From the NCBI RefSeq assembly GCF_019443325.1, contig NZ_CP080383.1, positions 3,038,001 through 3,102,000 of the forward strand: 64,000 bases of DNA, written 5' to 3'. A program made the translations under genes and the position numbers. Shown piece after piece: positions 1-64,000 of the stretch (positions are counted from its first letter, which is position 1; each line of letters starts with the position of its first letter). The stretch comes from Cryobacterium sp. PAMC25264 (GTDB taxonomy: Bacteria > Actinomycetota > Actinomycetes > Actinomycetales > Microbacteriaceae). The notes below the pieces were generated by a model, which worked only from the letters and a program-made list of their open reading frames with translations, searched no databases and had not been told where the DNA came from.

Positions 1-1748
1 TGCTGGCCACGATCGCCGCAGTGGTGCCGCACTCGGTGATCGCCCGGGTCACCGGGTCGGTCACCGTGGCGGGCCTGGACACCCTGGCCACCGAGGTGGT
101 GGAGCTCTCCCGGCACCTCGGTGTGCTGCCGCAGGACCCGGACTCGGCCGTGTGCTTGCCGGGGGTGGAACATGAGCTCGCCTTCGTTCTGGAGAACCGC
201 GCCGTGGCACCGCCGGAGATCTCCGCGCGGATCGACTCCGCCCTCGCCGTCGTGGGCGCGGGCGCCTTGCGCGGCCGGCAGACCGGCTCACTGTCGGGAG
301 GAGAGAGCCAGCGCGTGGCGCTCGCGGCAGCGCTGATTGGCCGGCCGGACATTCTGGTGCTCGATGAGCCGACGTCGATGCTGGATGCCGACGGACTGCG
401 GCAGGTTCGCGAGGCGATCGACGCCGCAGCCCGGCCCGGCACCGTCGCGGTGCTGCTGGTAGAACACCGACTGGACGAGTACGCGGGCAGCCGGGGCGTC
501 GCCGGGCTGCCGGAGCGGTGCATCGTGCTCGGCTCCGACGGCAGGATCACGCACGACGGTCCAACCGCATCCGTGCTGCCGACGGCGGCGGTCGATCTGC
601 ACCGGGCCGGCTGCTGGCTGCCCGGCGACATCGAACTACAGGCGGCACTCGGCCTTTCCGGCGGACTCGCCGCGCCGGAGGTCCAACGGGCGCTGCTGGC
701 GCTGGCGGGCGAGGGGTGCGGTGCGCCCGAGGTTTTCGGCCCCGTCGTGTTGGCTGGCCACGACCTCGCGGTGAGCCGGGATGCAGCCCCGCGAACGCTG
801 CGGCGCCGGCCGTGGCCGTTCCGACGGGCCGCGCAGCGCTCGGGCGGCGGGCGAGCCGAGGTCGTCGGGCGCGCCGAGGTGCGGCGGGTGCTCGTGCGCG
901 GCGTCAACGTCGAGCTGCGCGCGGGCGAGATCGTGGCCGTGCTCGGCCGCAACGGCGCCGGCAAGTCGTCGCTGCTGCTCACCCTCGCGGGCCTGCTGGC
1001 TCCGGCTGGCGGCACCGTGACCGGTGCTCGGCCTGGCCTGGTTTTCCAGAATCCGGAGCACCAGTTTCTCGGCAGCACGGTGCGGGAGGAGATCGCCGTG
1101 GGACTGCCGGCCGGTTGCGAGCGGGTGGACCGGGTGCTCACCGCTTATGGTCTCGGCCCGCTGGCCGACCGGAACCCCTACCGGCTCTCCGGCGGCCAGA
1201 AACGCACGGTCAGCCTCGCCGCGATGCTCGTGCACGAGCGCCCCAGCCTGCTCGCCGACGAGCCGACGCTCGGCCTCGACCGGCGGTCGACCATCGCCAC
1301 GATCGCGGCATTCCGGCGCGCGGCTCGGGACGGGCGCGGCATCCTGGTCTGTAGCCACGACCTGCGCACCGTCGCGATCCTCGCCGACCGGGTGCTCGTT
1401 GTGGCGGATGGCCGGATCGTCGCGGACGGTTCGGTCGTCGAAGTGCTGCGCCAGGGTGACCTGCTCGCGCGGGCGGGGATCACCGTGCCGCCGCTGCTTC
1501 GCTGGCTCGTCGCCCGGCTGGACTCCGGCGCCCAGGTGCGACGGGTTCTCGACGCCCTCGATGCGACGGTCGGCGTGCGCGCGAGCGGCGGAGATGGAAG
1601 TGGGAGCGAGGACACCGCGGGATCAGCTGATGAGACCGAGGAATCTCCGAGCATCACCGGTGCGACGGGCCCCGCCACGGGCGACACGGGTATCGGAGAC
1701 GTGCCCGGCATCACCGGTATGGCCGTGGCGAGGGAGCGTGCCCGGTGA
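1..1748 (+). CDS. ECF transporter double ATP-binding protein (5' end outside window)
   Basis: This is the energy-coupling ATPase of an ECF-type vitamin/metabolite importer, with two ABC ATPase domains fused in one chain. The reading frame is open to the left edge, and the first Walker A must lie upstream. Counting from the GTG at 21, the first domain shows signature LSGGESQR (about residue 91) and Walker B ILVLDEPTS; the second shows Walker A GRNGAGKSS (about 308), signature LSGGQKR (about 389) and Walker B SLLADEPT. The last 50 residues are Gly/Ser/Asp/Glu-rich and probably disordered. The stop overlaps the start of the next gene by 4 bases (GTGA), so the two are translationally coupled. The fused architecture resembles YkoD of the YkoEDC hydroxymethylpyrimidine/thiamine systems, but the substrate-binding S component is not in view, so the substrate is unknown. 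Confidence 0.9.
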   Translation, partial: LATIAAVVPHSVIARVTGSVTVAGLDTLATEVVELSRHLGVLPQDPDSAVCLPGVEHELAFVLENRAVAPPEISARIDSALAVVGAGALRGRQTGSLSGGESQRVALAAALIGRPDILVLDEPTSMLDADGLRQVREAIDAAARPGTVAVLLVEHRLDEYAGSRGVAGLPERCIVLGSDGRITHDGPTASVLPTAAVDLHRAGCWLPGDIELQAALGLSGGLAAPEVQRALLALAGEGCGAPEVFGPVVLAGHDLAVSRDAAPRTLRRRPWPFRRAAQRSGGGRAEVVGRAEVRRVLVRGVNVELRAGEIVAVLGRNGAGKSSLLLTLAGLLAPAGGTVTGARPGLVFQNPEHQFLGSTVREEIAVGLPAGCERVDRVLTAYGLGPLADRNPYRLSGGQKRTVSLAAMLVHERPSLLADEPTLGLDRRSTIATIAAFRRAARDGRGILVCSHDLRTVAILADRVLVVADGRIVADGSVVEVLRQGDLLARAGITVPPLLRWLVARLDSGAQVRRVLDALDATVGVRASGGDGSGSEDTAGSADETEESPSITGATGPATGDTGIGDVPGITGMAVARERAR

Positions 1749-2548
1749 CAACGTCGAGCGCCCTCGGCGCGGTGGCTCCGTCGCCTCTGGCCCGGCGAAA
1801 CCCCACAGTGAAGCTGGCGATCCTCTTCATCGTCTCGCTGGCACTGCTCTTCGTGTTCGACCCGGTCACCCCCGGCCTGCTCTACCTACTCGGCCTCGCG
1901 GCGGTGCTCGGCTTCGCCCGGATCCCGCTCCGCACCCTTACCCTGGCCCACCTGCCGTTCGTCGGGTTCGCCCTGGGCATCCTCGTCGTCAACGCCCTGA
2001 GCCGCCCCGGCGAGGTGCTGCTCGATCTGCCGCCCATCCGCGTCACGGTGGAGGGGCTGGTGGTGGGCTCGGCGCTGGCGCTCCGCACGATGGCCATCGG
2101 CATCCTGTCGATAGGCTTCATCGGCACAACCGACCCGGTCGCGTTGATGACCAGCCTGCACCAGCATGCCCGGCTCAGCGCCCGGGTGACCTTCGCGGTG
2201 CTGGCCGGCTACCGGATGCTGCAGCAGCTGCCTCGGGAATGGCAGGTCATCCGCCAGGCACAGTCAGTGCGGGCGCCCGTCCGGGAGAACGGAGCCGCCC
2301 GGTTCGGCATCCACGAATTCGGGCGCGCCGCGTTCACCCTTCTCGTGGTGTCCCTGCGGCGCGGCGAACGGATGTCCCAGTCACTGGAGTCGCGCGGGCT
2401 CGGCCTGGGCGCACGCACGGTGTGGCGGCCCGTGCCGCTCGGCGCGGCAGATTGGCTGCTGCTCGCCGGCACTCTGGGTGCTCTGGCGCTCGCGATCGCC
2501 GGGGTCGGAACCCTGGGATTGGGTCTCGGCCCGGGCGTGCTGTTCTGA
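1745..2548 (+). CDS. ECF transporter transmembrane component EcfT
   Basis: EcfT/CbiQ family integral membrane subunit (267 aa) that couples the ATPase to the substrate-binding S component. The N-terminus (SPLARRNPTVKL) leads into a first hydrophobic pair at about residues 25-65, further segments follow near 75-130, and one more ends the protein. The conserved cytoplasmic coupling region ends in SLESRGLGLG near 215-225, close to the family's Ala/Ser-Arg-Gly coupling motif. It starts with GTG inside the stop of the ATPase gene, so both belong to one operon. The substrate cannot be told from EcfT alone. Confidence 0.9.
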   Translation: MTTSSALGAVAPSPLARRNPTVKLAILFIVSLALLFVFDPVTPGLLYLLGLAAVLGFARIPLRTLTLAHLPFVGFALGILVVNALSRPGEVLLDLPPIRVTVEGLVVGSALALRTMAIGILSIGFIGTTDPVALMTSLHQHARLSARVTFAVLAGYRMLQQLPREWQVIRQAQSVRAPVRENGAARFGIHEFGRAAFTLLVVSLRRGERMSQSLESRGLGLGARTVWRPVPLGAADWLLLAGTLGALALAIAGVGTLGLGLGPGVLF

Positions 2549-2603
2549 GTCGAGTGTCTTGCTGGCGGAGGCGTCGCGCGCGCGGTCGCCTGCAGGGACG
2601 ATC

Positions 2604-3248
2604 TCAGCTGTGGGTAGCTGCCGGCTCCGGCAACCAACGAGCTGCCACCACGCTCAGCGGCGCGGCGATGATCCAGGTGTACATGGCGGCATCCGGTGCC
2701 CCGAGCAGGGCCACGGGAATCGATGCGGCGAAGACCACCACCGTGACGAGCATGGCGCGCAACACGTAGAGGAACATCGACCGGTCGACGGTGGGATCGA
2801 GCAGCCCCGATGCCCGGGCCGATGCCCAGACCAGGCATTGGGCCCCGCTGATGGCGGCCACCGTGCCCGCGTAGAGCACCACCGCCGGAGTCTCGCCGCC
2901 GTACTCGCTGAGCACCGAGGTGGGAAATGGCAGGAACGCCACTAACAAGAGGAGCAGGAGGTTCAGCTGCACGAGCCGGCGGTCGTAGCCGGCAATCAGG
3001 CGGAACTTACGATGATGCGCGGCCCAGTTGACCGCTATCACCGCGAAGCTCAGCGCATACGCCAAGTACTCCGGCGCGAGGGCCGCCAGAGCAGGACCAA
3101 GGTCGGCCGACGACGTCTCGGGCAACCGGATGTCGAGCACGAGCAGCGTCATGGCTATGGCGAAAACTGCATCGCTGAAGAACTCGAGGCGCTCGGTGTT
3201 GCGCCCGGTGTCGAGGAGCCGCCGGTACCGCGCCCGCGCAGATTCCAT
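2604..3248 (-). CDS. TMEM175 family (DUF1211) membrane protein
   Basis: Predicted bacterial TMEM175-type cation channel of 214 aa. The hallmark [17 protein letters not shown] lies at residues 24-40; the FSD triplet is the family signature at the start of the first helix. About six hydrophobic helices follow, with an RKFR segment in the loop after the third and a short basic N-terminus before the first. Known family members are tetrameric potassium-permeable channels; ion selectivity here is inference. It is a single gene convergent with ecfT and divergent from purL. The ATG at 3248 precedes the whole motif, so the start is well placed. Confidence 0.85.
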
Positions 3249-3423
3249 GACGCAAACCTACTCTCCCGCCTCGTCGGGCTCCACGATCGCGCCGATCCTC
3301 GGAGGCACGAGGGGCGTCGCAAGAAGCCCGTCCTGGTGTCTCGCCCCCGCCGCCGCCGCGGGGCGGGGGCGCCGGGTAGACTTGCGGCGTCAAGCATCCG
3401 CTATCTCTGGGAGAACGCCACTC

Positions 3424-5730
3424 GTGACCGCTGTTTCCAACACATCCTCCCGCGGCGTCGCTGACACCGTGACCAATGCGATCAACACTCCCGAGAAGGA
3501 GCAGCCGTACGCTGCCCTCGGGTTGACGCCCGGCGAGTACGCCGAGATTCGCACCATCCTGGGCCGCCGCCCCACGAGCGGTGAGCTCGCCATGTACTCG
3601 GTGATGTGGAGCGAGCACTGCTCCTACAAGAGCTCGAAGAAGTACCTGCGCCAGTTCGGCGACAAGGTCTCCCCCGCCATGAAGAAGAACCTGATGGTGG
3701 GCATGGGCGAGAACGCCGGCGTGCTCGACGTGGGTGAGGGCTGGGCCGTCACCTTCAAGATCGAGTCGCACAACCACCCCTCCTACATCGAGCCGTTCCA
3801 GGGCGCTGCCACCGGCGTCGGCGGCATCGTGCGCGACATCATCTCGATGGGCGCCCGCCCGGTGGCCGTGATGGATGCCCTCCGTTTCGGTGACATCAAC
3901 GACCCTGACACCGCCCGCGTCGTGCACGGTGTGGTCTCCGGCATCTCGTTCTACGGCAACTGCCTGGGCCTGCCCAACATCGGCGGCGAGACCTGGTTCG
4001 ACTCCGTCTACCAGGGCAACCCGCTGGTCAACGCGCTCTCCGTTGGCGTGCTCCGCCACGAGGACCTGCACCTGGCCAACGCCTCGGGCGCCGGCAACAA
4101 GGTGGTGCTCTTCGGAGCCCGCACCGGCGGCGACGGCATCGGCGGCGCATCCATTCTGGCCTCGGACACCTTCTCTGAGGGCGGCCCGACCAAGCGCCCC
4201 GCCGTGCAGGTGGGCGACCCGTTCGCCGAGAAGGTGCTCATCGAGTGCTGCCTCGAGCTGTACCGCGAGAAGCTCGTCGAGGGTATTCAGGACCTGGGCG
4301 CCGCGGGCATCTCCTGCGCCACCAGCGAGCTGGCCTCAAACGGCGACGGCGGCATGTACATCCAGCTGGAGAAGGTGCTGCTGCGCGACCCCTCGTTGAC
4401 CGCCGAAGAGATCCTGATGAGCGAGAGCCAGGAACGTATGATGGCCGTCGTCACGCCGGAGAAGCTCGCCGGATTCCTCGCGGTGGTTCAGAAGTGGGAC
4501 GTGGAGACCAGCGTGCTCGGCGAGGTCACCGACTCCGGCCGCCTGATCATCGACTTCCACGGCGAAGAGATCGTGAACGTCGACCCGCGCACCGTCGCCG
4601 TCGACGGCCCGGTCTACGACCGCCCGGTGGCCTACCCCACCTGGATCGATGCCCTGCAGGCCGACAGCGCGTCGGCGCTGCCCCGGGCGACGGATGCCGC
4701 CACCCTGCAGGAGCAGTTCCTCGCGCTGCTCGGCTCGCCCAACCTGGCCGACCCGAGCTGGATCACCGACCAGTACGACCGCTACGTGATGGGCAACACC
4801 GCCCTCTCCTTTCCGGACGACGCCGGCATGATCCGAATCGACGAGGAGTCGGGCCTCGGCTTCGTCATCTCCACCGACGCCAACGGCCGCTACTGCCAGC
4901 TCGACCCCTACCGCGGCGCCCAGCTGGCCCTCGCCGAGGCGTACCGCAACGTGGCCGTCACCGGCGCCGTGCCGGTGGGCATCAGCGACTGCCTCAACTT
5001 CGGCTCGCCGGAGAACCCCGAGGTCATGTGGCAGTTCTCCCAGGCCGTGACGGGTCTGGCGGATGGCTGCCTCGAGCTGGAGATCCCGGTCACCGGCGGC
5101 AACGTGTCGTTCTACAACCAGACCGGCGACCAGCCGATCCACCCCACCCCCGTGGTGGCCGTGCTCGGCGTGATCGACGACGTCGCCCGCCGCGTGCCGA
5201 GCGGCTGGCAGGACGACGGACACAACATCTACCTGCTCGGCATCACCCGCGAAGAGCTCGACGGCTCCGCGTGGAGCGCCGTGGTGCACGACCACCTCGG
5301 TGGCGTGCCGCCCATGGTGGACCTCGGCCGCGAGGCAGACCTCGCCGGTCTGCTGCACGCCGCCTCGATCGAGGCTCTCATCGACAGCGCGCACGACCTC
5401 TCCACGGGCGGCCTCGCGCAGGCCCTCGCCGAGGCCGTGCTCCGGTTCGGTGTGGGCGCCCGGGTCTGGCTCGGCGACATCCTCGAGCGCGACGGCATCG
5501 ACGCATCCGTGGCCCTGTTCTCGGAGTCGACCGGCCGCGTGCTGGTGAGCGTGCCCCGCGAAGACGACGTCAAGTTCCTCGGTCTCTGCGAAGGCCGCGA
5601 CTACCCGGTGCTGCGCATCGGCGTGACGGATGCGACCGCCCCGGTCCTGGAGATCCAGGACTACTTCACGGTGCCGCTGACCGAACTGCAGTCCCGTCAC
5701 CGCAGCACGCTGCCCAACGCGTTCGCGTAG
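3424..5730 (+). CDS. purL: Phosphoribosylformylglycinamidine synthase subunit PurL
   Basis: PurL (768 aa) catalyses the ATP-dependent amidation of FGAR to FGAM in purine biosynthesis, with ammonia supplied by PurQ and PurS coded elsewhere. Visible blocks include [17 protein letters not shown] near residue 59, the active-site stretch [20 protein letters not shown] near 116, and two AIRS-like halves with the second starting near residue 450. The length fits the standalone actinobacterial enzyme. An in-frame start is possible as far upstream as 3028, but I chose GTG 3424 because GGGAGAAC at 3409-3416 is a good ribosome site and the extra upstream residues are not PurL-like. A palindromic terminator follows at 5751. 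Confidence 0.97.
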
Positions 5731-5750
5731 GCAGCTGCCGCATCACCGCT

Positions 5751-5805
5751 GAGTTGCCGCGAAATGCCCTTTCCCGTTCCGGGAGGGGGCATTTTTCGGC
5801 TACTC
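5751..5805. terminator. Palindromic bidirectional terminator, GAGTTGCCGCGAAATGCCC family
   Basis: Left arm 5751-5769 and right arm 5787-5805 pair at 16 of 19 positions, and the loop holds a further short CCCG/CGGG pairing. It lies between the convergent purL and the unknown gene ending at 5822, so it can stop transcription both ways. The left arm shares GAGTTGCCGCGAA with the palindrome at 27858, suggesting a dispersed repeat family. Confidence 0.7.
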
Positions 5806-5821
5806 GGCACCCGGGGGCGGC

Positions 5822-6493
5822 TCAGGGGCGGCGGCGAAGCGGGGTGCGCGGCGGGAGCGCGGCCAGAGCGGCGTTGTAACGCATCCGCGGCGGGTCGGCC
5901 GCGAGGGCGTCGAGGGATTCGGGGGTCGCGGTGGCCAGTGGGAACGCCGTGATCAGGCGCATCCGCCCGGCGTCGTGCACCCCATAGATCAGGGCAGCGC
6001 CGGAGTGCTCTGGCACGCTCACCACCGTGGTGCGAAAGACCGTGCCCGCTCGGGCTCCCGCAGCCGAGGCGTCCGGCTCGGGCACCTCGTCGTCGATCAC
6101 CAGAACGTCGCCGAGCTCGGCCGACGGATGCGCCAGATGCGGCAGCGCGGTATCCGTCACCCTCTCGAGCACCGTCTGTCCCGCCGCCTCGGCAGACTCG
6201 AGCACAAACGCATCGGGCGCCAGCCCCAGCCGGGCGGCCAGCTCACCCTCCCGCCACCGGTCGCCCTTCAGACCGAACGGCGTGTGCACTGTCGACAGCA
6301 GATAGCCGTAGACGTGCAGCAGACCCGCGTTGCCGATCGGCCAGGTCGCCGAGAGTCCCGCCGCCGCGTGCAGCGTGTCGAACTGGGCCCGGGAGATGAC
6401 CGGTGACAGCACGTTCTCGTCGATCACCGTGGACAGCGCCCAGTGCTCGAAGCGGTCGGCGGCGGCATCCCTGGCGATCTGCTCGAACATCAT
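5822..6493 (-). CDS. Conserved-looking protein of unknown function
   Basis: I do not recognise this 223-aa protein. It is soluble, with no signal peptide or membrane segment. The N-terminal third (FEQIARDAAADRFEHWALS) looks helical. Near residue 65 there is an aromatic stretch (LLHVYGYLLSTVHTPFGLKG) followed by GDRW, and a VLVIDDE strand near 135. The C-terminus is basic (LPPRTPLRRRP). ATG 6493 is chosen over a TTG at 6520 because TTG starts are rare and the earlier residues add nothing; a second ATG follows at 6490. It is convergent with purL and divergent from the HAD phosphatase. Codon use matches its neighbours, so it is very likely a real gene. Confidence 0.7.
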   Translation of the reverse strand: MMFEQIARDAAADRFEHWALSTVIDENVLSPVISRAQFDTLHAAAGLSATWPIGNAGLLHVYGYLLSTVHTPFGLKGDRWREGELAARLGLAPDAFVLESAEAAGQTVLERVTDTALPHLAHPSAELGDVLVIDDEVPEPDASAAGARAGTVFRTTVVSVPEHSGAALIYGVHDAGRMRLITAFPLATATPESLDALAADPPRMRYNAALAALPPRTPLRRRP

Positions 6494-6635
6494 CTGCCCA
6501 TCGTAGGCATGTGCGCCCAACGGGCGCCGGCGGAAGGTTTACACGCTGTTCACCTGGCGCGGTCATTTAGTCCATATGCGACTCCTAACATGAACCATGC
6601 GTCCATCTGGTGCGCGGGAACAGGAATGGGTGAGT

Positions 6636-7400
6636 GTGCTTTCTCGCGATCGGGTGTTGGTCTTCGACTTCGACGGGACCGTTTCCCTCGGGCACGGACC
6701 GATTCGCTCGTACGCGCGATTCATCGCCGCAGGGCTGCCGGCCGGCTTGGCCGTGGAGTTTCTCGGCCGCTTCGAAGCCGGCCTCTCCGACACGCCTGTC
6801 GACCCCGATGGGCACACTCGGCCGATCGACGGGTACGACCTGGTGCGGCTTCTGGCTCAGCGGTACGACGTGACGGCGAACGCCCGGAGTGCGGCCTACC
6901 TGGCCAGCCGACGGGAGCTCGCCACCCACGCGGCCCCGGTCACCTCGCCCGCCGGCCTGGCCGATTTCCTCGCCGAGGCCCGCCCGAGCGCCTACCTTGT
7001 TCTGGCAACGAATGCCCCCGCCATCCGCATCGACGAAGCGCTCTCCGCGCTCGGTCTGGCCGGAGCCTTCGATGCCGTGCACACCTCCGTGGGCAAACCG
7101 GCCGGCTTCGCCCCACTGTTGGACAACCTGCTGGCCGTGTTGCCCGTCGGAGCGCCCACCGCCCACCTCACCAGCATCGGCGACGTCTGGGAGAACGACC
7201 TCGACCCCGCCCACCGGCTCGGCGCCACCACCGCGCTCGTCGGTGCCACGCCCCCCGCCGCCGCCACCCCGACCTACCGGGCCGATCACCTGCACGAGCT
7301 GTATCCGGCGCTGCGGGCCTGGCTCGAATCCGACGTTCCTCCCGCACCCGCCCATCCCACTTCCACCACCGCATTCCCCACAGAAAAGGCTGACCAGTGA
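6636..7400 (+). CDS. HAD-superfamily phosphatase
   Basis: Haloacid dehalogenase-type hydrolase (254 aa). Motif I is DFDGTVS near residue 9, with the nucleophile Asp and acid/base Asp both present; motif II is the Thr of VLATNAP near 125; the motif III Lys lies near 150 (SVGKPAGF); motif IV is IGDVWENDLDPA near 180. GTG 6636 is preferred because AGGAA at 6622 is well spaced; GTG 6630 and ATG 6597 are in-frame alternatives. The stop overlaps the next start by 4 bases (GTGA), tying it to the phn-type transporter. A role in dephosphorylating the imported compound, or an intermediate made from it, is inference from position; no phosphonatase cap features are obvious. Confidence 0.85.
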   Translation: MLSRDRVLVFDFDGTVSLGHGPIRSYARFIAAGLPAGLAVEFLGRFEAGLSDTPVDPDGHTRPIDGYDLVRLLAQRYDVTANARSAAYLASRRELATHAAPVTSPAGLADFLAEARPSAYLVLATNAPAIRIDEALSALGLAGAFDAVHTSVGKPAGFAPLLDNLLAVLPVGAPTAHLTSIGDVWENDLDPAHRLGATTALVGATPPAAATPTYRADHLHELYPALRAWLESDVPPAPAHPTSTTAFPTEKADQ

Positions 7401-8371
7401 TTCCCAAGAAAGCACTCTCCTTCGTCGCCGCGGCATCCTTCGCCGCCCTCGCCCTCACCGGCTGCGCCACCAGCTCGGCCGCGGACGGCACCGCCGCGCC
7501 GGCCGCAGATCCCGAGTCGCTGACCCTGGCCCTGGTTCCCTCGCAGGACCAGGCCGGCCTCGTCGACACCGCCAAGCCGCTCACCGACATGCTCACCGAG
7601 GCCCTGGGCATCCCCGTCACCGGTGTGGTCTCCAAGGACTACCAGGCCGCCGTCGAGGCCATGGGCGCCGACCAGGCCCAGATCGGCTTCCTCCCGTCGC
7701 TGCAGCTCTGGCAGGCCAGCGACATGTACGGTGCATCTGTCGTTCTGCAGACCGAACGCAACGGCAACATCACCTACCCGGCTCAGTTCATGACCAACAA
7801 CCCCGACAAGTACTGCGACGACGCCCCGGTGGAGCGTGACGGCATGCTGTTCTGCAACGGCGCCGACGCCCTCGCTGGACCTGCCGGCCTGGACTCCATC
7901 GACAAGGTCACCGGCGCCAAGGTGGCACTGCTCGGCCCCGGCTCGCCCGCCGGCTACATCTACCCCGTGCTCGCACTGAAGAACGCGGGGCTCGACACCG
8001 ACAACGACATCGAGCAGATCCCCGTCACCACCAACGACGCATCCGTGCTCGCCGTCTACAACGGCGACGCCGAGGTGGGCTTCAGCTTCTGGGATGCCCG
8101 CACCATCGTGGCCAAGGACAAGCCCGACGTGGGCGAGAAGGTCGTGGTGTTCGCGTTGACCGATGAGATCCCCAACGACGGTGTCGCCCTCACCAAGAGC
8201 CTCTCGCCCGAACTGCAGGACAAGATCACCGCGGCCCTCGCCGACTATTCCAACACCGAGGAAGGCTCTGCCGTGCTCACCTCGATCTACTCGATCACCA
8301 AGCTCGCGCCCGCCGACCCGTCGACGCTCACCGTCGTCGCCGACGCGGCCACGAAGCTGGGACTGCAGTAA
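7397..8371 (+). CDS. phnD: Phosphonate/phosphite-type ABC transporter substrate-binding lipoprotein
   Basis: PhnD-family periplasmic-type binding protein, 324 aa. It has a lipoprotein signal peptide with lipobox LTGC (Cys about residue 21), so it is anchored outside the membrane. The mature protein begins with LTLALVPSQDQAGLVDTAKP, the family's first strand with the anion-contacting loop. GPGSPAGYIYP near 178 is the usual G(S/P)xSG-like ligand loop, and FSFWDART near 230 is the conserved second-lobe region. Start GTG 7397 overlaps the phosphatase stop. PhnD-type proteins bind phosphonates, phosphite or hypophosphite; the ligand here cannot be assigned. Confidence 0.92.
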   Translation: MIPKKALSFVAAASFAALALTGCATSSAADGTAAPAADPESLTLALVPSQDQAGLVDTAKPLTDMLTEALGIPVTGVVSKDYQAAVEAMGADQAQIGFLPSLQLWQASDMYGASVVLQTERNGNITYPAQFMTNNPDKYCDDAPVERDGMLFCNGADALAGPAGLDSIDKVTGAKVALLGPGSPAGYIYPVLALKNAGLDTDNDIEQIPVTTNDASVLAVYNGDAEVGFSFWDARTIVAKDKPDVGEKVVVFALTDEIPNDGVALTKSLSPELQDKITAALADYSNTEEGSAVLTSIYSITKLAPADPSTLTVVADAATKLGLQ

Positions 8372-8374
8372 CCG

Positions 8375-9196
8375 ATGACCGACTCTCACGAGCGCGCGGC
8401 GGCCGGGGTGCACACCTCGGCCGCCGCGCCGTGGTCGATCCGGATGCAGGACGTCACGGTGCGTTACCCCAACGGGGTCGTCGCACTGAAGAATGTGTCG
8501 CTCACCATCGAGGCCGGCGAGATGGTCTCGGTGGTCGGGCTGTCCGGGTCGGGCAAAAGCAGCCTGATCCGCACCATCAACGGGCTCGTTCCGATCATCT
8601 CCGGCACCCTGGAGGTAGGCGGACGACACCTGGAGACCGCCCACGGACGGGAACTGCGCCAGCTGCGCGGCGAGATCGGCATGATCTTCCAGGGCTTCAA
8701 CCTGGCCCGCCGCGCCAGCGTGCTGAACAACGTTCTGGTGGGCCGACTCGCTCACACGCCCACCTGGCGCACCCTGCTCGGGCTGTACCGGGCGGACGAC
8801 AAGCAGATTGCTTACGAGGCATTGAACAGCGTCGGTATTCTCGCCAAAGCATATGACCGCGCCTCCACCCTTTCGGGCGGCCAGCAGCAGCGGGTCGCCA
8901 TCGCGCGCGCGCTGACCCAACAGCCCAAACTGGTGCTCGCCGACGAACCCGTCGCCAGCCTCGACCCGCCCACCGCCCACGGTGTGATGCGGGACCTGCG
9001 CCGGATCAACCAGGACCTCGGCATCACGGTGCTCACCAACCTGCACCTGCTCGATCTGGCCCGCACATATGGCACCCGGCTGATCGGCCTGCGCGCCGGC
9101 GAGGTCGTCTACGACGGCCCGGCCGCCACGGCGTCCGACGCCGTGTTCGAAAGCATCTATGGCCGGTCGATCCAGCACGAGGATGTGCTCGGCTGA
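8375..9196 (+). CDS. phnC: Phosphonate-type ABC transporter ATP-binding protein
   Basis: PhnC-type ATPase, 273 aa, energising the importer made by the adjacent genes. Walker A is GLSGSGKSS near residue 55, the Q-loop is in MIFQGFNLA near 107, the signature is LSGGQQQR near 166, Walker B is [14 protein letters not shown], and the switch His lies in [10 protein letters not shown]. Start ATG 8375 follows the phnD stop by 3 bases and the stop overlaps the next ATG by one base. All catalytic residues are present. Confidence 0.94.
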
Positions 9197-9999
9197 TGAG
9201 CACGCCGGTACCGCTGGTTCTGCCGCCGAAGCCACGCGGACGCTGGAAACCCTGGCTGGGTCTGGTTGTTGTGCTGCTCATCACGGGGATCACACTGAGC
9301 CCGCAGTGGGGCATCGCCTTCAGCGTCGACGCGATCGTGCGCAACTGGCAGAACGGCGCCGACAAGGTTCTCGCGCTCCTGAGCCCGGACTGGTCGTTCT
9401 TCCCTCGCACCATCCCTCCGCTGGTGGAGACCCTGCAGATGGCGGTGATCGCCACCTTCGTCGGCGCCGTCGTGTCGCTGCCGCTCAGCCTTTGGGCGGC
9501 CCGGCTGACCAATCCGAACCGGTACACCCGCGGCCTGGTCAAGACGGTGCTGAACGCCGTGCGGTCCATTCCCGACCTGCTCTACGCATCCGTGCTGGTG
9601 GCGATGGTGGGTGTCGGCGCCCTGCCGGGCATCATCGCGTTGGTGCTGTTCAACGTGGGCATCATCGTGAAGATGGTGTCGGAGTCGATCGAGGTGAACG
9701 ACGCCGGCCCGCTCGAAGCCGGCCGGGCCGCCGGCGGCACCCAGTTGCAGATCAACCGCGCCATCGCGCTCACGGATGCCTGGCCCGCGTTCGTCAACCA
9801 GACCCTCTACGTGCTCGAGCTCAATGTGCGCGCCTCCACCGTGCTCGGCCTGGTGGGCGCCGGCGGACTGGGCCTGCTCATCGATGCCGTGCGCACCTTC
9901 TACCGCTACGACCAGTTGTCGCTGATCATCCTCGAGATTCTCGTGGTGGTCGTCGTGATCGACTCGGTGAGCGCCTTCATCCGAAAGAGGCTGGTATGA
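9196..9999 (+). CDS. phnE: Phosphonate-type ABC transporter permease (first)
   Basis: PhnE-family inner-membrane permease of 267 aa, about six transmembrane helices. The cytoplasmic coupling loop reads EAGRAAGGTQLQINRAIAL near residues 175-195, close to the EAA motif of importer permeases. The gene overlaps phnC by one base and the following permease by four. A tandem of two different phnE genes is a common form of this transporter; the two products probably form a heterodimer. Confidence 0.93.
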   Translation: MSTPVPLVLPPKPRGRWKPWLGLVVVLLITGITLSPQWGIAFSVDAIVRNWQNGADKVLALLSPDWSFFPRTIPPLVETLQMAVIATFVGAVVSLPLSLWAARLTNPNRYTRGLVKTVLNAVRSIPDLLYASVLVAMVGVGALPGIIALVLFNVGIIVKMVSESIEVNDAGPLEAGRAAGGTQLQINRAIALTDAWPAFVNQTLYVLELNVRASTVLGLVGAGGLGLLIDAVRTFYRYDQLSLIILEILVVVVVIDSVSAFIRKRLV

Positions 10000-10826
10000 C
10001 CACTCTCACCCCCACCACGGGCCTGGTGGTGCCGGCCAAACCCCGTGCCTGGGGGCGGCTGACGGCCACCATCGTGGTGACCCTGATCGTGATCGTGGCA
10101 TTCTGGTCGGTCGACATCAATTGGGCCCGGCTCGGCAGTCTGCCCGGCGAGATCGTGCGCTATCTCTGGCTGATGTTCTCCGCTCCCAACTGGGACAAGG
10201 TCGGCGAGGCCCTGCTCCAGACCTGGCGATCGGTTCAGATGGCCTGGGTGGGCACCGTGATCGGTCTGGTGATCTCGCTGCCACTGAGCTTCCTGGCCGC
10301 GCGCGGCTTTGCACCGGCGCCCGCCCGGGGTGTGCTGCGGCTGCTGTTCTCGCTGATCAGGGCGGTGCCGGAGATCATCATCGCCATCGCCATCCTCTCG
10401 GTGACCGGGCTCACCCCACTCACCGGGGCGTTGGCCCTGGCGGTGAACAGCGTCGGCACGCTGGGCAAGTGGGGCTACGAGGCCATCGAGGGTGTCGACC
10501 CCGGACCCATCGAGGCCGTGCGTGCCGCGGGCGGATCCACTCCGGAAGTCATCCGGTGGGGGGTATGGCCACAGGCGATGCCCGACTTTGTGTCGTTCTG
10601 GCTGTACAGGTTCGAGATCAACGTGCGGGCATCCGCGATTCTCGGCCTGATCGGTGTCGGCGGCATCGGCGACATGCTGACCTCGTACACTCAGTATCGC
10701 GAGTGGTCGACGGTGGGGATGCTGCTGCTTGTGGTGGTCGTCGTGACGATGAGCATCGACGCCGTGTCCGGGGCCCTGCGCCGACGCATAACCGAAGGAG
10801 CATCCGTTCGTGAGCTGGACCGGTAA
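9996..10826 (+). CDS. phnE: Phosphonate-type ABC transporter permease (second)
   Basis: Second PhnE-family permease, 276 aa, with a hydrophobic helix at about residues 22-42 and five more after it. The coupling loop EAVRAAGGSTPEVIRWGVWP lies near 173. Start ATG 9996 overlaps the previous stop (ATGA); an apparent upstream extension of the frame lies inside the first permease and is not used. The 3' end overlaps the regulator gene by 17 bases, which ties the regulator to the operon. Confidence 0.93.
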   Translation: MTTLTPTTGLVVPAKPRAWGRLTATIVVTLIVIVAFWSVDINWARLGSLPGEIVRYLWLMFSAPNWDKVGEALLQTWRSVQMAWVGTVIGLVISLPLSFLAARGFAPAPARGVLRLLFSLIRAVPEIIIAIAILSVTGLTPLTGALALAVNSVGTLGKWGYEAIEGVDPGPIEAVRAAGGSTPEVIRWGVWPQAMPDFVSFWLYRFEINVRASAILGLIGVGGIGDMLTSYTQYREWSTVGMLLLVVVVVTMSIDAVSGALRRRITEGASVRELDR

Positions 10827-11670
10827 CGACGACGCCACCGTGACGACGCGCATCAGTACGGTGCGGAACTCCCTGCAGCCCAGTGAGCTCAGTGTGGTGG
10901 CGTTGATCCTGGACGACGCGGAGGGTGTGGTCGAGATGACCGCGCAGGATCTGTCCGACCGGGCCGGGGTGGCCAGGTCGAGTGTCATTCGCACCTGCCA
11001 GAAGCTGGGCTACCGCGGATTCGCCCAGCTACGAGTCGCCCTCACCCGGGAGCTCGCGCAGACCGTGGTGAGCGAACGCGACTACGGGGAATCGGCGCTG
11101 GGCGCCATCCGTGCCGACATTGACGCTCTGGCGGCAACGCTGCCGCGCATCGCAAGCGTGCTCAGTGAGGATGCGGTGGAGCGAGCCGTTGCCACCATCG
11201 TGGGGGCGGGGCGACTGTTGGCGTTGGCCAGCGGGCTGTCGTCGCCGCTCGCCCTGGATGTGGGCATGCGGCTGACCGCGATCGGCCGGCCCACCGAGTT
11301 CGTGGCCGACCCGATCGGGCAGCAGATCGCCGCCCGGCAGCTGAGCGCTGCGGATGCTGTGTTGATAGTCAGCGGCAGCGGGGCAAGCGAGGCCAGCCTC
11401 AAGGCCGCCCGCGCCGCGCGGCAGACCGGCGCTGCGGTGGTGGTCATCACCTCCTTCGCGACCTCACCGCTGGTGAGCCTGGCCGACATCAGCCTGGTGG
11501 TGGCCCCGGCGGGCGGCACCTTCAGGCACGAGCTCGAACACACCTCGCGGGTGCCTCACGTGATCCTGCTCGAATCCCTGGTCGACGTGGTCGCTGCTCG
11601 GCTCGGTGAGCATGCCCGCAGCACCCGCTCGGCGGTGCTTGAGATCCTCAGCGACAACCTCAGCGAGTAG
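10810..11670 (+). CDS. MurR/RpiR family transcriptional regulator with SIS domain
   Basis: 286-aa regulator: an RpiR-type helix-turn-helix at about residues 35-70 (LSDRAGVARSSVIRTCQKLG), then a SIS sugar-phosphate-binding domain from about residue 120, with the phosphosugar loop VSGSGASEAS near 192 and VITSF near 216. Family members usually sense a phosphorylated sugar or aminosugar. It starts with GTG 10810 inside the last permease gene, so it is probably co-transcribed and controls its own importer operon. The SIS domain suggests that the inducer is a phosphorylated small molecule, which fits a transporter for a phosphorus compound. Confidence 0.88.
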   Translation: MSWTGNDDATVTTRISTVRNSLQPSELSVVALILDDAEGVVEMTAQDLSDRAGVARSSVIRTCQKLGYRGFAQLRVALTRELAQTVVSERDYGESALGAIRADIDALAATLPRIASVLSEDAVERAVATIVGAGRLLALASGLSSPLALDVGMRLTAIGRPTEFVADPIGQQIAARQLSAADAVLIVSGSGASEASLKAARAARQTGAAVVVITSFATSPLVSLADISLVVAPAGGTFRHELEHTSRVPHVILLESLVDVVAARLGEHARSTRSAVLEILSDNLSE

Positions 11671-11684
11671 GGCTGCTGCTGGGG

Positions 11685-12926
11685 CTACTCGGGCGTGCGG
11701 GCGAGGATGTAGTGCTCGAGCACGTGCTCGGCGATGGCCATCGAGGAGGTGGCGGCCGGGGACGGGGCGTTCCGCAGGAGCGTGACCGGGCCCACCTGGT
11801 CGACCGCGAAGTCGTCGAGCAACGTGCCGTCGCGCCCCCAGGCCTGGGCGCGCACGCCGGCGGCGGTCTTGCTGCTGAGGTCCCTCATCCGCAGTTCGGG
11901 AATGAACCGGCGGGCCTTGCGGTAGTACAACGGTTTCACCAGCGAGCCGGCGATCTCGTCGATGCCCATGCGCCAGTGCTGTTTCGCGAGGGCTGCCGCA
12001 CCCGGCCAGCGCAGCGACTCCCAGGTCTCCTTGGCCGAGACGGTGAGCCAGCTATAGCCCTCCCGGGCCAGGGCCGGCACCGCGTTGGGTCCCACGTGCA
12101 CGTTGTCGTAGACCCCGCGGGTGAAGTGCACACCGAGGAACGGGAAGCGCGGGTCGGGCACGGGGTAGATCATGCCGCGCACGAGGTCGGTGCGGGCGGC
12201 ATCCAGCGCCCAGTATTCGCCGCGGAACGGGAGGATCTTGGGCGACGGGTCGGCGCCGACCAGTCGGGCGACGAGGTCGGACTGCAGCCCGGCGCAGACG
12301 ATGACCCTGCCGAAGACCTGGTCGACCGTTTGAGGGGAGCCGCGGTCGGCTGGGCGAGCGGAGACGGCGGCTCGGACCCTCACACCGTCTGGGGAAATCT
12401 GCATTCCCACGATCTCGTGGCCGGTGAGGACCGTGCCGCCACCGCCGCGAACATCCTCGGCCATCGCCTCGGTGATAGCCCCGTAGTCCACGGCCGCGGT
12501 GTGCGGTGAGTGCACGGCGGCGATGCCCGCCACGTGTGGTTCGATCTCGCGGAGGCGGTCCAGGCCATCCAGGCGCGCCAGGTGGGGCACCCCGTTGGCG
12601 TGCGCCCGCCGCTCGATATCGGCCAGCGCCGGCAACTCAGACGCGTCGACCGCGACCACAAGCTTGCCCACCTCCCGGTAGGGCAGGCCTTTCTCGGCGC
12701 AGTAGTCGCGGATGCTGACGCGTCCCGCGGCACACAGTTGCGCCTTGAGCGTGCCCCGTTGGTAGTACAGCCCGGCATGCACCACCCCGGAATTCCGCCC
12801 GGTCTGGTGTGCGGCGAGCCGGTCCTCCTTCTCGAAGACCGTAACCTCGAGGCCGCGCAGCGCCAGGGCCCTGGCGAGGGCGATGCCCACGATGCCGCCG
12901 CCGATGATCGCAGTGCGCTCGCGCAT
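11685..12926 (-). CDS. lhgO: L-2-hydroxyglutarate oxidase LhgO-like FAD-dependent oxidoreductase
   Basis: FAD-dependent oxidoreductase (413 aa) of the LhgO family, which oxidises L-2-hydroxyglutarate to 2-oxoglutarate with electron transfer to quinone. The dinucleotide-binding motif IIGGGIVGIALARALA starts near residue 6, followed by FEKEDRLAAHQTGRNSGVVH, typical of the family; HFTRGVYDNVHVGPNA near 280 is the conserved substrate-site region. ATG 12926 is chosen because GGGAAC at 12935-12940 sits 8 bases upstream; ATG 12932 is an alternative. It converges on the RpiR gene, so it is not in the phn operon. Confidence 0.9.
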   Translation of the reverse strand: MRERTAIIGGGIVGIALARALALRGLEVTVFEKEDRLAAHQTGRNSGVVHAGLYYQRGTLKAQLCAAGRVSIRDYCAEKGLPYREVGKLVVAVDASELPALADIERRAHANGVPHLARLDGLDRLREIEPHVAGIAAVHSPHTAAVDYGAITEAMAEDVRGGGGTVLTGHEIVGMQISPDGVRVRAAVSARPADRGSPQTVDQVFGRVIVCAGLQSDLVARLVGADPSPKILPFRGEYWALDAARTDLVRGMIYPVPDPRFPFLGVHFTRGVYDNVHVGPNAVPALAREGYSWLTVSAKETWESLRWPGAAALAKQHWRMGIDEIAGSLVKPLYYRKARRFIPELRMRDLSSKTAAGVRAQAWGRDGTLLDDFAVDQVGPVTLLRNAPSPAATSSMAIAEHVLEHYILARTPE

Positions 12927-13304
12927 AAGCATCCGTTCCCATGACACCCGTGACGGACACCGGTTCGGCGAACCCCCGCACGGTGGCATCCTGCCCCCGG
13001 AACTCTGCCCGGGCAATCCCCCGCCCGTTGGCGGGTCATCCTCATCAACAAATCACGCCTGACGATCTCGCCCTCGCCGACTTGTCGAAGGATCACCACG
13101 GCACTGACCGTCGCAGGCTGCCACCCGTGACGTCGCGAGGGCGACGCGAGAGCGGGCGAATGGCCGCCTCAACCACCTGAGGTAGCCAGATCGCCGCTCT
13201 CGCGGAACGTGCAATCGCGAGGGGGGTGGGCCGGTGGCGTGGGCTCAGCAGCTCGTGCAGATGCCGCGGCGGGAGCGGGCGGGGCGGGGCGGCCCCGCGC
13301 GGAG
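12927..13304. other. 378-base intergenic stretch without a recognised gene
   Basis: This gap lies upstream of lhgO and downstream of the SDR gene, both on the minus strand, so it should hold the lhgO promoter. Short open frames exist but lack a ribosome site or family resemblance. The part nearest the SDR gene is extremely G-rich, with GCGGGGCGGGGC-type runs, and could form secondary structure. I see no clear terminator hairpin or operator. Confidence 0.5.
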
Positions 13305-14240
13305 TCAGAGGGCGAAGGGCTCGCCCACGAGGTCCTCGGTGCGGGCGAAGAGGTGGTCGGCAATGCCCCGGTCCAGCGAGGTGCGGGTGGGGCGTTGGCG
13401 GGCCGCGGCGCCGCGGGTGAGGAAGCGCGGGCCGTAGTACTCGCCGCCGACGGCGGCGGGGTCGATCGCCGCTCGCACCGTGGGCCAGGCTCCGGCATCC
13501 TTGCCCTGGGCGCCGATGAAGCCCTGCAGGGTGTCGACGAAGCGTTTGGAACGGCGTACCTCGTTGACGCCGCGGATACCGGGGGTGAGCCCCGAAATCG
13601 AGTAGCCGGGGTGCGAGACCAGGCTCTGCACCCCGGCCGGACCGCCCAGGCCCGCCGCACGCAGGCGCCGGTCGAGTTCGAAACCGAAGGCCTGCATCGC
13701 GATCTTGGACTGCGCGTAGGCCTTCCAGCCGTTGTACGTGGTCTCCAACTGCAGGTCGTCCAGCGAGGAGTCCATCAGCCGGGAAATCATCGACCCGAGC
13801 GCCACCACCCGGCTGCCGGGGGTGCGCTGCAGCGCCGGCAGCACCAGGCTGGTGAGCAGGAAGTGGCCCGTGTAGTTCGTGGCGAGTACCAGTTCGATAC
13901 CGTCCAGGCTCACCGAGCGATCGGTGGGCGGATGCACGATGCCGGCGTTGAGGATGAGGCCGTGCAGCTGCGGGAGGTCGAGCATCCGTGCGGCGGCCTT
14001 GCGCACCGACGTGAGGTCGGAGACGTCCAGCTCGAGAGTCGAGACCGAGGCGCCGGGCACCCGCCCGCGAATGGCCGCTGCGGCCGCGGCGGCCTTGGCC
14101 GGGTTGCGGCAGGCGAGCACCACGTGGGCACCGGCGCTCGCGAGTTGCTCGCTCGTGAAGTACCCCAGGCCCGCGTTGGCTCCGGTGACCACGATGGTGC
14201 GGCCGGTCTGGTCGGGCAGGGCCCGCAGATTCCAGCTCAC
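13305..14240 (-). CDS. SDR family oxidoreductase
   Basis: Short-chain dehydrogenase/reductase, 311 aa, of the retinol-dehydrogenase/WW-oxidoreductase-like branch. The cofactor motif TGANAGLG is near residue 19, CRNPAKA near 44 suggests NADP preference (Arg after the second strand), NAG is near 97, and the catalytic Tyr-x-x-x-Lys is YAQSK near 172. The C-terminal third is longer than the classical 250-residue SDR. Start GTG 14240 overlaps the chorismate mutase stop by 4 bases, so the two are co-transcribed; the substrate is unknown. Confidence 0.88.
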   Translation of the reverse strand: MSWNLRALPDQTGRTIVVTGANAGLGYFTSEQLASAGAHVVLACRNPAKAAAAAAAIRGRVPGASVSTLELDVSDLTSVRKAAARMLDLPQLHGLILNAGIVHPPTDRSVSLDGIELVLATNYTGHFLLTSLVLPALQRTPGSRVVALGSMISRLMDSSLDDLQLETTYNGWKAYAQSKIAMQAFGFELDRRLRAAGLGGPAGVQSLVSHPGYSISGLTPGIRGVNEVRRSKRFVDTLQGFIGAQGKDAGAWPTVRAAIDPAAVGGEYYGPRFLTRGAAARQRPTRTSLDRGIADHLFARTEDLVGEPFAL

Positions 14241-14659
14241 GCTGTGGTGCTGGGCGACGCCGAGCCGGCGGAGGTAGCGCCATCCGGTGTCAGGGCGGGA
14301 GTCTGTGGCGTCGCGCCGGCCGCGCGGGCCGCGCCTGTCGAGTCACCGGCGATCTTCTCGTGGTGGTGGATGACTTCGGCGATGATGAAGTTGAGGAACT
14401 TCTCGGCGAACGCCGGGTCGAGCCTGGCGTCCTCGGCCAGGCCCCGCAGCCGCTGGATCTGCAGGAACTCGCGGGCCGGGTCCGCCGGCGGCAGGCCGTG
14501 CTCGGCCTTCAGCCGCCCCACGCTCTGGGTGAACTTGAACCGCTCAGCCAACAGGTGGATGAGTGCGGCATCGATATTGTCGATGCTCTGGCGAATGCCC
14601 TGCAACTCGTTGATCGCATCCTGTCCCGCGCCGGCGGGCAATTCCTCGTTTACAGCCAT
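14237..14659 (-). CDS. Chorismate mutase (AroQ type)
   Basis: AroQ-class chorismate mutase domain, 140 aa, converting chorismate to prephenate for phenylalanine and tyrosine synthesis. The all-helical core shows IRQSIDNIDAALIHLLAERF near residues 21-40, the basic GRLKAEHGLPPADPARE near 47 and the last helix FLNFIIAEVIHHHEKI near 90-110. Active-site type positions R22, R39, K50 and E64 can be matched roughly to the family. ATG 14659 has AAGGA directly upstream. An Ala/Gly/Thr-rich tail follows the domain. The 4-base overlap with the SDR gene shows an operon, but no metabolic link is obvious. Confidence 0.88.
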   Translation of the reverse strand: MAVNEELPAGAGQDAINELQGIRQSIDNIDAALIHLLAERFKFTQSVGRLKAEHGLPPADPAREFLQIQRLRGLAEDARLDPAFAEKFLNFIIAEVIHHHEKIAGDSTGAARAAGATPQTPALTPDGATSAGSASPSTTA

Positions 14660-14782
14660 GTCCTTACGATATTGCACCCACCCGGATGCCCGCCCGCCAA
14701 TCCTGCGGCGCCGCATCCGTTCGGGCAGAAATTGCCGGAGTGATGCACACCGACCAGGGGGGAAGCAGAAGGGGCGGGCAGG

Positions 14783-15723
14783 TCAGGCGGGGCGGGGCGC
14801 CCGCAGAGGCAGGCGCACGCGCTTCTGGGTGAGCAGGATGCCCATCAGAACCAGGAGCGCCCGAGCGGCTCGTGCCAGGAAAAAGTCTCGGAAAGGATGA
14901 GCACCCCGAGCAGCACGCCCACGACCGGTGTGACGTAGGTGACCGTGGAGGTCGTGGTGGGGCCCCAGGCGCGCAGCACGTTGATGTGCCAGATATACGC
15001 CAAGCCCGTGCCGAGCGCGCCCAGGGTGACCAGGCTCAGCACGATCGGGGTGGTCAGTGCCACCGGCTGCCAGGCCAGGACCGGCGTGAACAGCAGCATC
15101 GCCGCGCCGGCCAGGCCGATGTTGAGGAACGCGAAGGTGGTGCCGGCGATGGGTCGACCGCTGAGGTGCTTGCGGGTGTAGCCGAAGGTGAAGCCGTAAC
15201 AGAGCGCCGCACCGAGGCAGGCGAGCTGGCCCCAGAGGTCGCCGGTGAGCGCGGTGTACTGCCAGGGCGCGATGATCACGATCACGCCGCCGATACCGAC
15301 GAGCACGCCGACGATCTGGTCGCGGGCGAGCTTCTCGACCCGGAAGACCGCGGTGACCATGACGGCGGTCATGATGGGTGTCACGGCGTTGTAAATGCTG
15401 GCCAGGCTCGACGAGACGTACTGCTCGGCCCAGGCGAAGAGCAGGTGCGGGATGACGCATCCGGTGAACGCGATCACCAGGAAGTGCAGCCAGACCACGC
15501 CCTCCCGTGGCAGCACCGGGCCGTTGTTGATGCGCGGGCGGGTGATCATCACGATCAGGCCCAGCGTGAGGCCACCGAGCACGAGGCGCGACCAGGCCAC
15601 CTGGCCGAAACTCACCCCCTCGAGGGCGATTTTCATGAACAGGAAGCTGGCACCCCAGACGACGCCCATGCCCAGGAATTGCAGGGCGACCAGGGGTCTG
15701 CGGGTCGTCGTAACATCGCTCAC
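14783..15723 (-). pseudogene. EamA (DMT) family transporter with a 3' single-base frameshift
   Basis: Ten-helix drug/metabolite transporter. From GTG 15723 the frame reads 292 residues with two EamA halves, then ends at 14845 just after SWHEPLG with RSWF and a stop. Adding one G to the GGG on the coding strand at 14862-14860 restores ALLVLMGILLTQKRV, the expected final helix, ending at 14783 after 313 residues. So the last helix is lost by a one-base contraction, through either mutation or sequencing error. The truncated product still has about nine helices. The substrate is unknown; family members export amino acids or other metabolites. Confidence 0.8.
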
Positions 15724-15814
15724 CTGCCGACCCTAGCCCACCGGGACGCCGGGCCCATCCCGTGCCGGTGCGGGGCCGGGGTGATGTCCGAAATTCGCGG
15801 GTGAATGGCCGGAA

Positions 15815-16480
15815 TCAGGCGGGGGTGACGCGGCGGCGGGGAGCGCGCGGGTTGGTGTATTCGACCGACGTGCCGGCGAAACCCTCGAGGCGTTTCTGCA
15901 GCCCTGCCTGTACGACGGGCCACTCGTCGGCAAGCACCGAGTAGACGGCGGTGTCGCGCCAGGAGCCATCAGCCCGGCGTTGCACCCGCCGGTTGATGCC
16001 CTCGAATTGCGCGCCGATGCCGAGGATCGCGGCGCGGGATCGGGAGTTGAGCACGTCGGCCTGGATCTTGACCCGGCCGAAGCCGTGCTCGAACGCGGCG
16101 CCGAGCATCAGCAGCTTCGTCTCGGCGTTCACCGCGGTTCCCCACACCTGCGGGGCATAGGCGGTCCAGCCCAGGTGCAGCGCCTCATTGGGCAGGTCGA
16201 TGTCGCCCAGGGTGGACGTGCCCACCAGGTCGCCCGCATGCGGGCCGGAGACGACGCGCACGGCGTAGGGCAGCGCATCCCACTGGTAGTACTTCGACGC
16301 GAATGTCACGAACTCGTCGAGGTCGGCGGGCAGCCCGTGCGGGCCGCCTCCGTAGCCGCCGGCGAAGACCGCCGGATGCGCAATGGCGCGATGCAGCTCC
16401 GGCAGGTGCGCGTGGCTGAGCCGTTCCAGGCACACGAAGCGCCCCGTGAGCACGTGCTCGTCAGGCCGCTGGGCACTCAC
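15815..16480 (-). CDS. GNAT family N-acetyltransferase (RimJ/RimL-like)
   Basis: 221-aa acetyltransferase resembling the RimL-type proteins that act on protein N-termini or small amines. It starts LTGRFVCLERLSHAHLPELHRA, the usual first strand and helix of this branch. LVGTSTLGDID near 85, the LGWTAYAPQVWGTAVNAETK acetyl-CoA-contact region near 105-120, and VLNSRSRAAILGIGAQFEGI near 142-160 match the fold order. The C-terminal segment SWRDTAVYSVLADEW is the conserved last strands. The gene is monocistronic and its target is unknown. Confidence 0.87.
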   Translation of the reverse strand: MSAQRPDEHVLTGRFVCLERLSHAHLPELHRAIAHPAVFAGGYGGGPHGLPADLDEFVTFASKYYQWDALPYAVRVVSGPHAGDLVGTSTLGDIDLPNEALHLGWTAYAPQVWGTAVNAETKLLMLGAAFEHGFGRVKIQADVLNSRSRAAILGIGAQFEGINRRVQRRADGSWRDTAVYSVLADEWPVVQAGLQKRLEGFAGTSVEYTNPRAPRRRVTPA

Positions 16481-16503
16481 GGGCGTTCTCCCTTCGCCGA
16501 ACC

Positions 16504-16548
16504 GTGAGTTAAGCCCCGAAAAACTCGAGTTTTCGGGGCTTTACTCAC
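16504..16548 (-). terminator. Palindromic terminator of purA, GTGAGTTAAGCCCC family
   Basis: Arms 16504-16522 and 16530-16548 pair at 18 of 19 positions around a 7-base loop containing CTCGAG. It follows the purA stop (read on the minus strand) and precedes the acetyltransferase start. The left flank and arm (CGAACCGTGAGTTAAGC) are identical over 17 bases to the palindrome at 18408 and related to that at 39543. Confidence 0.8.
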
Positions 16549-16558
16549 AGGTCGCGAG

Positions 16559-17845
16559 TTAGTCGATCAGGTCGTGGCGGGTGAGGATGGCCTCGCGGTC
16601 GGGGCCGACGCCGATGGCGGAGATGCGGGCGCCGCTCATGGCCTCGAGAGCGAGGACGTAGTCCTGGGCGTTCTTCGGGAGGTCCTCGAAGTGGCGCACC
16701 ATGGTGATGTCCTCGGTCCAGCCGGGGAACTCCTCGTAGACGGGCTTGGCGTGGTGGAAGTCGGACTGGGAGACGGGCACCTCGTCGTAACGCACGCCGT
16801 CTACCTCGTAGGCAACGCAGACGGGGATGGTGTCCAGGCCCGTGAGCACGTCGAGCTTGGTGAGCACGAAGTCGGTGACGCCGTTGATGCGCGCCGTGTA
16901 GCGGGCGATCGGGGCGTCGTACCAGCCACAGCGGCGCGGGCGGCCGGTGGTGGTGCCGAACTCGAAGCCCTTGGCGCGCAGGAACTCGCCGGACTCGTCG
17001 AACAGCTCGGTGGGGAACGGGCCGGCGCCGACGCGGGTCGTGTACGCCTTGACGACCGCGATGATGCGGTCGATGCGGTTCGGGCCGATGCCAGAGCCGG
17101 TCACCGCGCCGCCCGAGGTGGCGTTGGACGACGTCACGAACGGGTAGGTGCCGTGGTCGACGTCGAGCATGGTGGCCTGGCCGCCCTCGAACAGCACGGT
17201 CTTGCCGGCGGTGAGGGCCTGGTGCAGCAGCAGCGCGGTGTCGGCGACCATGGGCCGCAGGCGCTCGGCGTAGCTGAGCAGGTCGTCGACGATCTCGTCG
17301 ACGGTGATGGCGCGGCGGTTGTACACCTTGACCAGCATGTGGTTCTTCTGGCCGAGGGCGCCCTCCACCTTCTGGCGCAGGATGTTCTCGTCGAACAAGT
17401 CCTGGATGCGGATGCCGACCCGGTTGATCTTGTCGGCGTAGGTGGGGCCGATGCCGCGCCCGGTGGTGCCGATCTGGCGCTTGCCCAGGAACCGTTCGGT
17501 GACCTTGTCCATCGTGCGGTGGTACTGGGTGATCACGTGCGCGTTGGCGCTGACGCGAAGCTTCGACACGTCGACGCCGCGGGAGCTGAGCGCGTCGAGC
17601 TCCTCAAAAAGCACCTCGATGTCGACGACGACGCCGTTGGCGATCACCGGGGTGACGCCGGGGGTGAGAATGCCCGAGGGCAGCAGGTGCAGAGCGTACT
17701 TCTCACTGCCGACGACCACGGTGTGGCCGGCGTTGTTGCCGCCGTTGAACTTGACGACGTAGTCGACCCGGCTGCCGAGCAGGTCGGTGGCCTTGCCCTT
17801 ACCTTCGTCGCCCCACTGGGCGCCGATCAGAACGATGGCTGGCAT
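16559..17845 (-). CDS. purA: Adenylosuccinate synthetase PurA
   Basis: PurA (428 aa) makes adenylosuccinate from IMP, aspartate and GTP, the first committed step to AMP. The N-terminus [18 protein letters not shown] carries the GTP-binding loop with catalytic Asp13. NGGNNAGHT near 35-43 holds the catalytic His and IMP contacts, [12 protein letters not shown] lies near 126 and the Arg-containing [14 protein letters not shown] near 298. The length is standard. It sits 3 bases after the DUF3151 gene, an arrangement common in actinobacteria as far as I recall. The terminator at 16504 follows. Confidence 0.98.
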
Positions 17846-17848
17846 AGC

Positions 17849-18367
17849 TTAGTTTTCTCCTTGGATAAAGAAGGCAGCGGTCGGCGGGGCCGGGTCCTCG
17901 CCTGGTGAAACGGCGGGCGGAACCGCCGGGAAATCCTGGGAGTCGGCCGCCTCGGAGCGCAGCAGCGGGATGACGGTGGCGTCGGCCCCGTTCAGGAACT
18001 CGGTGAGGCGTTCGAACTCGTCGGTCTCGCCGATCTCGTCCGCGGCGCGGCGGAGGGCGAACAGGGCGCGGAGCACCCCGCGGTTGGGTGCGTGCGACCA
18101 CGGGATCGGGCCCTGGCCGCGCCAACCGGCCTTGCGCAGCGCGTCGAGGCCGCGGTGGTAGCCCACCCGGGCATACGCGTAGGCCTCGAGCAGTCGGCCC
18201 TGAGAGTGGGTCACGTCCGCGAGGGCTGCCCATGCCAGCGACGACTTCGGATGCGCCGCCACAACGGTTGTTATATCTTGCATTCCGGTTCGGCTGAGCG
18301 CCTCAGTCACCTCCGGTTCCGCGGGTAGGAGGGTCTCGGGCTGTTCGATCAGATTTGCGCCGGTCAC
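17849..18367 (-). CDS. DUF3151 domain-containing protein
   Basis: 172-aa protein with the look of the actinobacterial DUF3151 family. The core includes HPKSSLAWAALADV near residue 38, EAYAYARVGYHRGLDALRKAGW near 60-80, and PIPWSHAPNRGVLRALFALRRA near 86-107, an arrangement of TPR-like helical pairs. The C-terminal 30 residues are acidic and Pro-rich. Its function is unknown. It lies directly upstream of purA with a 3-base gap and is very likely co-transcribed with it; no link to purine synthesis is shown. Confidence 0.82.
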   Translation of the reverse strand: MTGANLIEQPETLLPAEPEVTEALSRTGMQDITTVVAAHPKSSLAWAALADVTHSQGRLLEAYAYARVGYHRGLDALRKAGWRGQGPIPWSHAPNRGVLRALFALRRAADEIGETDEFERLTEFLNGADATVIPLLRSEAADSQDFPAVPPAVSPGEDPAPPTAAFFIQGEN

Positions 18368-18407
18368 ACTCGATACTACCGCGACCCGAGATTCCGGCCC
18401 GCGAACC

Positions 18408-18452
18408 GTGAGTTAAGCACCGCAAATCGCGAGAATTAGGTGCTTAAGTCAC
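18408..18452 (-). terminator. Palindromic terminator, GTGAGTTAAGC family
   Basis: Arms 18408-18421 and 18439-18452 pair at 13 of 14 positions around a 17-base loop. The right arm overlaps the TetR stop codon (18449-18451), so the element probably ends the YhgE/TetR operon. Outer flanks GCGAACC and GCTCGC extend the symmetry. It shares 17 identical bases with the element at 16504. Confidence 0.7.
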
Positions 18453-19039
18453 AGCTCGCGGGAGGGAGGCGCGAGTAGGCCGCCGGAGAGGGACTCGAGG
18501 ATCGCGGCGGTGACCTCGTCACGATCCCGGTCGGGCTCGAAGACCAGCCACTCCAGGCCCGCCATCAGCACGGCGCCGAACACACTTGACGCCATCAAAC
18601 CGCTGGTGCCGGCCGCTGCAGTTGTCGGCCGGGCCTCTGCGATCGCCTCGGCGAACACCGCGAGGGCGTCGTGCCGAAGCGCGAACAGGGTCTTCTGCCA
18701 GGCCCTGTCGGTGCGGAAGATCTCGGCGGCCATCAGCTTGGCCAGGCCGGCGTTGGCCTCGATGCGGTCCAGCAGGACCGTGATCAACGACTCCAGGGCG
18801 GCCGGGCCCTGCAGGCCGGTGCGCGCCCCGCGGAGGGTGTCGGCCAGTGCGCCGACCCCCTCCTGCAACAGTGCCTCGAAGAGCTTGTCCTTCGAGCTGA
18901 AGTTGTAATACAGGCTGCCCTTGGCCACCCCGGCCAGCTCCGCGACATCGTCCATCGTGGTGCCGGTGATGCCCCGGGTGGCGGCCAGCGTCAACGCGGC
19001 ATCCAGGATCGCCCGTTTCGTTCCGGTGGCGCGGGGCAT
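18449..19039 (-). CDS. TetR family transcriptional regulator
   Basis: 196-aa TetR-type repressor: a helix-turn-helix at about residues 9-55 with GITGTTMDDVAELAGVAKGSLYYNF, then a helical ligand domain in which AAEIFRTDRAWQKTLFALRHDALAVF spans the middle. It is the last gene of the minus-strand operon after the degenerate ATPase and YhgE protein. The obvious targets are the two ACYGACCAGTCAGT palindromes at 21920 and 22003, which lie between this operon and the divergent one. The regulation assignment is inference from position and palindrome symmetry. Confidence 0.9.
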   Translation of the reverse strand: MPRATGTKRAILDAALTLAATRGITGTTMDDVAELAGVAKGSLYYNFSSKDKLFEALLQEGVGALADTLRGARTGLQGPAALESLITVLLDRIEANAGLAKLMAAEIFRTDRAWQKTLFALRHDALAVFAEAIAEARPTTAAAGTSGLMASSVFGAVLMAGLEWLVFEPDRDRDEVTAAILESLSGGLLAPPSREL

Positions 19040-19076
19040 GATTAGTCCTTTCGTCGCTCTCGGTGCGGGTCGAAAC

Positions 19077-21209
19077 CTAGATGGTCAGTTCAGGATGCAG
19101 CCGTGTGATAGTCCACATCCGTTGCCGCGACGCGCTCCAGGCGCTGATGGCTATCGAGCCGACCAGGATGCCTACGAGAACGAGCACGGAAAGCCACAGT
19201 CTAGAGTCGATCCCTCCGGTGATGAGCTGGCGGAGTCCGGTGACGACGTAGGAGGCGGGCATCCAGGGGTGCAGGATCTGGAAGAACTCCGGCGTCGTCT
19301 CCACAGGGTAGGTGCCGCCGGACGAGCTGAGCTGCAGCATCAGCAGCACCAGGCTGGCCACACGCCCGGCCGCGGTGCCGAACAGAATGATGAACATCTG
19401 CTGCAACGCCAGGAAGGCCAGGGTGGTGAGGTAGATGAAGGCCGACATGCCCAGCCAGTGCGCCGGGGTGAGACCGAGGCCGTAGACCAGCACCAGAACC
19501 ATGATCACGACCTGGCTGAGGCCGATCGCCATGGCAGGGAGGAACCCGGTCATGGTGGAACGCAGCCCTGACGACGCGCTGGCCAGTGCTCGAGTGGGCA
19601 GGGCCCGCAGAATCAACCAGGTGATCAGTGCGCCGACGAAGGTGGCCAGAGCCAGGAAGAACGGGGCGAAGCCTTCACCGAAGCTGCCGGAAGCGTTCTC
19701 CCAGGTCTGGGTGAGGTCGACAGGGTTCGCGATCACCGAGGCCTTCGCATTGATCTGGTCGTCACTGTCGTCGGGGGCATCCGCCGCGCCGCTCGCCAGC
19801 GCGTCGGCGAGGGTGTGGCTGCCCTCGGCGAGTTGCCCGGTGCCACTCAACAGGGTGCTTGCGCCGTCGACCAGTCGGGTGCTGCCATCGACGAGGGATC
19901 CGGTTCCGGCGGCCAGGCTGTCGGCGCCGTCGGCAAGGGTGGTCGCTCCGGTGGCCGCGTTCATTGCGCCGCCGGCGAGTTGGCCGGCACCGGCCGAGAG
20001 AGCGGTGGCGCCCGTCGCGACATCCGAGGCCCCTGTCGCCACCTGGGCGGCACCGGGAGCACCCGCAGTCAGGGCGCTGGAGAGCGCGCCCAGTTTGGTC
20101 GCGAATTCACCGTCTTTGGCGGCGTATCCCGCCGTCTGGGCCGCGGCGCCCTGCACCTTGGTGGTGAGCTGGCCCGCCCCGGTGGAGAGCTCCGTCACCG
20201 ACGGCAGGAACGCGGTGGCCGGCGTGCCGGCCGGCGCCGCCGCCATGGCCGCTTCGAGGGCGCTCAGCTTGTCGGAGAGTGTGGACGTCGCGGTGGCGAG
20301 CTGACCGGTACCGGTGGAGATGTCCGTGGCCCCGGTGGCCAACTGCGTCGACGCCTCGGCCAGGGCACCCGCACCGGATGCCGCGGCGCTCATGCCGTCG
20401 GACACCTGCTGGGCTCCGCCCGCGACGCTTGTTGCACCGGCCGCGAGCTTCACCGACGAGTCGGACAGGGTGGTCGCGCCGGTGGAGAGGGTGCCGAGGC
20501 CGGTTGACAGGGTTGACGAGCCGTCGGCGAGTCGCCCAGCGCCGTCGTCGAGGGTGACGGCACCGGCGGAGAGGTCACCCAGACCGTCGACGAGGGTACC
20601 CGTGCCGGTTTGGGCGGTGCTCAGGCCGTCGGCGAGGGTTCCGGCGCCGTCCGCGGCGTCGCGGATGCCGTCGCCGGCTTCGTTCACGGCCACGAGCATC
20701 GCGCTGACGGTCTGATCGCCGATGTTCAGCGACACGGCGTCGCGCAGCTGCACCATGGCCTGCTTGCCCAGGGTGGAGGCGAGGAAGCTGTTGCTGTCGT
20801 TGTAGTCGACCTGCACCTCGGCTGGGGTGGGGGTGTCGGTGCCGGCGGAGACGGCATCCGTGGAGAAGTCGGCGGGGATCGTGACGGAGAAATAGTAGTC
20901 GCCGTCGATCACGCCGGTGGCGGCATCCGCGGCGCTGGTTTCGACCCAGCCGAGATCGTTGCCGTCGAGCAGTTTGTCGACCAGGTCGTCACCGGCCGTG
21001 ACCGGGTCACCGTCGCGGGTGGCGCCGGTGTCTGCGTTGACCAGGGCAACGGGGAGGTTACTGAGCTCCTTGTCGGGTGCCCAGAACGCCCAGAGGTAGA
21101 GGGCGCCGTAGATGAGGGGAATGAACATGAGCACGACGAGCGCGATCTTGGGCAGGGTGCCCTTGCCGAAACGGCGCAGTTCAGTGCCGGTTGAGAGGAA
21201 GGCGAACAT
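19077..21209 (-). CDS. YhgE/Pip domain membrane protein
   Basis: 710-aa membrane protein of the YhgE/phage infection protein (Pip) type, related in layout to ABC-2 permeases. One membrane helix at about residues 22-42 (ALVVLMFIPLIYGALYLWAF) is followed by a conserved extracytoplasmic domain (LPVALVNADTGA near 51; YYFSVTIPADFS near 106). A long Ala/Gly/Thr-rich region of repeating LAxGAxxL units at about residues 175-480 is probably coiled or rod-like, and about five C-terminal helices follow from 520 on. It starts one base after the degenerate ATPase stop. It may be exported or envelope-spanning; its role is unknown. Confidence 0.88.
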   Translation of the reverse strand: MFAFLSTGTELRRFGKGTLPKIALVVLMFIPLIYGALYLWAFWAPDKELSNLPVALVNADTGATRDGDPVTAGDDLVDKLLDGNDLGWVETSAADAATGVIDGDYYFSVTIPADFSTDAVSAGTDTPTPAEVQVDYNDSNSFLASTLGKQAMVQLRDAVSLNIGDQTVSAMLVAVNEAGDGIRDAADGAGTLADGLSTAQTGTGTLVDGLGDLSAGAVTLDDGAGRLADGSSTLSTGLGTLSTGATTLSDSSVKLAAGATSVAGGAQQVSDGMSAAASGAGALAEASTQLATGATDISTGTGQLATATSTLSDKLSALEAAMAAAPAGTPATAFLPSVTELSTGAGQLTTKVQGAAAQTAGYAAKDGEFATKLGALSSALTAGAPGAAQVATGASDVATGATALSAGAGQLAGGAMNAATGATTLADGADSLAAGTGSLVDGSTRLVDGASTLLSGTGQLAEGSHTLADALASGAADAPDDSDDQINAKASVIANPVDLTQTWENASGSFGEGFAPFFLALATFVGALITWLILRALPTRALASASSGLRSTMTGFLPAMAIGLSQVVIMVLVLVYGLGLTPAHWLGMSAFIYLTTLAFLALQQMFIILFGTAAGRVASLVLLMLQLSSSGGTYPVETTPEFFQILHPWMPASYVVTGLRQLITGGIDSRLWLSVLVLVGILVGSIAISAWSASRQRMWTITRLHPELTI

Positions 21210-21887
21210 CTAGCGAATCTCCTGGTTCATGTAGAGGACGGTCGGGTCGATGCCCAGTTCCGCCCACATGTCGGCGTCGGGTGCGATCGCCGAGGCGATC
21301 ACGGGGGTGCCGGCTGCCACGATGGCTCCGAGGCGCTGCCAGAGCTGGCGGCGCGCTTCAGGGGAGTGCACCTGCTCGACCTGGTCGAAGAACAGGAGGT
21401 TGGGCTCGCTCATCATGGCCAGCGAGGCGCGCAGCAGCACCATCTCCACCTCGTCGAGGTCCCAGATCATGGTGCTGGCGGCGGGGATGGCGATGTCGCC
21501 GAAGACCGGACCGCAGACCCGGCTCACCTCGGCGTCGTCGACGGCACGTATGAAGGACCACCACGGGGCGAGCCAGGCGTGCCGTTCACGGATGGCCGCG
21601 CCCACGCTGACCGACTCCTCGAGGCTGTCGATGCCGTGGAAACCCGAGACTCCGGTGCTGCGCTGCACGCGCCGCGCGCGCCGGGGCAGGTCCTCCCCCA
21701 GCACCGTGAGGGAGCCGGCGGTGGGCTTCATACGTCCGGCCAGGGTCAGCAGCAGGCTGGTGCGGCCGCTGCCAGCCGGCCCGCAGATCACCGTGAGGCC
21801 GGTGTCGGCGCTGAAGCTGAGCGGCCCGTAAACCACTCCCCGTTTGTAGCTCACGCTCAGGTCTTCCGCTACCAGTGTCGTCTGCAC
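21210..21887 (-). CDS. Degenerate ABC-type ATP-binding protein
   Basis: 225-aa ABC ATPase-like protein partnered with the YhgE protein whose gene follows immediately. The Walker A equivalent is GPAGSGRT at residues 36-43, with Arg in place of the invariant Lys. The LSGGQ signature is replaced by WDLDEVEMVLLRA, and Walker B reads LLFFDQVEQ, with Gln where the catalytic Glu normally sits. Hydrolysis is therefore doubtful; a structural or nucleotide-sensing role is possible. GTG 21887 is chosen because AGAGAGGA lies 6 bases upstream; the frame continues much further 5' through the control region and is not believable there. Its product may regulate rather than power the membrane partner. Confidence 0.85.
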   Translation of the reverse strand: MQTTLVAEDLSVSYKRGVVYGPLSFSADTGLTVICGPAGSGRTSLLLTLAGRMKPTAGSLTVLGEDLPRRARRVQRSTGVSGFHGIDSLEESVSVGAAIRERHAWLAPWWSFIRAVDDAEVSRVCGPVFGDIAIPAASTMIWDLDEVEMVLLRASLAMMSEPNLLFFDQVEQVHSPEARRQLWQRLGAIVAAGTPVIASAIAPDADMWAELGIDPTVLYMNQEIR

Positions 21888-21919
21888 GTCGATCCTCTCT
21901 TGCCGGCTCACGTTTTTGT

Positions 21920-21933
21920 ACCGACCAGTCAGT
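21920..21933. promoter_or_regulatory. Putative TetR operator 1
   Basis: Palindrome ACCGACCAGTCAGT with 6-base arms around CA, one mismatch in the left arm. It lies 33 bases upstream of the minus-strand ATPase start. It is an almost exact copy of the site at 22003 and has the size and symmetry of TetR-family operators. Confidence 0.65.
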
Positions 21934-22002
21934 ATAGATCCGTCGCCGGGGCGGGTGCAACCGGGGGCTCGCTTTGTGCCGTGTCTGAGCGTTCGTCCAG
22001 AA

Positions 22003-22016
22003 ACTGACCAGTCAGT
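22003..22016. promoter_or_regulatory. Putative TetR operator 2
   Basis: Perfect palindrome ACTGACCAGTCAGT (6-base arms around CA) in the divergent control region, about 105 bases before the plus-strand pseudo-ATPase gene. Together with the copy at 21920 it suggests that one TetR regulator, probably the product of 18449-19039, represses both operons. Confidence 0.68.
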
Positions 22017-22121
22017 AGAAAACGGGCCTAGAGTATGACCCCTGGTCGCAGCGCCGCGACGCCACTCCCCCAGGCTGGGTCCGCGTCGAACCGGGCTCCC
22101 CGCGACCCCCGGAGGCGCTCT

Positions 22122-22796
22122 ATGCGCGTGAACCTCACTGCTGTCACCAAAGGACCGAAAGACTCGGCCCTGCCGCCGACGACCCTGGAATTCGGCAGTG
22201 GCACCGTGACCTTCGCGCGCGCCGAGACCGAACGTCGCCCCACGGTCCTCGGCCTCGTCGCCTCCGGCCGGATGCGCCCGGACTCCGGCGCCGTGACCCT
22301 GGACGGCCGCACCGACTATGCGGGACTGCGCCGCCAGATCGCCCTCGTCGACGCCCTCGGGGTCTCCGAGCCCGCCGCCGATGTGCGAGTGGAGGACGTG
22401 GTCGCGGAGGAACTGATGTTCGCCGGCCACCTCGGTCGCCGCCGCACCGTTCGGAGGATGCTCGCCGACTTCGGCCTGGCCGACCAGGCCCGCTCCGATA
22501 TGGGCGACCTCGCCCCAGACGACCGGGTGCGGCTGCTCACCGAGCTGGCCGTGCTGCGTGACGGGGTGCTGGGCCTGGTGCTCACCTCCCCCGACCGGCA
22601 CGGTGGCGACCCCCTGGGCTGGTGGGACGTGGCCGGCGGCCTGGCGGCGCGCGGCTATGCCGTTCTCGTCATCGCGGGTGACGCATCCGCCCACGCCATT
22701 GCCGACCTGGAACTCGCCAACCTCGAACCGTCCGGCGTGCTCCCCGCCGGACTCGTCCGCTCCGCTCACGACAGCATGGGAACCGCCGCACTGTGA
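22122..22796 (+). CDS. ABC ATPase-like protein lacking Walker A
   Basis: 224-aa protein that follows the ABC ATPase fold order but has lost its catalytic motifs. After two N-terminal strands, the place of the P-loop reads FARAETERRPTVLGLVASG with no Gly-rich Lys loop. GRMRPDSGAVTLDG near 50 is the normal post-Walker A strand, VVAEELMFAGHLGR near 105 matches the helical subdomain, and the signature and Walker B positions read DLAPDDRVRLLTELAV and LGLVLTSPDR. ATG 22122 follows GGAGG by 6 bases. The stop overlaps the next start by 4 bases. It is probably a non-hydrolysing partner of the YhgE protein encoded next. Confidence 0.8.
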   Translation: MRVNLTAVTKGPKDSALPPTTLEFGSGTVTFARAETERRPTVLGLVASGRMRPDSGAVTLDGRTDYAGLRRQIALVDALGVSEPAADVRVEDVVAEELMFAGHLGRRRTVRRMLADFGLADQARSDMGDLAPDDRVRLLTELAVLRDGVLGLVLTSPDRHGGDPLGWWDVAGGLAARGYAVLVIAGDASAHAIADLELANLEPSGVLPAGLVRSAHDSMGTAAL

Positions 22797-25150
22797 AGAT
22801 CTTCGCCATGATCCGCGCCGAACTGGCGCGCCTGACCGCCACCACGATGTCCCGGGTCGCCCTCGTGGCCCTGATGCTCGTGCCCGTGCTCTACGGCGGC
22901 CTGTACCTGTGGGCCAACCAGGACCCGTACGCGGGCCTGGACCGGGTACCGGTCGCCCTGGTGGTGGCCGACACCGGCGCCGAGTCCGACGGCACGGCGA
23001 CGAACTACGGGTCGGATGTCGCCGAGCAGCTCATCGACGACGGCACCTTCGACTGGCACACAGTCACCGCCGACACCGCCCAGGCCGGCGTCGCCGATGC
23101 CACCTACGACTTCAGTGTCACGATCCCCGCCGATTTCTCCAGCTCGATCGCTTCCTCGTCGACGGATTCGCCGCACCAGGCCACCATCACCCTCACCACG
23201 AACGACACCAACAGCTACCTCGCCTCCACGATCGGCAGCCAGGCGGCACAGAGCATCCGGGACGCCATCGTGGCCCGGGTGAACGAGCAAGCCGCCGACC
23301 AGCTGCTCATCGGGCTCTCCGACATCCGCTCGAGCCTGGTCGACGCGGCCGACGGCGCGGGCCAGCTCACGGATGGCGCGGGCACCGCCGCCGACGGCGG
23401 CTCCAGCCTGGCTGATGGCGCGAGCCAGCTCGCCGACGGCACCGGCCAGCTGGCCTCGGGCGCCGGCAGCCTGGCCGACGGTACCGGGAAGGTCGCCGAC
23501 GGCGCCAGCAAGGTGGCCGACGGCACGGGCCAGGTGGCCTCGGGCGCCGATGCCCTGGCGACGGGAGCGGGCACGCTGAGCACGGGTGCCGGCAGCCTGG
23601 CCGCCGGCACGGCGCAGGTCGCCACGGGCGCAGACTCTCTCGCGACGGCGACCGGCCAGGTGGCCGACGGCACCGCCGCACTCTCGCAGGGCGCCGCATC
23701 CCTCGCCGACGGCACGGGCAAGGTCTCGGCGGGAGCAGCCCAGGTGGCCACCGCCGCCCAGAAGGTGGCCGACGGCACGGCGGCGTTGAACACGGCCGCG
23801 CAGCAAGCGTCCGCCGGCGTCGCCGGGGCCGGCGCCGTCTACACCGCCGCACAGACGGCCCTGGCCGACCAGCTCACTGCCGACGGCCTGAGCCCTGCCC
23901 AGATCGATGAGGCCCTGGCGACCCTGACTCCGATCGGCGGCACCCTCACCCAGAGCGGAGCCGCCCTGACGCAGGCGGGCACCGCCATCGCCACCCTGTC
24001 GACCGGCACCACCCAGCTGGCCGCTGGAGCCGCCGCGACGGCCACCGGCGCCCAGCAGAGCGCCGACGGGGCCACGACCCTGGCCACCGGCGCGGCTACG
24101 GCGTCGGCCGGAGCCCGCAAGACGGCCGATGGTGCAGCCACCCTCGCCACCGGTGCCCACCAGAGCGCCGACGGGGCCAGCGCCCTCGCCACCGGGGCCG
24201 GCCAGGCCGCGAGCGGAGCGTCCACTCTGGCCGCAGGAGCCGACCAGACCGCCGCAGGCGCCGCGACCCTGAGTTCCGGCGCGACCTCCGCCGCCACCGG
24301 CGCCGCGACCCTGTCGACGGGCGCCAGCTCGGCCAAGACCGGCGCGGACAGTCTCGCCACCGGAGCCTCCTCGCTCAGCGACGGGCTGCTCGGCCTCAAG
24401 ACCGGGGCGGGCACCCTGCGCGACGGGCTGACCAACGGCGTCAACAGCATCCCCGACACTGATGCGACCACCCGCGACCTGCAGGGCTCCACCATCGCCG
24501 ACCCGGTCGACCTGCAGAAGGCGGCCGTGACGTCCGCCGGCACTTACGGCGCCGGGCTCGCCCCGTTCTTCGCGAGCCTGGCCGGCTGGATCGGGATCTA
24601 CGCCCTCTTCCTGATCGTGAAGCCGGTCTCCCGCCGCGCCATCACGGCGTTGCACTCGCCGCTGAAGATCACCCTGGCCGGCTGGCTCACCCCTGGGATC
24701 CTGGGGCTGCTGCAGATGGCGGCGCTGTTCGGGATCCTCACCGGCGTGCTGCACTTCGAGGTGCACAACCCGGTAGGCACCTACGCGATGATGGGCCTGG
24801 CCGCGATGACGTTCGCGGCGATCATCCTCGCGCTGAACGTGTGGCTGGGAAGCGTGGGACAGTTCGTCGGGCTCGTGCTCATGGTGATCCAGTTGGTCAC
24901 CGCTGGCGGGACCTTCCCGTGGCAGACCCTGCCCGCTCCCCTGGCATTTCTGCACCACGTGATGCCGATGAGCTACGCGGTCGACGGCATCCGTCAGCTG
25001 ATGTACGGCGGAAACCCGGCCACCGCGTTGAACGACGCCGGCGTGCTGCTGCTCTGGCTGACCGGGGCGCTGGTGCTCGCCGCGATCGGCGTGGTGCGGA
25101 TGACGCACTTCCGCACCCTGCGCGACCTCAAACCCAGCCTGATCGGCTAA
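22793..25150 (+). CDS. YhgE/Pip domain membrane protein with long repeat region
   Basis: 785-aa paralogue of the protein encoded at 19077-21209. It has an N-terminal membrane helix at about residues 18-40 (ALVALMLVPVLYGGLYLWA), the conserved domain PVALVVADTGAESDG near 50 and FSVTIPADFSSS near 105, and then residues 185-560 of DGAxxLAxGA-type repeats very rich in Ala, Gly, Thr and Asp. About five C-terminal helices follow from residue 590. It starts GTG 22793 inside the pseudo-ATPase stop. The repeats should form an elongated extracytoplasmic rod. Its function is unknown; Pip homologues are phage receptors in some Gram-positives, and EsaA of type VII secretion is distantly related. Confidence 0.88.
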   Translation: MKIFAMIRAELARLTATTMSRVALVALMLVPVLYGGLYLWANQDPYAGLDRVPVALVVADTGAESDGTATNYGSDVAEQLIDDGTFDWHTVTADTAQAGVADATYDFSVTIPADFSSSIASSSTDSPHQATITLTTNDTNSYLASTIGSQAAQSIRDAIVARVNEQAADQLLIGLSDIRSSLVDAADGAGQLTDGAGTAADGGSSLADGASQLADGTGQLASGAGSLADGTGKVADGASKVADGTGQVASGADALATGAGTLSTGAGSLAAGTAQVATGADSLATATGQVADGTAALSQGAASLADGTGKVSAGAAQVATAAQKVADGTAALNTAAQQASAGVAGAGAVYTAAQTALADQLTADGLSPAQIDEALATLTPIGGTLTQSGAALTQAGTAIATLSTGTTQLAAGAAATATGAQQSADGATTLATGAATASAGARKTADGAATLATGAHQSADGASALATGAGQAASGASTLAAGADQTAAGAATLSSGATSAATGAATLSTGASSAKTGADSLATGASSLSDGLLGLKTGAGTLRDGLTNGVNSIPDTDATTRDLQGSTIADPVDLQKAAVTSAGTYGAGLAPFFASLAGWIGIYALFLIVKPVSRRAITALHSPLKITLAGWLTPGILGLLQMAALFGILTGVLHFEVHNPVGTYAMMGLAAMTFAAIILALNVWLGSVGQFVGLVLMVIQLVTAGGTFPWQTLPAPLAFLHHVMPMSYAVDGIRQLMYGGNPATALNDAGVLLLWLTGALVLAAIGVVRMTHFRTLRDLKPSLIG

Positions 25151-25220
25151 CCCGAACGGCCGCCCACCCGCTCGATGCGGGGCGGCGGCCGCGGCCGTGC
25201 CCCACGACGGGCGCCGCGAA

Positions 25221-25236
25221 TCGAACACATGTACTA
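25221..25236. promoter_or_regulatory. Putative LexA (SOS) box
   Basis: TCGAACACATGTACTA matches the actinobacterial SOS consensus TCGAAC-N4-GTTCGA at 10 of 12 fixed positions, with a perfect left half. It lies 33 bases before the polymerase start, a usual spacing for LexA repression. Confidence 0.6.
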
Positions 25237-25269
25237 TTGAGACATGGCACAGGTCGAGGGCGAGCATCG

Positions 25270-26313
25270 ATGACGGCCAGCCCAATTCTCCATGCCGACG
25301 CCGACTCATTCTTCGCATCGGTCGCGTTGCGCTCCCGGCCGGAACTCGCCGCGCAGCCCGTCGCCGTCGTGGCCCACGTGTACATCGCCAGCGCCACCTA
25401 TCCGGCTCGCGCTCGCGGGGTTCGCGCGGGGATGCTGGCCCAGGATGCACTCCGACAGTGTCCGGAACTGATCCTGATCGATGTGCCCCGGGCGGAGATC
25501 GAGGAGGTGGGCGACGCCCTGTTCGACATCTTCCACGACTCGGCTGTCGCCGTGGAGCCCGGCTCCATCGAGGAAGCCTTCCTCGACGTGGGTGCGGCCG
25601 ATCGGGCGGGCGCCGTGGAGGCCGGGCAGGTTCTGCGCCGACGGGTGGCCCGCGAACTCGGCATCGCGATCAGCGTGGGCGTGGGCCGCACCAAGCTCAT
25701 GGCCAAGCTGGCCTCCCGCCGGGCCAAGCCCGACGGGCTGTCCGTGATCGATCCCGCGGAGGAAGTGGTGTTGCGCACGACCCTGTCGCTCGGCGAGGTC
25801 TGGGGCATCGGTGCCACCACTCTGGCACGCCTCAACCGGATCGGGGTGGCCCGGCTCGGCGACGTGGACGGCATTCCGCAGAACGAGCTGCAGCACGTCT
25901 GCGGCACCGCCATGGCCCGCCGCCTGTGGCGCATCCGGGAGGGCACCGACGATGCCGTCGTGCGACCGGTCGAGGCGCGGACCGCCCTCACCGCGGAGGG
26001 GTCGACCGCCGGCTACGACCGGCCGGATAAGACCCCGACCGAACTGGTGCAGGCCTGCGTCGACCGGCTCTGCAAGCGCGCGGAGCGGGCCGGCCTCGCC
26101 GGCACGGGGATCACGCTCACCCTGCGGCCGGAGCCCGGCGGCAAGGCGATCGTGCTCAAGCGCACGCTCGTGGCGGCAACGACCGGCCGGGACACGTGGC
26201 TGGCCGTGGCTACCGATCTGCTCGGCGGTGAACGGGTGCCCCGGCTGGCCGGGCTGCGCGTCAGCCTGACGGGTTTGCTCCCCCTCGACCGGGTGCAGCA
26301 CACCCTGTTCTGA
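25270..26313 (+). CDS. dinB: Y-family DNA polymerase (DinB/Pol IV-like) with altered active site
   Basis: 347-aa Y-family translesion polymerase, complete from palm to little finger. Motif I is HADADSFFASVA (metal ligand Asp10; Phe at the steric gate), YPARARGVRAGM near 43 matches the fingers, and the second catalytic motif reads EPGSIEEAFLDVG near 97-109, where family members have SIDEAFLD. The Asp-to-Glu change hits one of the three metal ligands. The Glu after FFASV is also replaced by Ala. SVGVGRTKLMAKLAS near 137 is typical. ATG 25270 overlaps the stop of a 9-codon upstream frame. The upstream LexA-like box suggests SOS induction. Activity may be reduced or altered. Confidence 0.87.
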   Translation: MTASPILHADADSFFASVALRSRPELAAQPVAVVAHVYIASATYPARARGVRAGMLAQDALRQCPELILIDVPRAEIEEVGDALFDIFHDSAVAVEPGSIEEAFLDVGAADRAGAVEAGQVLRRRVARELGIAISVGVGRTKLMAKLASRRAKPDGLSVIDPAEEVVLRTTLSLGEVWGIGATTLARLNRIGVARLGDVDGIPQNELQHVCGTAMARRLWRIREGTDDAVVRPVEARTALTAEGSTAGYDRPDKTPTELVQACVDRLCKRAERAGLAGTGITLTLRPEPGGKAIVLKRTLVAATTGRDTWLAVATDLLGGERVPRLAGLRVSLTGLLPLDRVQHTLF

Positions 26314-26347
26314 CGTCTGCTCGGCGGACGTGCACGGCGCAGCCTGC

Positions 26348-26409
26348 ACTCATTTCGGAACTTCGCATAGTCGCGGAGCGTCACAACCGTGCAAAGTTCC
26401 CGAATGAGT
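26348..26409. terminator. Palindrome between convergent genes (ACTCATTTCGGAACTT type)
   Basis: Arms 26348-26367 and 26390-26409 pair at 17 of 20 positions around a 22-base loop. It lies between the convergent polymerase and malic enzyme genes. It has no T-run, so it may be a terminator or another kind of dispersed palindrome. Confidence 0.5.
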
Positions 26410-26494
26410 CACCATGGGGCCGGTCGCGCGGCTAGACCAACGACGGGACGAACCGCAGGGCGGGTCGCGGGGTCTCCTTCTGAAGTGCGTTTCC

Positions 26495-27709
26495 TCAGGG
26501 GACCTCGTGACGTGCGTGCATGTCGACGGCGGCGATCACCGCGGCAGCCACAGCGGGTGCGACGCGGTCGTCGAACGGGCTCGGCACGATGAAATCGGCG
26601 GCCAGGTCGTCACCGACCAGGTCGGCGATGGCCGTGGCAGCGGCGATCTTCATGGCGGTGGTGATCCGGCGGGCGCCGGCATCCAGTGCACCCCGGAAGA
26701 TGCCGGGGAAGGCGAGCACGTTGTTGATCTGGTTGGGGTAGTCGCTGCGCCCGGTAGCGACGATGCGGGCGTAGCTGGCGGCCACCTCTGGCGCCACTTC
26801 CGGGTCGGGGTTGGACAGCGCGAAGATCATGGCGTCGTCCGACATCGTGGCGAGCAACTTCTCGTCGACCGTGCTCGAGGAGACGCCGATGAAGACGTCC
26901 GCGCCCACCAGCGCCTCGGCCGGGCCGCCGTGGATCTGGTGCGGGTTGGACCTGAGCGCGAACCGGGCCTTGACCCCCAACAGGTCGAACCGGCGATTGC
27001 TCAGGATGCCCTTCGAGTCCAATACGAGCACGTCTTCGATACCCACCTCAAGCAGGAGGGCGGCGATGGCGATGCCCGCAGCGCCCGCGCCGGAGACGAC
27101 GACCCGGAGCCCGCGGAGGTCGCGGCCCAACACCTTGGCACCGTTGGTGATCGCCGCGAGCACCACGACGGCCGTGCCGTGTTGGTCGTCATGCATCACG
27201 GGCATGTCGAGGGCCTCGATCAGCTTGGTCTCGAGCTCGAAGCAGCGCGGGGCCGACACGTCTTCGAGGTTCACGGCGCCGAAGCTGTGGCGAAGTCGCA
27301 CCAGGGTCTCGACGATCTCTTCGACATCGGTGGTGTCGAGCACCAGCGGGATCGAGTTGAGCCCGGCGAAGCGCTGGAACAGCGCCGACTTGCCCTCCAT
27401 CACGGGCAGAGCCGCGGCCGGGCCGATATCGCCCAAACCCAGCACCGCGGTGCCGTCGCTGACGACGGCGACGAGGCGGCTCGCCCAGGTGTGCGAGGCG
27501 GAGACGGCGGCATCCGTGTGGATGGCCCGGCTGACCTCGGCGACGCCGGGGGTGTAGACCACGGCCAGGTCGCGCGCGGTGTTGATGGGGCGGGCCAGCT
27601 CGATGCGCAGCTTGCCACCCTCGTGCGCGGCGAAGATCTCGTCGGTGCTCACCCGGCAGCTGGTGTCGGCGCCGGGGATGGTGGGCGGGGCGGACAGGGT
27701 GAGGGACAT
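26495..27709 (-). CDS. NAD(P)-dependent malic enzyme
   Basis: 404-aa bacterial short-form malic enzyme, decarboxylating malate to pyruvate with reduction of NAD(P). Visible blocks: VVYTPGVAEVSRAI near residue 45 with the catalytic Tyr, the metal and malate site around GKSALFQRFAGLNSIPLVLDT near 100-120, NLEDVSAPRCFELE near 145, PVMHDDQHGTAVVVLAA near 170, and the dinucleotide loop VVVSGAGAAGIAIA near 200. ATG 27709 is favoured because MSLTLS leads directly into the domain and GAAGG lies upstream; the 16 residues before it are unlike the family. Confidence 0.95.
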   Translation of the reverse strand: MSLTLSAPPTIPGADTSCRVSTDEIFAAHEGGKLRIELARPINTARDLAVVYTPGVAEVSRAIHTDAAVSASHTWASRLVAVVSDGTAVLGLGDIGPAAALPVMEGKSALFQRFAGLNSIPLVLDTTDVEEIVETLVRLRHSFGAVNLEDVSAPRCFELETKLIEALDMPVMHDDQHGTAVVVLAAITNGAKVLGRDLRGLRVVVSGAGAAGIAIAALLLEVGIEDVLVLDSKGILSNRRFDLLGVKARFALRSNPHQIHGGPAEALVGADVFIGVSSSTVDEKLLATMSDDAMIFALSNPDPEVAPEVAASYARIVATGRSDYPNQINNVLAFPGIFRGALDAGARRITTAMKIAAATAIADLVGDDLAADFIVPSPFDDRVAPAVAAAVIAAVDMHARHEVP

Positions 27710-27857
27710 GGCACAGGCCTTCGCGGTCGAGGGGGAAGCCGCACACTCGCGGGACATCCCGAGACCGGCCTGGAATCAGGCTACGGCCACCGAGGCCCGA
27801 ACAACCGGGACCATAGACCTAGTCGACGGTTCGGATACATCCGCCGGCACCGGCTGT

Positions 27858-27918
27858 GACTGCGAGTTGCCGCGAAGTGCCCCCTGGCGGGCGCTCAGGG
27901 GTCACTTCGGCCGCAGTC
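27858..27918. terminator. Palindrome of the GAGTTGCCGCGAA family
   Basis: Outer arms GACTGCG/CGCAGTC and inner arms GAAGTGCCCCCTG/CAGGGGTCACTTC (one mismatch) form a long hairpin with a small bulge. It shares GAGTTGCCGCGAA with the element at 5751. It sits in a 318-base gap between malic enzyme and the DHA2 transporter, upstream of the former and downstream of the latter. Confidence 0.55.
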
Positions 27919-27940
27919 GATGATGGGCGCGGAGCCGAGG

Positions 27941-27986
27941 TGCGCCCAATTCCCCCCTCGCGCGCTGCGAAGGGGCATTTTGACGC
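27941..27986. repeat. Second, weaker palindrome in the same gap
   Basis: Left TGCGCCCAATTCCCCC and right GGGGCATTTTGACGCA pair imperfectly around CTCG/CGAA. The right half resembles the GGGGCATTTTTCGGC arm of the element at 5751, so it may be a decayed copy. It lies about 40 bases after the transporter stop at 28028 and could serve as its terminator. Confidence 0.4.
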
Positions 27987-28027
27987 ATGTCGGCGGGCCG
28001 GATGAGCGGGGCCGGCCGGGAAATCCG

Positions 28028-30332
<2,305 letters not shown>

Positions 30333-30343
30333 AGAGTGCAGCT

Positions 30344-30368
30344 TTGCACTTTCCATAGTGAAGTGCAA
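30344..30368. promoter_or_regulatory. Putative TetR operator (upstream copy)
   Basis: TTGCACTT and AAGTGCAA form perfect 8-base arms around a 9-base spacer, three bases from the start-proximal copy. The pair spans about 50 bases, enough to block a promoter for the TetR-efflux operon. Confidence 0.65.
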
Positions 30369-30421
30369 GTTCTTGCGGGGTGTCCCGCGGCCGGGCGCCC
30401 GTCCGGCCGCCTCACCCTGGT

Positions 30422-30796
30422 CTAGACGGGCGACTCCTGATGGGCCGCGATGGACCAGCCGCCGTTGTTCTCGTCGAAGAGATAGGTCGTGGACGTCTGC
30501 AGCTCGGTGACCACGTCGCCCCGCCAGGCGAGCGACCGGTAGACCAATACGCCGGCATGCTCGCCGACCCGGATCACGGCCGGATCGTGCAGTTCATAGC
30601 GGTCGAGCGGACCGGCGGCGGCCAGGGCGGCCCGCACGTGATCCCGGTCCACCACCTGGCCCGGGAGGATGAGCAGGGCGTCACCGGTCATGGTGCGTTG
30701 GTAGTAGTCGCCGCCCTTACCCGCGAGGATGGCGCGCCATCCGTCGTGGGCTTCGTGCAGGAGCCTGGCAGGGAGATCGTCGGTGATCACAGTCAT
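30422..30796 (-). CDS. SnoaL-like/NTF2-fold protein
   Basis: 124-aa single-domain protein with the cone-shaped NTF2/SnoaL fold order: an N-terminal helix (LLHEAHDGWRAILAGKGGDYYQRTM), LLILPGQVVDRDHVRAALAAA as the family's central strand and helix near 41-62, and three C-terminal strands (GVLVYRSLAWR, TSTTYLFDENNGGWSIAAHQ). Close relatives are annotated DUF4440 or nuclear transport factor 2-like; ligand and reaction are unknown. The two flanking genes are on the same strand, but there is no overlap. Confidence 0.8.
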   Translation of the reverse strand: MTVITDDLPARLLHEAHDGWRAILAGKGGDYYQRTMTGDALLILPGQVVDRDHVRAALAAAGPLDRYELHDPAVIRVGEHAGVLVYRSLAWRGDVVTELQTSTTYLFDENNGGWSIAAHQESPV

Positions 30797-30829
30797 GACC
30801 CCACGCTAGACCCGGCGGGGTGCGGATGG

Positions 30830-31459
30830 TCAGAATCTGTGCTGGAGAATCCAGGAGTGCATGGTCACGGCCGCCGCTGCGGAGGCGTTGATCGAGCGCG
30901 TCGAGCCGAACTGGCTGATCTCCACCATGGCGTCACCGGCGGCAACGGCCTCCGGTGAGAGGCCGGGGCCCTCCTGCCCGAAGAGCATCACACAGCGCTC
31001 GGGGAAGCGATAAGTCTCCATGATCACGCTGCCGGGCATGTTGTCGATGGCGATGATGGGCAGGGATTCGGAGCGTGCCCACTCGACGAACGCCGCCACA
31101 TCCGGATGGTGCATGACGTGCTGGTAGCGGTCGGTCACCATCGCGCCGCGCTTGTTCCAGCGCTTGCGCCCCACGATGTGCACGGTGTCGGCGCCGAACG
31201 CGTTGGCGCTGCGCACGATGGAACCGATGTTCATGTCGTGCTGCCAGTTCTCGATGGCCACGTGGAACGGGTTGCGCTTCTCGTCGAGGTCGGCGACGAT
31301 CGCCGCCATCTTCCAATAGCGGTAGCGGTCGATCACGTTGCGGGTATCGCCACGCTCGAGCAGTTCGGAATCGTAGTACGCCTCGTCCGGCCACTCGCCG
31401 ATCCACGGACCGACCCCGTAGGTGGACAGCTCTGGCGAGGGGTTCAACGGTTCTGGCAC
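30830..31459 (-). CDS. SpoU/TrmH family RNA methyltransferase
   Basis: 209-aa 2'-O-ribose RNA methyltransferase of the SPOUT superfamily. The three family motifs are present: NWQHDMNIGSIVRSANAFG near residues 72-90 (motif 1 with Asn and Arg), VMLFGQEGPGLSPEA near 158-172 (motif 2), and ISQFGSTRSINASAAAAV near 182-199 (motif 3, knot). The N-terminus is short and lacks an L30e-like domain. GTG 31459 is used because the coding residues before it do not match the family. The substrate RNA (tRNA or rRNA) is not determined. Confidence 0.9.
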   Translation of the reverse strand: MPEPLNPSPELSTYGVGPWIGEWPDEAYYDSELLERGDTRNVIDRYRYWKMAAIVADLDEKRNPFHVAIENWQHDMNIGSIVRSANAFGADTVHIVGRKRWNKRGAMVTDRYQHVMHHPDVAAFVEWARSESLPIIAIDNMPGSVIMETYRFPERCVMLFGQEGPGLSPEAVAAGDAMVEISQFGSTRSINASAAAAVTMHSWILQHRF

Positions 31460-31516
31460 TGCACCACCGTATCCCGCGGAGCACTGAGCTGGGCACCTAC
31501 CCTTGCCCACGGCCGT

Positions 31517-31549
31517 TTTGTACTGATACATTCTTTGTATTGATACGAA
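31517..31549. promoter_or_regulatory. Putative tandem GntR (YtrA-type) operator
   Basis: TTTGTACTGATACATT and TTTGTATTGATACGAA are direct repeats with a 17-base period matching at 12 of 16 positions; each contains TGTA-N4-TAC-type dyad symmetry. They lie 41 bases before the membrane gene and are the natural target for the GntR product encoded in the same operon. Confidence 0.55.
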
Positions 31550-31589
31550 AGCGGATGCGAATCGTCCGCTCCCGGAATTGGAGGCTCGT

Positions 31590-32504
31590 GTGTCGCTCGT
31601 GTTCGTGTGCTGTGCCCTCGCCATCGTGTTCTCGTTCGCTCCGCTGAGTTCGAGTAAGCCGGCCAACCGGGCCAGAGAGCTCGACAAGTACGCGCGCCGC
31701 CTCGGGGTAGCGGTGCCGGCCGAGCTCTCGGACAGGCTCCTCGTGCGTCTGATTCGCCGTGAACGCGCCCTCCTGACGGGCGGCCTCACCGGTATCGGGC
31801 TCGCGGTCATCGCCGCCCTCCTCCTACCCGGCGGCTTCGACGCCGCCTATGTGCCTGTTCTGGTTTTCGCTGGTCTGGGTGTCGGTAGTGCCGTGGGCGC
31901 CGCCCTCGCCTCGTCGACGAGTGCACTGAGGCCCCTGGCCGGACCGCGAGTCGCCCGCCCCACCACCCCGGTCTATGCCGACTACGTTCCCGCGGTGGAA
32001 CGCTGGAGCGGGCGCCTCCTTCCCGCCCTCGCCGTGCTCGCCGTGTTCGCGGCGTGGATCGCATTGAGCGTGGGAGCCCTCGGGGACGCCCGACTCACCG
32101 CCGCCTACATCTGGACATCTGCCGGCGCCTGTCTCGCCTATGCGGCTGCGTCAGGACTGATGGCATCTGCCCTGCTGTCACGCCGGATCCTCGATCGCGG
32201 CCAGCCGTCGGCATCCGCTACCGAACTCGCCTGGAACGATGGCCTGCGCGCCCAGGCCCTGCGCGACCTGCACGCCGTGCCGATAGTTCTGGGCTTCGTG
32301 TCTCTGCTGAGCACATTCTTCGACATTGGCTCCCTCTCTGACTACGCGGGCGGCGGTGCCACCGCAGCGGCTGTGGGCGTTGTCCTCCTCGCCGTGCTGA
32401 TGGCAGGCGGCGTCACACTGTTCATCGTCGACCTCGCCTCCAGGCCGCAGCAGTACTATTGGCGCCGGCTCTGGACCGACCGCGCCGTAGGCACCTCCGC
32501 GTGA
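31590..32504 (+). CDS. Membrane protein of unknown function co-transcribed with a GntR regulator
   Basis: 304-aa integral membrane protein with about seven hydrophobic segments, at roughly residues 2-18, 62-80, 85-105, 140-165, 170-192, 230-250 and 265-290. Between the first two is a cationic linker (ARELDKYARRLGVAVPAELSDRL). I do not recognise a family; the layout recalls partner proteins of YtrA-type regulators. GTG 31590 is used because GGAGG at 31580-31584 precedes it. The stop overlaps the regulator start. There is no ATPase gene beside it, unlike the classical ytr operons. Confidence 0.75.
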   Translation: MSLVFVCCALAIVFSFAPLSSSKPANRARELDKYARRLGVAVPAELSDRLLVRLIRRERALLTGGLTGIGLAVIAALLLPGGFDAAYVPVLVFAGLGVGSAVGAALASSTSALRPLAGPRVARPTTPVYADYVPAVERWSGRLLPALAVLAVFAAWIALSVGALGDARLTAAYIWTSAGACLAYAAASGLMASALLSRRILDRGQPSASATELAWNDGLRAQALRDLHAVPIVLGFVSLLSTFFDIGSLSDYAGGGATAAAVGVVLLAVLMAGGVTLFIVDLASRPQQYYWRRLWTDRAVGTSA

Positions 32505-32890
32505 TGATCGTCATCGATCCCGATTCCGGGATCGCTCCCTACGAACAGCTACGGGCCCAAATCGTCGAGGCAGTGGCGGCCGGCAACCTCAGACCCGGCG
32601 CGAAGCTGCCCACGGTGCGACGCCTGGCAGACGACCTGGGCATCGCGCCGAACACTGTGGCGCGCAGCTACCGTGAACTCGAACGCGACGGCGTCATCGT
32701 CACTCGTGGGCGGAATGGATCGGTCATCTCGGCGTCTTCCGCAAGCGATAGCGGTCCCGGCGCCCGCGAGGCCGCCGCGATCTTCGCCCACCGCGCGCAC
32801 GAGCTGGGCCTCACCACCGACGAAGCTCTCACGCTCGTGCGCGTCGCTCTCCTCAGTGGCGGACCTCAGGATGCGAACACCGCACTCTGA
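32501..32890 (+). CDS. GntR family regulator (YtrA subfamily)
   Basis: 129-aa GntR-type repressor of the short YtrA subfamily: the winged helix occupies about residues 12-80 (PYEQLRAQIVEAVAAGNLRPGAKLPTVRRLADDLGIAPNTVARSYRELE, split here only by description), and a 45-residue C-terminal helical dimerisation tail follows, with no large effector domain. GTG 32501 overlaps the membrane gene stop by 4 bases; ATG 32504 is an alternative. It probably represses its own operon through the tandem site at 31517. Confidence 0.88.
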   Translation: MMIVIDPDSGIAPYEQLRAQIVEAVAAGNLRPGAKLPTVRRLADDLGIAPNTVARSYRELERDGVIVTRGRNGSVISASSASDSGPGAREAAAIFAHRAHELGLTTDEALTLVRVALLSGGPQDANTAL

Positions 32891-33058
32891 CGCTCCCGGC
32901 ACGGGCCTATCCGGCACACACCCAGCTTCCGTTCATATCCGGTTCGCTAGCCTTGTACGCAGGGTGCTCATTGCCGGCCCGACAGGCGCGAGTTCGCGCA
33001 GCAAGCCGGCACCATCCGATCGAGACCGTACTCATGACCCCGACCGGAAGGCCTTTCC

Positions 33059-33748
33059 ATGCATCCCACTCTCTTCGGCATCGATCTTCTCGACTCCGAG
33101 TGGCTGATCGGCTGGTTCGGCTCCTTCGTGCTCCTCGGCGTAGCCGCCGTGGTTTTCGTCGAGACCGGGTTCATCGTGTTGTCGTTCCTGCCGGGCGACT
33201 CGCTGCTCTTCACCGTAGGGCTGCTCACCGCCACCGGGGACATCCCGTTCCCCATCTTCGTGACCTGCGCGATCATCTTCGTCGCGGCATTCGCGGGCGA
33301 CCAGCTGGCGTACGGCATCGGGCGGAAGGCCGGGCCCGCGGTGTTCGCCCGCGAGCAGAACCGGTTCTTCAACCCCAAGAACGTGGAGCGCACCAACGCC
33401 TTCTTCGCCAAGCACGGCGGCAAGGCCGTGATCATCGCCCGCTTCCTGCCCGTCTTCCGCGCGTTCGTGCCCCTCGCGGCCGGCGTCGGCAAGATGAGCT
33501 ACCGCACGTTCGTCACCTTCAACCTGATCGGTGCCTTCGCCTGGGGCGTCGGCCTCACCATGGTGGGCTTCCTGCTGGGCCAGATCGACTTCGTGGCCCG
33601 TTACTCGGAATACTTCATCATCGGCATCGTGCTGCTCTCGGGCGTCCCGATCCTCAGCGAGCTCTATAAGGCCGGCCGGGAGAACCTGCGCACCCGGGGC
33701 AAGGCCGTTGTGCCACCCGTGGAAATTCCGGAGGACGTGCGCGATTAG
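33059..33748 (+). CDS. DedA family membrane protein
   Basis: 229-aa DedA/VTT-domain protein, a family of polytopic membrane proteins implicated in lipid flipping and membrane potential homeostasis. FIVLSFLPGDSLLFTVGLL near residues 36-55 is the family's first re-entrant region, and the F[F/L]x[R/K]xxPxxR-type motif appears as ARFLPVFRAFVPLAAGVGKM near 128-147. GDQLAYGIGRKAG near 79 is conserved. ATG 33059 has GGAAGG upstream. A hairpin at 33782 follows. The gene stands alone. Confidence 0.93.
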   Translation: MHPTLFGIDLLDSEWLIGWFGSFVLLGVAAVVFVETGFIVLSFLPGDSLLFTVGLLTATGDIPFPIFVTCAIIFVAAFAGDQLAYGIGRKAGPAVFAREQNRFFNPKNVERTNAFFAKHGGKAVIIARFLPVFRAFVPLAAGVGKMSYRTFVTFNLIGAFAWGVGLTMVGFLLGQIDFVARYSEYFIIGIVLLSGVPILSELYKAGRENLRTRGKAVVPPVEIPEDVRD

Positions 33749-33781
33749 GGCGCCGGGCCCACACCAGGCCGCACGGTGTGC

Positions 33782-33811
33782 GAGGTGAGCCCCGGAATGG
33801 GGACTCACCTC
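33782..33811 (+). terminator. Hairpin after dedA
   Basis: GAGGTGAG at 33782-33789 pairs perfectly with CTCACCTC at 33804-33811, and inner CCCC/GGGG extends the stem around a short loop. It lies 33 bases after the dedA stop. The GGTGAG...CCCC layout recalls the GTGAGTTAAGCCCC palindromes elsewhere in the window. Confidence 0.55.
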
Positions 33812-33996
33812 CCGACCCTGCTGCTCGCTACATTGAGAATCGGGCGCACTGGACCGGGCGAAGGGATCTCGGCGTCCGCTCTGCTCGGTACCGCCGAGCG
33901 CGCAACACACACGACCCGGGGGGCGTCGCGATGAAACAGGGAACGTGTACTCCTGCCTGCAACTCGGCAGCGGCGCCGCGCTCGCGAAGCTGACCG

Positions 33997-34290
33997 ATGG
34001 GCCGGTTCGTCTACAACTCGACGCTCAACATCCTGCTGGACGATGAGGAGCTCAGCCACCTGCAGGCCGTCATCGGCGCCAAGTTCCGCCTCCAACAGTC
34101 GTTCTACTTCTCCTGGACCCGCCCGGCCAACACCGGCGAGTACCGGTCCACAATCTGGCTCACGCCGCACATCCCCCTGCAGTTCCACTACCGGCGGGCG
34201 CTCGGCGCAGCCCTGGACCGGGACCGGATCAACGAGATGTACGCCCAGGCGAACAGCCCGGGTGGCCTGCTGCTGGTCATCGACCCCTGA
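33997..34290 (+). CDS. Small Microbacteriaceae-type conserved protein (DUF7882-like)
   Basis: 97-aa protein of a family that, as I recall it, is abundant in Microbacteriaceae and often mislabelled as ATP-dependent DNA ligase. The pattern is MGRFVYNST at the N-terminus, LDDEELSHLQAVIGAKFR near residue 14, SFYFSWTRP near 35, STIWLTPHIPLQFHYR near 50-66, and the end ANSPGGLLLVIDP. There are no catalytic ligase motifs, so its function is unknown. It may be induced by stress, but nothing here shows that. Confidence 0.75.
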   Translation: MGRFVYNSTLNILLDDEELSHLQAVIGAKFRLQQSFYFSWTRPANTGEYRSTIWLTPHIPLQFHYRRALGAALDRDRINEMYAQANSPGGLLLVIDP

Positions 34291-34315
34291 CACCTGGCGC
34301 CGGCCGGCACCACCA

Positions 34316-35271
34316 TCAGTGATGATCGATTAGCGCCGCACCCAATTCACTGCGGAAATACAGCATGCTGTGGCCATAGCGGGTGGACGTGACCAGTCCC
34401 CCGTCCCGCAACGCGCGCAGGTGCTGGTTGACGGCGGATGCCGACACCCCGAACCGCAGGCCGAGTTCGGTGGATGACGCCGGTTCGGCCAGTGCCAGGA
34501 GCAGGGCCGTGCGGGTTCGACCGAGGAGCGCCGAGACCGCGGCCACGGTGACGGGATTCTCCGTCTGCCACATCACGCCCTGGCCGCGCGCGGAGTAGAG
34601 GATCAACGGCGGCTCATCGAGCTCCGAGGGCACCGACGCGCGGTTGGCGAACATGGTGGGCACGAGGGTGACACCCGGCCCTCAGCGGCGACGACCCGGG
34701 TGTTGACCTCGCGGTTCTTCACCGACACGACGTTGTCGGCGAAGCTCATCTCCGGTGCGAGCTCGTTGAGCATCACGGCGAGGCCGCTCTGGGCCACCCG
34801 GCGGCCGCGGTGCACGATGTCGGCCTGCAGAATGCTGCGCATCCGCGGCCAGTGCGGTGCGAACGCGCGCTCCCAGTAGTCCGCCAACACCGTCACGATC
34901 AACCGCAGCGCCGCAGCGGGGTCGCCCCTGAACGGCTGGGGCACGCGTCCGTGCAGCTTTTCCAGCTGGCCGAGCACCAGCCGGGGATCGCGGCGTCCGA
35001 GAGCGGCCAGCTCGTCGGGCAGCCGGGTGAGCGGGGAACTCGGGCGCGGGTTGAGGAAGTCGGGGGTCCAGAGCCTCTCGTCGATGAGGGCGAGCAGCAC
35101 GGCGGTGTCGGCTCCTGCCCGGGCCGACGCCGTGCGGGCCAGCCAGGCCGACTGCAGCGGATACCGTCCGGGTTCCGTAAGTGCCCGCAACGACAGGCCC
35201 ATCTCGCAGAGCGGGGACACCCCGAACTTGATGTCGCCGACATCGGCCTCGCTCAACTCGTATCGCAACAT
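34316..35271 (-). pseudogene. ArsR-type regulator with DUF5937-like N-domain, split by a frameshift
   Basis: One gene in two frames. The first part, from ATG 35271 (MLRYELSEADVGDIKFG), reads to EGRVSPSC and then out of frame near 34675; the second part (VTLVPTMFANRASV onward) carries the ArsR winged helix (ASSTELGLRFGVSASAVNQHLRALRDGGLVTSTR, described in two pieces) and ends at 34316. Adding one G to the coding-strand GGG at 34676-34674 joins them into 318 residues with EGRGVTLVPTMF across the junction, the expected family sequence. Without correction the DNA-binding domain is lost. It is divergent from an MFS gene, its likely target. Confidence 0.8.
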
Positions 35272-35291
35272 GAAGCCCAACGCTACATAAG

Positions 35292-35327
35292 TTCGTCAAC
35301 CTTCGGCGCGCTGGCATAACTGACGAA
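35292..35327. promoter_or_regulatory. Inverted repeat between the ArsR-type gene and MFS gene
   Basis: TTCGTCA at 35292-35298 and TGACGAA at 35321-35327 are perfect 7-base arms separated by 22 bases; the right arm runs into the MFS start codon. It could be the operator of the ArsR-type regulator, although the long spacer makes this uncertain. Confidence 0.4.
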
Positions 35328-36655
35328 TGCCTCTCACGCCGCCCCCGTCCACCGGCCTCATTCCCGTGTTGCCCGCGGAGGACGGTGCCCCGTCCGACCC
35401 GCCGCGCGGCTCCTGGCGGATGCGCCTGGCCGGGCCGTTCACCGACCCGGTGCTGCGCATCCTTTCGGCGTACGCCCTGGTGAGCACGCTGGGGCGCGGC
35501 GTGTTCTTCACCCTGACGGTGCTGTACTTCACCCTGATCGTGGGCTTGTCCACGGCCGAAGTGGCGATCGTGCTCACGGTGGCGAGCGCAGTAGGGGTGC
35601 TCACGGGCCTACTCGGCGGACAGCTGGCCGACCGCATCAGCTCCCGCCGGTTGCTGTTCGCCATTGTGCTGCTGGAGGGGGCGGCCCTGATCGCCTACGC
35701 GCAGTCCACCAGCTTCGGCCTGGTGCTGCTGATCGCCTGCGTCGTGACCGGGGCAGACCGGGCCGCCAACAGCACCCGCGCTGCGATCATCGCCCGTGCC
35801 TTCACGGGCGGCGCCCGGGTGGACGCCCGTGCGATCCTCCGCACCATCACCAACGTCGGCATCGCCCTGGGCTCGGCTCTCGCGAGCGTGCCGCTGCTGG
35901 TTGGCACGGGGGACGCGTTCCGGCTGGCGATCGTGCTCGCCGGCACGGCCACGCTCGCCAGCACCCTGGTGGTGTGGCGGCTGCCCAGACGGGTCAACGC
36001 GCCAGCCCGGGTGACGACCCGGACCGGTCCTTCTCCGGTGCCCAGCGGGCGGCCGCCGTTCCGCAACCCCCGCTATCTGGCCCTGACCGCCCTGTCCGGG
36101 CTCTTCGGTATCCAGTTCGGGCTGGCCGAGATCGGGTTGCCGCTCTGGGTGGTGAATTTCACCGAGGCTCCCACGGTCATGGTCTCGGTGCTGCTGATCT
36201 TGAACACCACGCTCGTGATCGCCTTCCAGATTCCGCTGTCACGCGGCACCCACGACGTGCGGCGCGCTGGGAACGCGGTAGGCCTGGCCGGGCTCCTGAT
36301 GCTGGTCGCCTGCCTGGCCTACGCGGGGTCCGGTCTGGTGCCGATCGTGGCCGCCATCGTGATGCTCGTCGTGGCGATGCTCCTGCACACCTTCGCGGAG
36401 GTGCTCTCGTCGGCCGGCACCTGGGGTCTGAGCTTCGAGCTGGCCGAACCCGATCGGGCCGGCGCCTACCAGGGCGTCTTCTCGATGGGATTCTCCCTCG
36501 GCGCCATGGTGGCACCCCTGGTGATCACCGCCACCGTGCTCACCCACGGGCCGGTGGGCTGGGCCCTGCTGGCCGCCCTCTTCGCCGGTTCCGCCGCTGG
36601 AATCGTGGTCATCGCCCGCCGCCATGCCAGGGCGGGATCTCTGATCTTTCGGTAG
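35327..36655 (+). CDS. MFS transporter
   Basis: 442-aa major facilitator with about 12 helices. Motif A-like GGQLADRISSRRLL is near residue 105, then a helix with VVTGADRAANSTRAAIIARAF near 142. A short basic loop (RLPRRVNAP) separates the halves, and the end of the second half reads FELAEPDRAGAYQGVFSMGFSLG near 370-392, typical of drug or metabolite exporters. Its start overlaps an inverted repeat and has no strong ribosome site, so translation may be leaderless. It is probably controlled by the divergent ArsR-type gene, which is broken here. The substrate is unknown. Confidence 0.88.
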   Translation: MPLTPPPSTGLIPVLPAEDGAPSDPPRGSWRMRLAGPFTDPVLRILSAYALVSTLGRGVFFTLTVLYFTLIVGLSTAEVAIVLTVASAVGVLTGLLGGQLADRISSRRLLFAIVLLEGAALIAYAQSTSFGLVLLIACVVTGADRAANSTRAAIIARAFTGGARVDARAILRTITNVGIALGSALASVPLLVGTGDAFRLAIVLAGTATLASTLVVWRLPRRVNAPARVTTRTGPSPVPSGRPPFRNPRYLALTALSGLFGIQFGLAEIGLPLWVVNFTEAPTVMVSVLLILNTTLVIAFQIPLSRGTHDVRRAGNAVGLAGLLMLVACLAYAGSGLVPIVAAIVMLVVAMLLHTFAEVLSSAGTWGLSFELAEPDRAGAYQGVFSMGFSLGAMVAPLVITATVLTHGPVGWALLAALFAGSAAGIVVIARRHARAGSLIFR

Positions 36656-36674
36656 GCCTAAAAAAGACATAGTG

Positions 36675-36690
36675 TTTAGGCATGCCTCAA
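36675..36690 (+). promoter_or_regulatory. Putative MntR/DtxR operator over the mntH start
   Basis: TTTAGGCATGCCTCAA is a 16-base palindrome with one mismatched pair, and the transporter ATG (36682-36684) lies in its centre. A metalloregulator of the DtxR/MntR class is encoded just downstream, so manganese-dependent repression is the simplest reading. Confidence 0.6.
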
Positions 36691-37961
36691 ACTGACAGGT
36701 CCGCTTCGGCCGTCGCAGCCCCGGCCCCGCTGCCCACCGTGAGCGGCGTCGCCTCCACCCGCCTGCTCTGGCTGCTCGGCCCCGCCTGGTCGCGGGGGTC
36801 GCCTATCTCGACCCGGGCAATGTGGCCAGCAACATGACTGCCGGCGCGCGGTACGGCTATCTGCTGGTGTGGGTGGTCGTGGCCGGAAACCTGATGGCCT
36901 GGCTGATCCAGTACCTCTCCGCCAAGCTCGGGATCGTCACGGGAACGAGCCTGCCGGAGGTGCTCGGTGTGCGGCTGCGCCGGCCCGCGGCCCGCCGACT
37001 GTACTGGGTACAGGCCGAACTCGTGGCCATGGCCACCGACCTGGCCGAGATCATCGGCGGCGCCGTGGCACTGAACCTGCTCTTCGGGCTGCCGCTGCTC
37101 GCCGGCGGTGTGATCACCGGCGTGATCTCGATGATCGTGCTGACCGTGCAGACCCGGCGGGGCCCGCGCGTCTTCGAACGGGTGATCGTGGCGCTGTTGC
37201 TGATCATCACGGTGGGGTTCACGGCCGGCGTCTTCTTCTCACCGCCGGATGCCGGCGGTGTCGTCGCCGGGCTCGTGCCGCGCTTCGAGGGCACCGACTC
37301 GGTGCTGCTCGCGGCGTCGATCCTGGGCGCCACGATCATGCCGCACGCGATCTACGCGCATTCGGCGCTCACCCGGGACAGGTTCCCGATGCGCCAGGGC
37401 GCCGCGGCGACCCGGCGGCTGCTCTGGGCGACCAAGTGGGATGTTTCGATCGCGATGCTCATCGCCGGCACTGTGAATCTCGCCATCCTGCTGCTCGCAG
37501 CCTCGGCCCTGCAGGGCGTGCCGGGCACGGACTCCCTCGAGGGCGCCTACCTGGCCCTGCAGAGCGGTCTGGGCCCGGTCGTCGCAACGGTGTTCGCCGT
37601 GGGCCTGCTGGCCTCGGGGCTGGCCTCCACTTCGGTGGGCGCGTACGCCGGCGCCGAGATCATGCATGGCCTGCTCAAGGTGCGGGTGCCACTGTTGCTG
37701 CGCCGCGTGGTCACCCTCATCCCGGCCCTCGTGATCCTGGGCGTGGGCTTCGACCCCACCCAGGCCCTCGTGCTCAGCCAGGTGGTGCTGTCGTTCGGCA
37801 TCCCGTTCGCCCTGATCCCGCTGGTCTGGCTCACCGCGCAGCGGGGCCTACTCGGCGACTTCACCAACCGCTGGTTCACCACGGCCGCGGGGACCGTGGC
37901 CGCCGTGCTGCTGGTGGCACTGAACGCCGTGCTCCTGGTGCTGGTCTTCAGCGCCGGGTAA
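36682..37961 (+). pseudogene. mntH: Nramp family divalent metal transporter MntH, 5' frameshift
   Basis: Nramp manganese/iron importer. From ATG 36682 the frame reads about 34 residues to LLWLLGPA and then goes out of frame to an early stop; the rest (VAGVAYLDPGNVASNMTAGA onward) lies in the next frame and ends at 37961. Adding one C to the CC at 36785-36786 gives GPALVAGVAYLDPGNV, the family's DPGN metal-binding helix, and a 426-residue protein of normal length. MPHAIYAHS near 215 is the second metal-binding helix. As sequenced, a start at or beyond 36822 would lack DPGN, so the product would be inactive. MntR follows. Confidence 0.85.
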
Positions 37962-37987
37962 GACCGGGCCGATACTCTGAAGGCGCC

Positions 37988-38632
37988 ATGAAACCCCCCA
38001 CTGCAGCCGCCGAGGACTACCTCAAGACCATCTACGCGCACACCGAGTGGCAGGCGGATCCGATCACACCCAAGGCTCTGGCCACCCGGCTGGGCATCGC
38101 GCCGTCGTCGGTGACCGAGATGGTCAAGAAACTGGCCGCGGACGGCCTGATCTCCCACGTGCCCTACGGACCGCTCACCCTCACCCCGGCCGGCCGGTTG
38201 CAGGCGACCGCGGTGGTGCGCCGGCACCGCCTGATCGAAACCTGGCTGGTGCGGGAGCTCGGCTACACCTGGGACGAGGTGCACGACGAGGCCGAGGTGC
38301 TCGAGCACGCCATCTCCGACCGCCTCCTCGAGGCCATCGACACCCACCTGGGCCGCCCCACGGCCGACCCGCACGGGGATCTCATCCCCGCCGCGGACGG
38401 TTCGACGACGCCGGTGCCCGCGGTGGTGCTCGCCGAGGCCGCACCCGGCCACTCGGGAACCGTCCTGCGAGTCAGCGACCGCGATCCGGCCATACTGCGC
38501 GCCCTGGCGGATGCCGGCATCGTGCCGGGCAGCCTGCTGCATGTCGTCGATGCGGGCACCGTGCGACTGCCCGCCGGCGGGCTGCATCCACTCGCGCCCG
38601 ACGCTGCCGGAGCCATCTGGCTCACCAGCTGA
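37988..38632 (+). CDS. mntR: DtxR/MntR family metal-dependent regulator
   Basis: 214-aa metalloregulator. The N-terminal winged helix (AAEDYLKTIYAHTEW then PKALATRLGIAPSSVTEMVKKL) covers residues 6-65; the dimerisation and metal domain has RRHRLIETWLVRELGYTWDEVHDEAE (described as one stretch, residues 79-104), containing Cys-less Glu, His and Asp ligands of the MntR/IdeR kind; a C-terminal FeoA/SH3-like domain starts near 145. It starts 26 bases after the transporter stop and probably controls it through the box at 36675. Confidence 0.9.
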   Translation: MKPPTAAAEDYLKTIYAHTEWQADPITPKALATRLGIAPSSVTEMVKKLAADGLISHVPYGPLTLTPAGRLQATAVVRRHRLIETWLVRELGYTWDEVHDEAEVLEHAISDRLLEAIDTHLGRPTADPHGDLIPAADGSTTPVPAVVLAEAAPGHSGTVLRVSDRDPAILRALADAGIVPGSLLHVVDAGTVRLPAGGLHPLAPDAAGAIWLTS

Positions 38633-38730
38633 GTACCCCGCCGAACGACCCGCGGACCTCGCCCGATAGTCTGAGAGGGCGGGGTCACAGAGACCGCCGA
38701 CCGCACCTCCCCCACACGAAGGAGCCCGCC

Positions 38731-39531
38731 ATGAGAACGCGTGACGAGATCGAATGCTGGCTCACCGACATGGACGGAGTCCTGGTGCACGAGAACCAGG
38801 CCCTGCCCGGTGCCGCCGAACTGCTGCAGCAGTGGACCGATGCGGGCACTCCGTTCCTGGTGCTCACCAACAACTCCATCTTCACCCCGCGTGACCTGTC
38901 GGCGCGGCTGCGCTCCTCCGGCCTCAATGTTCCCGAGGAACGCATCTGGACCTCAGCGTTGGCCACGGCCGACTTCCTCAAGCAGCAGAGCCCCGGCGGC
39001 ACGGCCTTTGTGATCGGCGAGGTGGGGCTCACCACCGCGCTTCACGAGGCCGGCTTCATCATGACCGAGACCAACCCGGACTACGTGGTGGTGGGCGAGA
39101 CCCGCAACTACTCGTTCGAGGCCATCACCAAGGCCATCCGTCTGCTGCTCAAGGGCGCCCGGTTCATCGTGACCAACCCGGATGCGACCGGCCCAAGTGC
39201 CGAGGGGCCGATGCCGGCCACGGGCGCCATCGCCGCCCTCATCACGAAGGCCACCGGCATGGAGCCCTACGTGGTGGGCAAGCCCAACCCGATGATGTTC
39301 CGTTCGGCGATGAACCGCATCGGCGCGCACTCGGAGAACACCGGCATGATCGGCGACCGGATGGACACCGACATCGTGGCCGGCATCGAGGCCGGGCTGC
39401 ACACCGTGCTCGTGCTCACCGGCATCAGTGATGACTCCGAGATCGCCCGCTACCCGTTCCGCCCCGACGAGATCCTCGACGGCGTGCACCAGCTTCTCGC
39501 CCGGGAACCCATCGAGTCCGACCAGATCTGA
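38731..39531 (+). CDS. HAD-IIA family hydrolase (NagD-like)
   Basis: 266-aa HAD phosphatase with a C2-type cap, like NagD and p-nitrophenylphosphatase. Motif I is LTDMDGVL near residue 11 (nucleophile Asp), motif II is VLTNNS near 45, the lysine is in YVVGKPNPMM near 183 and motif IV is MIGDRMDTDIVAG near 208. TNPDATGPSAEGPMPATGA near 149 is the substrate loop. AAGGAG at 38719 gives a strong ribosome site for ATG 38731. Natural substrates are small phosphates such as UMP or sugar phosphates; none can be chosen here. Confidence 0.92.
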   Translation: MRTRDEIECWLTDMDGVLVHENQALPGAAELLQQWTDAGTPFLVLTNNSIFTPRDLSARLRSSGLNVPEERIWTSALATADFLKQQSPGGTAFVIGEVGLTTALHEAGFIMTETNPDYVVVGETRNYSFEAITKAIRLLLKGARFIVTNPDATGPSAEGPMPATGAIAALITKATGMEPYVVGKPNPMMFRSAMNRIGAHSENTGMIGDRMDTDIVAGIEAGLHTVLVLTGISDDSEIARYPFRPDEILDGVHQLLAREPIESDQI

Positions 39532-39542
39532 GCCTCTCCACA

Positions 39543-39609
39543 ATCCGCGAGCCGTGAGAAAAGCCCCAAAAACCTCCGGTTTTTGGGGCTTTTCTCACGG
39601 CTCGCGGAT
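39543..39609. terminator. Perfect 32-bp-arm palindrome, bidirectional terminator
   Basis: Arms 39543-39574 and 39578-39609 are exact reverse complements of 32 bases around a 3-base loop. The stem includes GCGAGCCGTGAG and AAGCCCCAAAAACC, so each strand shows a G/C stem with an internal T- or A-run. It lies between the convergent HAD phosphatase (stop 39531) and septum-formation gene (stop 39616). It is related to the palindromes at 16504 and 18408. Confidence 0.85.
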
Positions 39610-39615
39610 GGTTGA

Positions 39616-41670
39616 TCAGGCCGCCGGGGCGAGGCTCGTGGTGAGCGGCTCGCCCGAGGACCGGCTGGCGAAGCAGTAGAAGTACCGGTCGCCGGCATCC
39701 CACTGTTCGGCGGTCACCGGGTAGCTGCCCTGCAGCTGTACGTCGGAGTACTCTCCCGCGGCGGCGAAGTCGATGGTGCCCGGAGCCGAGCAGAGCACGT
39801 TGATCTGCTGCGCGAAGGCCTCTTCACCCGGGAACGTCGAGCCGCTCTCGCCCTCCAGGATGCCCCGGTAGACCAACTGGGCTGCGTGCGGGGCGGCGCA
39901 GTCGACCACGGTGAATTCCTCGTCCCACGGGGACGTGTAGGGCTCGATGCACTCGGAGCCGAACATAGTGTCCCAGGCGTGCACACCGGTCGCCTGCGGC
40001 GCGGTGGGCGGCGGTGTCGGGGTGGGGGTCGGCGTGGGGGTGGCACTGGCGGAGGCCGACGTCGAGGCGGTGGGAGCGGCAACGGGCGTGCCGCCGAGGG
40101 CCTGGCCCAGGAAGAAGAGTCCGATGATCACGAGCACGGCGAGAACGGCGCCGCCGGCCCAGAACAGGGTGCGGGTGGAGGGGCGCCGGGGCGGCCCGCC
40201 GGCGGCAGCGCGACGGTCGGCGCGATCGGAGTCGTGCGGAGCGGAAACCGAAGCTGCGGCCGTCACGGCCGGTGCGGCGGCAGCGGCGAGGACCGACTCG
40301 GGCAGGGCCGCGGGCACAGGCGAACGCCGAGCCGACGGGGTCGCCGTGGCGCCGGTGGCCGCGCGGTGCGAGGGCGCCAGCGGCGCTGCGGTGGGTGCGC
40401 CGAAGGGCGGCTGCACTCCGGTGTCGAGCGGGCTCGGCGGCGTGCGATGGCGACGCGCCTCCTGCTCTTCATCCGTGGGGACAAGGCGGGACTGGGCCGG
40501 CGTGGTCCACCACGGTGCCGGTTCGATGTCGGCGGCACGCCGCGGTTCCGCGGGGGCCTTGGTCAACGGCTCCGAGGCCGCGGCGGCGGCGGCCGCGGCC
40601 GCGGAGGCCGACGGGACCGCGGGCACAGGCCGGGCCGGGGTGACGCCCAGCGGCGGGGCAGCGGCCGGGGTCGGTGCGGCCTCGGGTGCGGCCGGGGTCG
40701 CGGCCGGTACGGCGGCAGCCGGTGCCGGCGGGGTGGTGCGCGGGGCGGCAGGCTCAGGAACCACGGGGGCCGCGGGCACAATGGGCGGAATCGCGGCAGT
40801 TGCAGGAACGGGCGCGGCGACCGGGGCTGGTGCGGCGGGCGGAGCGGCTGCGGCAGGCGCCGAAGCAGGAGAAGAAGAAGAAGCGGCGGCAGCGGCAGCA
40901 GACTCAGCAGCGCCCGCGGGCGGGGTGGGGCGCCTCGACGCGGGAACGGCCGGGTCGGGCTCGATCTGGGGCGTGAGGCCCCAGCGGAAGCCACCGGGAG
41001 CGGGCTCCGCGGCCTGGGCCGTGCCGCCTGCGGGCTCGTCGGCGAGCTCGGCTTCGACCGGGGATGCGGCGGCGCGGTCAGCCGCAGCTTTCTCGGCGGC
41101 CGCTCGGTCGGCGGCCGCGCTCTCTGCAGCGGCACGGTCAACGGCAGCTTCCTCCGCGGCAGCGCGGTCAGCAGCAGCGCGGTCAGCAGCAGCGCGGTCA
41201 GCAGCAGCACGGTCAGCAGCAGCACGGTCAGCAGCAGAACGGTCAGCGGCAGCCTCATCGGCGGCAGCGCGGTCAGCGGCAGCCTTATCGGCGGCAGCGC
41301 GATCCGCCGCGGCTCGATCGGCGGCAGCTCTCTCGGCGGCAGCACGCTCGGCGCGGGTCACGTATTCGTCAGCAGGAGGCGCGGAGAGCGCACCAGAAGG
41401 CTCGGCGAACGGATTCGTCAGGGCGACGGTCGGAGCCGAGTCGGGCTGGGTATCCGGTGCCGGGCGGTCAGCAGCGCGGTCAGCGGCGCGGTCAGCGGTC
41501 TGGTCGGCATCGCGGTCGGCCGTGTCGCCGTCCGCTGCCCCACCGGTTTCGCTGTCGGACGCCTCGGAGCCGGCGTCGGAATCATCGGTGCCGTCATCGG
41601 CGCCCAATTGTGCCTCGAGCCAGTCGATGCCGAGGTCGTTCTCGTCGTTTCCGCCCCGCTGATCCGGCAT
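39616..41670 (-). CDS. Septum-formation domain membrane protein with alanine-rich repeats
   Basis: 684-aa protein with four parts: an acidic N-terminus (1-105); a repeat block of 19 five-residue units such as ADRAA (about 107-203); a Pro/Ala-rich linker (205-480); and, after a single membrane helix at 505-527, an outer-face domain of about 124 residues. That domain has GSECIEPYTSPWDEEFTVVDC and two further Cys (NVLC, YFYC), the pattern of the actinobacterial septum-formation family, and probably forms two disulfides. The cytoplasmic portion is mostly disordered. It overlaps the pyrE stop by one base. A role at the division site is a family inference. Confidence 0.82.
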   Translation of the reverse strand: MPDQRGGNDENDLGIDWLEAQLGADDGTDDSDAGSEASDSETGGAADGDTADRDADQTADRAADRAADRPAPDTQPDSAPTVALTNPFAEPSGALSAPPADEYVTRAERAAAERAAADRAAADRAAADKAAADRAAADEAAADRSAADRAAADRAAADRAAADRAAADRAAAEEAAVDRAAAESAAADRAAAEKAAADRAAASPVEAELADEPAGGTAQAAEPAPGGFRWGLTPQIEPDPAVPASRRPTPPAGAAESAAAAAASSSSPASAPAAAAPPAAPAPVAAPVPATAAIPPIVPAAPVVPEPAAPRTTPPAPAAAVPAATPAAPEAAPTPAAAPPLGVTPARPVPAVPSASAAAAAAAAASEPLTKAPAEPRRAADIEPAPWWTTPAQSRLVPTDEEQEARRHRTPPSPLDTGVQPPFGAPTAAPLAPSHRAATGATATPSARRSPVPAALPESVLAAAAAPAVTAAASVSAPHDSDRADRRAAAGGPPRRPSTRTLFWAGGAVLAVLVIIGLFFLGQALGGTPVAAPTASTSASASATPTPTPTPTPPPTAPQATGVHAWDTMFGSECIEPYTSPWDEEFTVVDCAAPHAAQLVYRGILEGESGSTFPGEEAFAQQINVLCSAPGTIDFAAAGEYSDVQLQGSYPVTAEQWDAGDRYFYCFASRSSGEPLTTSLAPAA
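41064..41352 (-). repeat. Intragenic 15-bp tandem repeat encoding ADRAA units
   Basis: About 19 imperfect 15-base units encode the pentapeptide block of the septum-formation protein. Units at 41166-41250 are nearly identical (gcggtcagcagcagc-type on the plus strand), so unit number could vary between strains by slippage. Variants include AEEAA, AESAA and ADKAA. Confidence 0.85.
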
Positions 41671-42215
41671 CAGCTCAGTCCCAGGTCCTCGAGTCCGATG
41701 GCCGCGTAGTACGGGTAGCCGGCAGCTTCGATGACTTCGCGGGCCCCAGTGCTGCGGTCCACGACCACGGCGACTCCGGCGATGATGGCACCCACCTTAA
41801 GCAGGGCTTCGATGGCCGCGAGAGGCGATCCGCCCGTCGTCGACGTGTCCTCGAGAACGATGACGCGCTTGCCGGCAAGATCGGGACCCTCAACCTGACG
41901 GCCGCGGCCGTGGTCCTTGGGCTCCTTGCGAACGACGAAGGCGTCGTAGGCGAGGCCGCGAGCGGCGCCCTGGTGCAGGATGGCGGTGGCGACGGGGTCA
42001 GCCCCCATGGTCATCCCGCCGACGGCGACAACATCGGGAATGTCCTGGATGAGGTCGAGCATGACCTGGCCGATCAGGGGGGCCACCCGGTGATCCAGGC
42101 TGACCTTGCGGAGGTCCACGTAGTACGTGGCCTTCTTGCCGCTGGTGAGGGTGAAATCACCGTGGAAGACGGCGTCGGCCGAGATGTAGTCGATGAGTTG
42201 CTTGCGGGTATCCAT
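41670..42215 (-). CDS. pyrE: Orotate phosphoribosyltransferase PyrE
   Basis: PyrE (181 aa) joins orotate to PRPP to give OMP in pyrimidine synthesis. The N-terminal SGKKATYYVDLRK near residues 26-38 holds the substrate-binding Lys and Arg; the flexible-loop RKEPKDHGRGRQVEG lies near 97-111; the PRPP signature VIVLEDTSTTGGS is near 119-131. ATG 42215 is one codon after a GTG at 42218; either may be used. The last base of the stop overlaps the ATG of the septum-formation gene. Confidence 0.95.
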   Translation of the reverse strand: MDTRKQLIDYISADAVFHGDFTLTSGKKATYYVDLRKVSLDHRVAPLIGQVMLDLIQDIPDVVAVGGMTMGADPVATAILHQGAARGLAYDAFVVRKEPKDHGRGRQVEGPDLAGKRVIVLEDTSTTGGSPLAAIEALLKVGAIIAGVAVVVDRSTGAREVIEAAGYPYYAAIGLEDLGLS

Positions 42216-42287
42216 CACAGAGCTACTTTAGGCCAACACCCGCCGTGAGTCCCGCGCACGATGCAGGCGTGAACGGGACCGCACGGT

Positions 42288-42410
42288 CTAGAAGCTGCGA
42301 ACGAGCTTCTTCTCCGGCACGCGGCCGTAGCCATCCTTGTTGACGGCGACAACGGTGCCGACGATGGAGCCAGCGGCCACAAGGGAGATGAGGATCATGA
42401 AAACGAACAC
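42288..42410 (-). CDS. Small single-helix membrane protein
   Basis: 40-aa protein: VFVFMILISLVAAGSIVGTV forms one membrane helix, followed by VAVNKDGYGRVPEKKLVRSF. Short proteins ending in a DGYGR(V/I)P motif recur in Microbacteriaceae as I remember them. GTG 42410 is preferred because GAAAGG lies 8 bases upstream; a longer start at GTG 42476 would add 22 polar residues without a good ribosome site. Its function is unknown. Confidence 0.6.
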   Translation of the reverse strand: MFVFMILISLVAAGSIVGTVVAVNKDGYGRVPEKKLVRSF

Positions 42411-42545
42411 GGGTCGTGCCTTTCGGAAGGAAGTGGATGGCCGCGTCATTGCGGGCGTGTGCCCGATAACCGACACCTTTATAAGACCATCAACAACCTT
42501 TCAGCACAATCGCACAGTTCTGTACTGACTATGTAGGCTGGCTAC

Positions 42546-43472
42546 ATGGATGTGCAACGTCTGGAACTGCTCCGCGAACTGGCCGAGCGCGGCAGCATCA
42601 CGGCCGTGGCACGGGCCACCCACCGCACGCCGTCGGCGGTCTCGCAGCAGCTCAAAGTGCTCGAACGAGAGGCCGGTCTGCCTCTCACCGAGCGCAGTGG
42701 GCGCGGTCTGGTTCTCACGGATGCTGGTCGCGCTCTGGCCTCCAGCGCCACGGATATCGCGGTCGCCCTCGAGCGCGCGACGGCGGTCTGGGACACCTTC
42801 CGCAACGGCGCAACGGGCGACGTCAGCCTGGTGACCTTCCCCACCGCCGGGCAGATGCTGCTGCCGGGTGTGCTGCAGGATCTCGACGCGATCGACGGCC
42901 TCGCCGTGCACTGCACCGACATGGACCCGGAGCTCAGCGACTTTCCGGCGCTCACCTCCGACTACGACATCGTGCTCGCCCACAGCATGCGCGGGCAGCT
43001 CGGCTGGGGTGGGCGCGGGCTCACCTCGGTGCCGCTGATGACCGAACCTCTCGATGTGGGACTGCCGGCCGACCACCGCCTGGCCGGGCGGGCGTCGCTC
43101 GGTGCGAGCGACGTGGTCGGTGAGACCTGGATCGGCGTGCCCGGCGGGTTCCCGTTCGAACGCATCCTGCACGACATCGAGCAGCAGACCGGCGGCCGCG
43201 CCCGGGTGACACAGCGCTTCGCCGACATGCGCCTGATCGAGTCGTTCATCATGGCCGGCCTCGGCATCGCCCTGGTGCCGCGCTACACCTCGGGCGGCAA
43301 CCAGCCCGGCCGCATGGTGCTCAAGCCTTTGCGTGGCCTTGACGCCGAGCGGCAGATCGTGGCGCTGATGCGGCCCGACCGCGCGGAACGACTGGCCGTG
43401 CGCACCGTCATCGGCGCTCTGCGCAAGCGGGCGGCCCAGGTGCAGGCCGAGCACGCGGCGGCCGCCAGCTAA
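42546..43472 (+). CDS. LysR family transcriptional regulator
   Basis: 308-aa LysR-type regulator: winged helix at residues 4-62 (LRELAERGSITAVARATHRTPSAVSQQLK, given as one motif region) and a two-lobed effector domain from about 90 on. A conserved effector-site region reads VVGETWIGVPGGFPFERIL. Nothing beside it on the minus strand is an obvious divergent target except the small membrane protein at 42410. The effector is unknown. Confidence 0.92.
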   Translation: MDVQRLELLRELAERGSITAVARATHRTPSAVSQQLKVLEREAGLPLTERSGRGLVLTDAGRALASSATDIAVALERATAVWDTFRNGATGDVSLVTFPTAGQMLLPGVLQDLDAIDGLAVHCTDMDPELSDFPALTSDYDIVLAHSMRGQLGWGGRGLTSVPLMTEPLDVGLPADHRLAGRASLGASDVVGETWIGVPGGFPFERILHDIEQQTGGRARVTQRFADMRLIESFIMAGLGIALVPRYTSGGNQPGRMVLKPLRGLDAERQIVALMRPDRAERLAVRTVIGALRKRAAQVQAEHAAAAS

Positions 43473-43566
43473 CTCCCGCCCCCAGAATTCCGGGCGCAGA
43501 GCCTTCCGGTGCCACCTCGGCCCACCCAGCCCCGATCGGCGCTGACCTGCCGATTAGGCTGGACGG

Positions 43567-44121
43567 ATGGCTGACATCGAGTGGACCCTGCGTTGGGAAG
43601 CCGACCTGTCGGCCGACGACCACACCGCCCTGGCGACGCTGTTCTCGCGGTACTTCCCCCGAGACCACGCCACCTTCACCGGCACCCGCAGTTGGATGGG
43701 TGCCCGCCCGGAGGCCCGCGTGATCGGCTACGACGGCGACCGCCCGGTAGCCCACATCGGCTTCGTGCGCCGGATGCTGCGTCTCGAGTCCGGCCGGTCA
43801 CAGCTTGTCGGCGACGTGGGGCTGGTCGGCGTCGATCCCGGCTATCAGGGCGAGGGGCTCGGCCGCCGGCTGCTCGCCGAGGCGGCCTCGGCCCTCGACA
43901 GCCAAGCGTTGCCGTTCGGATTCCTCACCTGCGCCCCGGACCTCGTGCCGTTCTACTCCGCCGGCGGTTGGCGGCAGGTCGTGGGGCTGACGACTCGTAT
44001 GATCGACACGCGGATGCAACCGGAGACCTTCATCGGCCCCGCGATGGTGCTTCCCGTGCGGGCGTCGTTCGCCGACTGGCCAACCGGGCAAACGATCATC
44101 CGGGACGGCCTCGAGGTCTAG
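43567..44121 (+). CDS. NodA-like GNAT acyltransferase
   Basis: 184-aa GNAT-fold protein that follows rhizobial NodA from end to end as I recall that sequence: IEWTLRWEADLSADDH at the start (NodA VQWKLCWENDLQ), then GTRSWMGARPEARVIGYD near residue 41 (NodA HRSWAGARPEIRAIGYD), VAHIGFVRRMLRL near 62, LVGDVGLVGVDPGYQGEGLG near 80, LPFGFLTCAP near 115, and a final DWPTGQTIIRDGLEV (NodA EWPAGTVIERNGPEL). NodA N-acylates chitin oligosaccharides, but no NodB or NodC genes are nearby, so the acceptor here is unknown. Many actinobacterial relatives are called simply N-acetyltransferase. Confidence 0.78.
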   Translation: MADIEWTLRWEADLSADDHTALATLFSRYFPRDHATFTGTRSWMGARPEARVIGYDGDRPVAHIGFVRRMLRLESGRSQLVGDVGLVGVDPGYQGEGLGRRLLAEAASALDSQALPFGFLTCAPDLVPFYSAGGWRQVVGLTTRMIDTRMQPETFIGPAMVLPVRASFADWPTGQTIIRDGLEV

Positions 44122-44151
44122 CGCGTCCGGCGCATGTCGGTGAGACCGCGG

Positions 44152-45456
44152 TCAGGCTCTACCGTGCGAGACCCGGGTCCGGCGCGACAGGGAGTCGACG
44201 ATGACCGCGAGCAACAGCACTGCACCGGTGATCATGTAGCGGATCGAGGAATCCAGGTTGAGCAGGGTGAGCCCGCTGGAAATGGACTGGATCACCAGGA
44301 TGCCCAGCAGCGCCGAAAACGCGCTGCCCCGACCGCCGAAGAGGCTGGCCCCGCCGATCACGGCCGCGGCGATGGCGTTGAGGTTGGTGTCGCCGCCTCC
44401 CGAGCCCTGATTGGCAGCGGCCAGACGTCCCGCGGCGAGGATGCCGCCAAGCGCCGCGAAGGTGGAGCAGAGCAGGAAGACGGTGAGGTAGACCCGGGTG
44501 ACGTTGATGCCTGACCGCCGCGCCGCCTCGACATTGCCGCCAACCGCGTAGACCGAGCGGCCCCACTTGGTGCGGGTGAGGAAGAAGTTCATCACCACGA
44601 CGAGAACCAGGAAGAGTAGGAACATCGCGCCGACCCCGCGCGTCTGGTTGAGATACCAGGTGGGCACCCCCAGCACGACCAACAGGAACACACTGCGCAC
44701 CACGATCGACGACAGCGGCACGGCAGAGAGCTGGGCCGCCGCACGACGGTTGGCGGTGAAGAGCAACTGCGCGCCGTAGGCCAGGACCGTCAGCACCACC
44801 AGAACATAGGACAGCCAGTCCGGCAAGAACCACTGCTGGCAGAACTGCACGATCCAGGAGTCGAAAGGGATGTTGATCGATCCGGTGGAGCCGAGCACCC
44901 AGAGCTGCAGGCCCAGGAAGCCGAGGAGTCCGGCCAAAGTGATCACAAAGCTCGGAACCCCGAACCGGGTGTACAGGAAACCGTAAAGCAAACCGATGAC
45001 GACACCGGACAGGAGCGATGCCAGGAGGGCTACCGGCAGCGGCCAGCCCTGGTTGACGAAACCGACGGCGAGGATCGCGGCCGACAGCCCGCTGACCGAC
45101 CCGACCGACAGGTCGATCTCACCCAGGAGCAGCACCAGCACGATGCCGATGGAGATCGTGCCGACCGCCGCGCATTGCAGGGTGAGGTTGACCAGGTTGG
45201 TACTGGAGAGAAAATTGGGGTTGAGCAACGAGAACGCCACCCAGATGACGATGAGGCCGATCACCACTGGCAGCGAACCGATGTCACCCGAGCGCACCCG
45301 TTTGCCGAAGGCGCGAACGGTGCCGCCGATACCGTGCGGTTGGATCAGGCGTTCATCCTGCAGGTCGGCCGCCACGGCGGCCAGCCGCACCGTCTCGGTG
45401 GGTGGAGCGGTGTTCTCCGGGTTGGCGGGCGGCGGGGTCGAAGTCGGGGTGGTCAT
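44152..45456 (-). CDS. xylH: Sugar ABC transporter permease (XylH-like)
   Basis: 434-aa permease of the ribose/xylose (CUT2) class with about ten or more helices. The core starts with FSLLNPNFLSSTNLVNLTLQ near residue 75, then SIGIVLVLLLGEIDLSVGSV near 100, the CUT2 hallmark before the coupling loop. VYAVGGNVEAARRSGINV near 310 is the conserved coupling element. It is longer than the usual 330 residues because of extra central helices, as is typical for XylH. The ATG overlaps the ATPase stop by 4 bases. Confidence 0.9.
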   Translation of the reverse strand: MTTPTSTPPPANPENTAPPTETVRLAAVAADLQDERLIQPHGIGGTVRAFGKRVRSGDIGSLPVVIGLIVIWVAFSLLNPNFLSSTNLVNLTLQCAAVGTISIGIVLVLLLGEIDLSVGSVSGLSAAILAVGFVNQGWPLPVALLASLLSGVVIGLLYGFLYTRFGVPSFVITLAGLLGFLGLQLWVLGSTGSINIPFDSWIVQFCQQWFLPDWLSYVLVVLTVLAYGAQLLFTANRRAAAQLSAVPLSSIVVRSVFLLVVLGVPTWYLNQTRGVGAMFLLFLVLVVVMNFFLTRTKWGRSVYAVGGNVEAARRSGINVTRVYLTVFLLCSTFAALGGILAAGRLAAANQGSGGGDTNLNAIAAAVIGGASLFGGRGSAFSALLGILVIQSISSGLTLLNLDSSIRYMITGAVLLLAVIVDSLSRRTRVSHGRA

Positions 45457-46307
45457 GGCCGTTCCTCCTCGGGGAGTGCGGTATCGGTCGCGGCCGCGGC
45501 GGCTGCGTCGGCGGTGTCCACACGGGCCTGCGCGCGTCGGGTAACGGCGTTGTCGGTGGCACCGGTGATCGCCGCGATGATGTCTTCGTAAGTGACGTCG
45601 GCGACCCTGAACTCACCGTTATTGCGGCCCAGGCGCAGCACCACGATGCGGTCGGCGACGGCCTGGACATCCGCCATGTTGTGGCTGATCAGGACCACCG
45701 CCAGGCCCCGTTCCCGAAGCCGTTCGATGAGGTTGAGAACCTCGGCGGTCTGGGCCACGCCCAAGGCCGCGGTGGGTTCGTCGAGGATGACGATGCGCGG
45801 GTCGCCGATGAGGGATCGGGCGATGGCGACGGTCTGCCTTTGACCGCCGGAGAGCGAGGCCACGGGGATCCGCACCGACGGGATGCGGGCGGAGAGCTGA
45901 CGAAGCAGGCCCCACGACCGCTTCTCCATCTCTACCTCATTGATGGTGCCGCGTCCCAGTTCGTGGCCGAGGAACAGGTTGGCGACAACGTCGAGGTTGT
46001 CGCACAGGGCGAGGTCCTGGTAGACCGTGGCGATGCCCAGGTTGTTGGAGTCGGCGGGGTTGTTGATCGTGACGGTCTTGCCGTCGTGGCTGATGGTGCC
46101 GCCGTCCTGCGGGTGCACTCCGGCCAGGATCTTGATGAGGGTGGACTTGCCCGCGCCGTTGTCGCCGACGAGGGCGACCACCTCGCCGCTGTAGATATCA
46201 AGGTCGATGCCGGTGAGCGCCTGCACAGCACCGAAATTCTTGTCGATCCCCCGCAACGACAGGACGAGGTCGTCAGCGGGGGCCGCTGGGGTGGAAAGCG
46301 CAGACAT
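45453..46307 (-). CDS. xylG: Sugar ABC transporter ATPase, single domain (XylG-like)
   Basis: 284-aa ATPase of a CUT2 sugar importer. Walker A GDNGAGKST near residue 45, Q-loop TVYQDLALCDN near 94, signature LSGGQRQ near 152, Walker B IVILDEPTAALG near 172 and switch His in ISHNMADV near 208 are all intact. Unlike E. coli XylG (about 510 residues, two fused domains) it has a single ATPase domain plus a 30-residue Ala-rich tail, so a homodimer must form. ATG 46307 has GGAGGG 7 bases upstream. Confidence 0.9.
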   Translation of the reverse strand: MSALSTPAAPADDLVLSLRGIDKNFGAVQALTGIDLDIYSGEVVALVGDNGAGKSTLIKILAGVHPQDGGTISHDGKTVTINNPADSNNLGIATVYQDLALCDNLDVVANLFLGHELGRGTINEVEMEKRSWGLLRQLSARIPSVRIPVASLSGGQRQTVAIARSLIGDPRIVILDEPTAALGVAQTAEVLNLIERLRERGLAVVLISHNMADVQAVADRIVVLRLGRNNGEFRVADVTYEDIIAAITGATDNAVTRRAQARVDTADAAAAAATDTALPEEERP

Positions 46308-46334
46308 TGTGATCCCTCCGAGATGGGGATGGGA

Positions 46335-46376
46335 GCCGGCCGGGACCCGAATCGTGGGTGCGGTATCCCGGCCGGC
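46335..46376 (-). promoter_or_regulatory. Hairpin between binding protein and ATPase genes
   Basis: GCCGGCCGGGA at 46335-46345 and TCCCGGCCGGC at 46366-46376 are perfect 11-base arms around a 20-base loop, just before the ATPase ribosome site. With the smaller hairpin at 46396 it probably stabilises the binding-protein mRNA or reduces downstream expression. Confidence 0.55.
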
Positions 46377-46395
46377 CGTTTTGATGCTGTTGACC

Positions 46396-46411
46396 GGCGC
46401 CACAGGGCGCC
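46396..46411 (-). promoter_or_regulatory. Second small hairpin after the binding-protein stop
   Basis: GGCGCC arms around a 4-base loop, 14 bases after the binding-protein stop on the minus strand. It is short but perfectly paired. No T-run follows, so processing or attenuation is more likely than full termination. Confidence 0.45.
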
Positions 46412-46424
46412 GTCATCCGGCCGG

Positions 46425-47510
46425 TTACTGCAGGCCGGCAGCGGCACACGCGTCCGCGTACTGGGCGGTGCAGATCTCGTCGACGGTGTAGAAACCGTCA
46501 TTGATCACGGTCTCCTGGATGTTGTCGACGGTGACCACCACCGGCGTCAACAGCGTGGAGGGAATGTCCTGGAACGTGGTGTCAGGCGAGGGCGTACTAC
46601 CCTGAGCCAGCTGGTCGGCGATTTCCGCCGCCTTCTCGGCTTCGAGCTTGATGGCCTTGTAGACCGTCATGAACTGGTCGCCGGCGACGATGCGCTGGAT
46701 GGCGGCGAGTTCGGCGTCCTGCCCGGTGACCGGCGGCCACGGCGACACTCCGGCGGCTTTAGCCGCGGCGATGGCGCCGCCCGCTGTTCCGTCGTTGGCC
46801 GCGTACATTCCGGAGATCTCGGGTCCGAACTGGGTGATCTGGCCGGCCGCCCACTCCTGAGCCTTATCCGGGCTCCAGTCAGGTGTGTCGTACTCCGCCA
46901 GGATCGGGATGCCACTCGGGTCGATGACGGAGTGCGCGCCCTTCTTGAACTCGGCCGCGTTGGCGTCTGTCGGCGATCCATTGATCATGATCAGGCCGGT
47001 GGTCGTGTTGTCCTGCTTGAGCTTGTCGACGAGCGCGGTGCCCTGCAGCACGCCCACCTGCTCGTTATCGAACGAGATGTAATAGCTGATCTTGTCGCTC
47101 TTGATCAGCCGGTCGTACGACACCACCGGCACGTTCTGCGCGGCGGCCGATTCGGCGATGCTGGCTGCTGCGGCCCCGTCCACGGGGTCGAGCACCAGAA
47201 CTTTCACGCCTTCGGTGAGCGCTGACTCCGCCTGCTGCTGCTGTTTGGCGGCATCCTGGTCGGCGTTGGCGTAGATGACCTCGTAGTTTCCGAGTGAGGT
47301 GAGCTTGTCTTCGAACAGCGGCCGGTCGAAGCTCTCGTACCGGGTGGTCTTGGATTCAGGGAGGAGTAGGCCGATCTTGATCGTCTCGCCGGAGCTGCCC
47401 CCGTCGGAGCTTGAGGAGCTGGATCCGTTGGACGTGCACGCGGTCAAAACGCCCGTGGTTGCGATCACTGTGATCGCCAGGAGCGCGAACCTCTTCCTGG
47501 GTTTTCTCAT
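46425..47510 (-). CDS. xylF: Sugar ABC transporter substrate-binding lipoprotein (XylF-like)
   Basis: 361-aa CUT2 binding protein. It has a basic N-terminus, a hydrophobic helix and lipobox LTAC (Cys about residue 25), then a Ser/Gly linker. The mature domain begins IKIGLLLPESKTTRYESFDR; VLVLDPVDGAAAASI near 107, MYAANDGTAGGAIAAAKAAG near 243 and PVTGQDAELAAIQRIVAGDQ near 270 are the marks of XylF-type xylose binding proteins. ATG 47510 has AGGAGG 6 bases upstream. Xylose is the best guess at ligand, but related sugars cannot be excluded. Confidence 0.9.
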   Translation of the reverse strand: MRKPRKRFALLAITVIATTGVLTACTSNGSSSSSSDGGSSGETIKIGLLLPESKTTRYESFDRPLFEDKLTSLGNYEVIYANADQDAAKQQQQAESALTEGVKVLVLDPVDGAAAASIAESAAAQNVPVVSYDRLIKSDKISYYISFDNEQVGVLQGTALVDKLKQDNTTTGLIMINGSPTDANAAEFKKGAHSVIDPSGIPILAEYDTPDWSPDKAQEWAAGQITQFGPEISGMYAANDGTAGGAIAAAKAAGVSPWPPVTGQDAELAAIQRIVAGDQFMTVYKAIKLEAEKAAEIADQLAQGSTPSPDTTFQDIPSTLLTPVVVTVDNIQETVINDGFYTVDEICTAQYADACAAAGLQ

Positions 47511-47590
47511 GATGTGCCTCCTACTGTGACCACCCTCGTTGGCGGTGTAACGAGCATGGCCCCGGTGCCATATGCCGTCAAGGCTTGAAC

Positions 47591-48889
47591 TCAAGAGGCC
47601 AGGCCGCCCCGATCCGCGGCTATGTCAGCCGTATCTTCCGGCACGAATACGCTGATTCCGGGCAGGATGTCGGGGGCCGGGCCGACCAGCAGGGAGCGTT
47701 CGGGCTCCCCCGGCCGCCCGGCGGAGATCTGCGCCCCGTCGATGGCGAACAGCACCGCGCCGAGCACCTCGGCGCGTTCGCCCAGTTGCCCCTTGACCAC
47801 GTCGGGCACGCCCGATTGGGTGGCCAGGGTGGAACGCTCAAGGGCGTGCCGGAGCGGGCTCAGAAGAATCTCGCCGGCTTCGGCCAGCTCGCCGCCGACC
47901 ACGATGCGGTGCGGGTCGACCAGGTTGCTCAGGCCCGCCAGCGCAATGCCGAGGTGCCGGCCCGCGTCGGCGATCACCCGGCGGGCGCGGGCCTCCCCTG
48001 CCTCGGCACGCAGCAGGATGTCGCGCAATCTCACCTCACCGTGCACGGCCGGGAACCTGGCCGCGAGGGCGGATGCCCCCACCAGGGTCTCCAGGCAGCC
48101 GCGGTTTCCGCAGCGGCACACGAGCCCCTCCTCGTCGAGGGTGAGGTGCCCGATTTCACCAGCCTTGCCGCTGCTGCCGCGGTACACCCGCCCGTCCACG
48201 ATCAGCCCGGCTCCGACGCCGTGCGAGACGCGCAGATACGCGGCCTGGCGGATGCCCCGCGCCGCGCCCATCCGGTACTCGCCGAGGGCGCCGAGGTTGG
48301 CCTCGTTGTCGACGAAGACCGGCCGGTGCAGCCGGGCCTCCAGCTCCTGGGCGACGGGAACACCATCCCAGCCGCGCAGCAGCCCGCGGGTGGCGATGAT
48401 GCCGGTGCGCGGGTCGACCGGCGCCGCCAGGCCCACTCCCACGGCGAGCACCTCGGTCAGCCCCGCGCCCACCGACTCGACCATGTCCTGGATGAGCAGC
48501 ATCACCCTGTCGAGTTCGCTGTCGGCGCGGTGGTCGCGGGCCAGCGGCAGCATCCGTTCGGCCAGCACCTGGTGCCCCGCGTCGGCCAAGGCCACGCGCA
48601 GGTGCCGGTTCGAGACGTGCAGCCCCACCACCAGGCCCAGTTCACGGGCCAACGTGACCTGCACCGCCCGGCGGCCACTGCGTGAGGTTGGTGCAGTCTG
48701 CAGCACCCCGGCGGCGGCCTGCTCTTTGACGATGTTGGAGACAGAGGCCGGCGACAGCCCGGTCACTGCGGCCAGTTCGACCTGGGTGAGGGCGCCGTGG
48801 TGGGTGATCGCGTCGACGATGCGCGCGCGATTCGCCTCTCGCAGGGACGACTGCGACCCGGGATTGCGGCGGCTGCTCACAGGACACAC
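47591..48889 (-). CDS. ROK family transcriptional regulator (XylR/NagC type)
   Basis: 432-aa repressor with an N-terminal winged helix (residues 18-75; ALTQVELAAVTGLSPASVSNIV) and a ROK sugar-kinase-like domain. LGLVVGLHVSNRHLRVALAD near 85 is the phosphate-1 region, and the zinc-binding cluster CRCGNRGCLET near 257 follows GEIGHLTLDEEGL. It is 80 bases upstream of the binding-protein gene on the same strand, so it may be in the operon or transcribed just ahead of it. It probably senses the transported sugar. Confidence 0.9.
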   Translation of the reverse strand: MCPVSSRRNPGSQSSLREANRARIVDAITHHGALTQVELAAVTGLSPASVSNIVKEQAAAGVLQTAPTSRSGRRAVQVTLARELGLVVGLHVSNRHLRVALADAGHQVLAERMLPLARDHRADSELDRVMLLIQDMVESVGAGLTEVLAVGVGLAAPVDPRTGIIATRGLLRGWDGVPVAQELEARLHRPVFVDNEANLGALGEYRMGAARGIRQAAYLRVSHGVGAGLIVDGRVYRGSSGKAGEIGHLTLDEEGLVCRCGNRGCLETLVGASALAARFPAVHGEVRLRDILLRAEAGEARARRVIADAGRHLGIALAGLSNLVDPHRIVVGGELAEAGEILLSPLRHALERSTLATQSGVPDVVKGQLGERAEVLGAVLFAIDGAQISAGRPGEPERSLLVGPAPDILPGISVFVPEDTADIAADRGGLAS

Positions 48890-48970
48890 GATACAACTGC
48901 CCCACCCGTAACATCCGGTTTCGCCCAGAACGGGGGTTCGCCGGGCACCGGCCGGCCCGCGCGGCGAGGC

Positions 48971-49417
48971 TCACACCAGACGCGCGGGCCCTGCTCCCAG
49001 ATGGAGGAGGACCGCGACTGCCGCGACCACGGCCAGGAGGCCGCTGCCGAGCAGTGCGAACATCAGTCCCGGCGTCGCATATTCCAGCACGTTCAGCGCG
49101 ATAACGGCCGCCGCGACGAGCAGCACGAAGACCAGCAGACAGCCCACGATCGCACGCAGCCAGCCCCGGAGCGCTCCCTCGAGCCGATGCGCCTTGGCGA
49201 GCGCCACCAGTCTCAGGCCGATGACGGCGATGGCCTGCCAGCAGGCGATGGCAAGAACGCCCCAGATCACGCCGGGCAGCGCGATCGGCGTCACAACCGG
49301 GAAGGTGGCGACCACCGTGGCAACGGCAGCCGGCAGCACCCAGACCTGCACCAGCACGGCCACACAGAGAACGACGATGAGCAGCGCAGTCAGTGCGGAC
49401 CACATTCCTGAACGCAT
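48971..49417 (-). CDS. DUF2975-like membrane protein
   Basis: 148-aa membrane protein with four hydrophobic segments at about residues 6-25, 33-58, 88-112 and 118-140. It resembles DUF2975-type proteins, whose function is unknown. ATG 49417 is chosen because a G-rich site (GGGGGGCAGG on the minus strand) precedes it; GTG 49447 is an alternative. It is divergent from the Asp23 cluster. Confidence 0.65.
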   Translation of the reverse strand: MRSGMWSALTALLIVVLCVAVLVQVWVLPAAVATVVATFPVVTPIALPGVIWGVLAIACWQAIAVIGLRLVALAKAHRLEGALRGWLRAIVGCLLVFVLLVAAAVIALNVLEYATPGLMFALLGSGLLAVVAAVAVLLHLGAGPARLV

Positions 49418-49604
49418 CCTGCCCCCCAGCACTCGTCTGGATGCCACCCTATTGCTTATCTGAGAGCTAGCTGGATTGCTGACGGGTTTATTTGCCAGTT
49501 CCGTGACGAACCCTCGGTTCTATCCCTCTAAGGGTTACGGAGATACCATCGCCGCGGCCGAGCGGATCAGCCCAGCCGAAACCCAGAAGATTAGAGGATG
49601 CATA

Positions 49605-50087
49605 ATGTCTAACGCAGACACCCGCCCCACCTCCCCCGCTACCCCGGCAACCACTGGCGCCCGTGTCGACCGCACGGAGTCGCGTGCCGTAGCCTCCGTG
49701 GGCAGTGAAGCCCACGGGAAGAACACCATCTCCGACAACGTCGTATCCAAGGTCGCGGGCATCGCTGCCCGTGAGGTCCCCGGCGTTTTCGCACTCGGCG
49801 GCGGAGCGTCCCGTGCCCTCGGCGCCATCCGTGGTGCGGTCGGCCAGGACGACCTGAGCCAGGGCATCAAGGTCGAGGTGGGCGAGACCCAGGCCGCCGT
49901 CGACATCACCATCGTGGTGGAGTACCCCGCGCCGATCCAGCAGGTCGCCGACGCGGTGCGCACCCAGGTCACCACCGCCATCACCAACCTGGTGGGCCTG
50001 GATGTCGTCGAGGTCAACGTGGCCGTCAACGACGTGCACCTGCCCACCGACGACCAGGACGAACAGGCTGAGGCCCGCGTCTCATGA
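49605..50087 (+). CDS. Asp23/Gls24 family envelope stress protein
   Basis: 160-aa Asp23/Gls24 protein. After a Thr/Pro-rich N-terminus, the domain starts GKNTISDNVVSKVAGIAAREVPGVFALGG near residue 38 (first helix and strand; given in one run of key residues ISDNVV to GVFAL) and continues with IKVEVGETQAAVDITIVVEY near 88 and the helix VADAVRTQVTTAITNLVGL near 113. Family members sit at the membrane and accumulate under alkaline or cell-wall stress. ATG 49605 has AGAGGA upstream. It heads a six-gene cluster with overlapping starts. Confidence 0.9.
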   Translation: MSNADTRPTSPATPATTGARVDRTESRAVASVGSEAHGKNTISDNVVSKVAGIAAREVPGVFALGGGASRALGAIRGAVGQDDLSQGIKVEVGETQAAVDITIVVEYPAPIQQVADAVRTQVTTAITNLVGLDVVEVNVAVNDVHLPTDDQDEQAEARVS

Positions 50088-50272
50088 GTGCCTCAGCCAC
50101 CGGCATCGCCGTCGGTGCCGTTCTCGCGTTCGCGATCCTCGTGTTCGGCTTCTGGGGTTTTCTCCTCGTGGCCGTGTTCATGGCCATCGGCCTCCTGATC
50201 GGGCGGATCCTCGACGGCAAGCTCGACCCGCGCGGGCTCGCGAATGCGCTGAGCGGAAAACGAACCTCCTGA
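50084..50272 (+). CDS. Small membrane protein of the Asp23 cluster (DUF2273-like)
   Basis: 62-aa protein with a single long hydrophobic region (residues 5-43) that could form two short helices, followed by DGKLDPRGLANALSGKRTS. Small proteins of this size and position occur in Asp23 clusters (DUF2273-like). It overlaps the Asp23 stop by 4 bases and the next gene by one. It may be a membrane anchor. Confidence 0.8.
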   Translation: MSASATGIAVGAVLAFAILVFGFWGFLLVAVFMAIGLLIGRILDGKLDPRGLANALSGKRTS

Positions 50273-50667
50273 TGTCCACGGTTACGGACGACCCCGCCGG
50301 CCGCGAGCCAACCCTCGTGGCCGACGGGGCAGGCTATCCCGGCCACATCACCGTTCGACAGCGTGCGCTCACGACCGTGGCCAGAGCGGTGACGGCCGAG
50401 TCCCTCGGTGTCGATCCCGGACAGGTATCGGTCACGCTGCGCGACGATTCGGGCCTCCTCGGCCTCGACGTCGTCACCCCGATCAGCATTCCCGACCTCG
50501 ACACCGTGGGCGCCGGGTACGCGGGTACGACGCTGCTGCAACGGATCAGCGACGCACAAACCGTCATCAGATCGGGCACAACACGCATCACCGGGAATCA
50601 GGTCGGGCGGGTGGACATCCGCGTTCGTGGTGCCTACATAAAACAGGAACGAAGGGTGCCCAGATGA
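50272..50667 (+). CDS. Asp23-related protein of the envelope cluster
   Basis: 131-aa protein with an Asp23-like core: VRQRALTTVARAVTAESLGVDPGQVSVTLRDDSG (residues 28-61, the helix and strand order of the family) and DLDTVGAGYAGTTLLQRISDAQTVI near 78. It lacks the membrane helix and the Gls24 start motif, so it is a divergent paralogue. Start ATG 50272 overlaps the previous stop; the end overlaps the next start by 4 bases. Confidence 0.75.
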   Translation: MSTVTDDPAGREPTLVADGAGYPGHITVRQRALTTVARAVTAESLGVDPGQVSVTLRDDSGLLGLDVVTPISIPDLDTVGAGYAGTTLLQRISDAQTVIRSGTTRITGNQVGRVDIRVRGAYIKQERRVPR

Positions 50668-51239
50668 GCGCGCCATATGCTCGCATCGTGCGTCGCGAGA
50701 CACACTCACCGCGCACGGCTACGACCATTTTGCTGGCGGTGCTGATCATCCTGGCGTGCGCCTATGTCGGCACCGAGTTGATTCTGCGCATGCTGGGGCA
50801 ACCGGCCCTTCTGGTAACCCCAGCGGATGCGTGGGCCTGGGTGGCGACGTTACCCACGTTGGAACCGCTGGCGGCCATCTCGGCCGGCGGCGCTCTCGTG
50901 GCGGTGATCGGGCTCCTTCTGATTCTGCATGCCATCCGCTCGGGCAGGTTGGCCCGCCATGAGATGGTCCTCGGCGACCGAGCGGTGATCGTCGACAACG
51001 GGGTTCTCGCTTCGGCGATCGCCCGCCGCGTCGAGACCGTCGCTCGAGTACCGCAGGGGCAGGCGGCGGTGTCGGTCTCGCACCGACGGGCCGTCGTGGA
51101 GGTCACCCCGACCTCGGGCATCCCGGTCGACGAGGAGTCCGTGCGTCGGGCGGTCGAGGAAGAAATCGCCTCCTACGACCTGCGCCCGGCCCTGAGCCAC
51201 ACCGTGCGCATCAAACAGACTGGAGCGATCGGCGCATGA
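50664..51239 (+). CDS. DUF6286-like membrane protein of the Asp23 cluster
   Basis: 191-aa protein with two membrane helices (about residues 20-42 and 68-92) and a cytoplasmic C-terminal domain: GDRAVIVDNGVLASAIARRVETVARVPQGQAAVSV and then TPTSGIPVDEESVRRAVEEEIASYDL. The C-domain alternates helix and strand as in Asp23 itself. DUF6286 is my best match. It is in the operon by 4-base overlaps on both sides. Confidence 0.78.
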   Translation: MSAPYARIVRRETHSPRTATTILLAVLIILACAYVGTELILRMLGQPALLVTPADAWAWVATLPTLEPLAAISAGGALVAVIGLLLILHAIRSGRLARHEMVLGDRAVIVDNGVLASAIARRVETVARVPQGQAAVSVSHRRAVVEVTPTSGIPVDEESVRRAVEEEIASYDLRPALSHTVRIKQTGAIGA

Positions 51240-51853
51240 ACGACACCAACAGAGCCCTCAATCGGGTGTTCATCTTCGTGGTCGGCCTGATTCTGCTCGG
51301 CGCCGGCGCGGCCGCCGCCGCACTGCCATTCTGGGACTGGTGGGCAACCCGCTGGAACGAGTTCGGTAGGAGCGCCAACGCAACGCTGACCGATACCTTC
51401 GCCGCCAGCACCGTGCCGGGCACCGACTTCAGTTGGTGGCTGGTCGCGGCTATCGCAGTCCTTCTACTCGTCGTGATCGTCATGATCATGATCATCGCCA
51501 GTGTCGGCGGGGGCGGCAGCCGGGAGATCTATCGGCGGCCGATCAGCAAGCAGGATGGCAGCTCAGACAACGTGCTGGTGGACACCTCGTTCGCCGCCGA
51601 GGCGCTCACACACTCCCTCGACAAGAGGCCCGACCTGGTCGGCAGCACCGTCGGTGCCTTTACCGTGAAGCGCCAGCCCGTGCTGCACGTCGGCGTCACC
51701 CCGCGGCAGGGCGCGTCGCCCCGGCTGATCGCCGAGCAGACCGGCATCCTGCTCGACAACCTCGCCCAGGTCGTGGGCGATGCCCCCGCCACGTGCCTGA
51801 CCATCCACTCGGGCCTGCGTGCGAAGCTCGGCCACGACCAGCGCGTGCGCTGA
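51236..51853 (+). CDS. amaP: Alkaline-shock membrane anchor AmaP-like protein
   Basis: 205-aa protein with the AmaP arrangement: an N-terminal membrane helix (about residues 10-32), an extracellular stretch ending in DFSWWL, a second helix (62-88), then a cytoplasmic domain with LVDTSFAAEALTHSLDKRPDLVGSTVGAFTV. In staphylococci AmaP tethers Asp23 to the membrane. Overlaps the preceding gene (ATGA). The symbol is used by analogy of layout. Confidence 0.7.
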   Translation: MNDTNRALNRVFIFVVGLILLGAGAAAAALPFWDWWATRWNEFGRSANATLTDTFAASTVPGTDFSWWLVAAIAVLLLVVIVMIMIIASVGGGGSREIYRRPISKQDGSSDNVLVDTSFAAEALTHSLDKRPDLVGSTVGAFTVKRQPVLHVGVTPRQGASPRLIAEQTGILLDNLAQVVGDAPATCLTIHSGLRAKLGHDQRVR

Positions 51854-51883
51854 GCGGTCGCCCCGGATGCGCGGAGTCGCACG

Positions 51884-52291
51884 ATGACCCGGTGGACTCG
51901 ATCCCGCGGCCGTTCGCGGCCGCGGGGCGTGTGGCTCGCGCTCGGCGTGGGAATTCTGGGCTGCGTGCTTCTCTTCGGCCTCGTTCTCTTTCCGATCCTG
52001 GGGTTGATCGGCAGCAGCGCCGGCACGGCGTGGTTCGTGCCCGTGCCATTCGGCGCGATCGCCCTCGTGTGCACCGTCGGATTCGTGCTGACCCTGGGCT
52101 TGCTCGCGCTGATCACCCGGGTGCGCAGCGTTCCGGCGGCCTGGGTGGTCGCAAGCGCGGCGCTGCTCTGCGTGCTGCTGACCAGCCTCTACCCGGCCGT
52201 GGCCGTGGCCCAGGCCGGTGTGGATCAGGGCGGTCAGGTCATCCCGTGGATTCTCGGCTGGATCGGTAGGACCACCGGGGTCTTCTCCTGA
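51884..52291 (+). CDS. Hypothetical membrane protein at the end of the Asp23 cluster
   Basis: 135-aa protein with about four hydrophobic segments (residues 16-42, 47-80, 85-105 and 110-130) after a basic N-terminus (TRWTRSRGRSRPRG). I do not recognise a family. It starts 30 bases after the AmaP-like gene on the same strand and is probably co-transcribed. Confidence 0.65.
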   Translation: MTRWTRSRGRSRPRGVWLALGVGILGCVLLFGLVLFPILGLIGSSAGTAWFVPVPFGAIALVCTVGFVLTLGLLALITRVRSVPAAWVVASAALLCVLLTSLYPAVAVAQAGVDQGGQVIPWILGWIGRTTGVFS

Positions 52292-52355
52292 GGGCCAGGA
52301 ACGTCGCTGGGCCGAGCTGCCCTCGGCGACAACTCCCGTGCACGACACGGCCGTG

Positions 52356-53093
52356 TTACCAGGCAACCGGCCCCTGGTCGTCGGTGAAGGTCCCCGTGGG
52401 ACCGCCCGCGTCGATCGTGGCCATGCGTACCGCCGAGGCGGCGCCCTCTGCGGGGGTTCGGATGCCGCGATGGTTATTCAGGTCGGTGGCAACGAAGCCG
52501 GGGCAGACGGCGTTGACCAGGATCCCCTCATCGACCAGGTCTCGTGCGCACATCATGGTCACCGCGGTCAGCGCCGTCTTGGACGGAACGTAACCCAGGG
52601 CGATCGGATCGGTGTTGGCGAAGTCGGAGATCGACGCCAACGAGCCCGCGATGCTGGACACGTTGACGATTCGCGGAGCGGTCGAGAGCCGCAGCAACGG
52701 CAGGAAGGCGCTCGTCACGGTGATGACCCCGAAGACGTTCGTCTCGAATACCGCGCGGACATGATTCACATCGGCGAAGCGCGGCACCTGCCCGGCGAAG
52801 TCAGCCCCCGGCTGGTGGCTGATTCCGGCGTTGTTGACCAGAGCGTCCAGGCGACCGAATTTCTCCCGGATCGTCACCGCCGCGGTCGCGACCGAGGCCG
52901 AGTCCGTGACGTCGAGGGCCACGGCCGTGACGTCTCCCCCTGTCAGCCGCAGTTGTGCTGCGGTCGCTTCTCCGCGTTCCAGGCTGCGGGCGCCGATCAC
53001 CACGGTGTGGCCGAGCGCGGCCAGTTGGGCGGTGATCTCGCGACCGATGCCTTTGTTGCCGCCGGTGACCAGAACGATCATGGGGTTGTTCAT
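52356..53093 (-). CDS. SDR family oxidoreductase
   Basis: 245-aa classical short-chain dehydrogenase. TGGNKGIG near residue 10 binds NAD(P), GARSLERGE near 33 suggests NADP (Arg), NNAGISH is near 88, catalytic Ser is in VNVSSIAGS near 140 and Tyr/Lys in YVPSK near 165; VCPGFVATDLN near 192 is the usual P-loop after. ATG 53093 has AGGAG 5 bases upstream. It is divergent from an AraC-family gene that probably controls it. The substrate is unknown. Confidence 0.92.
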   Translation of the reverse strand: MNNPMIVLVTGGNKGIGREITAQLAALGHTVVIGARSLERGEATAAQLRLTGGDVTAVALDVTDSASVATAAVTIREKFGRLDALVNNAGISHQPGADFAGQVPRFADVNHVRAVFETNVFGVITVTSAFLPLLRLSTAPRIVNVSSIAGSLASISDFANTDPIALGYVPSKTALTAVTMMCARDLVDEGILVNAVCPGFVATDLNNHRGIRTPAEGAASAVRMATIDAGGPTGTFTDDQGPVAW

Positions 53094-53110
53094 GGGAACT
53101 CCTTCTTGTG

Positions 53111-53129
53111 GCCGTGACTGGGTCACGGC
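53111..53129. promoter_or_regulatory. Palindrome in the SDR/AraC control region
   Basis: GCCGTGAC and GTCACGGC are perfect 8-base arms around TGG, 18 bases upstream of the SDR start. It is a candidate operator for the divergent regulator, or a promoter-proximal hairpin. Confidence 0.5.
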
Positions 53130-53177
53130 GGTGCTGTCACACCAGCATGCAAGCAGAAGTCCGGATTTAGAATCATG

Positions 53178-53209
53178 TTCCGTACGTTTTTTGTGTCGTA
53201 TAGTACGAA
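53178..53209 (+). promoter_or_regulatory. AraC-gene promoter with inverted repeat and leaderless start
   Basis: TTCCGTAC at 53178 and GTACGAA at 53203 form an imperfect inverted repeat that spans the gap. TATAGT at 53199-53204 is a good -10 box whose expected start point, about 7 bases on, is the A of ATG 53211; no ribosome site is present. The repeat would let the AraC protein block or activate its own promoter. Confidence 0.5.
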
Positions 53210-53210
53210 T

Positions 53211-54140
53211 ATGGCGACGGATCGACTGTCCGAGGTTCTGGACCTCATCGAGGTACGAAGCGTGGTCTCCGGAGGCTCGGCGGTGCGCGGGCGCTGGCAG
53301 ACCCACAGCTCCATTGATGACGACCTGAAGTTCATCGCGGTGGTCCGCGGCAGCGCATCACTGACGACAAACGGCGCCGACAGGGTGGAGTTGGCCGCCG
53401 GGGATGTCGCGATCCTGAACGGCCGCTCGTGGCTCACCCTGGAGGGCGGCGACGGAGACGAGGAACCCGTCACCGTGGTGCCGCCGTCCGCAGGCTCGAC
53501 CATCAGTGATGCCGACGCCGCCGCAGACGACGTCGATATCCTCATCGGGGGCCGGGTCGAGCTGAACTCCACGGGCAAGGATCTGCTGCTGCGCGCACTC
53601 CCTGCCGTCGCCCACGTCGGGGCGACCAGCGCGGTGGGACCGCACCTCCGCGGCCACGTGCAGCGTCTCTTCTCGGAAATTGTCGCCGGCCGGGTCGGCG
53701 CCGATTTCGCCATCCGACAGTACGGACAGCTGCTGGTCCTCGACGTCCTGCGCGGCTTCATGCAGCACAGCGACATGCCCGCTGGGTGGCTGAAAGTGCT
53801 CACCGACGACCGGCTCCGGCCGGCTCTGGACATGATCCACGAGCAACCGGCGCGGAGCTGGGGCCTCGAGGACCTCGCTCGCGCGTCATCGATGTCACGC
53901 ACCACGTTCGCAGAACGCTTCCGGGCCGCGGCCGGCACCCCACCCCTGGCCTATCTCATCAGTTGGCGGATGCTCCTGGCCCAACGAGAGCTCCGCTCGG
54001 GCGACACCCGGGTGGGCGCACTCGCGCGTGAGCTCGGCTACTCCTCGGAGAGCGCCTTCAGCACGGCCTTCAAACGGCATGTCGGCGAGTCCCCGCTGGC
54101 GTACCGCGCCCGGGTGCGCGCGGCGTCAGCACAATCGTGA
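53211..54140 (+). CDS. AraC family transcriptional regulator (cupin type)
   Basis: 309-aa regulator: an N-terminal cupin ligand domain of the AraC_binding_2 style (residues 10-190) with GDVAILNGRSWLTLEG, and two C-terminal helix-turn-helix motifs: WGLEDLARASSMSRTTFAERFRAA near 227-250 and VGALARELGYSSESAFSTAFKRH near 277-299. It is preferred from ATG 53211, since an upstream ATG at 53175 would run through the promoter repeat. It probably regulates the divergent SDR gene. Confidence 0.9.
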   Translation: MATDRLSEVLDLIEVRSVVSGGSAVRGRWQTHSSIDDDLKFIAVVRGSASLTTNGADRVELAAGDVAILNGRSWLTLEGGDGDEEPVTVVPPSAGSTISDADAAADDVDILIGGRVELNSTGKDLLLRALPAVAHVGATSAVGPHLRGHVQRLFSEIVAGRVGADFAIRQYGQLLVLDVLRGFMQHSDMPAGWLKVLTDDRLRPALDMIHEQPARSWGLEDLARASSMSRTTFAERFRAAAGTPPLAYLISWRMLLAQRELRSGDTRVGALARELGYSSESAFSTAFKRHVGESPLAYRARVRAASAQS

Positions 54141-54203
54141 GCCTGAGCGTCGAGCCCGGTGAGGTACTCCTGCGGATCTTCCAGGGCCTGCGTGGCCAGA
54201 GGC

Positions 54204-55400
54204 TCATTCCGCAGCGAAGGCGGTGCACCGGCCGGAGAACGTCAGCAGGAGCGCGGCCGCCCCGAAGACGATCATGACGATGGGCAGGACCAGACCGCCC
54301 AGCACGGTCAGGAGACCCGCGCCCAGGATGCCGGCGACAAAGATCGCGACGTTGAACGCGACAGGCAGGAATGAGTTCGCGACATCCGATTCGTCACCAC
54401 CGGCCCGGGTCAGGAAGGACTGGAGCTGCGCGGACGCGCCGCCGAAGGTGGCGCCCCACACGATGGTGGCGCCGATGATGGCCGGGGTCGACGTGTGGAA
54501 GGCGAGGAGGACGACGGCCGCGGCCACGAACAGCATCAGACTGCCGTGCAGCAGCGCCCGCGGGAATCGGTCGAGAAGGGCGCCGGTGAGGATGATGCCC
54601 CCGATCGAGGCGATCCCGAAGAATAGGAGCTGGACATCGACGGTCAGGCTGCTGCCGGTGGTGCGCAGGTACGGCGAAATGTACGTGTAGATGGTGTTGT
54701 GGGCGAGCATCCAGGCGACGATGACAGCGAGGATGACGGCGATGCCCGGCAGGCGCAGCACCCGGAGCGCCGGGAGCCGGGTGCGGCCCGCCTGACCGGG
54801 GGCGTTCGGGGCGACCAGTGCCAGGAGCGCGCCGGCGACGAGGGCGACGATGGTGAGGCCGACGAAGGCCCATCGCCAGTCGAAGGTCGTGCCGAGCCAC
54901 GAACCGAGGGGCGTGCCCAACGCGAAGCCGATGGGCGCCCCGGTCGACACGATCCCCAACGCCAGACCACCCCTGCGGGCCGGGCTGATCTTCAGGCCGT
55001 AGGCGGCGAGCATTCCCCAGAGCACCCCGGAGAAGGAGCCGGCGACGAAACGGGAGAGCAGCGCAAGGCCGACGTCGGTGGACACCGCGGTGATGCTGTT
55101 GGCAAGAATGAGCCCGGCGAGCGCAGTGAGCAGTAGCGGCTTCCGGCGCATCCGTCGGGTCAGGCTGATCGCGGGGATGGTGACGATCACGGTGCCCAGG
55201 GCGTAGGCGCTGACGAGGAGCCCGACGGCCCCCTCGCTGGTGTTCAGGCCGGCCGCGATGACGGGCAGCAGTCCGGCCGGCATCGTCTCCATGGCCACGA
55301 GCACGAACCCGATCGTGGCGAGGCCGATGAGGGTGACGAGCGGGAGCCGCTGCACCTTCTGGCGGCCGGCCGGTTCGACGGCAGGGATGGTGCTGATCAC
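54204..55400 (-). CDS. MFS transporter (AraJ/Cml-like efflux)
   Basis: 398-aa 12-helix exporter of the DHA1 drug efflux type. FVLVAMETMPAGLLPVIAAGL near residue 32-52 is the first-helix E-x-x-P-x-G-L-L-P region of this branch (AraJ, Cml and sugar efflux relatives); SLTRRMRRKPLL near 79 is motif A, and GIVSTGAPIGFALGTPLGSWLG near 148-169 is motif C. A helix-turn-helix regulator gene lies divergent to it and probably controls it. The substrate is unknown. Confidence 0.9.
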   Translation of the reverse strand: MISTIPAVEPAGRQKVQRLPLVTLIGLATIGFVLVAMETMPAGLLPVIAAGLNTSEGAVGLLVSAYALGTVIVTIPAISLTRRMRRKPLLLTALAGLILANSITAVSTDVGLALLSRFVAGSFSGVLWGMLAAYGLKISPARRGGLALGIVSTGAPIGFALGTPLGSWLGTTFDWRWAFVGLTIVALVAGALLALVAPNAPGQAGRTRLPALRVLRLPGIAVILAVIVAWMLAHNTIYTYISPYLRTTGSSLTVDVQLLFFGIASIGGIILTGALLDRFPRALLHGSLMLFVAAAVVLLAFHTSTPAIIGATIVWGATFGGASAQLQSFLTRAGGDESDVANSFLPVAFNVAIFVAGILGAGLLTVLGGLVLPIVMIVFGAAALLLTFSGRCTAFAAE

Positions 55401-55532
55401 GGTGCTCCTTGGGCGGTGCGGGCGGGGGTACTGCTCCAGTCAAGACGACCGACCCGGGGGGAGGGAGTCACTGTCGAAAGGTGTACCGAGAGAGCACCCC
55501 ACTCGGCCCGGAAGGGACGTAACGTCGATGGC

Positions 55533-56402
55533 ATGGACAATCAACCCGAGGTACGCGAGTTCCTCATGTCACGGCGCGCGAAACTCACTCCCGAGCTGGT
55601 CGGGCTCAGCTCCGGCCCCAACCGGCGCGTGGCTGGCCTCCGCCGCAGCGAGGTGGCCGCGCTGGCCGGTGTCAGCGTCGAGTACTACGCCAAGCTCGAG
55701 CGCGGCGCCATCGCCGGCGCATCCTCGTCGGTGCTCGACGCCATCGCCCGCGCCCTGCAGCTCGACGACACCGAACGCACCCACCTGTTCGACCTGGCCC
55801 GCGCGGCCGACGGCATCCCCCTCTCCGGACGCCCGCGCCGCCGCTCGGCCAAGAGCGCCGTGACCCGGCCGAGCCTGCAGTGGGCGCTCGACACCTTCTC
55901 CGGGGCCATCGCGGTGGTCCTGGACCAGCACCAGAACATCTTGGCGACCAACGAACTCGGCCGCGCGTTCTACTCCCCGGTCATCGGCGACGGCGGACGC
56001 GTTCCGAACCTCGCCCGATTCCAGTTCCTGGACCCGGCCTCCCGCGACTTCTATCCCGACTGGGACCGGTTCGCCGGGATGTGTGTGGCGATCATGCGCA
56101 CCCGGGCCGGGCGCGACCCCAACGACAAGGGACTGCAGGACCTCGTCGGCGAGCTGTCCACCCGCAGCGACACTTTCCGGCAGCTGTGGGGCGCACACGA
56201 TGTGCGCACCCACGGTGCCGGCACCAAGCGCTTCAACCATCCCGTCGTCGGCGAGCTCACCCTCGCCTACGAAGAACTCGCGATCACCGCTGATCCCGGA
56301 CTCGGCATGCTGATCTACACCGCCGAGCCCGGCTCCCCCAGCGCCGAACGACTGCAGCTTCTGGCCAGCTGGGCCGCCAGCAGCGCCGTCGTGGAGTCGT
56401 AG
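55533..56402 (+). CDS. XRE-type regulator with MmyB-like ligand domain
   Basis: 289-aa regulator: helix-turn-helix at about residues 30-72 (GLRRSEVAALAGVSVEYYAKLERG), then a PAS-like MmyB domain: RPSLQWALDTFSGAIAVVLDQHQNILATN (residues 110-138, key Trp115), PNLARFQFLDPASRDFYPDWDR near 158-179 and LRTRSDTFRQLWGAHDV-type region near 210. This family commonly binds fatty acids or related ligands and controls neighbouring MFS or oxidoreductase genes. ATG 55533 follows GAAGGG at some distance. It is divergent from the MFS gene. Confidence 0.88.
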   Translation: MDNQPEVREFLMSRRAKLTPELVGLSSGPNRRVAGLRRSEVAALAGVSVEYYAKLERGAIAGASSSVLDAIARALQLDDTERTHLFDLARAADGIPLSGRPRRRSAKSAVTRPSLQWALDTFSGAIAVVLDQHQNILATNELGRAFYSPVIGDGGRVPNLARFQFLDPASRDFYPDWDRFAGMCVAIMRTRAGRDPNDKGLQDLVGELSTRSDTFRQLWGAHDVRTHGAGTKRFNHPVVGELTLAYEELAITADPGLGMLIYTAEPGSPSAERLQLLASWAASSAVVES

Positions 56403-56414
56403 AACCGGCAGCCG

Positions 56415-57118
56415 TCAGGGCCGCAGAAGCGCTTCCACCTGGTCGACGACCAGATCTGGGCGGGTGATGAACGGATGGTGGCCCGTCGGGATCTCGACGG
56501 AGCGGGTGGCGCGAGCCGCATGGAAGCGCTGCAACTCGACCGAGGTGCTGCGGTCCTGTCCGCAGACGAGGTACGTCGAGTCGATCCCCTCCCAGCCTGC
56601 AACGGTGGTCGGCGTCATGAACGCCCCGACGGCCTGCGCCGTCAGCCGCTGCCATGCCTGCTGCTGAATGTCGGCATCCGCGTCCTGCAGGAACCGGGCG
56701 CCGAAGGAGCTCACGTCGTAACCCGTCAGGCTCAGGGTGCCGTCGTCGTGGGCTCCGATCGACACCGGGTCGCTCTCGCCGCTCAGGATCGCGCCCTGGG
56801 ACTGACCGACCTCGGGGAGATAGGAGGACACGTAGAGCAGGTGCGCGACAGCCGGATGCCGGCCTGCCTCGGCGATGACGGTGCCCCCGTAGGAGTGTCC
56901 GACCACGATCGCCTCGTCGACATCGTCGAGTTCACGTCGTAACGCGGCAGCATCGGCGATCAAGCCACCCGCGACCTGCTCCGGCGTGGTCTCGCCGCAC
57001 GACGGCAGCGCCAGCGCGCGGCTGCGGATGCCGGTGCGTTCCCGGAGCAGGTCGGCGCTCTGCTGCCACCACCACTGGCCGTCGCTCACTAGAGCGCCGT
57101 GGACGAAAACAGTTCCAT
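56415..57118 (-). pseudogene. Alpha/beta hydrolase with 5' single-base frameshift
   Basis: Alpha/beta-hydrolase fold protein. ATG 57118, with AAAGGA upstream, begins MELFSSTAL and then stops. The other frame from just behind it reads TVFVHGALVSDGQWWWQ, the expected first strand and HG oxyanion-hole motif, and continues to 56415. Adding one A to the AA on the coding strand at 57114-57113 restores a 234-residue protein. The nucleophile elbow is GHSYGG, the acid and His positions are near VCGQDRS and TGHHPF. As sequenced, a GTG at 57089 could start a 224-residue product lacking the oxyanion hole. Substrate unknown. Confidence 0.78.
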
Positions 57119-57154
57119 GTCTGTTCCTTTCCAGCGAATGGCGCAGAGGTGGGG

Positions 57155-58771
57155 TCAGAGCGTGTCGACGGCCGCCCGTTCGACGGCAAGGCCCGCGGCG
57201 TAGCGGTCGAGGTAGCTGGTGAAGCCCGCGACGTCGGCCGGGTCGGGGGCGACGGTGGCGAATTCCTGCCCGGCGAAGACCCTCTCACGCAGGTAACCGT
57301 CGAGGTCGAGTTCAACACCGGATGCCACGGCCGCCGTGTACGACGCCAGGACCGCGATGCCCCAGGCGCCGCCCTCTGACGCCGTCTCGGCGACGGAGAC
57401 CGGGGCGTCCAGTGAGCCGGCGAGGAAGCGCTGCGCAACACCGGCCGTGCGGAACAACCCGCCGTGCGCGAACATCGCGTCGAGTTGGACGCCCTCCTGG
57501 GCGAGAACCCGCATGCCCAGGGCGAGCGTGCCGAACACGCCGTAGAGCTGGGCACGCATGAAATTGGCCAGGGTGAGCCGGCTGTCGGGGGTGCGCACGA
57601 AGAGCGGCCGCCCCTCGGTGAGGCCGGCGATGGGCTCACCGGCCAGGTGGTTGTAGGCCAGCAGTCCGCCGGCATCCGCGTCACCGAGGAGTGCCTCGCG
57701 GAACAGAGTGTCGAACACCGCGTCGTTGTCGACGGGGTTGCCGCCGGCCGTGGCGAAGCGACCGAACATTCCGGCCCAGGCGGCGAGCTCGCTCGCACCG
57801 TTGTTGCAATGCACCATGGCGACGAGGTCGCCGGCCGGGGTGGTGACCAGGTCGAGTTCGTGGTGCACCTGGGTGAGCGGGCGCTCGAGCACAACCATTG
57901 CGAAGATGCTGGTGCCGGCGCTGACGTTGCCGGTGCGCGGGGCCACTGAGCAGGTGGCCACCATGCCGGTGCCCGCATCGCCTTCGGGCGGGCAGAGCAC
58001 GGCGCCCGGGCGCAGTGCACCCGTGGGGTCGAGGAGAGCCGCTCCCGCGGCGGTGAGCTCGCCGGCGGGCTTGCCGGCCACGAGCACCGTGGGCAGCAAC
58101 CCGGCCAGGTTGAGCTCGGGGGCGGACTCGGCGACCAGAGAGTCGTAGCGGGCGAGGAGTTCGGCGTCGTAGTCGCCGGTGGCGGAGTCGATGGGGAACA
58201 TGCCCGACGCGTCGCCGACACCGAGGACCTTGCGGCCGGTGAGACGCCAGTGCACGTAGCCGGCGAGCGTCGTGATGAAGTCGAGCTGCGGCACGTGGGG
58301 CTCGTGGTCGACGACGGCCTGGTGCAGGTGGGCGATCGACCAGCGCAGCGGGATGTTCACGCCGAACAGCTCGGTCAGCTCGGCCGCAGCGGGGCCGGTG
58401 GTGGTGTTGCGCCAGGTGCGGAACGGCACCAGCTGGTCGCCGGCGGCGTCGAACGCGAGGTAGCCGTGCATCATCGCCGAGACGCCGATCGCGCCGTAAC
58501 CCTCGGGCCGGATGCCGAACTTCTCATCGATGTCGGCGATGAGCGCGGCGTGGGCTGCCTGAATGCCGGACCACACGTCGTCCAGCGAGTAGGTCCAAAC
58601 CCGGTCGACGAACTTGTTCTCCCACTCGTGGCTGCCGACGGCAAGGACCTCGGACAGGTCCTCGCCGATCAGGCAGGCCTTGATGCGGGTCGACCCCAGC
58701 TCGATTCCCAGCGACGTTCGTCCGCTGAGGATGGAGTTGCGGGCGGACTCATGTGCATCATTGCTCGTCAT
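57155..58771 (-). CDS. FGGY-family carbohydrate kinase
   Basis: 538-aa sugar kinase of the FGGY family. The N-terminal phosphate loop is GIELGSTRIKACLIG near residue 22, MMHGYLAFDAAGD near 101 lies near the substrate site, TWRNTTTG near 121 and the C-terminal ATP domain GDAGTGMVATCSVAPRTGNVSAGTS near 300-323, HGGLFRTAGVAQRFLAGSLD near 440 are typical. It is nearest to the ribulokinase/xylulokinase-like group; the substrate is not settled. ATG 58771 is used. There is no isomerase or transporter gene adjacent, and the xyl-type operon is 9 kb away. Confidence 0.88.
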   Translation of the reverse strand: MTSNDAHESARNSILSGRTSLGIELGSTRIKACLIGEDLSEVLAVGSHEWENKFVDRVWTYSLDDVWSGIQAAHAALIADIDEKFGIRPEGYGAIGVSAMMHGYLAFDAAGDQLVPFRTWRNTTTGPAAAELTELFGVNIPLRWSIAHLHQAVVDHEPHVPQLDFITTLAGYVHWRLTGRKVLGVGDASGMFPIDSATGDYDAELLARYDSLVAESAPELNLAGLLPTVLVAGKPAGELTAAGAALLDPTGALRPGAVLCPPEGDAGTGMVATCSVAPRTGNVSAGTSIFAMVVLERPLTQVHHELDLVTTPAGDLVAMVHCNNGASELAAWAGMFGRFATAGGNPVDNDAVFDTLFREALLGDADAGGLLAYNHLAGEPIAGLTEGRPLFVRTPDSRLTLANFMRAQLYGVFGTLALGMRVLAQEGVQLDAMFAHGGLFRTAGVAQRFLAGSLDAPVSVAETASEGGAWGIAVLASYTAAVASGVELDLDGYLRERVFAGQEFATVAPDPADVAGFTSYLDRYAAGLAVERAAVDTL

Positions 58772-58825
58772 ACCTCGATTATGGCGGTGATTAACCGGCC
58801 ACACTGCACCGCGGTCTGGAGACGG

Positions 58826-58858
58826 ACCGATCGGCTCGAGCTGCGGGCCCATCGGTCG
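58826..58858 (-). terminator. Possible hairpin between marR and the kinase gene
   Basis: GACCGATCGG at 58826 and CCCATCGGTC at 58849 pair at 9 of 10 positions around a 13-base loop. It lies after the marR stop on the minus strand and upstream of the kinase start, so it could end marR transcription or control the kinase. Confidence 0.45.
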
Positions 58859-58902
58859 AGGTGACGCCGGATCGTGTCACCACGACGGCATGCCCTCGTG
58901 CG

Positions 58903-59367
58903 TCACAAGCCGAGAGTCAGCAGGTCGGATGGCGAGGTCTCGCCCGCCGCGGCCGCGAACACTTCCAGTCCGCGCTTCACCGCGTCCCGATCGTCACCGG
59001 TGAGGGACGAGAGGATCGTGTCGATGCTCTGCCTGCGACGATCGGTGACGTCATCGACGAGCACCTGGCCCGCGGGCGTGAGACCGATCAGCACTTCACG
59101 TCGACTGTGCGGGCTCGGCAGTCGCTCCACCCAGCCGCCGGCAACCATCCGGTCGATGGAGCGGCTGAACGTGGAGGGAATCACACCCATCTTTTCGGCC
59201 AAAGTACTCATGCGGGTGGTCCCCGCTGTGCTCAGGACGACCAGAACGCGGAACTGCGGGAGGGTAACGACCTCCAATGCCGCCACAACGGAGCGAGCCA
59301 CCACGCCCAACAGGGCACGGGAGGCGTTGAGTGTTGCCTCGCTGGCAGCAGAAGTTTGTGTATCCAC
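58903..59367 (-). CDS. MarR family transcriptional regulator
   Basis: 154-aa winged-helix regulator with the MarR order: LPQFRVLVVLSTAGTTRMSTLAEKMGVIPSTFSRSIDRMVAGGWVERL (described by ends, residues 36-84) and the wing SPHSRREVLIGLTPAGQVLVDDV. The divergent gene, 94 bases away, is a ClC transporter, and between them lies the nested palindrome at 59401, the likely operator. It probably regulates the ClC-proton ATPase pair and itself. Confidence 0.9.
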   Translation of the reverse strand: MDTQTSAASEATLNASRALLGVVARSVVAALEVVTLPQFRVLVVLSTAGTTRMSTLAEKMGVIPSTFSRSIDRMVAGGWVERLPSPHSRREVLIGLTPAGQVLVDDVTDRRRQSIDTILSSLTGDDRDAVKRGLEVFAAAAGETSPSDLLTLGL

Positions 59368-59400
59368 CGGTCATTACCCAATCCGCACAGTGCTAACGTT

Positions 59401-59439
59401 TTATTGCAGACATGCAACAGTTGCATTTGCGCACAATAA
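59401..59439. promoter_or_regulatory. Nested palindrome, putative MarR operator
   Basis: The inner element is a perfect TGCAAC-A-GTTGCA (59413-59425). An outer TTATTG (59401-59406) and CAATAA (59434-59439) surround it. It lies between the divergent marR start (59367) and the ClC start (59462), so MarR binding would affect both promoters. Confidence 0.65.
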
Positions 59440-59461
59440 GTCTATATATCGGAGGAGCCAG

Positions 59462-61246
59462 ATGGCCCAGCTCGGTCTGAGCCTGAAACGGCGTCCGTCC
59501 CGGGGACTCCAACTTATCCGAACCTCGTTCGATCGGCTGTTGACCGGCACGGGACGGCTGCTGTTCATGGCCGTCGTCGTCGGAGCCGGCGTGGGGCTGG
59601 CTGCGGTCGCGTTTCGCTGGCTGGTGGCCACCGCGACCGTGATCTTCACCGGCACAGCCGATTATTCGGCGACCGAGGGGCATCCGGCGCACCCATGGCT
59701 GCCCTGGTTGGGTGGCGCTTTCGTGATTTTTGCGCCTGCTATCGGTGGGCTGCTATACGGGCCTCTGGTCAGCAAGTTCGCCCCAGAGGCGCGCGGACAC
59801 GGCGTTCCAGAGGTCATGTACGCGGTGACCAAACGGGGAGGACGCATCCCGGGCAAGGTGGCGATCGTCAAGTCGCTCGCGTCGGCGATAACCATCGGCT
59901 CTGGCGGGTCCGTCGGCAGGGAGGGGCCGATCGTCCAAATCGGCTCAGCGCTGGGATCCACCCTGGGCCGGGCCGTGCGGTTGCCCGAATCGCAGTTGCG
60001 AACGCTGGTGGCCTGTGGTGCGGCTGGGGCTATCGCCGCCACCTTCAACGCCCCCATCGCCGGTGTCTTCTTCGCACTCGAGCTTCTGCTGCGCGATTTT
60101 GCAGCGAAGTCGTTCGGCGTTGTGGTGTTGTCCTCGGTCACCGCGTCGATCGTCGGCCGGTCAATCCTGGGGGATCATCCCTTCCTCACCCTGCCCGCTT
60201 TCAGTATCGTCAATCCGTCTCAGTTCGCGCTCTTCGCCGTGCTCGGCCTCGCGGCGGGCTTAGTTGGCGTCGGATTCATGAAGACGCTCTACGCGGTCGA
60301 AGACGCCTGCGACTGGGCCTGGCGGGGTCGGCCGGAGTGGCTGCGCCCGGTAGTGGGTGGGTTGTTTCTCGGCCTGCTGCTCTTCGCCCTTCCGCAGATG
60401 TATGGGGTGGGGTATCCGGTCCTTGAGCGCGGTGTGCAGGGTGGCTATGCACTCGGCTTCGTCGTGCTCTTGCTCGTGGGAAAGGTCCTCGCCACGAGCC
60501 TGACCATCGGCATCGGAGGATCCGGCGGCGTCTTCGCGCCGTCACTCTTCATCGGAGCAATGCTGGGGGCCGCGTTCGGCGACATCGCCGGCACCCTCTT
60601 TCCCATCTTCGCGGGCCAGACCGGCACCTTCGCACTCGTGGGTATGGGAGCCGTGTTCGCGGGTGCGACCAGGGCCCCGATCACCGCCGCCATCATTCTG
60701 TTCGAACTGACCGGCGAGTACACCATCATCCTTCCGTTGCTCCTCGCGATCGTGATCGCTACAGGGGTATCCCGAATGCTCAGCACAGACACCATTTACA
60801 CTCTGAAGCTGCGCCGCCGCGGCGTGAGCGTCGACGGTGCGCCCGGCGGGATGCTGCTGCATTCGACTCTCGTGCGCGAAGTGATGAGGGATGCACCCCC
60901 CGCCATCAGCTCGCGACTCAGTCCGGCCGAGGGGGCACAAATCATGCTCGGAGCCGGGCGGCGGGCCATGCCCGTTCTCCATCAGAACGGTGAGTTCATC
61001 GGCGTCGTCACCGTTACGGCCATCTCCGATTCGCTCGGCAATGATGACGACAGCAACGAGCTCACTCTCAGCGCTCTTGTCGAAATGCCCGGTATCGCGG
61101 ACCCCGACGCCACCCTGGACAGCGTTCTGGACCCGGTCCTGGCCGCAAGCGAGAGCGACGGCCTGCCGGTGGTCGATTCGACGGGAATGCTGACGGGCTG
61201 GCTCACCCCCGAAGCCGTACTCCGAACGGTGACGGCCCGGTCATGA
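59462..61246 (+). CDS. ClC family chloride channel/transporter with CBS domains
   Basis: 594-aa ClC protein: about 16-18 membrane helices (residues 30-440), then a CBS pair (about 465-590). The selectivity motifs are GSGGSVGREGPIVQIGSALG near 150-170 (the gating Glu is the E of REGP) and GIGGSGGVFAPSLFIGAMLG near 345-364. The external gate Glu and the Tyr region are intact as far as seen, so both channel and 2Cl-/H+ exchange modes are possible. ATG 59462 has GGAGGAG 6 bases upstream. The stop overlaps the ATPase start by 4 bases. Confidence 0.92.
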   Translation: MAQLGLSLKRRPSRGLQLIRTSFDRLLTGTGRLLFMAVVVGAGVGLAAVAFRWLVATATVIFTGTADYSATEGHPAHPWLPWLGGAFVIFAPAIGGLLYGPLVSKFAPEARGHGVPEVMYAVTKRGGRIPGKVAIVKSLASAITIGSGGSVGREGPIVQIGSALGSTLGRAVRLPESQLRTLVACGAAGAIAATFNAPIAGVFFALELLLRDFAAKSFGVVVLSSVTASIVGRSILGDHPFLTLPAFSIVNPSQFALFAVLGLAAGLVGVGFMKTLYAVEDACDWAWRGRPEWLRPVVGGLFLGLLLFALPQMYGVGYPVLERGVQGGYALGFVVLLLVGKVLATSLTIGIGGSGGVFAPSLFIGAMLGAAFGDIAGTLFPIFAGQTGTFALVGMGAVFAGATRAPITAAIILFELTGEYTIILPLLLAIVIATGVSRMLSTDTIYTLKLRRRGVSVDGAPGGMLLHSTLVREVMRDAPPAISSRLSPAEGAQIMLGAGRRAMPVLHQNGEFIGVVTVTAISDSLGNDDDSNELTLSALVEMPGIADPDATLDSVLDPVLAASESDGLPVVDSTGMLTGWLTPEAVLRTVTARS

Positions 61247-63804
61247 CCGCCACCGGACCCACTGACACCCCTCACGACGACCCAAGTCTCTTGCGGCCAT
61301 CCACTACCGCCCAGCCGGCGGGCTCGGGGGGAGCGGATAAGCTGCGCTCCCTGCCCCTCAAGAAGGTGCAGGCCATACTTCGTTCCGGTCCCGACGGTAT
61401 CGGCCAGGCCGAGGCTGACACCCGGCTCAACCACTATGGTCCGAACGAAATCGAAGAGAAGACCACCAACCAGTTCCTCAAGCTTCTCGGCTACCTGTGG
61501 GGTCCGATCCCCTGGATGATCGAGGCGGCAGTCATCCTCTCCGCCGTGCTCGGCCACTGGCCGGACTTCGCCATCATCCTGGTACTGCTACTGGCTAACG
61601 CCGCCGTCGGGTTCACCGAGGAACGCCAGGCCGGCAACGCGGTCGCAGCACTGAAGGCGCAGCTGGCGATCACCGCCACCGTCAGACGTGACGGGACGTG
61701 GGCCAGTCACCCTAGCCGGGACCTCGTTCCAGGCGACGTCATCAGGCTGCGGCTGGGCGATGTGGTGCCGGCCGACGCGCGGCTGTTACCCGGCGGCCCG
61801 GCCGAGGTCGACCAGTCCGCCCTCACCGGCGAATCCCTCCCGGCGACACTGAACCCCGGTGACGCCGCCTATTCAGGTTCGATCGTGCGCCGGGGCGAGG
61901 TGGACGCGCTGGTCTATGCCACGGGCTCAGCCACGTTCTTCGGCGCCACGGCTCACCTGGTGCAGGAGAATGCCAGCACCAGCCACTTCCAGCGGGCCGT
62001 TCTGCGGATCGGCAACTTCTTGATCGTGCTGGCCGCCGCACTGGTTTCCATCATCGTGGTCGTCGCTACGATCAGGGGCGACCCGTTCCTGACCACCGTT
62101 GAGTTCGCCCTCGTGCTATTGGTCGCGGCCATCCCCGTTGCGATGCCCACAGTGCTGTCGGTCACCATGGCAGTCGGGGCCCGGTTGCTGGCCAAGAAAC
62201 AGGCCATCGTCACCCGGCTCTCGGCGATCGAAGAACTGGCTGGCGTGGACATCCTGTGCACAGACAAGACCGGCACCCTCACCATGAACGAGCTCACCCT
62301 GGGCGACCCGTTCACGGTCGAGGGGGTAACCGCTGCCGACGTGGTGTTGAGCGCAGCTCTGGCCTCGAGGGCGGAAGACCAGGACACCATCGACCTGGCC
62401 GTGCTCGGTGCAGTGAGCGATGACCAGCGCCTGGCCGACTACCGAATCAGCGATTTCCATCCATTCGACCCCGTTGGCAAGCGTACGGAAGCTGCCGTCA
62501 TGGCCCCGACGGGCGCGACCTACTCGGTCACGAAGGGGGCGCCGCAGATCGTCCTCGAGCTGTGCGCGAACGGAGAATCCGTCACCACGGAGGTCGATGC
62601 GGCGGTCCGTCAGTTCGCCGAACGCGGCTTCCGCGCACTCGGAGTGGCACGCACAGACGCCGCCGGAAAGTGGCACTTCCAGGGCGTGCTGCCGCTCTTC
62701 GACCCTCCGAGGGACGACGCCAAGCACATGATCAGCACGGCCGTAGACATGGGTGTCGCGGTGAAGATGGTCACCGGCGACCAACTCGCCATTGCCCAGG
62801 AGACCGCCGAGAAGCTTGGAATGGGACGCAATATTCTCGACGCAGGCGGCCTCGGCGACTCCACTCACCAGGAGACATCCGAGGCCACCGCCTCGATCGA
62901 GGCGGCGGACGGGTTCGCCCAGGTCTTTCCCGAGCACAAGTTCCACATCGTAGACATTCTGCAGACCAGCGGGCACATCGTCGGCATGACGGGCGACGGC
63001 GTCAACGACGCTCCCGCGTTGAAGAAGGCCGACTGCGGTATCGCGGTCTCCGGTGCCACCGATGCCGCCCGTGCGGCCGCTGACATCGTGCTCACCACAC
63101 CGGGTCTGTCGGTGATCATCGACGCCATCACCGAAAGCCGGCGCATCTTCGAGCGGATGACCAGCTACGCCATTTATCGCATCGCCGAGACGCTGCGGGT
63201 GCTCTTGTTCATGACCGCGGCCATCCTGATCTTCAATTTCTACCCGTTGACCCCGATCATGATCGTCATTCTCGCGCTGCTGAACGACGCGGCCATCCTG
63301 TCAATCGCCTACGACAGAGTCCACTTCGAGAAGACCCCGCAGGTCTGGGACATGCGCCGGGTCCTCGGCATCGCGACAGTGCTCGGTGTGGTCGGACCGA
63401 TCGCGGCGTTCGGGCTGTTCTACCTGGGCCAGAACGTTTTCGGCCTGGGCCGGCCCGAGCTGCAGACGATGATGTACCTGCTCTTGTCTGTGGCCGGACA
63501 CCTGACGATCTTTCTCACCCGCACCCGCGGGCCGTTCTGGTCGGAGAAGCCGGCCAGAGTGCTCGTGATCGCCGTCGTCGGAACTCAGGCGCTCGCTACC
63601 TCCTTGGCCCTGTTCGGTATCTTCATGACGGCGCTGAGCTGGCAGTGGGTGCTGTTCGTGTGGGGGTACGCCCTCGTGTGGGCGCTGATCAACGACCGCA
63701 TAAAGCTGGTCGCCTACAGTGTCATCGATCGAACCCACCAACGCCGCGGCCGCTCCGGTCCGAATCGCCCAAGCCTCAGCACGGCACCGCCCACGGACAG
63801 CTAG
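61243..63804 (+). CDS. P-type (P3A) plasma-membrane proton ATPase
   Basis: 853-aa P-type ATPase of the P3A class that pumps protons in plants and fungi and occurs in some bacteria. Phosphorylation motif DKTGTLTMNE lies near residue 343, TGESLPATL near 193, the hinge GDGVNDAPALKKADCGIAVS near 580, and TGDQ near 504. A regulatory autoinhibitory tail is not obvious. P3A pumps have few metal-binding residues in helices 4-6, as here (NDAAILSIAYD near 680). It is coupled by a 4-base overlap to the ClC gene. Ion specificity is inferred from the class. Confidence 0.85.
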   Translation: MTATGPTDTPHDDPSLLRPSTTAQPAGSGGADKLRSLPLKKVQAILRSGPDGIGQAEADTRLNHYGPNEIEEKTTNQFLKLLGYLWGPIPWMIEAAVILSAVLGHWPDFAIILVLLLANAAVGFTEERQAGNAVAALKAQLAITATVRRDGTWASHPSRDLVPGDVIRLRLGDVVPADARLLPGGPAEVDQSALTGESLPATLNPGDAAYSGSIVRRGEVDALVYATGSATFFGATAHLVQENASTSHFQRAVLRIGNFLIVLAAALVSIIVVVATIRGDPFLTTVEFALVLLVAAIPVAMPTVLSVTMAVGARLLAKKQAIVTRLSAIEELAGVDILCTDKTGTLTMNELTLGDPFTVEGVTAADVVLSAALASRAEDQDTIDLAVLGAVSDDQRLADYRISDFHPFDPVGKRTEAAVMAPTGATYSVTKGAPQIVLELCANGESVTTEVDAAVRQFAERGFRALGVARTDAAGKWHFQGVLPLFDPPRDDAKHMISTAVDMGVAVKMVTGDQLAIAQETAEKLGMGRNILDAGGLGDSTHQETSEATASIEAADGFAQVFPEHKFHIVDILQTSGHIVGMTGDGVNDAPALKKADCGIAVSGATDAARAAADIVLTTPGLSVIIDAITESRRIFERMTSYAIYRIAETLRVLLFMTAAILIFNFYPLTPIMIVILALLNDAAILSIAYDRVHFEKTPQVWDMRRVLGIATVLGVVGPIAAFGLFYLGQNVFGLGRPELQTMMYLLLSVAGHLTIFLTRTRGPFWSEKPARVLVIAVVGTQALATSLALFGIFMTALSWQWVLFVWGYALVWALINDRIKLVAYSVIDRTHQRRGRSGPNRPSLSTAPPTDS

Positions 63805-63923
63805 GACGTGCGGCCTTCTCCTCGGAAGGGCGACGAGCTGCTTGAGACCTCAGTGACTCGCCGTGGTCGCGGCACAGGAACACGGACAGGTTCGTGAGTC
63901 TCATGCTTGCGGGTGCGAGGGGG

Positions 63924-64000
63924 TCAGGGGCCGCCGAGCCAGCTATCGATGCGATGGTGGTCGGGCTTGAAGCCGTGGCTCACTCCCCAGAGCACGGCCT
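63924..64000 (-). CDS. C-terminal end of a LuxR-type response regulator (partial)
   Basis: The last 24 codons of a minus-strand gene run off the right edge: AVLWGVSHGFKPDHHRIDSW then LGGP and stop (63924-63926). AVLWGV(S/T)HGFKPDHHRID is a familiar ending for the final helix of NarL/LuxR-class regulators in this family, following the conserved R(T)Q of the DNA-binding domain. It is convergent with the proton ATPase. The assignment rests on this tail only. Confidence 0.55.
   Translation of the reverse strand, partial: AVLWGVSHGFKPDHHRIDSWLGGP

Follow-up and report, generated by a model that had tools for sequence, protein, structure and literature searches.

Divergent YhgE/Pip modules with degenerate ABC nucleotide-binding domains and a probable shared TetR-type regulator in Cryobacterium

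In some Gram-positive bacteria phages enter with the help of YhgE/Pip proteins, whose function in the cell is not known (PMC4999554). In Cryobacterium sp. PAMC25264 two genes for such proteins lie in divergent modules, each paired with a gene for an ATPase-like protein. This raises the question of what kind of machine combines a YhgE protein with a subunit of that type, whether both modules work as one, and how they are controlled. We analysed a stretch of 64,000 nucleotides (the window) and computed gene layout, catalytic residue loss, predicted folds, co-inheritance of the pairs, the operator footprint and the MMPL fusion of relatives.

Layout of the locus and its control region

Five genes and two palindromes were confirmed at the locus (Table 1), both palindromes lying in a gap of 234 bp between the divergent modules. 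The stop codon of ATPase-like A abuts the start of YhgE-A, and ATPase-like B and YhgE-B overlap by 4 bases. The open frame of ATPase-like B extends back to 22035; we placed its start at 22122 because homologues begin at that ATG, which has a GGAGG just upstream. The divergent operons, the adjacent or overlapping gene pairs and the two palindromes that an earlier note on this DNA had described are all recovered here.

Table 1. Genes and putative operators of the YhgE locus (positions in the window)
Feature	Position	Strand	Basis and remarks
TetR-family regulator	18449-19039	-	Last gene of module A; PF00440 TetR_N, E 8.4e-18
YhgE-A, YhgE/Pip permease of module A, 710 aa	19077-21209	-	TIGR03061, TIGR03062, TIGR03057; also matches ABC2_membrane_3
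NBD-like protein A (ATPase-like A), 225 aa, GTG start	21210-21887	-	PF00005 ABC_tran, 31.1 bits (cut-off 25); degenerate ABC NBD
Putative TetR operator nearest module A, TACCGACCAGTCAGTA	21919-21934	.	Palindrome, conservation across loci
Putative TetR operator nearest module B, AACTGACCAGTCAGTA	22002-22017	.	Palindrome, conservation across loci
NBD-like protein B (ATPase-like B), 224 aa	22122-22796	+	Modelled ABC NBD fold; P(D/E)RHGG and GRM motifs conserved
YhgE-B, YhgE/Pip permease of module B, 785 aa	22793-25150	+	TIGR03061, TIGR03062, TIGR03057

In the 4.06-Mb genome, the 14-base pattern ACYGACYRGTCRGT occurs without mismatch only twice, both times at this locus; with one mismatch 16 further places are found, and the reversed pattern, used as control, has 17 at up to one mismatch. 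A 15-base pattern allowed up to 3 mismatches matched 5 times in the window, counting both strands, where 1.64 matches were expected; 5 matches were also reached in 3 of 100 shuffles, which is weak taken alone. Conservation is stronger operator evidence than this chance test. The palindrome upstream of ATPase-like A was seen at 12 of 12 loci from other genera with a linked TetR and at 0 of 7 without one, and a matching second site on the module B side is present in 8 other genomes of the genus with adjacent modules. All 14 genus genomes that have NBD-B without NBD-A carry TetR beside module B with one site, one of them with a remnant (scar) of the lost module A, and TetR and operator are also kept in each of the 7 genomes that have module A only. 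The regulator combines a TetR_N domain with a palindrome conserved together with its gene, from which local binding is predicted. Common control of both modules by one TetR, as the earlier note had proposed, is borne out by this footprint and is well supported at the level of sequence. We infer that the regulator acts by repression and not by activation. A sigma-70 promoter scan of 21800-22200 returned no promoter-like site.

YhgE proteins and their degenerate partner domains

Both YhgE proteins score above the curated cut-offs for the N-terminal domain (TIGR03061; YhgE-A 178.8, YhgE-B 181.8 bits; cut-off 96.15) and the C-terminal domain (TIGR03062; 208.4 and 198.1 bits; cut-off 102.2), domains that they share with the phage infection proteins of Lactococcus and Enterococcus. 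Likewise, they have a large region between N-terminal helix and C-terminal helical bundle. As the earlier note had it, the two are paralogues: their N-terminal 172 residues are 44% identical, and 223 C-terminal residues are 32% identical. Heptad repeats of the XXXLXXG type form 9 stretches in YhgE-A and 7 in YhgE-B. The structure model of YhgE-B consists of an N-terminal membrane-type helix, a small alpha/beta domain, long helices in the heptad-repeat region and a C-terminal helical bundle, and its transmembrane domain takes on, in the model, the fold of type V ABC exporters (ABCG/ABCA class). The pTM of 0.53 is moderate, and in Foldseek the ABC exporter matches have E slightly above 0.001, the sole match below 0.001 being a coiled-coil receptor model. 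A match of the repeats to the BpaC adhesin (7o23) was judged a likeness of repeat composition and dismissed, because the model shows helices in this region. Compared to type V exporters (ABCG/ABCH/ABCA and bacterial ABC2_membrane_3), the window proteins differ by the long heptad-repeat helices inserted after the N-terminal domain and by a linked nucleotide-binding domain (NBD) without a working nucleotide site. The earlier note had also drawn a relation to EsaA. The N-terminal domain is indeed related to that of EsaA/YueB of type VIIb secretion, but the two proteins score 44.4 and 60 bits for TIGR03929 against a cut-off of 122, and a link to EsaA or type VII secretion was therefore rejected. 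While the window YhgE proteins have a partner NBD gene, the available portion of PMC4999554 on the Enterococcus Pip names no ATPase-like partner.

The partner domains have lost the residues of an active ABC ATPase, namely the Walker A Lys, an LSGGQ-type signature and the Walker B Glu. NBD A reads GPAGSGRT at Walker A (Lys to Arg), FFDQ at Walker B (Glu to Gln) and WDLDEVE at the signature position, where no LSGGQ is found. NBD B is matched by neither Pfam up to E 1 nor NCBIfam up to E 0.1, and it models as an ABC nucleotide-binding domain fold without P-loop; AETERRPT stands at that position and SPDRHGG at the expected Walker B and D-loop, and signature and Walker B carboxylates are missing. 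Among 191 distinct YhgE-linked NBD sequences, window proteins included, the Walker B Glu occurs in 0 and the signature S-G-G in 0. Of 10 ABC controls from the same genomes, 9 have that Glu, 6 the full S-G-G and 9 the signature Ser. The columns for signature and Walker B were obtained by adding sequences to a seed alignment. Nine of the ten controls passed through this alignment show Walker Lys, signature Ser and Walker B Asp and Glu; control L370, without any motif, is probably in the wrong frame. In 19 of the 191 NBDs the Glu column is gapped, the next raw residue not being Glu in 17, and two that are cut short reading Asp-Asp. The Walker A Lys column holds Lys in 9, Arg in 52, His in 26, Pro in 98 (P-loop gone) and other residues in 6. 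The H-loop column is gapped in all 191 in this alignment, and pairwise comparison of NBD A with ABCA4 shows no His there. Hence, judged by sequence, degeneracy is general among the sampled YhgE-linked NBDs and not a local oddity, no homologue with an intact ATPase appearing among the 191, and the claim that the ATPase-like subunits are non-catalytic holds at this level. Since nine NBDs retain the Walker A Lys and several the Walker B Asp, residue loss leaves the loss of ATPase activity unproven; absence of activity is what we would expect. Among the matches listed, type A proteins are mostly named 'ATP-binding cassette domain-containing protein', and type B mostly 'hypothetical protein', with some UniRef entries as 'ABC transporter ATP-binding protein'.

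We consider it unlikely that the pairs are true ATP-driven ABC exporters, in which the second half comes from a shared canonical ATPase encoded elsewhere, or ATP is hydrolysed by the NBD via unusual residues. The modelled fold of YhgE-B and the retained Walker residues would fit such exporters, and some actinobacterial importers use shared ATPases (MsiK). In heterodimeric ABC transporters that carry a single degenerate site, an NBD has likewise lost the Walker B Glu and signature. However, heteromeric exporters keep one consensus nucleotide site, whereas A, B and every other sampled NBD are degenerate, a count that covers linked NBDs only. In addition, NBD B is entirely without P-loop, and a canonical ABC gene was absent among the few neighbours scanned. 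To our knowledge, ABC proteins with every linked nucleotide site dead are unusual.

A distinctly unlikely alternative is a nucleotide sensor, with A-type NBDs binding ATP without hydrolysis to gate YhgE and B-type NBDs moved to another ligand via P(D/E)RHGG. Many A-type NBDs retain Walker A Arg or Lys and Walker B Asp, and of 73 distinct NBDs from the named loci (best 80 of at least 593) 65 have P(D/E)RH and 52 P(D/E)RHGG, a conservation that marks the site as being under selection. Against this stands the loss of the P-loop in the Microbacteriaceae B-type and in an MMPL-fused type described below.

Inheritance of the modules and an MMPL-fused lineage

Among 57 genomes of the genus, some of them drafts, 11 have both modules, 14 only B, 7 only A and 25 neither (thresholds E 1e-10 for B, 1e-20 for A). 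The modules are adjacent in 10 of the 57, the window's included, and 1.65 kb apart in an eleventh. NBD-B was found at E 1e-25 or better in 86 genomes including our own, and 60 of the 85 others were fetched: YhgE-B lies downstream of NBD-B in 60 of 60 loci of this family sample, and of 60 loci outside the genus, 59 have B with no adjoining A. In the genomes G017, G098 and G160 the two modules lie at separate places. The earlier note had read modules A and B as one four-protein envelope machine, and the common control region, the single TetR and the adjacency within the genus would agree with that. Nevertheless, we reject it as main reading and regard it as quite improbable because each module persists alone, with its TetR and operator in all A-only and B-only genus genomes. 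Of the refuting findings that the earlier note had named, homologues with intact ATPases are absent from the sample, and a lack of conserved divergence is seen outside the genus.

Instead, each NBD/YhgE pair is, from the sequence comparisons, inherited on its own. An NBD lies just upstream of YhgE in 79 of the 80 named loci, the 80th being cut by a contig end; this set leans to YhgE-B relatives because it holds the best 80 of at least 593. Distances of NBD and YhgE correlate (Mantel r 0.90, n=54; none of 2000 permutations reached this value), shared descent being included in the correlation, and the same 31-member B clade is found in the NBD tree and in the YhgE tree. In a phylum sample the 1.5 kb upstream of YhgE showed no NBD at 10 of 29 loci, therefore YhgE can do without a linked NBD. 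That an ordinary ABC exporter is decaying here into pseudogenes is hardly credible. In favour of decay, motifs were lost stepwise and a few NBD-B matches are split or have stop codons (G185, G132, G007, G093, G494, G506); against it, most are open, median dN/dS is about 0.15 for both NBDs (NBD A 0.152 over 21 pairs; six orthologues plus the window sequence each) and invariant residues replace the ATP motifs in a 20-sequence alignment of NBD B, a conservation that largely refutes decay for A and B in the window's lineage.

Neighbouring genes were discarded as a functional clue since their identities differ by lineage: selected genes scanned at a few distant YhgE loci gave polA, GNAT, GH65, penicillin amidase and others, and no MMPL among the scanned neighbours; gene lists covered 19 loci. 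Plasmid-borne spread is unsupported, a plasmid collection searched with 21210-22800 giving no match.

A third YhgE lineage was found in 62 genomes at E 1e-60, our own included, and 20 of the 61 others were fetched, partly picked for long open frames. In all 20 loci the NBD lies in frame with the C-terminal half of an upstream MMPL (RND) transporter (PF03176) and is followed by YhgE; by profile, the MMPL-NBD fusion is seen in 19 of the 20. These MMPL proteins differ from MMPL transporters by their C-terminal dead ABC NBD, which is without P-loop and for which a Pfam scan of four of the proteins gave no hit. In G412, from another family, the alignment spans the MMPL-NBD junction adjoining its YhgE. 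A class-wide sample of 197 genomes gave fusion alignments of more than 240 residues in only 4; among the other matches listed, most extend over just the MMPL end. Our own genome has an MMPL-NBD fusion gene with a frame break, and no MMPL lies beside modules A and B. Among the titles and abstract openings listed from the open-licence PMC literature, none dealt with a YhgE-linked ATPase-like protein or an MMPL-NBD fusion.

A transporter shape and its possible motor

With moderate confidence we favour the reading that the YhgE modules are ABC-shaped yet not ATP-driven, the dead domain serving as clamp or adaptor and TetR repressing both modules. Each module would be a self-sufficient pair of a YhgE permease and a dedicated NBD unable to hydrolyse ATP. 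By fold, YhgE would be a type V exporter half whose long helical stalk lies outside the membrane, while the NBD, presumably in physical contact with YhgE, would occupy the motor position and hold the YhgE dimer. In the third lineage the MMPL-fused NBD may tie YhgE to a proton-driven lipid pump; the adaptor role of the NBD in A and B is carried over from there because these modules have no MMPL beside them. A lipid, or a lipophilic compound of the envelope, is the probable substrate. TetR, bound to one operator before each module, would repress both, and an inducer would lead to both being made together.

More tentatively, YhgE/Pip proteins throughout the Actinomycetota may be ABC-exporter-shaped machines working without ATP, in which the dead-ABC lineage serves as cytoplasmic adaptor to other motors, most plainly MMPL, and the window would then hold two stand-alone members co-induced by one TetR. 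Present annotation hides the ATP-dead, YhgE-linked NBDs. A YhgE protein with its own ATP-dead NBD points to a machine of transporter shape without an ATP drive, and the TetR operator offers a route to the inducer. The dead NBD and the MMPL fusion provide handles on YhgE, namely on its ATP independence, on the ligand of the NBD and on whether YhgE may aid MMPL in moving lipids across the wall.

Arrangement and inheritance of the two modules

The genome of Cryobacterium sp. PAMC25264 is one contig of 4.06 Mb, and Cryobacterium holds the closest named relatives of the module proteins. Two modules, A and B, each pairing a YhgE/Pip permease with a degenerate ABC nucleotide-binding domain (NBD), diverge from a 234-bp gap between the NBD starts, and inside this gap lie two palindromes with the core CYGAC-YR-GTCAG. 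This layout had been described soundly in an earlier note, which also joined both modules into one machine. The joint machine is unsupported, as modules A and B are each inherited alone. Of 57 Cryobacterium genomes, 25 carry NBD-B and 18 carry NBD-A (both in 11, only B in 14, only A in 7, neither in 25). Of 199 family genomes, 86 have an NBD-B match (E 1e-25 or better), and 60 loci were fetched from the 85 genomes other than that of the window. YhgE-B lies directly downstream of NBD-B in all 60, purA is within the fetched stretch in 36, and module A adjoins module B in a single one (L059). In two genomes of the same genus as that of L059 (G063, G182) module A adjoins purA and B is not there, and three further genomes (G017, G098, G160) carry both modules at separate places. 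In one B-type locus, L039, an extra YhgE-like gene is found.

Coordinates of the modules and of related features
Feature	Location	Strand	Remark
purA/DUF3151	16559-18367	minus	two divergent modules downstream of this pair
TetR	18449-19039	minus	module A, divergent from B
YhgE-A	19077-21209	minus	module A, divergent from B
NBD-A	21210-21887	minus	module A, divergent from B
Palindromes	21919-21934, 22002-22017		predicted TetR operators
NBD-B	22122-22796	plus	module B, divergent from A
YhgE-B	22793-25150	plus	module B, divergent from A
Third YhgE, window's genome	C1:2031368-2033320		degenerate NBD with it
Third module, window's genome (G000)	L142 (G000:C1:2026500-2040500), 4869-9980		MMPL bearing a dead NBD at its C-terminus, followed by YhgE
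One-mismatch operator copy	G000:C1:2036875-2036888		upstream of third module
Extra YhgE-like gene	L039 4159-5793		29-33% identical, just 5' of B module (NBD-B on plus)
Stretch separating divergent modules	L295 (G492) 4222-5867		~1.65 kb; each module with own operator
MMPL-NBD fusion outside the family	L169 (G412) 2052-3518		Walker A intact (GPSGSGKT), without signature or Walker B Glu

Operator sites and the TetR regulator

The single TetR-type control over both modules that the note had proposed is supported by the distribution of operator and TetR in relatives. Both modules are adjacent and divergent in 10 of the 11 Cryobacterium genomes carrying A and B; two sites, each with one mismatch at most, are found in nine of these ten, among them the genome of the window, and a single one in G514. 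In the eleventh, G492, 1.65 kb separates the modules, each of which retains a site. In all 14 B-only genomes a TetR gene is the direct divergent neighbour of NBD-B and a single exact-core site lies in the gap, and in all seven A-only genomes the TetR is within the operon and an exact-core site precedes NBD-A. In the B-only genome G519, a YhgE-A C-terminal fragment remains between site and TetR, a scar of lost module A genes.

Outside the genus, module A is an operon of NBD-A, YhgE-A and TetR. Twenty A-type loci were scanned for the core over 450 bp upstream of NBD-A: a TetR match is found in 12, with the exact core in 11 of them and one-mismatch cores only in L135; L128 has an exact core, its contig ending before a TetR could show. 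The core is absent from this interval in all seven A-type loci without TetR match. Within 350 bp of NBD-B, all 60 B-type loci sampled outside the genus lack an exact core, and four have a one-mismatch core, among them L092 with an adjoining TetR. The 14-base operator pattern has exactly two exact places in the window's genome, both at this locus. Given this and the co-occurrence of site and TetR across loci, TetR is predicted to be the local regulator of both modules, by its family presumably as repressor. The one-mismatch copy upstream of the third module may be due to chance, since the same genome has 16 one-mismatch places.

Motif loss in NBDs linked to YhgE

In NBD-A the Walker A Lys is replaced by Arg, the signature is absent and the Walker B Glu is Gln, the type of change used for trapping ABC proteins with ATP (e.g. 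LptB E163Q). NBD-B has no P-loop. In named loci, Walker A reads GxGRT in both Streptomyces, GxGH(T/V) or near variants in Kribbella, Saccharopolyspora and others, and the region is AETEQRPT- or VETEQAPV-like in Microbacteriaceae; P(D/E)RH stands at the expected Walker B/D-loop position in 65 of 73 distinct NBDs. Across 191 distinct YhgE-linked NBDs, the Walker B Glu and S-G-G are found in none and the Walker A Lys in nine; where the Glu column was gapped (19 sequences), the raw sequences were inspected, and the H-loop column was uninformative. Ten canonical ABC proteins of the window's genome served as controls (Lys, signature Ser, Asp and Glu in 9/10, full S-G-G in 6/10). The degenerate state read earlier from the ATPase-like subunits is thus supported, and by sequence the NBDs would be dead as ATPases. 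Median dN/dS values of 0.151 and 0.152 (21 pairs each) point to strong purifying selection on the two NBDs; a few NBD-B matches elsewhere are split or contain stop codons.

NBD and YhgE distances correlate (r 0.90, n=54, 0/2000 permutations as high), partly through shared descent. A 31-member B clade is common to both trees, with one conflict: the NBD tree places the third-lineage NBD of the window's genome with B, the YhgE tree with A. An NBD lies upstream of YhgE in 79 of 80 named-genome loci (best 80 of at least 593 YhgE relatives), the 80th being cut by a contig end. In the phylum sample, 10 of 29 YhgE loci have no recognisable NBD upstream; five of these ten belong to genomes with two tandem YhgE genes. 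Overall, the loci sampled are weighted toward the window's relatives. L166, L167, L170, L171 and L172, from distant Actinomycetota, have such a tandem pair in the genome and no recognisable NBD within 1.5 kb upstream.

The MMPL-NBD fusion

At E 1e-60, 62 of the 199 family genomes have a relative of the third YhgE. All 20 fetched loci have an upstream MMPL transporter gene whose reading frame includes the NBD, followed by YhgE; the fused NBD is confirmed by profile in 19, and in L349 it is seen only by tblastn. Pfam reported no ABC domain in four scanned MMPL-NBD proteins. The MMPL-NBD gene of the window's genome has one frame break, near L142:7975, and its module adjoins a trehalose-6-phosphate synthase/phosphatase-type gene. 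Class-wide, fusion alignments longer than 240 residues are found in 4 of 197 genomes: the window's own, one further member of its family (G079), and two from another family (G412, G637). The G412 fusion perhaps is nearer the ancestral state. In Saccharopolyspora hirsuta, data in PMC9782250 list a YhgE gene up 3.8-fold after cholesterol, together with an MMPL gene close to it in locus number, up 3.3-fold; the authors regard the majority of the 28 induced genes as unconnected to sterol breakdown.

An adaptor role of the dead NBD is hinted at most strongly by the MMPL fusion. No description of a conserved YhgE and dead-NBD system was found in the literature searched. More broadly, YhgE modules of ABC-like shape form a conserved system in which, by sequence, every linked NBD of our sample is dead.
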